Assembly: GCA_005878835.1 (NCBI GenBank)
Contig: VBMV01000073.1
Coordinates: 1-37,922 of the forward strand
From: Gammaproteobacteria bacterium
Lineage (GTDB): Bacteria; Pseudomonadota; Gammaproteobacteria; Steroidobacterales; Steroidobacteraceae
Length of the DNA: 37,922 nucleotides
Direction: 5' to 3'
In this document: one piece after another, positions 1-37,922 of the stretch
Layout of the letters: each line of letters starts with the position of its first letter
Numbering within the stretch: the first letter of the stretch is position 1
The notes under the pieces: generated by a model
What the model saw: only the letters and a program-made list of their open reading frames with translations
Databases searched by the model: none
Told to the model about the DNA's origin: nothing
Position numbers and translations under genes: made by a program

Positions 1-145
1 GAGCAGCGCGCCAACGCTGTTTTTGATGCTGGTGATTGTCGCGGTGTTTCTGCCCGTGGTCCTTGCCTACACCGCGTGGGTGTTCCGCGTCCTCCGGGGC
101 CGGATCACGCTCGAGGAGATCCGGCGGCACGCGGGCCGGTACTGA
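1..145 (+). CDS. cydB: Cytochrome bd ubiquinol oxidase subunit II, 3' end (CydB)
   Basis: The reading frame is open from the window edge and ends with TGA at 143-145. The 47 visible residues hold one hydrophobic helix (LFLMLVIVAVFLPVVLAYTA) followed by a short basic cytoplasmic tail. That is the usual end of CydB, the subunit that pairs with CydA in the inner-membrane cytochrome bd quinol oxidase. The call rests mainly on the neighbour: cydX starts 17 bp downstream, and cydX almost always follows cydB. Everything upstream, including the start codon, lies outside the window. Confidence 0.8.
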   Translation, partial: SSAPTLFLMLVIVAVFLPVVLAYTAWVFRVLRGRITLEEIRRHAGRY

Positions 146-162
146 TCGGGAGCGACTGCATC

Positions 163-312
163 ATGTGGTACTTCAGCTGGATTCTAGGCCTCGGACTGGC
201 GCTGGCGTTCGGCGTACTGAACGCCATCTGGTACGAGGTCATGGAGGACCCGCCGCCCGAGCAGCGCCGCGAGAATCGTTCATCGCCGCAGCCGCCGCAG
301 CCACAGAGCTGA
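163..312 (+). CDS. cydX: Cytochrome bd oxidase small subunit CydX
   Basis: This 49-residue protein begins MWYFSWILGLGLALAFGVLN and continues AIWYE, which is the conserved CydX signature: one transmembrane helix followed by WYE. CydX (YbgT family) is a single-pass inner-membrane subunit that stabilises the haem b595/d site of the CydAB oxidase. The ATG at 163 is chosen because the family starts exactly at MWYFSW; the upstream in-frame ATG at 76 would read through the cydB tail. The C-terminal 20 residues are a polar, proline/glutamine-rich tail, slightly longer than in E. coli CydX (37 residues). It is presumably cotranscribed with cydB. Confidence 0.93.
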   Translation: MWYFSWILGLGLALAFGVLNAIWYEVMEDPPPEQRRENRSSPQPPQPQS

Positions 313-340
313 ACGCCGCGTGCCCCGGCACCGGCGAATC

Positions 341-871
341 TCACTTGCTGCGGGCGGGCTGCAGGGCCCGCATGCCGAACGAGACGTCCTCGATCCTGCC
401 GTTGACGAAGAACGTCGGGGTGCTGCGCACGCCACTGTCGACGCCGCTCTGCAGGTGCTCGCGCACGCGCTGCAGGTAGACGTGATCGTCCATCTCCGCG
501 GTGAAGCGCGCCATGTCCAGGCCGAGCCGCTGCGCGTAGCCGTGCAGATCCTTCGGCTTCAGGTGTGTCTGATCGGCGAACAGCAGGTCGTGCATCGGCC
601 AGAACTTCCCCTGCCCGCCGGCGCACTCCGCGGCCTCGGCCGCTGCCAGCGCGTGAGGATGCACGTCCTCGAGCGGAAAGTTGCGAAAGGCGACCCGGAC
701 CCGGCCGTCAAACCGCTCGAGCAGGAGTTTGACCGCCGACTGCGCCTGCTTGCAATTCGGGCACTCGAAATCCCCGTACTCGACCACGGTCACCGCGGCG
801 TGCTCGGCGCCGGTCAGGTGATCGATCGGGCTGACGGGTACGGTGAGCTCGAAGGCTGCATGCCGGTCCAT
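341..871 (-). CDS. DsbA-family thioredoxin-fold protein
   Basis: The 176-residue protein carries a thioredoxin-like redox centre, EYGDFECPNCK (C37-P-N-C40), and a cis-proline segment (STPTFFVNG) near the C-terminus. These mark the DsbA/thioredoxin_4 family of thiol-disulfide oxidoreductases. No signal peptide or transmembrane segment is visible from the ATG at 871, so the protein may be cytoplasmic, like the short DsbA-like proteins found in many proteobacteria. The start is supported by GAGGAA about 6 bases upstream; an in-frame ATG at 979 would overlap the neighbouring gene. It lies 7 bp downstream of a membrane-protein gene on the same strand and converges on cydX. The substrate is unknown. 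Confidence 0.85.
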   Translation of the reverse strand: MDRHAAFELTVPVSPIDHLTGAEHAAVTVVEYGDFECPNCKQAQSAVKLLLERFDGRVRVAFRNFPLEDVHPHALAAAEAAECAGGQGKFWPMHDLLFADQTHLKPKDLHGYAQRLGLDMARFTAEMDDHVYLQRVREHLQSGVDSGVRSTPTFFVNGRIEDVSFGMRALQPARSK

Positions 872-878
872 GGATTCC

Positions 879-1385
879 TCAACCCTGCGCGGGGGCAGGC
901 GCGCCGGGATGGAATCGCCTGGCCGCGATGACAGCGAGCGCGATGAATCCTGCCAGCACCAGCAACTGGGTGATGGCAAACGGCGGTTCAGATCCGGTCG
1001 GCGCGAGCGCCTTGAGAAGCGGCAGCTTCTGGAACGCCTGCACGACCGCCACGAATACGTTCAGGTAAAACGCCGCGAGCGCGCCGGCCACGTAGATCCA
1101 GCGCCACGCTCCGGCCAGCCGATAGCCGTAGAGCGCGACGAGCGCCAGCGCGAGGATGACCAGTGAAATGACCCCAACCACGTGCGGGGCGCCGAAGCTC
1201 TTCGAGTGAAAGAAGAATCCGGTGACGCTCGTGGCGATGGTCGTGACCAGAAAGACCGCGGTCCAGCCCGGCATCCGCCGCGCGCGCCACAGGCCGATCG
1301 TGACGACCACGCCGCAAGCAATGGCGATGAGGCTGATCGCCACGTGCAGCAGAGTAAAGGCACCGGTGGACATCCCAAGGATCAT
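879..1385 (-). CDS. Conserved integral membrane protein, unknown function
   Basis: The protein is about 168 residues and very hydrophobic. I count roughly five membrane-spanning stretches, for example LLHVAISLIAIACGVVVTIG, AVFLVTTIATSVTGFFF, VVGVISLVILALALVALYG and the C-terminal LLVLAGFIALAVIAARRF. A short histidine-containing loop (FHSKSFGAPHVVG) sits between helices two and three. I do not recognise a characterised family. The start is uncertain: ATG at 1385 follows a purine-rich GAGGGGAAGG about 15 bases away, while ATG at 1424 in the same frame has no visible ribosome site. The 7-bp gap to the DsbA-like gene suggests an operon. Confidence 0.7.
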   Translation of the reverse strand: MILGMSTGAFTLLHVAISLIAIACGVVVTIGLWRARRMPGWTAVFLVTTIATSVTGFFFHSKSFGAPHVVGVISLVILALALVALYGYRLAGAWRWIYVAGALAAFYLNVFVAVVQAFQKLPLLKALAPTGSEPPFAITQLLVLAGFIALAVIAARRFHPGAPAPAQG

Positions 1386-1568
1386 GGGCGCGACTATGCG
1401 CCTTCCCCTCAGGAGTTGGGCCATCGCCGGACAGGCGAGCGCGTGGGCGATCCGGCGAATCGCACCGCAGCAGCACGTGCCTCGTACGGCAGCAGGGCAC
1501 GCCTCGCACCCCGTGCAGCCGCAGACCGGAATGAGACGCTAAACGCCACGTCGCGCCGGCACCACTTC

Positions 1569-1598
1569 TTGAAACGAGCCCGGTGGGAGGAGTACGCT
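1569..1598 (+). promoter_or_regulatory. Candidate sigma70 promoter for lacI-type gene 1
   Basis: TTGAAA (1569-1574) and TACGCT (1593-1598) are separated by 18 bases and lie about 70 bp upstream of the regulator's start codon. A start site near 1605 would put the paired operator (1614-1646) just downstream, so bound repressor would block early elongation. The -10 match is only moderate; this is an inference from spacing and position. Confidence 0.35.
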
Positions 1599-1613
1599 CC
1601 CTCACGTTTTCAG

Positions 1614-1646
1614 GCAAGCGCTTACATTTCAGATGTAAGCGCTTGC
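1614..1646 (+). promoter_or_regulatory. Paired LacI/GalR-type operator (two AAGCGCTT sites, 21 bp apart)
   Basis: The site is a perfect inverted repeat with 14-bp arms: GCAAGCGCTTACAT (1614-1627), five bases TTCAG, then ATGTAAGCGCTTGC (1633-1646). Each arm contains its own 8-bp palindrome AAGCGCTT with the central CG typical of LacI/GalR operators (compare the CcpA site TGNAAGCGCTTNCA). The two centres, at 1619.5 and 1640.5, are 21 bp apart, which is two helical turns. Two dimers could therefore bind the same DNA face. It ends 19 bp before the regulator gene at 1666, so autoregulation is the natural reading. Confidence 0.8.
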
Positions 1647-1665
1647 ACGCTGGCCGGGGGAGGGG

Positions 1666-2718
1666 ATGGGCGTGACCCTCAAGGACGTCGCGCGGGAGGC
1701 ACAGGTGTCCACCGCGACCGTGTCGCGTGTGATCAACGGGCACGGCAACGTCTCGGAGGCGACTCGGGAGCGCATTCTCGGGGTTGCCGAGCGGCTGCGC
1801 TACGTGCCGGACAGTGGCGCACGCAGTCTCAGCACCGGCCTCACGCACACCATCGGCGTGCTGCTCCCGGACCTGTACGGCGAATTCTTCTCGGAAATCA
1901 TTCGCGGCATCGATCAGGCGGCGCGCGCTCGGGGCCTGCACCTGCTGCTGTCGGGTGTGCACGGCTCGGCCGCGGAAGCGGCGCGCGCCATCCGCGCGCT
2001 CAAGGGCCGGGTCGATGGATTGCTGATCATGTCGCCGTACGCCGATGCGGCGTTCCTCGAGGAGCACTCGGCCGCCGACACGCCGGCGGTGCTGATGAAC
2101 ACGCCCGTGCGCGGCTACGGCCACTCCGCGTTCTGCATCGATAACCGTGGTGGTGCGCGCGTGATGGTCAGCCATCTGGCCTCCATCGGACACCGTCGCA
2201 TCGCCTTCATCTCCGGACCCGCGGACAACTTCGACGCCACCGAGCGCCTGGCGGGATACCGCGAAGCGCTGCGCGAGCTCGGCCTCGAGGCGGGTGAGCG
2301 GGTTCTGCCCGGCGATTTCTCCGAAGAGTCGGGCTACCGCGCTGCGCAGAGCCTGCTGACGCCGCAGGGCCGCGAGTGGCCGGATGCGGTGTTCGCGGCG
2401 AATGACATGATGGCGCTGGGGAGCCTGTTTGCCTTCAACGAGGCGCACGTGGGCGTGCCGGCGGATATTGCGCTGGCGGGTGTGGATGACATTCCCATGG
2501 CGCGCTTCGTGTCACCGCCCCTTACCACCATACGCGTGCGCATGGCGGAGCTGGGGGCACGCGCGCTCGAGCGGCTCGCGTCCGCCATCGAGGCGCCCGA
2601 CGCCGCACCCACCACCACCGAGACGGTGCCCGCGGAGCTGGTGGTGCGGGCATCCTGCGGGGCGCGACCACCACCGGCATCCGAGCGGCACCCGATCCGC
2701 TCGAGCAGAGCATCGTAG
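1666..2718 (+). CDS. LacI/GalR-family transcriptional regulator 1
   Basis: The 350-residue protein starts with the LacI helix-turn-helix (TLKDVAREAQVSTATVSRVI) and the hinge region, followed by a periplasmic-binding-protein-like sensor core. Core motifs include IGVLLPDLYGEFFSEIIRG, VFAANDMMALG and the closing VDDIPMARFVSPPLTTIRV. The family consists of cytoplasmic dimeric repressors or activators that respond to a sugar or sugar phosphate. The GTG at 1672 is an alternative start with better spacing from GGGGAGGGG. Its promoter region carries the paired AAGCGCTT operator, so it probably controls itself. The TonB receptor gene begins 33 bp downstream and is probably cotranscribed. It is clearly paralogous to regulator 2 at 6065, including the C-terminal ETVPxELVVRASCGA segment. 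The effector is unknown. Confidence 0.95.
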   Translation: MGVTLKDVAREAQVSTATVSRVINGHGNVSEATRERILGVAERLRYVPDSGARSLSTGLTHTIGVLLPDLYGEFFSEIIRGIDQAARARGLHLLLSGVHGSAAEAARAIRALKGRVDGLLIMSPYADAAFLEEHSAADTPAVLMNTPVRGYGHSAFCIDNRGGARVMVSHLASIGHRRIAFISGPADNFDATERLAGYREALRELGLEAGERVLPGDFSEESGYRAAQSLLTPQGREWPDAVFAANDMMALGSLFAFNEAHVGVPADIALAGVDDIPMARFVSPPLTTIRVRMAELGARALERLASAIEAPDAAPTTTETVPAELVVRASCGARPPPASERHPIRSSRAS

Positions 2719-2751
2719 CGACGGCGCGATCGATTTCGACGGGGGGAGCCA

Positions 2752-5730
2752 ATGAAGAAGCAATTACACGGCGGCAACAGAAGTCTCATCGCATCGTTCG
2801 TCGCCTCCGCGCTCGCCTTGGCCGCCGGCGCGCCGGGCGTTACCTGGGCGCAGGAATCCGGTGCCACCCTGCAGGGCAAGGCCGAAGCCGACAGCGAAGT
2901 CACGGCCAAGAACGTCGACACCGGTCTCACGCGCCATACCAAGGCCGGCTCCGACGGCATCTACACCATCGTGGGTTTGCCGGCGGGGACCTACGACGTC
3001 GATGCGGGGCCCGGGACGCAGCAAACCGTCACGCTGAACGTCGCGACCACGGCGGTGCTGGACCTCCAGAAGCTGGAGACCGTCACGGTCTCGGGCACGG
3101 CCCAGCGCCTGGCCGAGGTGAGGACCTCCGAGATCGGCACCATCATTTCGCAGCAGCAGATCGAGACCGTCCCGCAGCTCACCCGCAACTTCCTCGAGTT
3201 CGCCGACACCGTGCCGGGCATGCAGTTCAAGGTGGACGCGGGCGGCAACACTTCGCTCCAGGGCGGAGCGCAGAACACCACCTCGGTGAATGTGTACATC
3301 GATGGCGTGGGCCAGAAGAACTACGTCAAGGAGGGCGGTGTCAGCGGGCAGTTCTTCACCCAGGGCAATCCCTTCCCGCAGCTCGCGATCGGCGAGTACA
3401 AGGTGATCACCTCCAACTACAAGGCCGAGTACGACCAGATCTCGAGCGCTGCGGTAACCGCCGAGACCAAGTCCGGCACCAACAGGTTCGAAGGGGAGGT
3501 CTTCGGCACCTACACCGGTCAGAATTTCCGAGCCGAAACGCCCTCGGAACTCGCCTCGAACCCGAACATCAAGACCCCCTCCAAGGACAAGGAGTTCGGG
3601 TTCGCGTTCGGCGGACCGATCATCCAGAACGCGCTGCATTTCTTCGTGACCTACGAGGCCAAGCGATTCACCACGCCGATCGCGATCACTCCCGGAAACG
3701 CGGCGCCGGCGAATATCGTCGCTCAACTGCCGCCGAGCGCCCTGGCGGAACTCGGACCGGCGAGCAAGTCCTTCGACGAGAACCTCTACTTCGGCAAGCT
3801 GGACTGGGAGCCCACCACCGATGATCGCTTCGTGCTGACCGCCAAAGTACGCCGCGAAGACCAAAGTGGAGACAGCCCGGGTTTCATCGCGCCGTCGGCC
3901 AGCATCGACGTTCTCAATGACGACACGCGCATCGATGCTCGCTGGGAGCGCAGCGCCGACCGCTGGTTCAACGAGGTGCTGGTCACGTACGAGGACTCGT
4001 TCGACTCGCCGACGGCACGCGCGTTCGGTAACGGTGCGCAATACACGTTCCAGCTCGCACCCGGCAACGACCAGCCGGTCCTGACCACAGGTCCAGCGAC
4101 CCCTGGGGCCACTCAGAACAAGGGTCAGAAGGGCTACTCCGTGGGGGACGAGCTGACGTTCAGCCACCTGCAGTGGTGGACCGGGGATCACACGGTCAAG
4201 ACGGGCATCAAGTACAAATGGGTGAAGCTCACGGCGCAGGACGCCGCGAACATCAACCCGCAGTTCTTCTACGACGTCAGCGCCACCGGCACCGCGGGCA
4301 TTCCCTACAAGGCGTTCTTCACCGATCCGGTGCCGGGCCTGAATCCGGTAGCCACTTCCGACAATAAACAGTTCGGCATCTATCTGCAGGATGACTGGGC
4401 GACCACCAACAAACTGACCTTGAACATCGGTATTCGCTGGGACTACGAGCGCACGCCGTCCTACCTGGATTTCGTGACGCCCCCCAATGTGGTGGCCGCG
4501 CTCATCGGCCCGAACCCGAACCCGCTGACACCGGGTCAGACCTACGCACAGGCCCTGGCGCTCGGGGGTGTGAACGTCAACGACTACATCAGCAACGGGC
4601 ACAACCGCTCGGCGTACGCCGGCGAGATTCAGCCGCGCCTCGGGTTCTCCTATGACCTGCAGGCCGATCAGCGGCACGTCATCTTCGGCGGAGTCGGTCG
4701 CTCCTACGACCGCGATCTGTTCGACTATCTGCAGCTGGAGGAGACCAAGCAGGCGTTGCCCCAATTCACGATTTTCTTCAACAGGCCGCCCGACCATCCG
4801 TGCATGGCCTCGCCGACCTGCGTGGCGTGGGACCCGAAATACCTCAACGGCCTCTCGAACCTGCAGGCGCTGGTCGCGGCCTCGAACGCGCACGCCGAGG
4901 TCGACTTGCTGAACAACAACCTCAAGGTTCCCTACTCGGATCAGTTCAGCCTCGGTATCCGCAACCGGGTCGGCGACTGGAACACCAGCGTCTCACTCGC
5001 TCGCATCTTGAGCTACGATGGCTTCGTATTCAGCCTCGGCAATCGCCACCCGAACGGCGCCTTCTTTGTGAACGGCGGTAGTCAGTTCGACAACCCGGTT
5101 CCGGGATTCGGGAGCCTGATCATCGGCAACAACGGGATCAAGACCCGCAATACCGAACTGCTGCTGTCGGCCGAGAAGCCCTTCACGCCGGCATCGCACT
5201 GGGGGGCGACGTTCGCCTACACCTACACCAGTGCTTCGCAGAATCGCGCCATCGGCGAGCACTACGCGTTCGACGAGGCGACCATCGGGCAGTATCTCTT
5301 CATTGCCTCGAACGCCGTGCCCAAACATCGCCTGGTGATGACCGGTTCGGTCGGCATCCCGTGGGACGTGATCATCGCCGCCAAATTCACCGTCGAGACA
5401 CCGACTCCGTGGAACGATTTCACTTGTCTGAAGAATACGCCGCCTTACTTTCCGACCGGGAGCACTTGCCAGCCGTTTGCCGCGACGCCGCCGGGCCTCG
5501 GTTATCGCAGCCTCGATATGGAGGTGACCAAGAATTTCGACGTCCGCGACGTGTCGACCTTATCGGTTCGCGTCGACGTGCTGAACCTCTTCAACGTCAA
5601 GAACTATAACGACTACACCGGGGGTGGCGATAACGGAGTCGTGAGCCATACTTCGGTGGCCTACAACCCGATCGGAAACATCCTGGGTGTTCCGCGGACG
5701 CTGCGCATGACGCTGAGCGCGAAGTTCTGA
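2752..5730 (+). CDS. Oar-like TonB-dependent receptor
   Basis: This 992-residue outer-membrane protein has a Sec signal peptide ending near TWA-QE (about residue 33). A carboxypeptidase-regulatory-like beta domain follows (about 36-105, with GIYTIVGLPAGTYDV). Next come a TonB-box-like KLETVTVSG, a plug domain (about 120-260, including NVYIDGVGQ), and a long beta-barrel ending in aromatic F (LRMTLSAKF). This architecture matches the Oar/CarboxypepD_reg class of TonB-dependent transporters, which take up large substrates or process signals using the proton motive force via TonB-ExbBD. GGGGGAG five bases before ATG 2752 fixes the start. The gene follows LacI-type regulator 1 by 33 bp, suggesting a regulated glycan receptor, but the substrate cannot be read from the sequence. 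Confidence 0.92.
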   Translation: MKKQLHGGNRSLIASFVASALALAAGAPGVTWAQESGATLQGKAEADSEVTAKNVDTGLTRHTKAGSDGIYTIVGLPAGTYDVDAGPGTQQTVTLNVATTAVLDLQKLETVTVSGTAQRLAEVRTSEIGTIISQQQIETVPQLTRNFLEFADTVPGMQFKVDAGGNTSLQGGAQNTTSVNVYIDGVGQKNYVKEGGVSGQFFTQGNPFPQLAIGEYKVITSNYKAEYDQISSAAVTAETKSGTNRFEGEVFGTYTGQNFRAETPSELASNPNIKTPSKDKEFGFAFGGPIIQNALHFFVTYEAKRFTTPIAITPGNAAPANIVAQLPPSALAELGPASKSFDENLYFGKLDWEPTTDDRFVLTAKVRREDQSGDSPGFIAPSASIDVLNDDTRIDARWERSADRWFNEVLVTYEDSFDSPTARAFGNGAQYTFQLAPGNDQPVLTTGPATPGATQNKGQKGYSVGDELTFSHLQWWTGDHTVKTGIKYKWVKLTAQDAANINPQFFYDVSATGTAGIPYKAFFTDPVPGLNPVATSDNKQFGIYLQDDWATTNKLTLNIGIRWDYERTPSYLDFVTPPNVVAALIGPNPNPLTPGQTYAQALALGGVNVNDYISNGHNRSAYAGEIQPRLGFSYDLQADQRHVIFGGVGRSYDRDLFDYLQLEETKQALPQFTIFFNRPPDHPCMASPTCVAWDPKYLNGLSNLQALVAASNAHAEVDLLNNNLKVPYSDQFSLGIRNRVGDWNTSVSLARILSYDGFVFSLGNRHPNGAFFVNGGSQFDNPVPGFGSLIIGNNGIKTRNTELLLSAEKPFTPASHWGATFAYTYTSASQNRAIGEHYAFDEATIGQYLFIASNAVPKHRLVMTGSVGIPWDVIIAAKFTVETPTPWNDFTCLKNTPPYFPTGSTCQPFAATPPGLGYRSLDMEVTKNFDVRDVSTLSVRVDVLNLFNVKNYNDYTGGGDNGVVSHTSVAYNPIGNILGVPRTLRMTLSAKF

Positions 5731-5935
5731 ACGCGGCCGACGGCATCGGTGCCTGCGCGTAGGCCGCGGTGCCCGTGTCCGGATACACGGTGAGGTGCGC
5801 ATCGCCGCCGCAGGTCTTGATCGCCTCGATCATGGCCGGCCCATGCTGACCTGGCGCGAGCACCCAGGTCTGGCGCGCCGCGCACCCTGCGATCACGCAG
5901 CTTGCGAGCAGCGTCACAAAAAGCGTTGTTCGCAC
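5731..5935 (-). pseudogene. Possible lipoprotein-esterase remnant
   Basis: Reading the minus strand from a GTG at 5935 gives a clear lipoprotein signal sequence (VRTTLFVTLLASCVIAGC, lipobox IAGC). Directly after it comes a stretch, MIEAIKTCGGDAHLTVYPDTG, resembling the end of secreted esterases/dienelactone hydrolases, where the catalytic histidine usually follows as GH. Here the expected DTGH is DTGT, and the frame then runs into sequence antisense to the TonB receptor without a recognisable ending. The simplest reading is an internally deleted, 3'-truncated gene: signal peptide joined to a hydrolase C-terminus. No good ribosome site is seen. It could still be expressed as a lipoprotein of about 112 residues (stop at 5597). 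The interval also hosts the promoter of regulator 2 on the other strand. Confidence 0.4.
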
Positions 5936-5976
5936 GTGCTTGGGGCCCAATAGGTCGACTCGAGCCTCGGACGAGT

Positions 5977-6006
5977 TTGACACGCGCAAGAGGGGCTGGC
6001 TAGACT
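5977..6006 (+). promoter_or_regulatory. Sigma70 promoter of the lacI2-GH144-ABC operon
   Basis: A consensus -35 TTGACA (5977-5982) is followed after 18 bases by TAGACT (6001-6006), a good -10. The predicted start site near 6013 falls inside the operator at 6011-6022. There is no other convincing promoter before the first gene (6065), and the downstream genes overlap, so this promoter probably drives the five genes through 12036. Confidence 0.65.
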
Positions 6007-6010
6007 TTCT

Positions 6011-6022
6011 GAAAACGTTTAC
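6011..6022 (+). promoter_or_regulatory. LacI/GalR-type operator GAAAACGTTTAC
   Basis: GAAAACGTTTAC is a near-perfect palindrome centred on CG, with an AAACGTTT core as in PurR/GalR-type operators. It begins four bases after the -10 box and covers the predicted transcription start, so a bound repressor would exclude polymerase. Eleven of its 12 bases match the site at 13431-13442 in front of the GH1 and GH39 genes. This links the two transcription units. Confidence 0.75.
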
Positions 6023-6064
6023 TTGGCGCCGGGATGGCGGCATCGCGGCTGCTGTGGAGAGTGT

Positions 6065-7093
6065 GTGGCAGCGACGATCAAGGACGTGGCGCGGCGGGCG
6101 CGGGTGTCGATCGCCTCGGTGTCCCGCACCCTCAACAACTCCAGCTCGGTGACCCCGAACGTTCGCGCGCGCGTGCTGCGCGCCGCGAGCCGGCTGCACT
6201 ACACGCCCCATGCCGGGGCGCGCAGCCTGATCATCCGCCGTACCCACACCATCGGGCTGCTGCTGCCGGATATCCACGGGGAGTATTTCTCCGAGCTGAT
6301 CCGCGGCGTGGACCGCGCGGCGCGGGCGCGCGGCCTGCACCTGCTGGTCTCGAGCACGCATGGCAATAACGCGGAGGCAGCCGAGGCGCTGCGATCGATG
6401 AACGGGCGCGTCGATGGTCTGCTGATGATGTCGCCGTACATCGGCGGCGCGAGCCTGGAAGACGCGCTGCCGAGCGGCTTGCCGACGGTGCTCATGAACA
6501 CCCACGAGGCCGCCGGCATCGGAGCGGCGTTCGTGGTCGATGATTTCGGTGGCGCGCGCGCCATGACCGCGCACCTGGTGGCCGCCGGCTATCAGGATAT
6601 TGCCCACATCCGCGGCCCGGCGAACGACTTCCAATCGCTGGAGCGTGTGCGCGGCTATCGTGCCGGCCTCGGCGCCGGCCGCGTCGCGCGGGTGATCGAC
6701 GGGGATTTCACCGAAGGGTCGGGGTACCTTGCGGGCCGGGTGCTCGCCGCGAGCGGCACCCGGCCGCAGGCGGTGTTCGCGGCCAACGACATGATGGCGA
6801 TCGGGTGCCTGTTCGCCCTCACCGAAGCCGGTGTGCGGGTTCCGCACGATATCGCGCTCGCCGGTTTCGATGACATTCCGCTCGCCCGCTTCGTCAGTCC
6901 GCCGCTGACGACGGTGCGCGTCGAGGTCGCCGAGATGGGGCGGCGTGCACTCGAGAGCCTCATCGTTGCCATCGCCGACCCGGACGCCGCGGGCCGATCG
7001 TCAGTCGAGACGGTGCCGGTCGAGCTGGTCGTGCGCGCCTCGTGCGGCGCGCATTCAGGCGGTCGAGCACGTTGCAAGGAGGCAGGCGACTGA
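6065..7093 (+). CDS. LacI/GalR-family transcriptional regulator 2
   Basis: The 342-residue protein has an N-terminal LacI helix-turn-helix (TIKDVARRARVSIASVSRTL), then the sugar-sensor core with IGLLLPDIHGEYFSELIRG, VFAANDMMAIG and FDDIPLARFVSPPLTTVRV. The GTG at 6065 is preferred: GGAG lies about 7 bases upstream and the HTH then starts at residue 4 as is usual. An ATG at 6023 would add 14 unrelated residues. The recognition-helix residues differ from those of regulator 1 (SIASVSRTLN against STATVSRVIN), which fits the different operator core at 6011 (AAACGTTT against AAGCGCTT). The stop codon overlaps the ATG of the glucanase gene (TGATG), so it is the first gene of the operon it probably controls. 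The likely inducer is a beta-glucan-derived oligosaccharide or glucose derivative, by context only. Confidence 0.95.
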   Translation: MAATIKDVARRARVSIASVSRTLNNSSSVTPNVRARVLRAASRLHYTPHAGARSLIIRRTHTIGLLLPDIHGEYFSELIRGVDRAARARGLHLLVSSTHGNNAEAAEALRSMNGRVDGLLMMSPYIGGASLEDALPSGLPTVLMNTHEAAGIGAAFVVDDFGGARAMTAHLVAAGYQDIAHIRGPANDFQSLERVRGYRAGLGAGRVARVIDGDFTEGSGYLAGRVLAASGTRPQAVFAANDMMAIGCLFALTEAGVRVPHDIALAGFDDIPLARFVSPPLTTVRVEVAEMGRRALESLIVAIADPDAAGRSSVETVPVELVVRASCGAHSGGRARCKEAGD

Positions 7094-9057
7094 TGGGTAG
7101 CTACGAACCGACGCGCGGGACTTCATCCCGGGGACGCCAGGGATTGCCGCTACTGATGGCGATCTGCGCGCTCCTGTCCGGTCGCACCGGCGCAGCCGGC
7201 AATTCGCTGCCGCCGGCGCCGGATGCGGCCGCCCGTTCGCCAACGCCTGCGCCGGTTGCAACCGGCGCGCTCCGTACTGCGTCGTCTCCGGTGGCCCTGG
7301 ATCCATTCTTCGCGGGGCTCGAGGAGCGCGCGTTGCGCATCCTCTATCCGACCGCGCCGCTCGAGCGCGAGGCCGCGGGCTTCGGGCCCGGCGGCAATTC
7401 GGCAACCCCGGCGCCGGACGCAATCGGGGTGCTGCGCGATCCGTATCCCGCGCCCTCGGATGTCTCGCGTTCCGTGCCCCTGGATCCGTTCTTCGCGGAT
7501 CTCGAGGAGCGCACGTTGCGCATTCTCTATCCGACCGCGCCGCTCGAGCGCGAGGCCGCGGGCTTCGGGCCCGGCGGCAATTCGGCAACCCCGGCGCCGG
7601 AGGCAATCGGGGTGCTGCGCGATAGGTATCCGGTGGACGATGCCGCGCATTCCGTGCCCCTGGATCCGTTCTTCGCGGATCTCGAGGAGCGCACGTTCCG
7701 CTTCTTCTGGGAGACCGGTAATCCCAGGAATGGCCTCATTCCCGACCGCTTTCCGACGCCCTCGTTCGCCAGCATTTCAGCGGTCGGCTTCGGGCTCACC
7801 GCCTACCCCATCGGCGTCGAACGCGGCTATATCTCGCGGCAGGCGGCGCGCCAGCGCGTGCTCGCGACCCTGCGCTTCTTCGCCGGCGAAGCGAATCAGC
7901 ACGGGTTCTTCTATCACTTCATCGACATGCGCAGCGGCGCGCGCTCCAATGAGAGCGAGGTCTCCACCGTCGACACCGCGCTGCTGCTCGCCGGGATGCT
8001 CTTTTGCCAGACCTACTTCGACGGCGATGATCCGGAGGAGATCGAGATCCGCACGCTGGCCGAGGAGATCTACCGGCGGGTGGACTGGACCTGGGCCCAG
8101 CCGCGCCCGCCGGCGGTCGCGCTCGCCTGGACGCCGGAAGGGGGTTTCGCGGGCCTCGACTGGAACGGTTACAACGAGGCGATGCTCGTTTACCTGCTCG
8201 CCCTGGGCTCCCCCACGCACCCCGTCGACGAGCAGGCCTGGACGCAGTGGACCAGCACGTACGACAAGTTCTGGGGCACGCTCTACGACCAGACCTATCT
8301 GAGCTTCGCGCCCCTCTTTGGCCACCAGTACACGCACGTATGGGTGGATTTCCGCGGCATCCAGGATTCGTACATGCGCGAGCATGGACTCGACTACTTC
8401 GAGAACAGCCGCCGGGCCACCTACGCGCAGCGCCGGTACGCCATCGCGAATCCGAAGCAATTCCAGGGATACGGCAAGAACGTGTGGGGCATGAGCGCTT
8501 CCGATGGCCCCGGACCTGCGCGCGAGTCGAATCTGGGCGGGGATCGCCGCTTCCTGAGGTACGCCGCGCGCGGCGTGGCCTTGGGCCGCGTCGTCGACGA
8601 CGGCACCATCGCCCCAACCGCCGCCATCAGCTCGCTCCCCTTTGCCCCCGAGATCGTGCTGCCCGCAGCGCTCGAGATGTACCACCGCTTCGGCTCCTCG
8701 ATCTACTCCTCGTACGGGTTCCTGGACGCGTTCAACGCCAGCTTCCCCGGGCCGCAGAGCCCACCACAGCCGACGCTCCCGGGCTGGGTTGACCAGGACT
8801 ACATCGGCATCGATCAGGGACCGATACTGGCGATGATCGAGAACTATCGTTCGGCGCTGGTGTGGCGAGTCATGCACAGCAACTCGTACATGCGCGAGGG
8901 CCTGGAGCGCGCCGGATTCTCGGGCGGGTGGCTCGAGGAGCCTCCGCTCGGGCCGACACCACCCCCGCCGGGTCCGCCCGAGCAGTATCCGCTGGTGCAG
9001 AATCCCCTCGCTGCTGCTGCGCCGTTGGCGCAGAGTCCGCTCGCGCCAACCCCGTGA
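7093..9057 (+). CDS. GH144-type (glucoamylase-like, PF10091) beta-1,2-glucanase
   Basis: The 654-residue protein has an N-terminal hydrophobic export segment (LPLLMAICALLSG). A duplicated linker region (67-187) precedes the conserved domain of about 430 residues that starts near LDPFFADLEERTFRFFWETG. Family hallmarks include AVGFGLTAYPIGVERGYISR, EVSTVDTALLLAGML, WNGYNEAMLVYLLALGSP, PLFGHQYTHVWVDFRG, NSRRATYAQRRYAIANP and YGKNVWGMSASDGP. This is the 'glucoamylase-like' domain now classed as GH144, whose characterised members are endo-beta-1,2-glucanases or exo-acting sophorose-releasing enzymes. It ends in a proline-rich tail. GGAGG nine bases upstream supports ATG 7093, which overlaps the lacI2 stop. 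The transporter genes follow with a 4-base overlap, consistent with degrading glucan outside the cytoplasm for import. Endo or exo mode cannot be told from sequence. Confidence 0.9.
   Translation: MGSYEPTRGTSSRGRQGLPLLMAICALLSGRTGAAGNSLPPAPDAAARSPTPAPVATGALRTASSPVALDPFFAGLEERALRILYPTAPLEREAAGFGPGGNSATPAPDAIGVLRDPYPAPSDVSRSVPLDPFFADLEERTLRILYPTAPLEREAAGFGPGGNSATPAPEAIGVLRDRYPVDDAAHSVPLDPFFADLEERTFRFFWETGNPRNGLIPDRFPTPSFASISAVGFGLTAYPIGVERGYISRQAARQRVLATLRFFAGEANQHGFFYHFIDMRSGARSNESEVSTVDTALLLAGMLFCQTYFDGDDPEEIEIRTLAEEIYRRVDWTWAQPRPPAVALAWTPEGGFAGLDWNGYNEAMLVYLLALGSPTHPVDEQAWTQWTSTYDKFWGTLYDQTYLSFAPLFGHQYTHVWVDFRGIQDSYMREHGLDYFENSRRATYAQRRYAIANPKQFQGYGKNVWGMSASDGPGPARESNLGGDRRFLRYAARGVALGRVVDDGTIAPTAAISSLPFAPEIVLPAALEMYHRFGSSIYSSYGFLDAFNASFPGPQSPPQPTLPGWVDQDYIGIDQGPILAMIENYRSALVWRVMHSNSYMREGLERAGFSGGWLEEPPLGPTPPPPGPPEQYPLVQNPLAAAAPLAQSPLAPTP
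7291..7695 (+). repeat. In-frame tandem repeat inside the GH144 gene (183 + 180 bp + partial)
   Basis: Unit 1 covers 7291-7473 (61 codons), unit 2 covers 7474-7653 (60 codons), and a third, partial copy (7654-7695) runs into the catalytic domain. Each unit encodes V-x-LDPFFAxLEER, then LRILYPTAPLEREAAG, a glycine/proline linker and AIGVLRD. About 100 consecutive bases (around 7350-7440 against 7531-7620) differ at a single position, so the duplication is recent or kept homogeneous. A more diverged piece (GNSLPPAPDA, from about 7198) looks like the end of an older unit. Confidence 0.93.
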
Positions 9058-10343
9058 CCGCAGGCAGGAGCCCTCGCCCGCCCTGGCTGCTGACGGTCCT
9101 CCTGCCCCTGCTGTGCGCCGTCGGCTGCGGCTCGCCGGCGCCACACCAGCGCGTGGTGAGTGTGTGGGCGATGGGCCGCGAGGGCGCGGTGATCGCGCAG
9201 CTACTGCCCGAATTCACCAAGCTCCATCCCGACATCGAGGTACGGATCCAGCAGCTGCCCTGGACCGCCGCTCATCAGAAGCTGCTCACCGCCTTCGCGG
9301 GCGAGGCGACGCCGGACCTGTGTCAGCTCGGCAATACCTGGATCCCGGAGTTCGTCGCGCTCAAGGCGCTCGAGCCTCTGGACCGGAGTCTCGCGCGCTC
9401 CACGGCCGTGCAGGCGAGCGACTATTTCCCCGGGATCTGGGACACCAACATCATTGGCGGCACCCTCTACGGAGTGCCGTGGTATATCGACACGCGGCTG
9501 CTGTTCTATCGACGCGACCTGCTCGCGCAGGCGGGCTTTGCCGAGCCGCCCAGGACCTGGGCGGAATGGTCGCGCATGCTCGCGGCCATCAAGGCCCTCG
9601 TCGGGCCCGAGCGTTACGGCGTGCTGCTGCCCTTGAATGAATTCGATACGCTACTGGTGCTCTCGATACAGCAACCGGAGCCGCTGCTGCGCGCGGACGG
9701 TCGCTACGGCAACTTCCGCAGCGCCGGCTTTCATCGCGCCCTGGGCTTCTACCGCGAGATCTTCCAGCGCCAGTGGGCGCCGCCGGTCGACAGCACGCAG
9801 ATCTCCAACGTCTGGAACGAGCTCGGGCGCGGCTACTTTTCCTTCTACATCTCCGGCCCCTGGAACATCGGCGAATTCACGCGCCGCCTGCCGCCGCAGC
9901 AGCAGGACACCTGGATGACCGCGCCCATGCCGGGGCCGGATGGCCCGGGCGCTTCCATCGCGGGCGGCGCGAGCCTGGTGATCTTTCGCCGCTCGCGCCA
10001 CAAGGCGGAGGCCTGGCTGCTGCTGGAGTTCCTGTCCTCGCCGCAGACCCAGAAGCGCTTCTACCAGCTGACCGGAGACCTGCCGCCGCGCCGCAGCACC
10101 TGGCGCGCGCCGGAGCTCTCCGGCAACCTCTACGCCCGCGCCTTCCGCGAGCAGCTCGAGCGGGTGAAGCCCCAGCCGAAAGTGCCGGAGTGGGAACGCA
10201 TCGTGACGGACATGCGTCTGATGGCCGAGCGCGTCGTGCACGGCGATCTCTCGGTCGAGGAGGGGGCGAGGGATCTCGACCGTGAGGTCGATGCCGTTCT
10301 GCAGAAGCGGCGCTGGCTGCTCGACCGGGGCCGCACACCGTGA
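9054..10343 (+). CDS. ABC sugar transporter substrate-binding lipoprotein
   Basis: The 429-residue protein begins at GTG 9054, whose TGA overlaps the glucanase stop (GTGA). It has a lipoprotein signal, WLLTVLLPLLCAVGC, with cysteine 25 as the acylation site. The mature part is a family-1 extracellular solute-binding protein: VVSVWAMGREGAVIAQLLPE at the start, ATPDLCQLGNTWIPEF, the hinge region GTLYGVPWYIDTRLLFYRRD and the late segment GGASLVIFRRSRHKAEAWLL. Such proteins bind oligosaccharides in the periplasm and deliver them to MalF/MalG-type permeases, which are encoded immediately downstream. The operon context with GH144 and the nearby GH1 enzyme suggests beta-1,2-gluco-oligosaccharides as ligand. 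This is inferred; no ligand residues were identified. Confidence 0.93.
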   Translation: MTAGRSPRPPWLLTVLLPLLCAVGCGSPAPHQRVVSVWAMGREGAVIAQLLPEFTKLHPDIEVRIQQLPWTAAHQKLLTAFAGEATPDLCQLGNTWIPEFVALKALEPLDRSLARSTAVQASDYFPGIWDTNIIGGTLYGVPWYIDTRLLFYRRDLLAQAGFAEPPRTWAEWSRMLAAIKALVGPERYGVLLPLNEFDTLLVLSIQQPEPLLRADGRYGNFRSAGFHRALGFYREIFQRQWAPPVDSTQISNVWNELGRGYFSFYISGPWNIGEFTRRLPPQQQDTWMTAPMPGPDGPGASIAGGASLVIFRRSRHKAEAWLLLEFLSSPQTQKRFYQLTGDLPPRRSTWRAPELSGNLYARAFREQLERVKPQPKVPEWERIVTDMRLMAERVVHGDLSVEEGARDLDREVDAVLQKRRWLLDRGRTP

Positions 10344-11218
10344 GAGTCGGGTATGCTGGCTGGGCCTTCGCCGCGCCGGCGCTGCTGATCATCACGGTGT
10401 TCTTCTTCGTCCCGGTGCTGTCGGCGCTGATCGTCAGCCTCACCGACTTCGACCTCTATGCGCTCGCCGACATCCGCAATCTGCGCTTCGTCGGGCTCGA
10501 CAATTACCGCCAGCTGTTGCACGCGCCGCAGTTCTGGCGGGCGGTAGCCAACACCGGCTACTTCGTCGCGGTGGGGGTGCCGCTGTCCCTGGCGGCCTCG
10601 CTCGCGAGCGCGCTGCTCGTCAACTCGCGGCTGGCGTACTTCAGCGCGTTCTTCCGCACCGCGTTCTTCGCGCCGGTGGTGACGACCCTGGTGGCCGTGG
10701 CGGTCGTGTGGCGTTATCTGCTGCATACGCGCTATGGACTCATCAACTATGCGCTCGCTCACGTCGGTATTCACCCGATCGACTGGCTGGGCGATCCGCA
10801 TTGGGCGCTGCCCGCTATCATCCTGTTCGCGGTGTGGAAGAACTTCGGCTACAACATGGTCATTTTCATGGCCGCGCTGCACAGCATTCCCGTCGACCTG
10901 TACGAAGCGGCGCGCCTCGACGGTGCGAGCCGCTGGCAGGAGCTCGGCCGCATCACGCTGCCGATGTTGCGTCCGACCCTGCTGCTGGTGAGCATCCTGA
11001 CGGTCGCGGGATATTTCCAGCTGTTCGCGGAGCCGTATGTGATGACCCAGGGCGGGCCGCTGCAAAGCACGGTCAGCGTGCTGTACTTCATGTACGAAGA
11101 AGGCTTCAAGTGGTGGAATCTCGGTTCCGCCTCCGCGGTCGCGTTCCTGCTGTTCCTCATGATCCTCGCGGTCACGGCGCTGCAGGTGCGCCTCACGCGC
11201 GACGCGCAGGCACGATGA
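10340..11218 (+). CDS. ABC sugar transporter permease 1 (MalF/UgpA type)
   Basis: The 292-residue inner-membrane protein has about six transmembrane helices, starting with WAFAAPALLIITVFFFVPVL. It carries the ATPase-contacting EAA loop of binding-protein-dependent permeases (EAARLDGASRWQELGRITLP). LYEAARLDG and the following TLPMLRPTLLLV are typical of the CUT1 carbohydrate group. GTG 10340 overlaps the stop of the binding-protein gene by four bases, indicating translational coupling. It forms the transmembrane channel with permease 2. No ATP-binding subunit is encoded in this window. Confidence 0.94.
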   Translation: MRVGYAGWAFAAPALLIITVFFFVPVLSALIVSLTDFDLYALADIRNLRFVGLDNYRQLLHAPQFWRAVANTGYFVAVGVPLSLAASLASALLVNSRLAYFSAFFRTAFFAPVVTTLVAVAVVWRYLLHTRYGLINYALAHVGIHPIDWLGDPHWALPAIILFAVWKNFGYNMVIFMAALHSIPVDLYEAARLDGASRWQELGRITLPMLRPTLLLVSILTVAGYFQLFAEPYVMTQGGPLQSTVSVLYFMYEEGFKWWNLGSASAVAFLLFLMILAVTALQVRLTRDAQAR

Positions 11219-12036
11219 GCGTCTCCGGTGCCCGGGTGTTGCTGCATGCGCTGCTGCTCGGCGCCGCGGCGATCACGCTGTTTCCGCTGCTGTGGATGCT
11301 ATCGGTGTCGTTCATGGCGGGCGGGGAAGCGAGCGCCTTTCCGCCACCGCTGCTGCCGGCCCATGGGACGCTGGCGAACTACCGGCAGCTCTTCGGCCAG
11401 CAGAACATCGGCCGTTACCTGACCAACAGCCTGTCGCTTGCGGCCATGACGACGCTGCTGTCGCTGCTGCTGAATTCCCTCGCGGGCTACGCGTTCGCCA
11501 AGCTGCACTTCCGCGCGCGCGAGCCGCTCCTGAGGGTACTGCTGGCCGCGCTGGTGATCCCCAGCCAGGTGGCGATGTTGCCGCTGTTTCTGATGATGAA
11601 ATGGCTCGGCCTCGTCAACACTTATGCGGCGGTGGTGGTGCCGGCGATGGCGGGAATTTTCGGGGTGTTCCTGGTCAGGCAGTACGCGCTCACGATACCG
11701 GATGAGCTGCTGGAGGCGGCGCGCATCGATGGCGCGAGCGAGCTGCGTATCTTCACCTCGATCGTGCTGCCGGCGCTGCGGCCGATCCTGGTCACGCTCG
11801 GGGTGTTCACCTTTCTTGGCAGCTGGAACGACTTCATGTGGCCGCTGATCGTGCTCACTGACCAGGGCCTGTATACGCTGCCCATTGCGCTCGCCACGCT
11901 GTCGCGCGAACACGTGCAGGACAACGAGCTGATGATGGCCGGCGCGGTACTCACCGTACTGCCGGTGCTGGCGCTGTTCCTGTCGCTGCAGCGCTATTAC
12001 ATCCGCGGCATCCTGATGGGGAGCGTCAAGGGCTGA
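11215..12036 (+). CDS. ABC sugar transporter permease 2 (MalG/UgpE type)
   Basis: The 273-residue protein begins at ATG 11215, overlapping the preceding stop in ATGA. It has about six membrane helices and the MalG-type EAA loop (EAARIDGASELRIFTSIVLP), followed by GVFTFLGSWNDFMWPLIVL, a hallmark of CUT1 permeases. The C-terminal QRYYIRGILMGSVKG is also typical of the family. With permease 1 it should form the heterodimeric channel for the oligosaccharide captured by the lipoprotein encoded at 9054. It is the last gene of the overlapping operon; the GH1 gene converges on it with a 9-bp gap, and no hairpin-plus-T-tract terminator is visible there. Confidence 0.95.
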   Translation: MSVSGARVLLHALLLGAAAITLFPLLWMLSVSFMAGGEASAFPPPLLPAHGTLANYRQLFGQQNIGRYLTNSLSLAAMTTLLSLLLNSLAGYAFAKLHFRAREPLLRVLLAALVIPSQVAMLPLFLMMKWLGLVNTYAAVVVPAMAGIFGVFLVRQYALTIPDELLEAARIDGASELRIFTSIVLPALRPILVTLGVFTFLGSWNDFMWPLIVLTDQGLYTLPIALATLSREHVQDNELMMAGAVLTVLPVLALFLSLQRYYIRGILMGSVKG

Positions 12037-12045
12037 CTGAAAGGT

Positions 12046-13386
12046 CTACGGTTCGAGCGCCGCGCCGTTGCTGGCGATGACCCGGGAATAGAAACGCGCG
12101 CTCGCCTTGGGCGTGCGCCGCTGGGTCTCGAAGTCCACGTGCACGATCCCGAAGCGCTTCGAATAGCCGAGCGCCCATTCGAAGTTATCCAGCAGCGACC
12201 ACACGAAATAACCGCGCAGATCCACCCCCTGCTCGAGGGCCGCATGGATGGCCCGCACGTGCTCGCGCAGGTAGGCGACGCGCAACGGATCCTCGAGCTG
12301 ATCGTCTGCGACCGTCGGCGGATCGAAGAAAGCGGCGCCGTTCTCGGTGACGTAAACGGGCAGGTCGCCGTAGCGCTGCTTCACCCACAGCAGCGTGTCG
12401 GTGAGTCCCTGCGGGTACACTTCCCACTGCGTTTCCGTGTAGAGCGCACGGCGCTGCCGCACGGGCGCCGCCCGCACCGGCCAGGCAGCCGCATCGAAGC
12501 GCACCACGCTGCGGGTGTAGTAGTTCACACCGAGAAAATCGATTGGCTGCCTGATGAGCTCGAAGTCCGCCTGCGGCCATTGCGGCCAGGCGTTGCCGAA
12601 GATCTCGCTGAGCTCCGGCGGGTAGTTGCCGAGGAACACCGGCTCCAGGTACTGGCGGTTCATGTACGCATCCGCTCGCTGGGTGGCGGCGGCATCTTCA
12701 GGTAGGCTCGAGGCCGCATGTTTGGGTTCGAGGTTCACCACCAGACCAATCTGATGTCTGCCCTCACTGCGATAAGCCTGGATCGCCGCCCCATGAGCGC
12801 GCAGCAGCTGGTGGGTGGCGATGGGCGCCTCGAACAGGTTGCGATGGCCGGGCGCCAGTGCCCCGTGCAGGTAGCCGCCGTCCGTGACCACCCACGGCTC
12901 ATTCAGCGTCGCCCACAGCTTGACCCGGTCGTCGAGCTTGCGAAACACGATCGCGGCGTACTCGGCAAACCACCTGGCCACATCGGGATTGAGCCAACCG
13001 CCACGGTCATCCAGTGCCGCCGGCAGATCCCAGTGATACAGCGTCACCATGGGCGCAATGCCGTGCCTGAGCAACGCATCCGTCAGGCGGTCGTAGAAGG
13101 CAAGGCCGGCCGGATTGAGCGCACCGGCGCCCTGCGGGAGCACGCGGCTCCAGGAGATGCTGAAGCGGTAGGCCTTGAGGCCGAGCCGGCCCATCAGCGC
13201 CACATCATCCGCGTAGCGGCGATAGTGGTCGCAGGCGATATCCCCGGTATCCCCGTCGCGCACCAGGCCGGGGGTGTGCGCGAAGCGCTGCCAGATGCTC
13301 GGCGCCGCGCCGTCGGCGAGCGGGGAGCCTTCGATCTGATGAGCCGAAGTCGCACAACCCCACAGGAAATTCGCCGGGAAACTGAT
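12046..13386 (-). CDS. GH1 beta-glucosidase (start codon unresolved)
   Basis: This is a complete GH1 TIM barrel. It runs from FPANFLWGCATSAHQIEGSP through YRFSISWSRVLPQG, the acid/base glutamate in LWATLNEPW, VNYYTRS and the nucleophile glutamate in PVYVTENGAAF, to FVWSLLDNFEWALGYSKRFG. GH1 enzymes are retaining beta-glycosidases; with no signal peptide it should act in the cytoplasm on imported oligosaccharides, giving glucose. The start is problematic. The family normally begins a few residues before FPANFLWG, but the only canonical in-frame start is ATG 13488, which would place the operator (13431-13442) inside the gene. I give 13386, an ATC codon six bases after GAGG. A GTG at 13391-13393, one base out of frame, is an alternative if the CCC at about 13376-13380 carries an extra base. 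It converges on the ABC operon and diverges from GH39. Confidence 0.88.
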   Translation of the reverse strand: MSFPANFLWGCATSAHQIEGSPLADGAAPSIWQRFAHTPGLVRDGDTGDIACDHYRRYADDVALMGRLGLKAYRFSISWSRVLPQGAGALNPAGLAFYDRLTDALLRHGIAPMVTLYHWDLPAALDDRGGWLNPDVARWFAEYAAIVFRKLDDRVKLWATLNEPWVVTDGGYLHGALAPGHRNLFEAPIATHQLLRAHGAAIQAYRSEGRHQIGLVVNLEPKHAASSLPEDAAATQRADAYMNRQYLEPVFLGNYPPELSEIFGNAWPQWPQADFELIRQPIDFLGVNYYTRSVVRFDAAAWPVRAAPVRQRRALYTETQWEVYPQGLTDTLLWVKQRYGDLPVYVTENGAAFFDPPTVADDQLEDPLRVAYLREHVRAIHAALEQGVDLRGYFVWSLLDNFEWALGYSKRFGIVHVDFETQRRTPKASARFYSRVIASNGAALEP

Positions 13387-13430
13387 GGCGCACCTCGCCG
13401 TTGTTATCGGACAATACTCCGGGACGCTGC

Positions 13431-13442
13431 GAAAACGTTTTC
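13431..13442 (+). promoter_or_regulatory. LacI/GalR-type operator GAAAACGTTTTC in the GH1/GH39 divergent region
   Basis: GAAAACGTTTTC is a perfect 12-bp palindrome and differs by one base from the operator at 6011-6022 at the lacI2 promoter. It sits between the GH1 gene (minus) and the GH39 gene (plus), next to the AT-rich stretch 13457-13467. It could therefore serve both directions. The protein expected to bind it is LacI-type regulator 2. I could not assign -35/-10 boxes with confidence. Confidence 0.75.
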
Positions 13443-13520
13443 TGAGCCCCGGGATGCAAATTTTATCCGAGTTTGCGCGGGGCTGCATCTGCTCGGGTGG
13501 ATACGGGACTCAGGAGGTGC

Positions 13521-15044
13521 ATGGTGCGCAAGGGCTGGCGATCGTCGATCGCGGTACTGGCACTGGCGCTCGCCGTCACGCGAGTGGACGCCCAGGTCGG
13601 TGAGGAGCGCATCGCGGTGGATGCGGCGGCGCCGACACGGCCATTTCCGCACTTCTGGGAGCGGATGTTTGGATCCGGACGCGCGCTGCTGACGCTGCGC
13701 GAGAGTTACCGTCAGGACCTGCGCGCCGTGCGCGCCGTCACGGCGCTCGCCTACATCCGCTTCCACGGCATCTTGCACGATGAGCTGGGCGTGTACACGG
13801 AGGCTCCGCAGGGCGAGCCCATATACAACTTCTCCTACGTCGACCAGGTGTACGACGGTCTTCTGGCCAACGGCGTTCGACCGCTGGTCGAGCTGAGCTT
13901 CATGCCGCGTCAGCTCGCCGGCCGCGATATACGCCAGAGCTTCTGGTACCGTCCGGTCGTCTCACCCCCCAAGGACTATGGCCGCTGGGATGCGTTGATG
14001 ACGGCGTTCGCACGGCACCTCATCGAGCGCTACGGGATCGAGGAGGTCAGCCGCTGGTACTTCGAGGTGTGGAACGAGCCCAATCTGGATTTCTGGGCAG
14101 GCGAGCCCAAGCAGGCCACTTACTGGAGGCTGTACGATCACACCGCCCGAGCTCTGAAGGCGGTGGATGCGCGCCTGCGCGTCGGCGGGCCGGCGACGGC
14201 GCAGGCCGCGTGGGTTGCGGATTTCATTCAACACTGCAAGCAGAAGGGTGTCCCGGTCGACTTCGTCTCGACACACGTCTATGGCGACGATACCGCGAAG
14301 GACGTATTCGGGTCCGTTGCGCCGATCGGGCGTGAGCGGATGGTATGTCGCGCCGTAGAGAAGGTGCATGCCGAAATCCAGGCTTCCCCGTTGCCGTCCT
14401 TGCCGCTGATCTGGACGGAATTCAACGCCAGCTTCGCGAACCACCCGCAAGTGACCGACGCCCCCTACATGGGACCGTGGCTGGCGGAAACGGTCCGTCA
14501 ATGCGACGGACTCGTACAGGACATGTCGTATTGGACGTTCTCCGACGTGTTTGAGGAGGGCGGTGTGGTGAAGACGCCGTTCTACGGCGGCTTCGGGCTC
14601 CTGGCCGCGGGCGGCATTCCAAAGCCGGCCTTCAACGCCTTTGCCCTGCTGCACCAACTCGGCGAGGAGCGCTTCCGCGCCGAGGCCGAGGGCGCGCTGC
14701 TGACGCGCCGGGGCGACGGAACACTGCTGCTCGCCCTCTGGAACTACACCGAGATCGGCTCGACCCCGAAGGCGCGCAAGGTGATACTGACTGTGCAGCA
14801 CAGCGCCGCCCGTACCGCGAGCATTCAGTCACTGGACGCCGAGCACGGCAATGTTCTTCCAGCGTACGTGAGGATGGGATCGCCGCGCTATCCGACGCAA
14901 CGCCAACTCGCCGAGTTGCGTGCCGCGGCCGCATTGCCGGCACCGGTCGCACGTCCGCTCGACGCCGGCACGCTGGCGCTCGAAATTCCGCCCGACGGAC
15001 TGGTGCTGGTCACGATTGGCGCGACGCGGTCGGACAAAGAGTAG
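13521..15044 (+). CDS. Secreted GH39-family glycosidase
   Basis: The protein is 507 residues from ATG 13521; GTG 13524 is equally possible and better spaced from AGGAGG at 13512-13517. A signal peptide (SSIAVLALALAVTRVDA-Q) directs export. The TIM barrel follows GH39 (beta-xylosidase/alpha-iduronidase clan A): FHGILHDELGVY, the acid/base glutamate E186 in FEVWNEPNLDFW, FVSTHVYG and the nucleophile E300 in LPLIWTEFNAS. A C-terminal beta-sandwich of about 120 residues closes the chain. GH39 members cleave beta-xylosides, alpha-iduronides and some beta-glycosides, so the substrate is open. The shared operator at 13431 ties it to the GH144/ABC/GH1 system, suggesting a periplasmic or extracellular side activity on the same or an associated glycan. 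An SDR gene follows after 45 bp. Confidence 0.88.
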   Translation: MVRKGWRSSIAVLALALAVTRVDAQVGEERIAVDAAAPTRPFPHFWERMFGSGRALLTLRESYRQDLRAVRAVTALAYIRFHGILHDELGVYTEAPQGEPIYNFSYVDQVYDGLLANGVRPLVELSFMPRQLAGRDIRQSFWYRPVVSPPKDYGRWDALMTAFARHLIERYGIEEVSRWYFEVWNEPNLDFWAGEPKQATYWRLYDHTARALKAVDARLRVGGPATAQAAWVADFIQHCKQKGVPVDFVSTHVYGDDTAKDVFGSVAPIGRERMVCRAVEKVHAEIQASPLPSLPLIWTEFNASFANHPQVTDAPYMGPWLAETVRQCDGLVQDMSYWTFSDVFEEGGVVKTPFYGGFGLLAAGGIPKPAFNAFALLHQLGEERFRAEAEGALLTRRGDGTLLLALWNYTEIGSTPKARKVILTVQHSAARTASIQSLDAEHGNVLPAYVRMGSPRYPTQRQLAELRAAAALPAPVARPLDAGTLALEIPPDGLVLVTIGATRSDKE

Positions 15045-15089
15045 CGGACACGGCGGCGCAGCCGGGAGCCGCGCCTTGGAGGTGCGCGT

Positions 15090-15902
15090 ATGAGTAGTCG
15101 GACCTGGGCGATCGTCACCGGTGCAGCCGGTGGCATGGGGGCAGCGTTTACCCGGGCGCTCGCCAAGCGTGGATACCCGGTGCTCGCCGTGGCGCGCAGC
15201 GCCGAGTCCCTGGCGACGGTGGCCAATGAGATCAGGAAGAGCGGCGCGTTCGTCGAAACGCTGGCCGCGGACCTGGCGAGCGCCGCGGGCGTCGCGGCGG
15301 TGGTCGAGAAAGCGCACTCTCTGGGCGACATAGAGCTGCTGGTCAACAACGCGGGACTGTCGACGTCAGGTCACTTTCTGGAGCAATCCCCTGACAGGGA
15401 GATTCAGTCGATCCGCGTGAACGTCGAGGCCCTTTATACGCTGACGCGCAGGATCGTTCCGGGCATGGTGGAACGGAAACACGGCGGGATCCTCAACATT
15501 GCCTCCATCGTCGCGTTCCAGGCGGTTCCGTATTGGACGACCTACGCCGCGACCAAGGCCTTCGTGCTGGCGTTTGGAGAAGGGCTGTCATACGAGCTTC
15601 GCGGCAGCGGCGTTCGCGTAGTCACGGTGTGCCCAGGTTTCACGCGCACCGGCCTGTACGCCGACTCCGGTGTCCCGGGGCTCGCTGGCAGGTTCCTGCC
15701 GTTCGCGACTCCGGAGGAGGTGGTGCGCGCGGCGCTGGCGGCGTATGACTCGGGTCGCGTCGTTCGCGTCGTTGGCCTGGCGAACCGTGCGCTGGCTTTC
15801 TCCAGCGCTCTGACGCCGCGTTTCATACTGCGTTGGCTCATGGCGAGGATGTTTGCTCCAATCGCTGCGGCGCGTTCGCAGCCCGGGTCGATGCGCCGGT
15901 GA
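15090..15902 (+). CDS. Short-chain dehydrogenase/reductase (DltE-like classical SDR)
   Basis: The 270-residue protein has the Rossmann nucleotide site TGAAGGMG (residues 11-18), the NNAG structural motif (LLVNNAGLS), a catalytic serine in NIASIVAF and the catalytic YAATK. It is a classical NAD(P)-dependent SDR of the YqjQ/DltE group, which often begin TWAIVTGAA. The C-terminal 50 residues contain a hydrophobic/amphipathic segment (LTPRFILRWLMARMF) that may touch the membrane. GGAGG seven bases upstream fixes ATG 15090. It is probably cotranscribed with the GH39 gene. The substrate is unknown; a keto-sugar or lipid are both possible. Confidence 0.9.
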   Translation: MSSRTWAIVTGAAGGMGAAFTRALAKRGYPVLAVARSAESLATVANEIRKSGAFVETLAADLASAAGVAAVVEKAHSLGDIELLVNNAGLSTSGHFLEQSPDREIQSIRVNVEALYTLTRRIVPGMVERKHGGILNIASIVAFQAVPYWTTYAATKAFVLAFGEGLSYELRGSGVRVVTVCPGFTRTGLYADSGVPGLAGRFLPFATPEEVVRAALAAYDSGRVVRVVGLANRALAFSSALTPRFILRWLMARMFAPIAAARSQPGSMRR

Positions 15903-16102
15903 AGAAACGCGCTATGTCAACCCCGCGGTTGCCGCGTTGTTGGGGGCGATACCGGGAAGCCCCCAGGCTGGCGATTCGGCCGCCTTGTCAGCCGGGTCGG
16001 ACAGGCAATTCAGACTATCTGCCGGCGTGAGCTAGGCATAATCTTTCCATGTACCATGTGGCGCTCTGCGTACCGTAATCTCAAGAGAACCCAGGTGCGT
16101 GC

Positions 16103-17725
16103 ATGTGGCCTCGCCTGCGGCAGGCGGCTGTGATCGCCGTGGTTCTGCTCGCGTCGCTACTGCTGTCGCAGGACACGGCCACGAGCTCGGGCGGGCCCGT
16201 TACCGCGCCGACAAGCCAGGCTCACCGCCATGCCGGGGCGGCTACGGACAAGACGGTACGGGCCGCCCAGCCTCGACCCTTCGCTTTCGCCAGTGTGCAG
16301 CAGCTGGCGCAGGAGCGCGCGGCACGCGATTATCGGCCGATGCCAGATGCGCTACCGGCCTCCCTCGCCAATCTGAGCTACGACCAATACCGCGACATTC
16401 GCTTTCGCCCCGAAAGCGCGCTGTGGCGCGGCCAGTCGCTGTTCGAGGTGCAGTTCTTCCACCGCGGCTATCATGTCAGGCAACGCGTAAATGTCTTCGA
16501 GGTGACTGGTGCCGGCGCGAGCCCGGTCGCCTACAACCCTCAATTCTTCAGCTTCGGGCCGCTGCTCAGGCTGCCGAAGGTTGCGGCGAATCTCGGCTTC
16601 GCGGGTTTCCGCGTGCACTACCCGCTGCACTCACCCGCGTACAAGGACGAGCTGATCGTCTTCCTCGGCGCTTCTTATTTCCGTGTGCTCGGCCGCAATC
16701 AGCATTACGGCGCCTCGGCGCGCGCTCTGGCGATCGATACTGCAGCACCCGGCGGGGAGGAATTTCCCTCATTCACCGACTTCTGGCTGGTGCGGCCGCA
16801 GCCAGCCGATCGGGTGCTCACGATCTATGCGCTACTCGACGGCAAAAGCATGGCTGGCGCGTATCAATTCCAGATTCGACCCGGCGCCACCACGCAGGTC
16901 GAAGTGCACTGCGGGCTCTACCCACGCCGCGCCATCGGCAAGCTGGGCGTGGCCCCACTCACCTCCATGTTTTTCTACGGCGAGGAGGGCACCGCCCGGC
17001 GCTTTGATGATTACCGCCCGCAAGTCCACGACAGCGACGGCTTGATGACGGAAACCGGTCACGGGGAATGGATCTGGCGTCCGCTCGCCAATCCGCGCGA
17101 GCTGCGGGTCAATCGCTTCATGGACGAGAATCCGCGCGGCTTCGGTCTGATCCAGCGGGAGCGCGATTTCAATCGTTACCAGGATGTGGAAGCTCAATAT
17201 CAATCGCGGCCGAGCTACTGGGTCGAGCCTCTCGGGGACTGGGGCAAGGGCGGAGTGGAGCTGGTGGAGATTCCCAGCGATGAGGAAATCCACGACAATA
17301 TGGTCGCCTACTGGGTGCCCGCGCAGGCTCCGGCGGCGGGCAAGCCATTGTCATTCTCCTATCTGTTGTCCGCCTACACACAGTCGCCGCGCTGGCCGCC
17401 GGGCGGCCGGGTTGTCGCGACCCGCAGCGGCAAGCCGGCCATGGGCGACAACAAGGGGCATTTTGCCCCCGGCGCGCGCCGCATGCTGGTGGACTTCGCC
17501 GGTGGCGATCTGGACGCACTCGAGAGCGCCCAGCCGGTCAAAGCGGACGTGAGTGCCGAAAACGGCCAGATCGAAGCAGTGACCGTGCAGCGCCTTGCGA
17601 GCGGCCTGTGGCGGGTTGCATTCGTGGTGACGCCCAAATTGAGGAAGCCGGTCGATCTGCGCTGCTATCTCACCTTGTATGGCGAGGGGCTGACGGAAAC
17701 CTGGGTCTATCAATGGACGCCTTGA
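16103..17725 (+). CDS. opgG: Periplasmic glucan biosynthesis protein OpgG (MdoG)
   Basis: The 540-residue protein has an N-terminal Sec-type signal (QAAVIAVVLLASLLL) and no twin-arginine motif, which argues for OpgG rather than OpgD. The two-domain OpgG/OpgD fold is recognisable from FAFASVQQLAQERAARDY, SYDQYRDIRFRPESALW, FEVQFFHRGYH, FGASYFR-like IVFLGASYFRVLG, HDSDGL (309-314), FGLIQRERDFNRYQD and the C-terminal LYGEGLTETWVYQW. OpgG is a periplasmic protein needed for backbone formation of osmoregulated periplasmic glucans (beta-1,2-linked, beta-1,6-branched). The family now includes beta-1,2-glucan-active enzymes (GH186). Its last 13 bases overlap opgH. A 200-bp gap separates it from the SDR upstream, so it probably has its own promoter; I could not define one. 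Confidence 0.94.
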   Translation: MWPRLRQAAVIAVVLLASLLLSQDTATSSGGPVTAPTSQAHRHAGAATDKTVRAAQPRPFAFASVQQLAQERAARDYRPMPDALPASLANLSYDQYRDIRFRPESALWRGQSLFEVQFFHRGYHVRQRVNVFEVTGAGASPVAYNPQFFSFGPLLRLPKVAANLGFAGFRVHYPLHSPAYKDELIVFLGASYFRVLGRNQHYGASARALAIDTAAPGGEEFPSFTDFWLVRPQPADRVLTIYALLDGKSMAGAYQFQIRPGATTQVEVHCGLYPRRAIGKLGVAPLTSMFFYGEEGTARRFDDYRPQVHDSDGLMTETGHGEWIWRPLANPRELRVNRFMDENPRGFGLIQRERDFNRYQDVEAQYQSRPSYWVEPLGDWGKGGVELVEIPSDEEIHDNMVAYWVPAQAPAAGKPLSFSYLLSAYTQSPRWPPGGRVVATRSGKPAMGDNKGHFAPGARRMLVDFAGGDLDALESAQPVKADVSAENGQIEAVTVQRLASGLWRVAFVVTPKLRKPVDLRCYLTLYGEGLTETWVYQWTP

Positions 17726-19557
17726 GCTGCTCGGGTTCGCGGGTGCGCCCGCATGTGCGCCTGCGCCGCACGCTGTTTTTCGGTTTGACCCTTCTCACGG
17801 CTGGCTGTGCGAGCGCATTGCTGCTGGACGCTCTGCAAGCCAACAGTCTGAGCGGGATCGAGCTGCTGGGCTTGCTGCTGTTTTTTGCCCTGTTTGCCTG
17901 GATTGCCAGCGCCTTCTGGTCAGCAATCGCGGGTTTTGCGATTTCTCTCGTCGGGCGCGATCCGGGGGCAGTTCAGCTCGGCGAAGTGGCCGGGCGGGCG
18001 CTGCGCACACGCACCGCCATCGCGATGCCGGTGTACAACGAGGACCCGCGGCGCGTGGCGGCGGGCCTGGAAGCGATCTGGTGTTCGCTGGCGCGGGAGT
18101 CGGAACGCGGGGCATTCGATTTCTTCATCCTCTCCGACACACGCGATCCGGACATCGCTGCCGAAGAGGAGGCGATGTGGCGCGGGTTCGTCGCACGCCA
18201 CCAGGCCGCCGGCCGGGTGTTCTATCGCCGCCGTCGCGAACGCAGCGGCCACAAGGCGGGCAATATCGCCGACTTCGTGAGTCGCTGGGGCGCGGGCTAT
18301 GACTACATGGTCGTCTTCGATGCGGACAGCATCATGACCGGTTCGGCCCTGGTGACACTCGCGCGCGTGATGGACGCGCATCCCGAGATAGGCATTCTGC
18401 AGTCTCTGCCCCTGCCGGTGGGAGGCGAGACGCTGTTCGCGCGCCTGCTGCAGTTTGGCGCGCGGCTGCAGGGCCCGATGCTCTCGAGCGGACTCGCGTT
18501 CTGGCAGCTGGGGGAGAGCAACTACTGGGGCCACAACGCCATCGTGCGCCTGCAAGCCTTCGCGCGTCACTGCACGCTACCGCATCTGCCCGGGAAACCG
18601 CCCCTGGGGGGAGAGATTCTCAGCCATGACTTCGTCGAAGCGGCGTTCATGCGTCGCGCGGGTTACGAAGTCCGCCAGCTCCCGGAGCTCATCGGCAGCT
18701 GGGAGGAAATGCCGGCGAACCTCATCGACTACGCGGCGCGCGATCGCCGTTGGACCCAGGGCAACCTGCAGCATGCGCGCGTGCTGGGGTTCCCCGGCCT
18801 GCATCCCCTGAGCAGGGTGCACTTTCTGACGGGCATCGTGTCTTACGTGAGCTCGCCCATGTGGCTGGCGCTGCTGCTGGTGAGCTCCCTCGTGAGCGCC
18901 ATCGAGACGACCAGGAAGCCGCAATATTTCCCGCCGGGCCCTCACACTCTGCCGCAGTGGCCGCAAATGCGCGCCGGCGAGACTGCCTTGCTGTTCGCGC
19001 TGACGCTGGCGGTGCTGTTGCTGCCGAAGATTCTTGGCGTGCTCCTGACGCTGCGCGACCGGCACCTGCGCCGCCAGTTCGGCGGCGCCGCGCGGCTGTG
19101 CCTGAGCCTGCTCGTCGAGCAGTTCTTCAGCGTGTTGCTGGCGCCGTCGATGATGCTGTTCCACTCGACGTTCGTGGCGCAGACCCTGCTCGGCAAAGCG
19201 GTGTCGTGGAATGCCCAGGACCGCAGCGACCGGGGTGTCACGCTGCGGGAAGCCTTCCGGCGGCAGAAATGGCACCTGGCCTTCGGTCTGGCGTGGGGCG
19301 CAATCATGCTGCGGGTGGCGCCGTACTTTTTCTGGTGGCTGACGCCGGTGCTGGTGGGTCTCATTTGCGGTGTGTGGCTCACCGCCTGGACGAGTCGCAC
19401 CAGTGCCGGAAGGATCGCACGGCGCTGGGGTCTGTTACTGATACCAGAGGAGACCGCACCGCCGCGTGAGCTCGCGGCCTTGCGCTGCGCGAACCTCGAT
19501 GCACTGCCCGCGTCTGCCGGATCGAGCCCGTCCGTGGCGGGAGGCGCGACGGCCTGA
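17713..19557 (+). CDS. opgH: Glucan glucosyltransferase OpgH (MdoH), short form
   Basis: The 614-residue inner-membrane GT2 glycosyltransferase polymerises beta-1,2-glucan from UDP-glucose and moves it across the membrane. Two N-terminal membrane helices (about 19-40 and 47-80) precede the catalytic domain: TAIAMPVYNEDP, ILSDTRDP, the metal-binding D203-A-D205 (VVFDADS), the catalytic aspartate region SHDFVEAA (D306) and the R-x-x-RW motif at 343-347 (RDRRW). Several C-terminal helices follow. It lacks much of the long N-terminal extension of E. coli OpgH (847 residues), which in E. coli also binds FtsZ. ATG 17713 lies within the end of opgG, indicating translational coupling. Confidence 0.95.
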   Translation: MDALSCSGSRVRPHVRLRRTLFFGLTLLTAGCASALLLDALQANSLSGIELLGLLLFFALFAWIASAFWSAIAGFAISLVGRDPGAVQLGEVAGRALRTRTAIAMPVYNEDPRRVAAGLEAIWCSLARESERGAFDFFILSDTRDPDIAAEEEAMWRGFVARHQAAGRVFYRRRRERSGHKAGNIADFVSRWGAGYDYMVVFDADSIMTGSALVTLARVMDAHPEIGILQSLPLPVGGETLFARLLQFGARLQGPMLSSGLAFWQLGESNYWGHNAIVRLQAFARHCTLPHLPGKPPLGGEILSHDFVEAAFMRRAGYEVRQLPELIGSWEEMPANLIDYAARDRRWTQGNLQHARVLGFPGLHPLSRVHFLTGIVSYVSSPMWLALLLVSSLVSAIETTRKPQYFPPGPHTLPQWPQMRAGETALLFALTLAVLLLPKILGVLLTLRDRHLRRQFGGAARLCLSLLVEQFFSVLLAPSMMLFHSTFVAQTLLGKAVSWNAQDRSDRGVTLREAFRRQKWHLAFGLAWGAIMLRVAPYFFWWLTPVLVGLICGVWLTAWTSRTSAGRIARRWGLLLIPEETAPPRELAALRCANLDALPASAGSSPSVAGGATA

Positions 19558-19619
19558 AGGACGGGCGTTGACGCGCGCCGCCCCACACGCCTGCAGTCCA
19601 CGTAGCTCCGCGGCGCGCG

Positions 19620-20480
19620 TCAGCCGCGATCCGGCCGCCAGGCGACGAGCTTCTGCTGCTGCTCACCGAGCTTCTGGATCCCGAGACGCATGACATCGCC
19701 GGGCTTGAGATAGCAGGGTTGCGGCTTCTGCCCGAGACCGACCCCCGGAGGCGTGCCGGTGGTGATGAGGTCTCCGGGCTCGAGCGTGAGGAAGCGGCTG
19801 ACATAGCTGACGAGCGTGGCAACACCGAAGATCATCGTGCGCGTATTGCCGGTTTGCATGCGCTTGCCGTTTACATCGAGCCACAGGTCGAGATTCTGCA
19901 CGTCACCGATCTCATCGCGCGTGACGAGCCACGGACCGACAGGGCCGAACGTGTCACAGCCTTTGCCCTTGTCCCAGGTGCCGCCGCGCTCCAACTGGAA
20001 CTCGCGCTCCGAGATGTCGTTGACCAGGACATAGCCTGCGACGTGTTCCAGGGCAGCATCTTCTTCGACGTACTGCGCGGTCGTTCCAATGACCACACCG
20101 AGCTCGACCTCCCAGTCGGTCTTGTGCGAGTCCCGCGGAATCACCACATCGTCGCGAGGTCCCTGCAGACAGCTGACGGCCTTCATGAAGACCACGGGCT
20201 CGGCTGGAATGGGTGCATTCGCCTCCACCGCGTGGTCGGCATAATTCAAGCCGATGGCGATGAACTTGCGGGTGCCCATGCAGGGCGGGCCCAGCCGCGG
20301 ACTGCCTGGGACCGCCGGCAGCGAGGACGGGTCGATCGCGGCGAGCCGGCGCAGGCCGGCGGGGGAGATTTCCTCGGGCCCGATATCGCGGACGTGGCCG
20401 CCGAGGGAGCGGACGATTCCGTCGGGATCCAGCATCCCCGGCTGTTCACGGCCGGCCGGGCCATAGCGCAGCAGTTTCAT
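19620..20480 (-). CDS. Fumarylacetoacetate hydrolase family protein
   Basis: The 286-residue enzyme begins MKLLRYGPAGREQPG, the usual N-terminus of the ureidoglycolate-lyase/2,4-diketo-3-deoxy-L-fuconate hydrolase group. The FAH core follows: FIAIGLNYADHAVEA, PVVFMKAVSCLQGP, the metal-binding DWEVELGVVIG, VNDISEREFQ, DTFGPVGPWLVTRDE and ITTGTPPGVGLG. Such enzymes hydrolyse or decarboxylate beta-dicarbonyl acids using a divalent metal. In sugar-acid pathways they release pyruvate or a hydroxy acid. An ATG three codons upstream (20489) is also possible; neither has a strong ribosome site. It diverges from a ROK kinase gene, and both may serve sugar catabolism, but the exact substrate is unknown. 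Confidence 0.92.
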   Translation of the reverse strand: MKLLRYGPAGREQPGMLDPDGIVRSLGGHVRDIGPEEISPAGLRRLAAIDPSSLPAVPGSPRLGPPCMGTRKFIAIGLNYADHAVEANAPIPAEPVVFMKAVSCLQGPRDDVVIPRDSHKTDWEVELGVVIGTTAQYVEEDAALEHVAGYVLVNDISEREFQLERGGTWDKGKGCDTFGPVGPWLVTRDEIGDVQNLDLWLDVNGKRMQTGNTRTMIFGVATLVSYVSRFLTLEPGDLITTGTPPGVGLGQKPQPCYLKPGDVMRLGIQKLGEQQQKLVAWRPDRG

Positions 20481-20610
20481 GACGTGCATTGTGCACGATC
20501 GATGAGGCGCGCAGGCGAAATTTCCCGCAGCCAAGGGGTCGATTGGGCACCGCGGCGCAATGCCGCGTCGGCGTTGTATTTGGCGCGCGACGAGGCGATA
20601 TTCGGCGCCG

Positions 20611-21555
20611 ATGACGCATCCGAAACCCCTGATGTGTGGAGTGGAGCTGGGCGGAACGAAGTGCGAGTGCCTGATCGGCAGCGCACCCGATGACTTACGG
20701 GAGCGAATCACGGTCAAGACTGAGCGCGATGCCGCGGCAACACTGCGCCGTATCGCCGGCATCCTGCGGGACTGGAAGACGCGATACGGCACGTGCAGCG
20801 CTCTTGGGCTCGCGTGCTTCGGTCCGCTGGAGCTGCGGCCTGACTCGCCCGATTTCGGCAGGATCGGCATGACGCCCAAGGAAGGCTGGAGAAATGTGGA
20901 CGTCGCCGGGTTCTTTGCCGAGGGGTTTGCGGACGCCCTGGGCATAACGACCGACGTCATTGCCGCGGCGCTCGCCGAAGGCCGTTGGGGCGCTGGCAGG
21001 GGGCTGGCCGATTACGCGTACGTGACGGTCGGCACCGGCGTAGGAGTCGGTCTCATTGCAGCGGGCAAGCCCGTATTCGGCTGGCACCATCCCGAGCTCG
21101 GGCACATTCGCATCGCGCGCGCTCCCGGGGATGACTGGCCCGGGAACTGCCGTTTTCACGGCGCGTGCCTCGAGGGACTCGCGTCCGGGCCGGCGATCCA
21201 GGCGCGCAGCGGAACACGGCCGGCGAACCTGCCGGCCGACAGTCCCGTATGGGAGACGGTGGCGCACGCGCTGGCGCAACTGGCGCACCATCTGGTTTTA
21301 ACGCTCTCGCCCCAGCGGATCCTGATTGGCGGTGGTGTGGTCAGCGAGCGCACACACCTGTTTCCCCGAATTCGACAGTCCCTGCGCCTCAGCATCAACG
21401 GTTACGTGGATATCGAGCGGGCGGCCGGCCCTCTCGAGGAATACATCGCACCGCCGGGCCTGGGCACGCTGGCTGGCCCGCTGGGAGCGCTCGCGGTGGC
21501 CGCGGACGCCGGCTCAGCGGGGTCCACGCGGCACGTCAAGCGCACCCGCCCGTGA
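20611..21555 (+). CDS. ROK-family sugar kinase (fructokinase-like)
   Basis: The 314-residue protein has the ATP phosphate-binding ELGGTKCECLIG, a second phosphate loop VTVGTGVGVGLI and the zinc/ROK signature (HPELGHIRIARAPGDDW followed by CRFHGACLEGLASGPAI). The CxxHGxCLEG form of the zinc site is characteristic of bacterial ROK fructokinases and related hexokinases. It should phosphorylate a hexose in the cytoplasm using ATP. ATG 20611 gives the normal N-terminus; an upstream ATG at 20560 would add 17 basic residues. It diverges from the FAH gene over 130 bp and converges on the GGDEF gene. It could phosphorylate glucose released by the GH1 enzyme, but the closest signature is fructokinase. 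Confidence 0.92.
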   Translation: MTHPKPLMCGVELGGTKCECLIGSAPDDLRERITVKTERDAAATLRRIAGILRDWKTRYGTCSALGLACFGPLELRPDSPDFGRIGMTPKEGWRNVDVAGFFAEGFADALGITTDVIAAALAEGRWGAGRGLADYAYVTVGTGVGVGLIAAGKPVFGWHHPELGHIRIARAPGDDWPGNCRFHGACLEGLASGPAIQARSGTRPANLPADSPVWETVAHALAQLAHHLVLTLSPQRILIGGGVVSERTHLFPRIRQSLRLSINGYVDIERAAGPLEEYIAPPGLGTLAGPLGALAVAADAGSAGSTRHVKRTRP

Positions 21556-21602
21556 GGACCTGCCGATGTCTGAGCGCGGGCAGGGCGCGCCCCGCCGGGT
21601 AG

Positions 21603-23054
21603 TTACGCGCGGCTCACGCGCTCTTCCGTCTCTGCGATGCAGTCTGCGGTCACGCGATCGCGGCCCCGGAGCTTGCTCTCATAGAGAGCTGCGTCGGCTG
21701 CTCTGACCATCCGTTGTGCAACATCGCCGGGGGAACCGCAGACGTGATCGAGCGCGCAGACTCCGAAACTCGCCGTGACCGCGATGTCGCGGAATTGAGC
21801 TGCGAACGCTTCCGAGCGGATACTGCCGCATAACCTGTCGGCCACCGCGCACGCTTTGGACGCCGTGGTGTCGGGAAGCACGATGGCGAACTCGTCGCCG
21901 CCGAAGCGCGCGATCCAGTCTCTCCCGAGACGCAGCCCGTCACCGATGCGATGGCAGAACTCTTTCAAGACCTGATCCCCGATCAGATGCCCGTGTTGGT
22001 CGTTGATGCGCTTGAAGTGATCGATGTCGGCCATCAGGATGGCCAGTGGCCGGCCGAGGCGGGCTGCCCGCTCGACCTCGCGCGGAAACTGCTGCTCGAA
22101 GTAGTGCCGGCGTGCGGCACTCGTGACCTCATCGAGAGTCGATAGCAGGTCGGTGTCGCGCACCGCCACCTGCAGAGAGGCTGCAAAATCGGCGATGCGG
22201 CGTGCGGTGCTCACGTGCGTCGAGAACTGCTCGCCACGCGTATCGCTCGGCACGCAGTCGTTGGCTCCCGCACGGATGGCGTCCGCGTGCTGCAACAATC
22301 GGCCGGAGCTGACGAACACGATGTGGGTCGCCTCGCCCGAGGGGAGCTGGCGCGCACGGCGTATCAGGTCGATGCTGTCCGTGAATAGCACGGCGTGAAC
22401 GCGCTCGGCGAGGCGTTCGAGCGCCTCGTCGGCGTCCTGCGCCGTGTCGATCTCGAGGTTCGCCATCGGCAGCAGCTTTGCAAACCGATCGCGCGTCAGC
22501 CGCGCCTCGATCACGAGCAACGCCACAGGACTCGGCGCCTTGCGCAGCATGATACTGGTCATCGCCGGGGGATCCCGCTGCTGCAGCGTCTCGTCCAGAA
22601 CCCTGCGCCTCGCAAGCAGATGCTGAGCCGCGCCGGTGCCGGGGTCGTCGCCGGCACTCAGCGGGGATCGATCGCTCGCTCGGCGGTGGCGCGCGGGTGC
22701 CCTTTGCAACGCACTGCGGATGGTCTGTGCCAGGTCTTCACGATTGCCCTTGGCGACATAGCCGGCCGCTCCGTGCTTGAGCGCCTCGCGAGCCCGCTCG
22801 TCACCGAGGGTTCCCGAGACGAACACGAACGGGATTTCCGGGGCCTCGGCGGCCGCAATCGCGAATGCCGAGACGCCATCGAAGCCCGGCAGCGTGCAAT
22901 CGGAGATGATCAGATCAGGCCGCGACAGCAATGCATCACGGAAGGCATCCTCCGTCTCCACACGCGTCCAGGTGCACTCAATGCCGGCCGCCCGCAACTG
23001 GCGCACCGTCAGCTCGGCATCGGAAACGTTGTCTTCGACGATCAGTAACTGCAT
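21603..23054 (-). CDS. Response regulator with two receiver domains and GGDEF output
   Basis: The 483-residue protein starts with a canonical receiver domain (1-118): acidic pair E7/D8, phosphoacceptor D52 in LIISDCTLPG, and K102 in YVAKGN. A second receiver-like domain (about 176-290) is degenerate at the acidic pair (VIEARL) but keeps an aspartate, D226, at the acceptor position. A GGDEF domain (about 320-475) follows, with an intact active site FGGDEF (385-389) and DIDHFKRIND. It is therefore a predicted diguanylate cyclase making cyclic-di-GMP under control of a histidine kinase not encoded nearby. The inhibitory I-site RxxD before GGDEF is replaced by LGRD, suggesting weak product inhibition. 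The AT-rich region 23055-23100 probably carries its promoter. Confidence 0.93.
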   Translation of the reverse strand: MQLLIVEDNVSDAELTVRQLRAAGIECTWTRVETEDAFRDALLSRPDLIISDCTLPGFDGVSAFAIAAAEAPEIPFVFVSGTLGDERAREALKHGAAGYVAKGNREDLAQTIRSALQRAPARHRRASDRSPLSAGDDPGTGAAQHLLARRRVLDETLQQRDPPAMTSIMLRKAPSPVALLVIEARLTRDRFAKLLPMANLEIDTAQDADEALERLAERVHAVLFTDSIDLIRRARQLPSGEATHIVFVSSGRLLQHADAIRAGANDCVPSDTRGEQFSTHVSTARRIADFAASLQVAVRDTDLLSTLDEVTSAARRHYFEQQFPREVERAARLGRPLAILMADIDHFKRINDQHGHLIGDQVLKEFCHRIGDGLRLGRDWIARFGGDEFAIVLPDTTASKACAVADRLCGSIRSEAFAAQFRDIAVTASFGVCALDHVCGSPGDVAQRMVRAADAALYESKLRGRDRVTADCIAETEERVSRA

Positions 23055-23299
23055 GGTTGTAAAATGTTAAATTCCCATTACGGTGGTATTACATTAGTCG
23101 GCGTATTCTGCAGCCGTCCGTGAAATGAAGCACGAGGTCACACTCGATTGTGTGATGCTTGGCACAGCGCTGTCTGGTATACCGCACGATATACACCCAA
23201 GCTTGCGTCCAGGCGGGCCGCAACAGGGCCAACCGGGAACCCTGAGCGCCTCCGTACGATGATGCCAAGATTGCGTTTTGACCCGGACATCCACTGCCC

Positions 23300-25774
23300 G
23301 TGAGCGCTGCCAGTTCGAACCCCGCCAGCATTCCCACCCACGCCCGCGTCGTCGTTGTCGGAGGCGGAGTCATCGGCACCTCTGTGGCGTACCACCTCGC
23401 TGTGATGGGCTGGAAGGACATCGTCCTGCTGGAACGTGACCGGCTCACCTGCGGGACGACCTGGCACGCCGCGGGTCTGATGGTGACTTTCGGCTCAACT
23501 TCCGAAACCTCGACCGAAATGCGCAAGTACTCGCGCGCGCTCTACAGTCGCCTCGAGGCGGAAACCGGCCAAGCCACGGGATTCGCGCCCATCGGCTTCA
23601 TCGAAGTCGCATCCGACAAGGACCGGCTCGAGGAATATCGGCGTGTCTCGGCGTTCAATCGCTATTGTGGAGTGGACGTACACGAGCTCTCCCCGCGCGA
23701 GGTGCAGGAGTTGTTTCCGCTCGCGAAGGTGGATGATCTCGAGGCCGGCTTCTATGTGAAGGAGGACGGCCGCGTGAATCCGGTGGACGTCACGATGGCT
23801 CTCGCCAAGGGCGCGCGCACGCGGGGCGTGAAGATCTTCGAGGGCGTGCCAGCGACCGGCGTTTTGCACGACCGCGGGCACGTGACCGGCGTGCACACGT
23901 CGCTCGGCGACATCAGGACGGATATCGTCGTCAACTGCGCCGGCATGTGGGCCCGTCAGTTCGGTGCGCTCGCCGGCGTCACGATCGCCAACCAAGCGGC
24001 GGAGCACTACTATCTGATCACCGAGCCGATCAGGAATCTTCCGCCGAACATGCCGGTGCTCGAGGACCCGGGCGCCTACGGTTACTACCGCGAGGAGGGC
24101 GGCGGGTTGATGGTGGGGTTGTTCGAGCCGGTGTGTGCGCCGTGGAAGGTGGGGGGAATTCCCGAGGATTTTTCCTTCGGGGAGCTGCCGCCGGATTGGG
24201 AGCGCATGACCCCCTTTCTCGAGCGCGCCATGTCACGCGTGCCGATCACAGCGGAAGTCGGCATGAAGAAATTGTTCTGTGGTCCGGAGAGCTTTACGCC
24301 GGACTTGCGTCCCATCGTCGGCGAAGCGCCGGAGCTCAGAGGTTACTTCGTGGCGGCGGGCTTGAATTCCATCGGTGTTCTGACGGGCGGGGGCCTGGGT
24401 CGGGTGCTCGCCAATTGGATCGTCAGCGGATTTCCCGATGTCGACGTCACGGGGTTCAATATCGACCGCCTCCACGTCTACCAGGCCAATCCCGAGTACC
24501 GTCGCCAGCGTACCGTCGAATCCCTCGGCATGGTTTACCAGTGCCACTACCCTGCGATGTCCCTGACCAGCGCGCGGGGCGTGCGCAAATCCCCGTTTCA
24601 TGATCGCCTGGCCGCCGCCGGCGGGTACTTCAAGGAGGTGAGCGGCTGGGAAAGCCCGGACTGGTACGGCACGCCGGGCGCGCAGCCCGACCCCGGCGCC
24701 TTGAGCTGGGGCCGGCCGAGCTGGTTCTCGCGCTGGCAGCAAGAGCATCACGCCGCGCGCCGCAACGTGATCCTCATGGACATGTCGTTCATGGGGAAAT
24801 TCCTGGTTCAGGGGCGCGATGCCGGGCGCTGCCTCAACCGCATATCCGGCAACCAGGTGGATGGCGCGCCGGGCGTGATCACCTACACACAGTGGATGAA
24901 CGAGGTCGGCAGACTGGAAGCCGATCTCACGGTGACCAAGCTCGGCAGTGAACGATATCTGGTGGTGGTCACCGACACCATGGTGCGTCATGCCGAAACC
25001 TGGATGAAGCGCAATATTCCCGATGGGGCGCACGCCGTCGTCACGGATGTGACCTCGGCCTATGGCCAGCTCAACGTGCAGGGTCCCGATTCACGCGCGC
25101 TCCTGCAGAAGCTGACGACCACGGATCTCTCGAACGCGGCATTCCCGTTCCGCACTGCGCGCGAGATCGACATCGGTTTCGCACGCGTACTGTGCATTCG
25201 CATCACCTACGTGGGCGAGCTCGGCTACGAGCTCTACATCCCCGCCGAGCAGGCGACGCATGTTTATGACTGTATCGTCGCAGCGGGGCGCGAATTCGGA
25301 CTCGTGCACGCCGGACTCAAGGCGCTCGCGAGTCTGCGCATGGAAAAGGGCTACCGCGACTACGGCCACGACATCGACAATACCGACGTGCCGTACGAGG
25401 TCGGCCTGGGTTTCGCCCTTGATCTCGAGAAGCCCGGCGGCTTCATCGGCAAGGAAGCGGTGCTCGCTCAAAGAGCCAAGGGCCCCCTGACTCGCCGCCT
25501 CGTGCAGGTGCTGGTGAAGGACCCCGAGCCGCTCATGTTCCACGCCGAAGTCGTGCGCCGCGACGGCGTTCCGGTCGGCTACGTTCGCGCGGCATCGTAC
25601 GGCCATACCCTGGGCGGCGCGGTGGGCCTGGTGATGATCGAACCGAAGGTGCCCGTCGATGAGGGCTTTCTCAACAGCGGAAACTGGGAGGTGGATATCG
25701 CCGCAAGGCTCTATCCAGCGATCGTTTCCGCGAAGCCACTCTACGACCCCGGGTCGAGGCGCATCCACGCCTGA
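23300..25774 (+). CDS. FAD-dependent dimethylglycine/sarcosine dehydrogenase-like protein (DAO-GcvT fusion)
   Basis: The 824-residue fusion has an N-terminal FAD domain of the D-amino-acid oxidase type (VVVVGGGVIGTSVAYHL, residues 17-33). The sequence CGTTWHAAGL follows, whose histidine is the covalent FAD attachment site in dimethylglycine and sarcosine dehydrogenases. A linker FAO-type domain (about 390-445) precedes aminomethyltransferase GcvT domains (about 450-815), with DMSFMGKFLVQG, VTSAYGQLNVQGPDSR, YVGELGYELYIP and KALASLRMEKGYRDYGHD. Such enzymes oxidatively demethylate N-methylated amino acids and transfer the one-carbon unit to tetrahydrofolate. The start is a GTG at 23300. No partner subunits are adjacent, so the exact substrate (dimethylglycine, sarcosine or another N-methyl compound) is open. 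Confidence 0.93.
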   Translation: MSAASSNPASIPTHARVVVVGGGVIGTSVAYHLAVMGWKDIVLLERDRLTCGTTWHAAGLMVTFGSTSETSTEMRKYSRALYSRLEAETGQATGFAPIGFIEVASDKDRLEEYRRVSAFNRYCGVDVHELSPREVQELFPLAKVDDLEAGFYVKEDGRVNPVDVTMALAKGARTRGVKIFEGVPATGVLHDRGHVTGVHTSLGDIRTDIVVNCAGMWARQFGALAGVTIANQAAEHYYLITEPIRNLPPNMPVLEDPGAYGYYREEGGGLMVGLFEPVCAPWKVGGIPEDFSFGELPPDWERMTPFLERAMSRVPITAEVGMKKLFCGPESFTPDLRPIVGEAPELRGYFVAAGLNSIGVLTGGGLGRVLANWIVSGFPDVDVTGFNIDRLHVYQANPEYRRQRTVESLGMVYQCHYPAMSLTSARGVRKSPFHDRLAAAGGYFKEVSGWESPDWYGTPGAQPDPGALSWGRPSWFSRWQQEHHAARRNVILMDMSFMGKFLVQGRDAGRCLNRISGNQVDGAPGVITYTQWMNEVGRLEADLTVTKLGSERYLVVVTDTMVRHAETWMKRNIPDGAHAVVTDVTSAYGQLNVQGPDSRALLQKLTTTDLSNAAFPFRTAREIDIGFARVLCIRITYVGELGYELYIPAEQATHVYDCIVAAGREFGLVHAGLKALASLRMEKGYRDYGHDIDNTDVPYEVGLGFALDLEKPGGFIGKEAVLAQRAKGPLTRRLVQVLVKDPEPLMFHAEVVRRDGVPVGYVRAASYGHTLGGAVGLVMIEPKVPVDEGFLNSGNWEVDIAARLYPAIVSAKPLYDPGSRRIHA

Positions 25775-25839
25775 GCGATGACTGCTCGCGAGGCGGGCGG
25801 CTTTCCAGCTGCGGCCGTCATCGCCCAGCCGAGGATCGC

Positions 25840-26376
25840 TCAAGGTTTGCCGGCTTCTGCCTGCCGAGCAGCCTCGAACAGAAACCAGGTGCGTCGCTCG
25901 GTCTCGTCGATCCAGACCTCGATCAGGCTGGCGGTGGCGATGTCGCGATGTTCCTCGCAGACGTTGTGCGCTTCGCGCAGACGCGCGGCGAGCTCCTTGT
26001 TGTCCTCGCGCACCTCGGCGAGCATGTCCTGCGGCTGCACGTAGTCGACGTCGTTGTCCGCCACGCGCTGCAGGCGGCTGATGTGCCCGACCGACTTGAG
26101 CGTGGATCCGCCGATCTTGCGTACCCGCTCGGCGATGGCGTCGGTCATCGCGAACAGCTGATCCGCCTGTTCGTCGAGCAGCAGATGGTAGTCACGGAAG
26201 TGCGGGCCACTCATGTGCCAGTGGAAATTCTTGGTCTTCAGGTAAAGCGCGAACACATCGGCCAGGATGGCATTCATGGCGCCGGCGATGTCCCTGGTCG
26301 CATCGGGTTTCAGGTCGGTGGGCGTCGCCAGTGGAGCGCCCAGTCTGCGCACGACGTCTTCTCTGCTGCTCTTCAT
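25840..26376 (-). CDS. dps: Dps-family DNA-binding ferritin-like protein
   Basis: The 178-residue protein is a four-helix ferritin-like Dps. The intersubunit ferroxidase residues are all present: H52 in KNFHWHMSG, H64 and D68 in RDYHLLLDEQ, and D79/E83 in MTDAIAER. They align with H51, H63, D67, D78 and E82 of E. coli Dps. Dps forms a dodecamer that oxidises Fe(II) with hydrogen peroxide, stores iron and protects DNA in stress or stationary phase. The N-terminal extension is basic (KSSREDVVRR), as expected for DNA binding. A GAGAGGAA ribosome site precedes the ATG. It is a single gene; the AT-richer stretch upstream (26377-26415) probably holds its promoter. Confidence 0.94.
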   Translation of the reverse strand: MKSSREDVVRRLGAPLATPTDLKPDATRDIAGAMNAILADVFALYLKTKNFHWHMSGPHFRDYHLLLDEQADQLFAMTDAIAERVRKIGGSTLKSVGHISRLQRVADNDVDYVQPQDMLAEVREDNKELAARLREAHNVCEEHRDIATASLIEVWIDETERRTWFLFEAARQAEAGKP

Positions 26377-26443
26377 GACGTTCCTCTCGTAGGAGTGAGA
26401 TTTGATTCAGTCATAGCCGCGAGCGCAACGCTCCGGCCTTCCT

Positions 26444-26629
26444 TCAGATCCGTCCTGCAAGCCAGGCGGCAATGTTCTCGACGTAGCGATGGGTATCGTC
26501 CAGTGCGTCAGAGCTCGAGAGAACACCCTCGCCAGCGGGCTCATTCACGAAGCTCGGACACCCCATGCGCGGATTCCAGTTGTAATCGCAGAAATGATGA
26601 AAGCTCGAATCCGAGACGGCGCGGCCCAT
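26444..26629 (-). CDS. Small ORF (61 aa), unknown function
   Basis: The ATG at 26629 has a near-ideal ribosome site (AGGAG, six bases away) and starts 15 bp after the stop of the alpha/beta hydrolase gene on the same strand. The protein begins MGRAVSDSSFHHFCDYNWNP and continues RMGCPSFVNEP; it ends in an amphipathic helix (THRYVENIAAWLAGR). The aromatic FHHFxDYNWNP and GxPSFVxEP motifs resemble the C-terminal segment of larger proteins I cannot name with confidence. It may be a detached domain that now stands alone or a truncated remnant with a fortuitous start. It contains two cysteines and two adjacent histidines, compatible with metal binding, but this is speculative. Confidence 0.5.
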   Translation of the reverse strand: MGRAVSDSSFHHFCDYNWNPRMGCPSFVNEPAGEGVLSSSDALDDTHRYVENIAAWLAGRI

Positions 26630-26644
26630 GCCGCGCTCCTCGGC

Positions 26645-27466
26645 TCAGTCCCTGATGAACGCGAGCAGCTCATTGTTGATCTGGTCTGCAAGCGTGGTGC
26701 ACATCCCGTGAGGGGCGCCAGGAACGACCTTCAGCGTACCCTTCTTCAATAGTTTCGCCGATTTCCTCGCCGAATCATCGATCGGCACAATCTGGTCGGC
26801 GTCGCCATGTAGCAGCAACACCGGAATGTCGATCTCCCTCAGATCGTTAGAGAAGTCGGTCTCGGAAAACGCTTTGATGCAGTCGTACTGCGCCTTGATG
26901 CCACCGTGCATGCCCTGCAGCCAGAACGAATCGACGACACCCTGGGATGGCTTCGCATTCGGTCGGTTATAGCCATAGAAGGGGACCGCGAGGTCGCGAT
27001 AGAACTGGGAGCGATCGTTGAGTACGCCAGTGCGGATGTCATCGAACGCCTGTCTGGGCAGTCCTTCCGGATTGCGGTCCGACTTGAGCATAACCGGCGG
27101 CACTGCGCCGATCAGCACCGCCTTCGACACGCGTCCGGTGCCGTGCCTGCCGAGGTAGTGGGCCACCTCGCCGCCACCGGTTGAGTGCCCTATGAATATG
27201 GTGTCATGCAGATCAAGCTCGTTGAAAAGGGTAGCCACGTCGTCGGCATAGGTATCCATCTCATTGCCGTCCCAGGTCTGATCGGAGCGCCCATGCCCGC
27301 GCCGATCGTGCGCGATCACGCGATAGCCGCGCATTCCGAGGAACAACATCTGCGCGTCCCAGGCGTCGGCCGTGAGAGGCCACCCATGAGAGAACACGAT
27401 GGGCTGTCCCGATCCCCAATCTTTATAAAAAATGCTGGTGCCGTCTTTGGCAGTGAATGAGCGCAT
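26645..27466 (-). CDS. Alpha/beta hydrolase (non-haem chloroperoxidase/arylesterase type)
   Basis: The 273-residue protein matches the cofactor-free haloperoxidase/arylesterase group in length and motifs: [20 protein letters not shown] (oxyanion region HGWP), nucleophile S95 in IGHSTGGGE, acid D224 in [11 protein letters not shown] and H253 in GAPHGM. These enzymes hydrolyse esters and, with acetate and peroxide, can form peracids. There is no signal peptide, so it should be cytoplasmic. GGAGG eight bases before the ATG supports the start. The small ORF at 26444 follows with a 15-bp gap. The proximity to dps is suggestive of an oxidative-stress role but not evidence for it. Confidence 0.92.
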
Positions 27467-27759
27467 GGGCGAGCCTCCGGGCGAAATCGACGTTGCAGGA
27501 TTGCTTTGCGAGGGAAACAGCGAACAGCGGCGCAGGCGTCAGTGTGCGCCTGTGCACAGGCCTGCGAGGTAAATAAAATCGGCGACCCGAAGGATCGCAG
27601 GCCGTCACGTGAACGGCATCGTTTGAAGCGCGTGCTTGGGCGTAACCATTGACTGTGCCCGCCTGCGCATCGACGTCGCAGGGAGTGAGGCGGCGGTGCG
27701 GCAGTGACAGCGGCGCGGCCGACGCCACCGGCAACCCAAGGATTGCTGCGGCGCGGCGT
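27467..27759. other. Intergenic region, 293 bp
   Basis: This gap separates two unrelated minus-strand hydrolase genes. Open frames here lack ribosome sites and recognisable protein sequence. I see no operator palindrome, tRNA or terminator. It presumably contains the promoter for the gene at 26645-27466; the AT-rich bases around 27570-27580 are the only candidate. Confidence 0.5.
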
Positions 27760-28674
27760 TCATTTGCCGAGGAACTGGGTAACCAACGTGACAGTCGCTC
27801 GCGGATTCTCCTCCATGACCCAGTGGCCTGAGTTCGGAACGATTCCGCTCGTGACGTCACTGGCCACAAAGCGCAGGTCGTCCGCCATCGCTGCGCCGAA
27901 GGATTTCTCGGCGCCCAGGGCGAGAACCGGCATCCTCAGTTTGCCGCTCTGCGCGAGGAGGGCTTTGTTATCGGTGGCATCCTGGCTGAACGCGGCGAAC
28001 TGCTCGAACGCATCATGCATGGCGCGCGGCCGCGCATAAAGACTGGCGTAGTGCGCGCGGGTCTCCTCGTCGATCGTCGTCGGGTTAGCCGACAGCTCAT
28101 TCCAGAAACGGTCGAGATAGATCCGCTCGCGGCCCTGCACGAGCCGCTCTACGTCCGGTCCGCGGAAATTGAAGTGCCACAGGACCGGGCTGCGGATGAT
28201 GTTGTCCCAGTCGCCGACGCCCGGGAGTGGCGCGTCGATCACCACCCAGCGGGTAATGCGCGCGGGGTATTGCGCCGCCAGTGCGTAACCCACCATGTTG
28301 CCGATGTCGTGGGTGACCAGAGCGGCCTTCGGTACCTTGAGGGCATCCATAACGCCAGCGATATCAACGGCCTGAGCTTTCTTGGTGTAGCCGCCATCCG
28401 GGTGCGAGGACAACCCCATGCCGCGCAGGTCAGGCACGATGACGGTGTGATCCTTGACCAGCTCCGCCGCCAGCGGCCCCCACATGTCGCCGGTATCTCC
28501 GAAGCCGTGTAGCAGGACTACGGCCGGCCCTTTCCCGCCGACCCGAACGTAGAGGCTGGTGCCGTTGGTCTGCACCAACTGGGTCTTGAAACTCGCGGCA
28601 AACGGCGTGATCCGCGCGGCGCTCGGCGTCGTGACCACGGCTCCTACCAGCGCGGCGGCAAGATATCGCAACAT
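27760..28674 (-). CDS. Exported alpha/beta hydrolase, epoxide hydrolase/haloalkane dehalogenase-like
   Basis: The 304-residue protein has a short signal peptide (LRYLAAALVGAVVTTPSAA, cut near residue 20). Its alpha/beta hydrolase core has the oxyanion loop LLHGFGDTGDMW, DLRGMGLSS, and an aspartate in the nucleophile position (THDIGNMVG, D123) instead of serine. The HDIG elbow is typical of epoxide hydrolases and haloalkane or fluoroacetate dehalogenases, which form an alkyl-enzyme ester on aspartate. The catalytic histidine is in NSGHWVMEE. AAGGGGGAT just before ATG 28674 supports the start; the upstream ATG at 28725 would hide the signal peptide. Export to the periplasm is less usual for this group. 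The substrate is unknown. Confidence 0.9.
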   Translation of the reverse strand: MLRYLAAALVGAVVTTPSAARITPFAASFKTQLVQTNGTSLYVRVGGKGPAVVLLHGFGDTGDMWGPLAAELVKDHTVIVPDLRGMGLSSHPDGGYTKKAQAVDIAGVMDALKVPKAALVTHDIGNMVGYALAAQYPARITRWVVIDAPLPGVGDWDNIIRSPVLWHFNFRGPDVERLVQGRERIYLDRFWNELSANPTTIDEETRAHYASLYARPRAMHDAFEQFAAFSQDATDNKALLAQSGKLRMPVLALGAEKSFGAAMADDLRFVASDVTSGIVPNSGHWVMEENPRATVTLVTQFLGK

Positions 28675-28830
28675 GCCATCCCCCTTGTTCAGCACCTGCG
28701 CCGGCACCGACCGGCAACGCCGCACGCTTCGAGTCTAGCCTTTCTAACTGCAAGCCCGATAGCCATAATTCCCTGATATTGGGACAAGTTACCCGCTTCG
28801 ATCGCGCGCTCGGCCTAGCCGGTATCAAGC

Positions 28831-29607
28831 CTACGGGTCCCGCAACTCGACCCAAGTGGGTGCGTGATCGCTCGCTCTTTCCCAGCCTCGTACGTTGCGA
28901 TCCACGCCCGCACTCGCCAGTCGCTGCGCGACCGGGGGGTTCAGCAGCAGGTGATCGATGCGCAGACCGGCGTCGCGCGCGTAGGCATTGCGGAAGTAAT
29001 CCCAGAATGTATAGATCTGCTCATCCGGATGCAGTACCCGTATGGCATCGGTCCATCCCTGCGCGAGCAGTCGGGCGAACGCTTCACGTACCTCGACCCG
29101 GAAGAGGGCATCGTCGACCCAACGCTCGGGTTTGTAGACATCCCGCTCGGTAGGGATGACGTTGTAATCGCCGGCAAGGAGCACCGGGGAACCGCTGGAG
29201 ACGAGCTTGGCGGCATGAGCGATCAGCCGGTCGAGCCAGCGCAGTTTGTAGTCGAACTTCGGACCCGGGGCGGGGTTGCCGTTGGGCAGATACAGGCAAC
29301 CGATTACGACGCCGTTGACCGTCGCCTCGATGTAGCGGCTGTTGACATCATCCGCATCGCCCGGAAGCGCCCGCCGGATCTCTTTCGGCTCGGAGTTGCG
29401 AGCGAGGATTGCGACCCCATTCCAGCTCTTCTGTCCATGCCAGATCACTCCGTAACCGGTGTCCCGAATCGCGGCGTCCGGAAATTTCTCCTGAGGCGCC
29501 TTCAATTCCTGAAGGCACACGACATCGGGCGCTGCCTCGGCAAGCCAGCGCAGCAGATTGGGAAGGCGCGCGCTGATGCCGTTGACATTGTAGGTGGCGA
29601 CCCTCAT
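28831..29607 (-). CDS. xthA: Exodeoxyribonuclease III
   Basis: The 258-residue protein is a full-length exonuclease III/AP endonuclease of the EEP superfamily. Motifs are RVATYNVNGISARL with the metal-site asparagine, VVCLQELKAP with the metal-binding glutamate, LLAGDYNVIPTERDVY, YTFWDYFRNAYARDAGLRIDH and the terminal catalytic SDHAPTWVEL. It acts in the cytoplasm in base excision repair, cutting DNA at abasic sites and degrading 3' ends. ATG 29607 gives the normal N-terminus, with GGGGG immediately upstream. It starts four bases after the patatin gene's stop and appears to be the last gene of a same-strand run from 31885. Confidence 0.95.
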   Translation of the reverse strand: MRVATYNVNGISARLPNLLRWLAEAAPDVVCLQELKAPQEKFPDAAIRDTGYGVIWHGQKSWNGVAILARNSEPKEIRRALPGDADDVNSRYIEATVNGVVIGCLYLPNGNPAPGPKFDYKLRWLDRLIAHAAKLVSSGSPVLLAGDYNVIPTERDVYKPERWVDDALFRVEVREAFARLLAQGWTDAIRVLHPDEQIYTFWDYFRNAYARDAGLRIDHLLLNPPVAQRLASAGVDRNVRGWERASDHAPTWVELRDP

Positions 29608-29611
29608 CCCC

Positions 29612-30931
29612 CTATGGTAACTGACTGCGGGGAAGCGGGACCCGGCGGAGCGAGGCCTGTTCTGCGTACTGTCCGCGCCCTTCGGCGCCCGGACACCGAG
29701 CGGCGTCCGGGCGCCGGGAGAGAGGCCGTACCGGCTGCTGATCCAGCGCATCGATCGGATCGGTCCACAATTGACCCGCCAGCGCGCAATGTTCCCCGAA
29801 GCTGAACAGCGCCCTCATCCTTGACGCATCAAAGTCGAGCGTCCCTCCGAAGGGGTAAGCGTCGGGAATCTCGGTGACTGCGACGCTCATCTGGTGCCGC
29901 TGGGCGACCGAATAGGCCAGCTCGAGCGCGGCTCGCGTGCCGCCTTGCAGCGTGGCCCCGGCGCTGCGCCTGACTATGGAGACGGTCTGGTTGCGAGTTG
30001 TCGCTTCGCGCGTTCGGAAGCCACCGTTGACCAGGACATAAAGATGCCCGCCGTGCAGGGGCTCGAGCGGATCGGGGAGAATGGCGCCGATATCGGGTAT
30101 GAAGAACATGGATGCAGTCGCACTGCCGTCGACGTGCATCTCCTCGAAGTCCTCGCCCGCCTGTTCCACACGGATCATCATCGGAGGGAATATGCCCGGC
30201 ACGCTCACCGAGGCGATCAGGACGTCGCGAAACAGCCGCCTTGATTTTGCTCCGCCTTGTTGGGCGATCAGCCCCAGGTTCCAGATTACCGACTGTTCGG
30301 TATCGAGATCCGTGGTTGCCACCAGCAGCAGGCGTCCCTTTTCCGCTTCGCGCGCGACCGCGGTCAACAGGTCGTCGGTCACGTACCGATCGACCAACTG
30401 CGCGAGGGGCTCGCCCCGATAGACACTCGCGCCGAAGATTGCGCCTGCCCAGCGGGCGTGCATCAGGTGTTGCGTTTGCCCTCCTGAGAACGCCTCGGTC
30501 AGCTGCCGGTCCCAGTCCTGACCTGCGAACGCGAGCGGCGCAATCAGCGCACCGGCGCTCACACCGGTGACAATCTGAAACTCAGGACGCGTGCCCGATC
30601 GGCTCCAGCCAACGAGTGCCCCGGCGCCAAACGCACCCCCGGCGCCGCCCCCCGAGAGGACCAGGACGTTGATCGGCCCGCCGTTGGCGGCTGTCTGGAC
30701 CTGTCGAAGCAGGCGCGAGCGGCGCGCGTCGAAGTCGCGCCGGGTCTGGGCCGACCATCGAATCTCCGGCGGGAAGCCCGGCAGGCTAGCGTTGGCGTAG
30801 TCGACGACCGGGGCGCCACGGCGCGGGACGCCCGCGCAAGCGCTCAGCAGCAGGCAACCTGAGAGAAGTATGCAAGGCAACAACGGTTCGTGCGGCCGCG
30901 GGCGGTTGCAATCGGCGATCCCATGGGCCAC
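29612..30931 (-). CDS. Patatin-like phospholipase lipoprotein
   Basis: The protein is 439 residues from GTG 30931, which is preceded by GGAGAGGG. It has a lipoprotein signal (LLPCILLSGCLLLSAC, C32). The patatin core has the oxyanion glycines VLSGGGAGGAFGAG, the nucleophile S125 in VTGVSAGALIAP, and the dyad aspartate D268 in MHVDGSATAS. Patatin phospholipases use a Ser-Asp dyad to remove acyl chains from phospholipids. The lipid anchor suggests action at the periplasmic or outer-membrane face. No other in-frame ATG lies upstream of the signal within a reasonable distance. It sits between the coiled-coil/PagL pair (37 bp upstream) and xthA (4 bp downstream). Its pairing with a lipid A deacylase suggests an envelope-lipid remodelling unit. 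Confidence 0.92.
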   Translation of the reverse strand: MAHGIADCNRPRPHEPLLPCILLSGCLLLSACAGVPRRGAPVVDYANASLPGFPPEIRWSAQTRRDFDARRSRLLRQVQTAANGGPINVLVLSGGGAGGAFGAGALVGWSRSGTRPEFQIVTGVSAGALIAPLAFAGQDWDRQLTEAFSGGQTQHLMHARWAGAIFGASVYRGEPLAQLVDRYVTDDLLTAVAREAEKGRLLLVATTDLDTEQSVIWNLGLIAQQGGAKSRRLFRDVLIASVSVPGIFPPMMIRVEQAGEDFEEMHVDGSATASMFFIPDIGAILPDPLEPLHGGHLYVLVNGGFRTREATTRNQTVSIVRRSAGATLQGGTRAALELAYSVAQRHQMSVAVTEIPDAYPFGGTLDFDASRMRALFSFGEHCALAGQLWTDPIDALDQQPVRPLSRRPDAARCPGAEGRGQYAEQASLRRVPLPRSQLP

Positions 30932-30968
30932 GGTGATTCCCTCTCCTTGGATGCGAGGATAGGGCAAC

Positions 30969-31226
30969 TCACCTATGCAGAACCAGACGCTTTGGATGGA
31001 CCGCAGTGTCCATCCATTGAGGCAGTTCGAGAGCCCCTCGACCCCTGGTGGCCAGCCCACCCGGCACCCGCGCGCGCAGGAATTCGGGGACGTAGTCTGG
31101 CTCCCTGGGCTTTACAGGCTCGCCGCGCAGTTCCCGCTCCAATTGCCGCACACGGTCCTTCGCGCGGCGCAGCTCATGCAGTTTGCGCGCTTTGCCGACT
31201 ATCTGTTCCAGATCGTCTTCCATCAT
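30969..31226 (-). CDS. Small coiled-coil protein, unknown function
   Basis: This 85-residue protein starts MMEDDLEQIVGKARKLHELR and continues with a charged heptad-like helix (RAKDRVRQLERELRGEP). A basic, proline-containing tail follows. It has no signal peptide or membrane helix, so it should be cytoplasmic. Its ATG overlaps the stop of the PagL-like gene (ATGA), which argues for real, coupled translation. I do not recognise a family. The N-terminal half is predicted to be one long helix able to dimerise. Confidence 0.6.
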   Translation of the reverse strand: MMEDDLEQIVGKARKLHELRRAKDRVRQLERELRGEPVKPREPDYVPEFLRARVPGGLATRGRGALELPQWMDTAVHPKRLVLHR

Positions 31227-31885
31227 GGGAGCAGTTGCCTTTCCGTTCCGGAGTTGTTGGCGGCCAGCGACCGACCGATGTTGAATGCCGCGTCGATGGG
31301 GTATTGGTCGGCTCTGCTGATGCCGAAAAATCCCGAATTGAGGTGGACCGTCAGGGTCGCGAAATCCTGACCGTGGTTCGGCAGGCGGATGCCGCCGTTC
31401 GACCAGTGACGCATGACGAGCTCGCCTGTCACGCGGTTGCCAGGCAGGCGAAAGCGCAGCCCCAGCTGCGAGGCAAAGTCCCAGCGCGTCGCGCTCAGGG
31501 CATCCGACTTGGTTTTTCCCGCCATCCCGAAGCCGAAGAATCCCTTGACCGGGCCGCGCTCGAACAGCTGCCACCGGCGTGAGAGCGAGACTCCCCAGTA
31601 GGGAGCCGCCATCAGCCGATTGTCGCGCGATCCGGATTCGCGCAGCGTCTGTTGGGTCGTCACACGAACGAATTCGAGCTCGTAGCGATTCTCGCTCCAC
31701 GTCAGGCTCACCGGCAGGACCACGCCGCCTGTGGTACCCCAGTAGTGATAAGTCCCGCCCAGTCCGACCTGTACCTCACAGCTCTTGCACACGGATTGCG
31801 CATCTGCGGACCGCGGCGCGCAGGGTGCGCAGGCAAGCAACAGCGCCAGGCCGATCTTGATGCGTTCGCGACGCTTCCCGCCCAT
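31223..31885 (-). CDS. PagL-like lipid A 3-O-deacylase (acyloxyacyl hydrolase family)
   Basis: The 220-residue protein has a signal peptide (IGLALLLACAPCAPRSADA-Q). A small outer-membrane beta-barrel pattern follows, with alternating hydrophobic strands such as FGFGMAGKT and LGLRFRLPG. The segment MRHWSNGGIRLPNHGQDF contains the PagL catalytic pair H160-x-S162; the third residue of the triad, a glutamate in Pseudomonas PagL, aligns with D174 here. PagL removes the 3-O-linked acyl chain of lipid A in the outer membrane and lowers its endotoxicity. The start ATG 31885 has no strong ribosome site. It overlaps a coiled-coil gene downstream and precedes the patatin gene, forming a likely envelope-lipid operon. 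Whether the E-to-D change retains activity is unknown. Confidence 0.85.
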   Translation of the reverse strand: MGGKRRERIKIGLALLLACAPCAPRSADAQSVCKSCEVQVGLGGTYHYWGTTGGVVLPVSLTWSENRYELEFVRVTTQQTLRESGSRDNRLMAAPYWGVSLSRRWQLFERGPVKGFFGFGMAGKTKSDALSATRWDFASQLGLRFRLPGNRVTGELVMRHWSNGGIRLPNHGQDFATLTVHLNSGFFGISRADQYPIDAAFNIGRSLAANNSGTERQLLP

Positions 31886-32117
31886 GGTTCATAGGCTAGA
31901 AGGGCGACGTCTGACGCGAACCTACCTCTGTGGACAGGCTCGATCTGCACTGACGATGTATCGCCCGGCGGTTCGCGCGAGGGATTCGCGCCTAAGGCGA
32001 AGGAGAATTTGGTCGACTCCGGGCGCGACGCTTGTTTCAGTGCGGCAAGGGCGGCATGCTTTGCGCGCTGCGCTGTTTGCGGCTTCCGATCGACCCGAAA
32101 GCGTACGACGGCATCCG

Positions 32118-32819
32118 ATGGCAACCCTACGAAATCAAGTCGCGTTGATCGCGGGCGCCGGCCCGGGACTCAGCGCCTGTCTGGCGCGGCTCTTTTCCCG
32201 CGAAGGCATGCGCGTCGCCGCCGCAGCTCGTGATACCGGGAAACTCGCGGCCCTGGCGGCGGAGAGCGGCGTGCAGACGTTCGCCTGCGATGTCGTCGAC
32301 CCCGATCAGGTGGCACGCCTCTTCGAGGAAGTGGAAGGCCGGATCGGCGCACCCGACGTCGTCGTCTATAACGCCAGTGCTCGGCTGCGCGGCCCGCTGA
32401 TCGAACTGCGCCCGGCGGAGGTCGCTAGCGCTCTCGGCGTGAGCGCCTTCGGAGGATTCCTGGTCGCTCAGCAGGCCGTGCGACGCATGCTCGCGAAGGG
32501 ATCCGGCGCGATCCTGTTCACGGGCGCATCCGCGAGCGTCAAGGGCTACGCTCAGTCGGCACCCTTCGCGATGGGTAAGTTTGCCCTTCGTGGACTTGCC
32601 CAGAGCATGGCACGCGAATTCGCGCCCCAGGGCATTCACGTCGCCCACTTCGTGATCGATGGCGCGATCCGCAATCCGGGCAGAATCGAGCCGGCGGACA
32701 AGCCCGACTCGATGCTCGACCCCGATGCCATTGCACAGAGCTATCTGCAGGTCCTTCGACAGCCCCGCAGCGCCTGGACCTGGGAGATAGAGCTCAGGCC
32801 GTGGGTCGAGAGGTTCTGA
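32118..32819 (+). CDS. SDR-fold protein lacking the catalytic tyrosine
   Basis: The 233-residue protein has an SDR Rossmann fold with a variant nucleotide motif (AGAGPGLSACLA), CDV before the adenine pocket, and VVYNASA in place of NNAG. The usual serine (S138 in FTGASAS) and lysine (K154) remain, but the tyrosine of YxxxK is phenylalanine (F150, APFAMGKFALRG). The segment GIHVAHFVIDGAI near the C-terminus is typical of a subgroup of small atypical SDRs. It may bind NAD(P) without normal catalysis or use another residue, such as Y144. The gene ends 15 bp before the GH31 gene and is probably cotranscribed with it. The 230-bp gap upstream is shared divergently with the PagL-like gene; I see no clear operator there. 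Confidence 0.85.
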   Translation: MATLRNQVALIAGAGPGLSACLARLFSREGMRVAAAARDTGKLAALAAESGVQTFACDVVDPDQVARLFEEVEGRIGAPDVVVYNASARLRGPLIELRPAEVASALGVSAFGGFLVAQQAVRRMLAKGSGAILFTGASASVKGYAQSAPFAMGKFALRGLAQSMAREFAPQGIHVAHFVIDGAIRNPGRIEPADKPDSMLDPDAIAQSYLQVLRQPRSAWTWEIELRPWVERF

Positions 32820-32834
32820 CCGCGCAGGCTTACG

Positions 32835-35660
32835 ATGGCCAAGCTGAAATCGCCGGCACACGTATTGCGGGGAACGCCCCCGACCCGCAGCCGCGCCAAG
32901 GCCGCGAGCTGGCTGTTTATCGCTCTCCTGCCGGCGCTCGTGGCGTGCGGTGCCAAACGGCACAGCCAGCCCACCATCCGTGCCGGAAACGCACGCTTCG
33001 AGTTTCTGACGCCGTCGCTGGTGCGCATGGAGTACTCGCCTGCCGGGACTTTCATCGATGCGCCCACTGCGGTCGTGCAGAAGAGGGACTGGCCGGCGGT
33101 CCCTGTCCAGTCGACCCAGAGGCAAGGTTGGCTCATCGCCGCCAGCAGCGTCATGACCCTGCGTTACCGGCTGCAATCCGGTCCGTTTACCGCGACCAAC
33201 CTCACTGTGACCTGGAACGATGCCTCCGGCGCCGCACACGCCTGGCATCCCGGTGACGTCGACACACTGAACCTGGGGGGACTCACCTATTCCCTGGACA
33301 ACATCAGTAAAGCCAACCTCCCCGAGGGGCAGATGGATCTCGAGAGCCCGGTCAACGACATGATTCCGGGGATCGACGTGCTGCTCGAGAAGGCGCAGCC
33401 CGGGTTGTTGAGCCGCGCTGGTTACGCGTTCATCGACGATAGCCAGACTCCGGTGTGGAATGCGCAGCGAACCTGGATAGAGCCGCGCCAGCCACACAAC
33501 GGCCAGGACTGGTACCTGTTCACCTACGACCGCGACTACCGCAAGGTGCTCAACGAGTACGCGGCGCTCTGCGGACCGGTCCCGATGATTCCGCGCTACG
33601 TCCTCGGCCCGTGGATCACGGATTTCAATTTCGAATACTTTCCCGGCACGGTGGAGTCCCAGCGGCCGGAGTTCAAGCGCTACGATCAGCGCTACCTCGA
33701 GGAGGAGGTCTCACGGCTGCGCCAGAGCCGCATTCCGTTCGATACGCTGGTGCTGGATTTCGCCTGGCACAACTACGGATGGCAGGGCGGTTATGACTGG
33801 AGCCCGCTCATTCCGCACCCCGATGAGCTGCTGAGCTGGCTGCACGGCCGGGGCGTCAAGCTCAGCCTCAACGATCATCCAGGTTACGCCAACACCGACG
33901 AGAGCATCCTGTCGTTCAACGACAGCCACGCACCGCAGGTGTTGAAAGCCCTGGGCCGACCGCCGCCCCCGCAGCCCTCGTTCGACATGGATATCTCGAA
34001 GCCGTGGAGCTTTGCCACCGATCCTCGCGATCAGGGCCTGAAGCATCACTGGTATGCGACCGATCATGGCGCGGCACGCTGGCAGCCGATCCGGGTCGGG
34101 CTGCCCTGGCAAGAGCAGGGCTACAGGGCCTATCAAGGGATTGGCTGGTATCGGACATCGGTTCAACTGCCGGCGAAGCTCCCCGGGGCGCTGTATGTGT
34201 ACCTGGGCGAAGTCGACAAGAGCTATCGGATATTCGTCAACGGGAAGGAAGCGACGCACAGCCGCGTCCATTGGCCGCGACGCTTGACCTATACCGACAT
34301 TGCTCCCTACGTCATGGCCGGCCGGCAGAACGAGATCGTGCTGCGCGTCGAGCCCGGCGAGCGCGGTGGCGGAATCGTGCGCGGCCCGGTCGCGATCAGG
34401 GACGTCCAGCCGCCGCAGCGGATCTATTTCGATCTGTCAAACCGCGAGCAGGCCGAGGTCTTCATGCGCGAGTTGCACCGGCCGCTGATGCAGCAGGGGG
34501 TGGACGTCTGGTGGGTCGATGGCGGCGGCGGTGCCGTCGACATGCCCGGCCTGAACAAGCAGCTATGGACCAACAAGGTCTTCTACGATTACGCGCAGCG
34601 GGAAACCGGCCGGCGCGGTTTCATCCTTGGCCGCTACGGCGACTGGGGCAGCGAACGTTATCCGGCGTTCTTCACCGGTGACGCATACTCGCAGTGGCCG
34701 GTGCTTGCCTACGAGGTCGCATTCAGCGCGCGCGGCGGCAACGTGCTGGTTCCCTACATCAGTCACGACATCGGTGGATTCCACGGCGCCAAGATCGATT
34801 TCGACCTGTACGCGCGCTGGATCGAGTTCGGCACTTTTAGCTCGATCCTGCGGATGCACAGCGCCCACGCCAATCCGCGCGAGGGGAACATGCGCATGCC
34901 CTGGGTCTACGGCACTCAGGGCATGGCGTTGATGAGGAAGTACTTCACACTGCGTACGCAACTGATCCCTTACCTGTACACGTACACCTGGCTGGCGCAC
35001 ACCGAGTCCCTGCCCATCCTGCGGCCGCTGTACCTGCAGTACCCGCAACTGGAACAAGCCTACCAACACTCCCACGAGTACTTCTTCGGGGAGGAGATGC
35101 TGGTTGCTCCGGTGCTCGACCCGAGCGGCAATCGGACCATCTATCTTCCTCCCGGTCAGTGGATCGATTTCTTTACCGGCAAGCGCTACCAGGGTGGCAC
35201 GACCTTCACGGCGCACTACGCCGTGGATGAGACGCCGGTGTTCGTTCGCGAAGGAGCGGTCATCCCCGAGCAGAGCCTGAGCGAATACTCGGACGCCAAG
35301 CCGCTGGACACCCTGATCCTCGATGTCTACGGATCGGGCAAGGGCAGCTTCGATCTCTACGAGGACGACGGGGTCTCGCTCGCCTACGCCGAAGGCCAGT
35401 ACGCGCAGACGCTGATGACCTATGCCTCGGGGAGCGACGGTTCCCATCAGCTCGTCATCGAACCGACCAGGGGTAGGTTTCAGGGCCAGGTGCAGGCACG
35501 CTCATACGAGCTGCGCATTCATGCAACCGACAGACCGTCTTCGATATCGGTCAATGGCCGGGATGCCGGCCCCTGGACGTGGGAGCCCGAGCAGGCAACG
35601 GCGGTCGTGGTGGTGCCCAGCCAGCCAATCCGGGAGAGGATCAGCGTGGCGTGGCGGTGA
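32835..35660 (+). CDS. GH31 alpha-glycosidase lipoprotein with inserted GH2-like beta-sandwich
   Basis: The 941-residue lipoprotein (WLFIALLPALVAC, C38) has an N-terminal beta-sandwich (about 45-240). A GH31 TIM barrel follows, starting with YVLGPWITDFNFEY and DTLVLDFAWHNYGW. It carries the nucleophile D562 (DVWWVDGGGG), GRYGDWGSERYPAFFTGD with acid/base D616, SHDIGGF, and C-terminal beta domains (GEEMLVAPVLDPSGNRTIYLPPGQW). Between barrel strands 3 and 4, residues about 395-525 form an inserted domain resembling the GH2 sugar-binding jelly roll (GIGWYRTSVQLP, VYLGEVDKSYRIFVNGKEA, PYVMAGRQNEIVLRV). GH31 enzymes act on alpha-glucosides, alpha-xylosides, alpha-galactosides or sulfoquinovosides. 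The lipid anchor places it in the periplasm or on the outer membrane. Specificity is not determinable here. Confidence 0.93.
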   Translation: MAKLKSPAHVLRGTPPTRSRAKAASWLFIALLPALVACGAKRHSQPTIRAGNARFEFLTPSLVRMEYSPAGTFIDAPTAVVQKRDWPAVPVQSTQRQGWLIAASSVMTLRYRLQSGPFTATNLTVTWNDASGAAHAWHPGDVDTLNLGGLTYSLDNISKANLPEGQMDLESPVNDMIPGIDVLLEKAQPGLLSRAGYAFIDDSQTPVWNAQRTWIEPRQPHNGQDWYLFTYDRDYRKVLNEYAALCGPVPMIPRYVLGPWITDFNFEYFPGTVESQRPEFKRYDQRYLEEEVSRLRQSRIPFDTLVLDFAWHNYGWQGGYDWSPLIPHPDELLSWLHGRGVKLSLNDHPGYANTDESILSFNDSHAPQVLKALGRPPPPQPSFDMDISKPWSFATDPRDQGLKHHWYATDHGAARWQPIRVGLPWQEQGYRAYQGIGWYRTSVQLPAKLPGALYVYLGEVDKSYRIFVNGKEATHSRVHWPRRLTYTDIAPYVMAGRQNEIVLRVEPGERGGGIVRGPVAIRDVQPPQRIYFDLSNREQAEVFMRELHRPLMQQGVDVWWVDGGGGAVDMPGLNKQLWTNKVFYDYAQRETGRRGFILGRYGDWGSERYPAFFTGDAYSQWPVLAYEVAFSARGGNVLVPYISHDIGGFHGAKIDFDLYARWIEFGTFSSILRMHSAHANPREGNMRMPWVYGTQGMALMRKYFTLRTQLIPYLYTYTWLAHTESLPILRPLYLQYPQLEQAYQHSHEYFFGEEMLVAPVLDPSGNRTIYLPPGQWIDFFTGKRYQGGTTFTAHYAVDETPVFVREGAVIPEQSLSEYSDAKPLDTLILDVYGSGKGSFDLYEDDGVSLAYAEGQYAQTLMTYASGSDGSHQLVIEPTRGRFQGQVQARSYELRIHATDRPSSISVNGRDAGPWTWEPEQATAVVVVPSQPIRERISVAWR

Positions 35661-35701
35661 GAGGGGCCAGCACCTCATGGACGCGGAGCTCACTTTCAAC
35701 G

Positions 35702-37922
35702 TCACCACCGGGCCACGAGCTCCCGAAACGGCCGCTCGAGCCGGATTCCGTCAGCGCTGTAGTCGACGCGCGAGCGCCCGTCGACCGTGACCGCCAGCGG
35801 GAGTCGGCGAGCGGGCCAGTTGACCTCGAGCGGCGTGTTCTCTCGCAGGCCTGGCTCCAGGAGGACGCGCATCAGCGGCCCTTCCTGTCGTGCCGACATC
35901 GACAATGAGCCGAAGGCAGTGGGCAGATTGCCGATCCGCAGTCCTTCGCCAGCCACCCACGCAGGGGGCACGCCCGGAAGCAGCTCGAGCCGGTCATCTG
36001 CTTCGTGCAGCAGCATGCCGAACAATGCCCGGGCATATTCAGCCCCGACCCAGGTATGAGGCATGTCGCCGAGGTAGAACGGCCGGCGCACCTGCGAGCG
36101 TACGACCTCGGCGAGCACCTGCCAATCGGCGGGTCGGCGACCCGTAAGGAGCGTGCTTAACAGCTCCTCGCCATCCTTCGGTCTGTTGAGTTGCACAAAT
36201 GTGAGTACGTTACGAAATTCGTACGGGGTGTAGGCGTACAAGGCGCCCGGTAAGCCGCGTTCGCGCACCTCATCGAGGTAGCGCACGAATGTGTGCGAGA
36301 CCGCATCTGCCGGCAACAGGTCTTTCTGGCCGCAAGGATCGAGCCCGATCGACACGCTGCTGGGATCGCGATCCCCGAGGTCGGCCGAGGCCGGAATGTA
36401 GTCGATCACTTTCCACTGCATGGTGGCGCGGATCGAGCTCGCCACTGAGTTGCGCAACGCCGCGTACTGAGTCAACGCCCATGCGGCCATTTCCTGGTCG
36501 CCCCATTCGTGCGCGAGCCACGCCCCGTCGTGCCATCCCTTCAGCGCCCAGTAGTCGTCCCAATAGCTGTGGGTCGGCTTCGAGTAACCCTCGTGGCTGA
36601 TCGACGGGGCGATGATGCCGCGAAACCGTTCCGGCGCCTCGCTCGCAGCCATGTAGCCGGGCGCCAGGGTGCGCTCGCGCAGCTGCTGCAGGAACTGAAG
36701 TGTCAGCCGCACCTTGGGCAGGTACTCGCGCACGCTCGCCGCGCCACCGTCGAGTCGCGCCACCTCCGCGACCAGCGCGACGAATTCACCTTGGCTGTCA
36801 TATTCGAGATCGGAGCCATAGCCTCTGTGGACGCTGCCGTCGCCGTTGAGAATCGGCGAGACGAGGCCATTTCCGTGGACCGCGTGATCGGCGTACCAGC
36901 GCAGATATTCGCGCGCGGTACTCGCCAGGCCCATGCGCAACAGAACGGCGGCGGTCGCGGAGCCGTCGCGGATGAAGGACCGATCGTAATTGCGCGGACC
37001 GGCCTGCAGCGCCGGACCGGTCTGGTTGATCAGCATGTACGCGCCCTGTGCGCGCAGCATATCGACGAGCGAAGAGTCCGGGAGTGCGAGCCCGAGGTGA
37101 GCGAATCGCGCCTGCCATTGCTGCTCGACGCGGGTGGCCATGGCATCGAAGGCCGCCCCAGGCTCCGCCTCATCCATGGCGTCGGGGCGATTCGGCGGCG
37201 AAGCCCCGAGCGCTTTCGATGCGGTGTCTGCCGGCGGATCACCCAAAGGGAAGGCGAGGATCACGTCGTGCTGGGCGCCGGGGTCAAGGTGCACGTCGTA
37301 GACGAGCGCGGCGGCCGCGAGTCCCTCGTCATCCCGGGCGCTGAGCCGGTTCGGCACGCGGCCTGCCGCCAGGTAGCGCGTGATTTCCCTCTCGCCGTGC
37401 AGGCCAAAAGACGCCGCGTCACGCGCCGTCGCCGGCGTGAGCGACCTCAGCAGGGCGCGACCATTGACGTTCACGACGGGGCGCACACCCGTGCCTGCGA
37501 TCTCCACAGTGCGTATGGGAGACACGCCACCGTGCTCCCAGGGCGGATTGACCTGCATCGGCCGGACCACGATCGCCAGCTGCCCGTCGACACGGTTTGC
37601 GCCCGTATTCACCAGCCGGTGGCGCACGAGCGTTACCGGACCTGCAGCCTGAGCGGCGGCGATGGCCTCGCTGCGCAATTGCAGCCCCGGTTGTGGCGAC
37701 CACTGTACCGCAGGCATCGGCATCCAGCCGTTGCGCAGAGAGTGCGTGACGCTCGCCTCGTATGCGGCGGCCGTGCGACCCGAGCGGTCACGCCACAGGG
37801 GCTGCACGAGCGGCGCACCCTTGAATGCTTCCAGGTCGCCGTATTCGTCGAGCACGCTCTTGCGGCGCCCCGCCGGCACGCCGACGGCCGTCCAGTAGAC
37901 CTGCTGACCATGCAATGAGGAC
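35702..37922 (-). CDS. Six-hairpin (alpha/alpha)6 glycosidase-like protein, 5' end beyond window
   Basis: The frame is open from the right edge of the window for about 740 residues and stops at 35702. The first visible part is a beta-rich domain (VTLVRHRLVNTGANRVDGQL). From about residue 290 an (alpha/alpha)6 toroid is suggested by YMLINQTGPALQAGPRNYDR followed by SFIRDGSA, a pattern of GH15/GH63/GH78-like six-hairpin glycosidases. SYWDDYWALKGWHDGAWLA and GDMPHTWVGAEYARALFG follow, with a C-terminal beta domain (LELLPGVPPAWV). Candidate catalytic acids lie in YDRSFIRDG and HSYWDDYWA, but I cannot assign them to a family. It converges on the GH31 gene with a 41-bp gap, suggesting two units acting on a common glycan. 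The N-terminus and any signal peptide are not visible. Confidence 0.82.
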   Translation of the reverse strand, partial: SSLHGQQVYWTAVGVPAGRRKSVLDEYGDLEAFKGAPLVQPLWRDRSGRTAAAYEASVTHSLRNGWMPMPAVQWSPQPGLQLRSEAIAAAQAAGPVTLVRHRLVNTGANRVDGQLAIVVRPMQVNPPWEHGGVSPIRTVEIAGTGVRPVVNVNGRALLRSLTPATARDAASFGLHGEREITRYLAAGRVPNRLSARDDEGLAAAALVYDVHLDPGAQHDVILAFPLGDPPADTASKALGASPPNRPDAMDEAEPGAAFDAMATRVEQQWQARFAHLGLALPDSSLVDMLRAQGAYMLINQTGPALQAGPRNYDRSFIRDGSATAAVLLRMGLASTAREYLRWYADHAVHGNGLVSPILNGDGSVHRGYGSDLEYDSQGEFVALVAEVARLDGGAASVREYLPKVRLTLQFLQQLRERTLAPGYMAASEAPERFRGIIAPSISHEGYSKPTHSYWDDYWALKGWHDGAWLAHEWGDQEMAAWALTQYAALRNSVASSIRATMQWKVIDYIPASADLGDRDPSSVSIGLDPCGQKDLLPADAVSHTFVRYLDEVRERGLPGALYAYTPYEFRNVLTFVQLNRPKDGEELLSTLLTGRRPADWQVLAEVVRSQVRRPFYLGDMPHTWVGAEYARALFGMLLHEADDRLELLPGVPPAWVAGEGLRIGNLPTAFGSLSMSARQEGPLMRVLLEPGLRENTPLEVNWPARRLPLAVTVDGRSRVDYSADGIRLERPFRELVARW

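Follow-up and report, generated by a model that had tools for sequence, protein, structure and literature searches.

Two near-identical predicted operators link a LacI-family regulator to a putative beta-1,2-glucan utilization locus in a Steroidobacteraceae bacterium

Results

The window, by which we mean the whole stretch of DNA that was analysed (37,922 nt; contig VBMV01000073.1, assembly GCA_005878835.1), comes from the draft genome of a Gammaproteobacteria bacterium (Steroidobacteraceae; 186 contigs, 4.18 Mb) and carries genes predicted to act on beta-1,2-glucan, a bacterial sugar polymer. Its first regulator gene, lacI1 (1666 to 2718, plus strand; identified by Pfam, BLASTP, and tree), is preceded by an inverted pair, GCAAGCGCTTAC ... 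GTAAGCGCTTGC (1614 to 1646, 21 bp spacing), that we predict to be the LacI1 operators, and is followed by a gene for a TonB-dependent outer-membrane receptor (2752 to 5730, plus strand; Pfam PF25183 and PF00593), which holds the same position in Luteimonas-type loci. A sigma-70-like promoter, TTGACA-N18-TAGACT (5977 to 6006, plus strand), comes next, with boxes at 5977-5982 and 6001-6006, an 18 bp spacer, and 10 of 12 consensus matches (shuffles, mean 0.0). The first predicted operator, O1 (GAAAACGTTTAC, 6011 to 6022), begins 4 bp past the -10 box and ends 42 bp 5' of the preferred GTG start (6065) of lacI2 (6065 to 7093, plus strand), whose longest ORF opens with TTG at 6023. By Pfam, LacI2 has both the LacI HTH, which opens with MAATIKDVA, and the sugar-binding domain.

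The genes that follow on the plus strand overlap one another: the lacI2 stop (7091-7093) shares a base with the ATG (7093) of a GH144 gene (SGL; 7093 to 9057), whose stop (9055-9057) overlaps the GTG (9054) of a CUT1 solute-binding protein (SBP) gene (9054 to 10343), whose stop (10341-10343) overlaps the GTG (10340) of permease 1 (10340 to 11218), whose stop (11216-11218) in turn overlaps the ATG (11215) of permease 2 (11215 to 12036). On the minus strand lies a GH1 beta-glucosidase gene (12046 to 13488; Pfam, and NCBIfam BGL above its cut-off), for which a start-codon check places the true start between 13488 and ~13385. The second predicted operator, O2 (GAAAACGTTTTC, 13431 to 13442), is located between GH1 and a GH39 glycosidase gene (13521 to 15044, plus strand; Pfam), and a search for a sigma-70-like promoter around O2 found none. 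A short-chain dehydrogenase (SDR) gene (15090 to 15902, plus strand; Pfam) starts 45 bp 3' of GH39 and is probably co-transcribed with it. The palindromes, the promoter, and the gene overlaps thus all lie where a sequence-only reading of this DNA had placed them, and shuffles indicate that the palindromes and the promoter exceed chance.

The operator is rare in this genome and is conserved in relatives. Two sites at ≤1 mismatch are present in the window, compared with a mean of 0.01 in 100 dinucleotide shuffles, and the exact palindrome occurs once in the 4.18-Mb genome. The genome-wide scan that the same reading had proposed did yield two places at ≤1 mismatch besides those in the window (four in total), but neither is a convincing LacI2 target, as one (L005) falls within a 608-aa ORF with no Pfam match and the other (L004) lies ~270 bp 5' of an ORF with a Trans_reg_C domain. 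Matches at ≤2 mismatches are largely noise, because the 50 found are only twice the 26 given by a reversed-pattern control. In related loci L030, L046, and L049, the 12-bp operator is 92-100% identical while its flanks are only 7-40% identical; the promoter -35 box is kept in L018, L019, and L049; and G057 has the exact operator at an ATPase-GH39 promoter. Across 58 genomes of the genus, GAAAACGTTTWC was found at 17 places in 12 genomes, leaving 46 genomes with no site, and 13 of these places are promoters of lacI, GH144, GH1/ATPase, or TonB-receptor genes of such loci (13 forward and 12 reverse matches for the operator pattern versus 2 and 5 for the backwards pattern). This footprint extends within the genus and to one Rhodanobacter. 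As expected of LacI-type control (PMC4052901, parts covered), a CG-centred even palindrome stands before the regulator's own gene and before target genes and is kept in relatives. Together, these findings provide good support for a predicted LacI2 regulon with two near-identical operators, in which LacI2 is likely an autoregulated repressor.

The proposal of one LacI protein for the whole pathway is not supported, however, since a separate pair of predicted operators, of another sequence, serves LacI1 and lies 5' of the TonB receptor gene. In the LacI tree, LacI2 groups with proteins of L018, L019, and L049, loci whose operator sites also match, and a recent duplication giving rise to LacI1 and LacI2 is not supported. 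The operator and LacI2 are also not a strict pair, because the same 12-mer is found at promoters of loci whose LacI protein is only 44-47% identical to LacI2, and LacI1 could therefore bind LacI2 sites as well.

The best solved match of the GH144 protein among eight is XcSGL (8XUL; E 3.5e-172), compared with E 8.4e-52 for CpSGL (5GZH) and only 4.1e-10 for the GH194-type PgSGL3 (8XUK). By hand count along the alignment, the clan residues E211, F268, and Y330 of CpSGL are kept, and CpSGL E142, an acidic base candidate, is matched by Asp, which XcSGL also has at this position (the residues are those listed in the parts of PMC12102758 covered, which also report XcSGL as active on beta-1,2-glucan). 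Assignment to GH192-194 was rejected, as the nearest solved protein belongs to GH144. The GH144 identity given by the sequence-only reading is thus upheld by kinship to XcSGL, and the prediction of an endo-beta-1,2-glucanase holds. Its N-terminus appears signal-like by eye, as does that of the GH39 protein, while no signal peptide was seen by eye in GH1. The GH144 gene also contains a tandem repeat with a 183-bp unit (7291-7705).

The GH39 protein aligns to solved beta-xylosidases (2BS9, 1PX8, and 6YYH). In an alignment from which matches <330 residues were dropped, both candidate catalytic Glu, whose positions we take to be those of the family, are kept in 35/35 sequences, the window's included, and a YWTFSDVFEE-type motif recurs with slight variation in a few of the 35. 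The window's GH39 thus carries apparently xylosidase-like motifs; xylose isomerase (TIGR02630), which covers one xylose route, had no match in the genome. Outside the window, we found 27 GH144-GH39 pairs within 10 kb in 24 genomes. GH144 lies within 10 kb of 12/16 GH39 genes whose products are ≥65% identical to the window's, 13/68 at 50-64%, and 2/8 at <50%; these proportions indicate that the link is strong only among close relatives. Both the 27 pairs and the 12/16 include L029 (G006:C47), which matches window positions 8094-9100 joined to 13540-15018 and may be a chimeric contig. G008 has a GH39 protein 69-70% identical to the window's and no GH144 match. In seven loci (L021-L027), GH39 lies directly 3' of GH144 with no transporter, and no operator at ≤2 mismatches was found near these pairs. 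In L018 and G057, an ATPase gene and then GH39 follow the same promoter, and in G022 an operator precedes a TonB receptor-halogenase-GH39 array. We rejected an accidental position of GH39 behind O2 on the basis of these two layouts and the 27 pairs, so that its membership of the regulon, which had been considered unexpected for a pure beta-1,2-glucan pathway and a hint of a heteroglycan or a new GH39 activity, is plausible.

The importer is represented by an SBP and two permeases of the CUT1 type (Pfam). Among PDB matches, which include 3UOR, the second-best solved relative of the SBP is Lin1841, which binds Sop(n) in Listeria according to the parts of PMC12369401 covered, and this kinship supports the proposed import of sophoro-oligosaccharides. 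The description of the set as complete did not stand, because the ABC ATPase of relatives is missing and the outer-membrane receptor lies behind LacI1 with another operator. Relatives carry a MalK/UgpC-type ATPase gene at the GH1 operator, whereas in the window only 78 bp separate O2 from GH39 and the locus has no such gene. No OB_MalK domain was matched genome-wide at E ≤ 0.001, and a UgpC-like ATPase encoded with its own CUT1 genes on contig C121 scored 411 bits against the UgpC cut-off of 432, with its best stretch at residues 1-245.

Genes for glucan synthesis adjoin the locus. About 1 kb 3' of GH39 lies opgG (MdoG, GH186-type periplasmic glucan protein; 16103 to 17725, plus strand; Pfam, 639 bits), the only PF04349 match in the genome, with the glucans biosynthesis protein G structures 8IP2/1TXK as its nearest solved relatives. 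It is followed by a family 2 glycosyltransferase gene (17608 to 19557, plus strand; Pfam), which we call opgH-like from its position behind opgG. Making and breaking of one polymer may thus be encoded side by side.

Discussion

We consider a joint scheme for this locus probable, for which we infer binding, inducer, export, and substrate flow. When inducer is lacking, LacI2 on O1, which overlaps the predicted transcription start, would block the lacI2-GH144-SBP-permease-permease operon, and LacI2 on O2 would block expression on both sides of the divergent GH1/GH39(-SDR) region. LacI2 would leave its operators in response to a beta-1,2-gluco-oligosaccharide, either sophorose or a longer Sop(n), or to glucose formed from one. 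Exported GH144 would then cleave beta-1,2-glucan, and the resulting Sop(n) would enter through the SBP and permeases and be split to glucose by cytoplasmic GH1, while exported GH39 would trim some of this material outside the cytoplasm. Entry across the outer membrane would occur through the TonB receptor under LacI1 and its AAGCGCTT operators. The importer's own ATPase appears to have been lost from the O2 promoter in the source genome, so that import would either borrow a UgpC-like ATPase from elsewhere or be impaired. A further step, which we hold only tentatively, is that GH39 is a periplasmic exo-beta-1,2-glucosidase (or sophorohydrolase) acting with GH144, a new activity for GH39, that GH144-GH39 forms a core beta-1,2-glucan module in this bacterial family, and that the paired LacI proteins split outer-membrane uptake from cleavage and import.

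It is possible, though on balance doubtful, that LacI1 and LacI2 instead share one regulon through cross-binding and a common inducer, with AAGCGCTT versus AAACGTTT only tuning strength. The two proteins are 58% identical over their full length, sugar-binding domain included (BLASTP). All sites are CG-centred, the letters beside CG vary in the 21-bp-spaced pairs before the lacI1 orthologs of L154, L156, and L167, the Luteimonas locus L037 has differing sites before lacI and SGL with a single LacI gene, and in L233 TGTAAACGCTTAC and TGTAAACGTTTTC stand side by side before a TonB receptor. However, LacI1 and LacI2 fall into separate supported tree groups (99/97 and 100/99), and the layouts upstream of their own genes differ, lacI1 being preceded by the 21-bp-spaced pair and lacI2 by just one AAACGTTT-type site.

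A locus devoted more to recycling beta-1,2-glucans that the cell itself makes, whether the opgGH product or a cyclic glucan, than to using foreign glucan seems unlikely to us. The proximity of opgGH in the window, its location no more than 10 kb from GH144 in two other loci (L022 and L024), and a cyclic-glucan-synthase-like protein on contig C99 (2773 aa; PF10091 and GH94 domains, weak glycosyltransferase match) are consistent with this view, but a TonB receptor together with a CUT1 importer suggests uptake from outside. Moreover, the window scan at ≤1 mismatch gave no LacI2 site for opgG, and among 80 loci, with flanks that were limited or broken off, an opgG homolog was seen in only four (L022, L024, L027 at 40%, and L029).

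Similarly improbable in our estimate is a decaying importer branch, in which loss of the ATPase has turned the SBP and permeases into relics and GH144 and GH39 act as a periplasmic pair, as in the seven transporter-less loci. Besides these loci and the lack of OB_MalK, this would fit the absence from the window of two genes present in L018, one for the ATPase and one for a tryptophan halogenase, the reduction of an esterase-like gene (by eye) to a remnant, and broken or partial SBP and GH1 matches in the near relative L019. On the other hand, the window's SBP, permease, and GH1 frames are open and 81-98% identical to those of L018 and L019, and the genome does have the UgpC-like ATPase on C121. 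That the two palindromes are chance matches or sites of another CG-centred regulator is very improbable, since, even though such palindromes are generic for the LacI family (PMC4052901, parts covered) and looser genomic matches are mostly noise, the rarity in the window, the footprint, and the 13/17 genus places all speak against it, and the genome's two remaining LacI proteins are only distantly related (30-32% identical to LacI1).

Returning to the joint scheme, its parts recur in known systems, although no described operator for a LacI-controlled beta-1,2-glucan cluster was found in the parts of the literature searched. In the Listeria innocua lin1838-1843 cluster, genes for a beta-glucosidase and for Sop(n) import by an ABC system likewise lie next to a LacI gene, and LacI control was suggested for it (PMC3960220), but it has a GH94 phosphorylase and GH3 instead of GH144, GH1, and GH39, and the parts of that paper covered describe no operators. 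Streptomyces griseus SGR_2422-2427 combines a GH1 beta-1,2-glucosidase, a Lin1841-like importer, and an endo-beta-1,2-glucanase homolog that, unlike the window's, belongs to GH193 (PMC12369401, parts covered); the text of PMC12369401 does not contain 'LacI' and has GH39 only in a reference title. Ignavibacterium album IALB_1177-1187 has GH144 enzymes, an ABC importer, and a proposed TonB transporter, but also a GH35 transferase and GH94, and the parts of PMC8861115 covered do not name GH39. In Xanthomonas, the parts of the sources covered describe XCC2207 (XcSGL) as a characterised GH144 glucanase (PMC12102758, where LacI occurs once, naming the family in a cited reference) and list XCC2208, the next locus number, as a TonB receptor (PMC1790865); the latter also describe the LacI-type repressor SuxR over the TonB-receptor sux locus, which differs in acting on sucrose with other enzymes and another transporter. 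Luteimonas-type loci such as L037 share the window's gene order (lacI-TBDR-SGL-SBP-permease-permease) and have CG-centred sites before lacI and SGL, but show a single LacI and no GH39 match in the stretch examined.

For a type of LacI control earlier suggested for Listeria (PMC3960220, parts covered), the window thus offers an operator sequence and named targets, which together with the footprint make LacI2 directly testable. The recurrent GH144-GH39 pairing, in turn, marks a group of GH39 enzymes whose substrate is worth assaying.

Conservation of the predicted operators

The sequence-only reading had placed a complete beta-1,2-glucan utilization set under one LacI regulator acting through two palindromes, and its palindromes and promoter are exactly as described. 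From left to right, we found lacI1 (1666..2718, + strand), a TonB-dependent receptor gene, the promoter with the first predicted operator (O1, 6011-6022), lacI2 (6065..7093, + strand), GH144, a CUT1 solute-binding protein gene, two permease genes, GH1 on the opposite strand, the second predicted operator (O2, 13431-13442), GH39, a short-chain dehydrogenase gene, opgG, and an opgH-like glycosyltransferase gene. The gene overlaps noted earlier also hold, with 1-4 bases shared at every junction from lacI2 to the second permease gene, and a single transcript across these genes is therefore likely. The locus is a variation on a known kind.

At no more than one mismatch, the window holds two sites versus 0.01 expected. 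Scanning the genome for further sites, as had been proposed, gave four at this threshold in the 4.18-Mb draft (186 contigs, 95% complete), two of them in the window; of the others, one falls within a 608-aa ORF and one ~270 bp upstream of a Trans_reg_C gene. We aligned the same 12 bp without gaps to the window's copy, with 30-bp flanks. O1 is 92-100% identical in four related loci; its flanks match at 57-90% in L018 and L019, both near relatives, and at 23-40% in L046 and L049. O2 shows the same 92-100% identity in L018, L030, and L049; its flanks match at 50% in L018 and 7-23% in the other two. Across 58 genomes of the genus, GAAAACGTTTWC occurs at 17 places in 12 genomes, and 13 of these precede a lacI, GH144, GH1/ATPase pair, or TonB receptor gene of such loci (two each in G000, the genome of the window, and G005; one each in G004, G006, G015, G022, G025, G027, G041, G051, and G057). 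The remaining four are on G025:C199, on G027:C24, and twice in G048. The backwards pattern matched 2 times forward and 5 in reverse, versus 13 and 12 for GAAAACGTTTWC. This conservation, together with the genus scan, is the strongest evidence that the predicted operator is real. As evidence against a general rule, such a site is absent from 46 of the 58 genomes. With up to two mismatches allowed, it is also absent from the vicinity of the pair in seven loci where GH144 directly precedes GH39 (L021-L027), although L024 carries a copy 2.8 kb ahead of GH144. Separately, two adjoining LacI-type sites, TGTAAACGCTTAC and TGTAAACGTTTTC, stand before a TonB receptor gene of G015 (L233, 14718-14750).

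Two LacI regulators

In a tree of 42 of the 43 collected LacI sequences, LacI2 groups with those of L018, L019, and L049 (support 100/99), while LacI1 groups with those of L154, L156, and L167, from another genus of the family (99/97); in these three loci, a single LacI gene stands at the head of the receptor, GH144, and importer genes. A pair of AAGCGCTT sites with 21-bp spacing lies upstream of lacI1; the same spacing is kept before its orthologs, with variation in the bases flanking the central CG. We infer that control is split in the lineage of the window, with LacI1 governing the receptor and LacI2 governing cleavage, import, and hydrolysis. The claim of one LacI over the whole set stands in part: comparative evidence argues well for a LacI2 regulon, but a second regulator has its own predicted site pair. 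The two proteins are 58% identical, and cross-binding is possible. A AAACGTTT site occurs in three genus loci (G015, G025, and G027) whose LacI is 44-47% identical to LacI2. The whole genome encodes four LacI-type proteins.

An importer ATPase is missing

The set does not appear complete, because an ATPase present in relatives is missing. L018 has a 370-aa ABC ATPase between O2 and GH39, with OB_MalK and TOBE domains and a score exceeding the UgpC cut-off, where the window has 78 bp. Homologs are divergently oriented from GH1 in L030, L031, L046, and L049, with a CG-centred LacI-type site between, and in G057 a homolog followed by GH39 stands behind an exact site. OB_MalK had no match in the genome of the window, which is not among the 5 of 58 genus genomes with the ATPase at E <= 1e-100. 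Among possible substitutes, the best candidate detected was a UgpC-like ATPase encoded on contig C121, adjoining other CUT1 genes. An assembly gap is a possible cause. A tryptophan-halogenase gene is likewise present in L018, as is, judged by eye, an esterase-like gene located between receptor and lacI2; the window retains a remnant at most. By eye, the remnant of the esterase-like gene is at 5740-5930, and its longer counterpart in L018 at ~8165-8800.

Enzymes and binding protein

The predicted GH144 identity held up: the closest solved protein is Xanthomonas XcSGL (XCC2207), and the clan residues are kept. XcSGL has been shown to be a beta-1,2-glucanase (PMC12102758). Within the GH144 gene, an in-frame tandem repeat (7291-7705; 183-bp unit, 2.3 copies, 91% matches) duplicates the first catalytic-domain residues and a linker; different partial copies are present in L018 and L019, whereas L020 and L022 have no copy.

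The closest solved relatives of the binding protein are first 3UOR, a Xanthomonas protein named MalE, and second Lin1841, the Listeria Sop(n)-binding protein. Relatives of 3UOR here sit in GH144 loci, and its maltose label may be worth checking.

GH1 scores above the BGL equivalog cut-off, and a GH1 beta-1,2-glucosidase is known from Streptomyces (PMC12369401). In the window (13385-13488) and in L018, L030, and L049, the stretch of GH1 from O2 to the conserved protein start lacks an in-frame ATG, GTG, or TTG but contains a conserved in-frame ATC; translation would begin at a non-AUG codon or else ahead of the operator.

Genes for making beta-1,2-glucan

opgG, ~1 kb behind GH39, is the sole PF04349 match in the genome, and its closest solved relative is glucans biosynthesis protein G. 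In L022 and L024, opgGH lies upstream of GH144-GH39. With one mismatch allowed, the window scan placed no LacI2 site ahead of opgG. Elsewhere in the genome (L164, G000:C99), a 2773-aa protein combines PF10091 and GH94 domains with a weak glycosyltransferase match and in this resembles cyclic beta-1,2-glucan synthases. Two routes to beta-1,2-glucan in one genome are possible.

GH39 recurs beside GH144

The closest solved proteins to GH39 are beta-xylosidases, and both Glu are kept in 35/35 aligned sequences. Against a xylose role, xylose isomerase, the one xylose route searched for, was not found in the genome; the control of this search was positive in 6/14 genomes. GH39 directly follows GH144 in L021-L027, and 27 pairs no more than 10 kb apart occur in 24 genomes, which sharpens the oddity of GH39 as an unexpected member. 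GH144 lies within 10 kb of 12/16 GH39 genes at >=65% identity, of 13/68 at 50-64%, and of 2/8 below 50%; coupling is strong for close GH39 but weak beyond. Gene order and pair counts suggest a GH39 role alongside GH144.

On one contig (L029, G006:C47), the equivalents of 8094-9100 and 13540-15018 are joined directly, through either a deletion or chimeric assembly. Finally, F5/8 type C domains occur in two large proteins (L150, 13919-17038; L200, 5769-8921) that share 32% identity over 724 residues, and one has a weak six-hairpin match. One is in a GH144 importer locus and the other adjoins GH39 of G008, a genome without GH144; they are possibly a further, putative beta-1,2-glucan enzyme.
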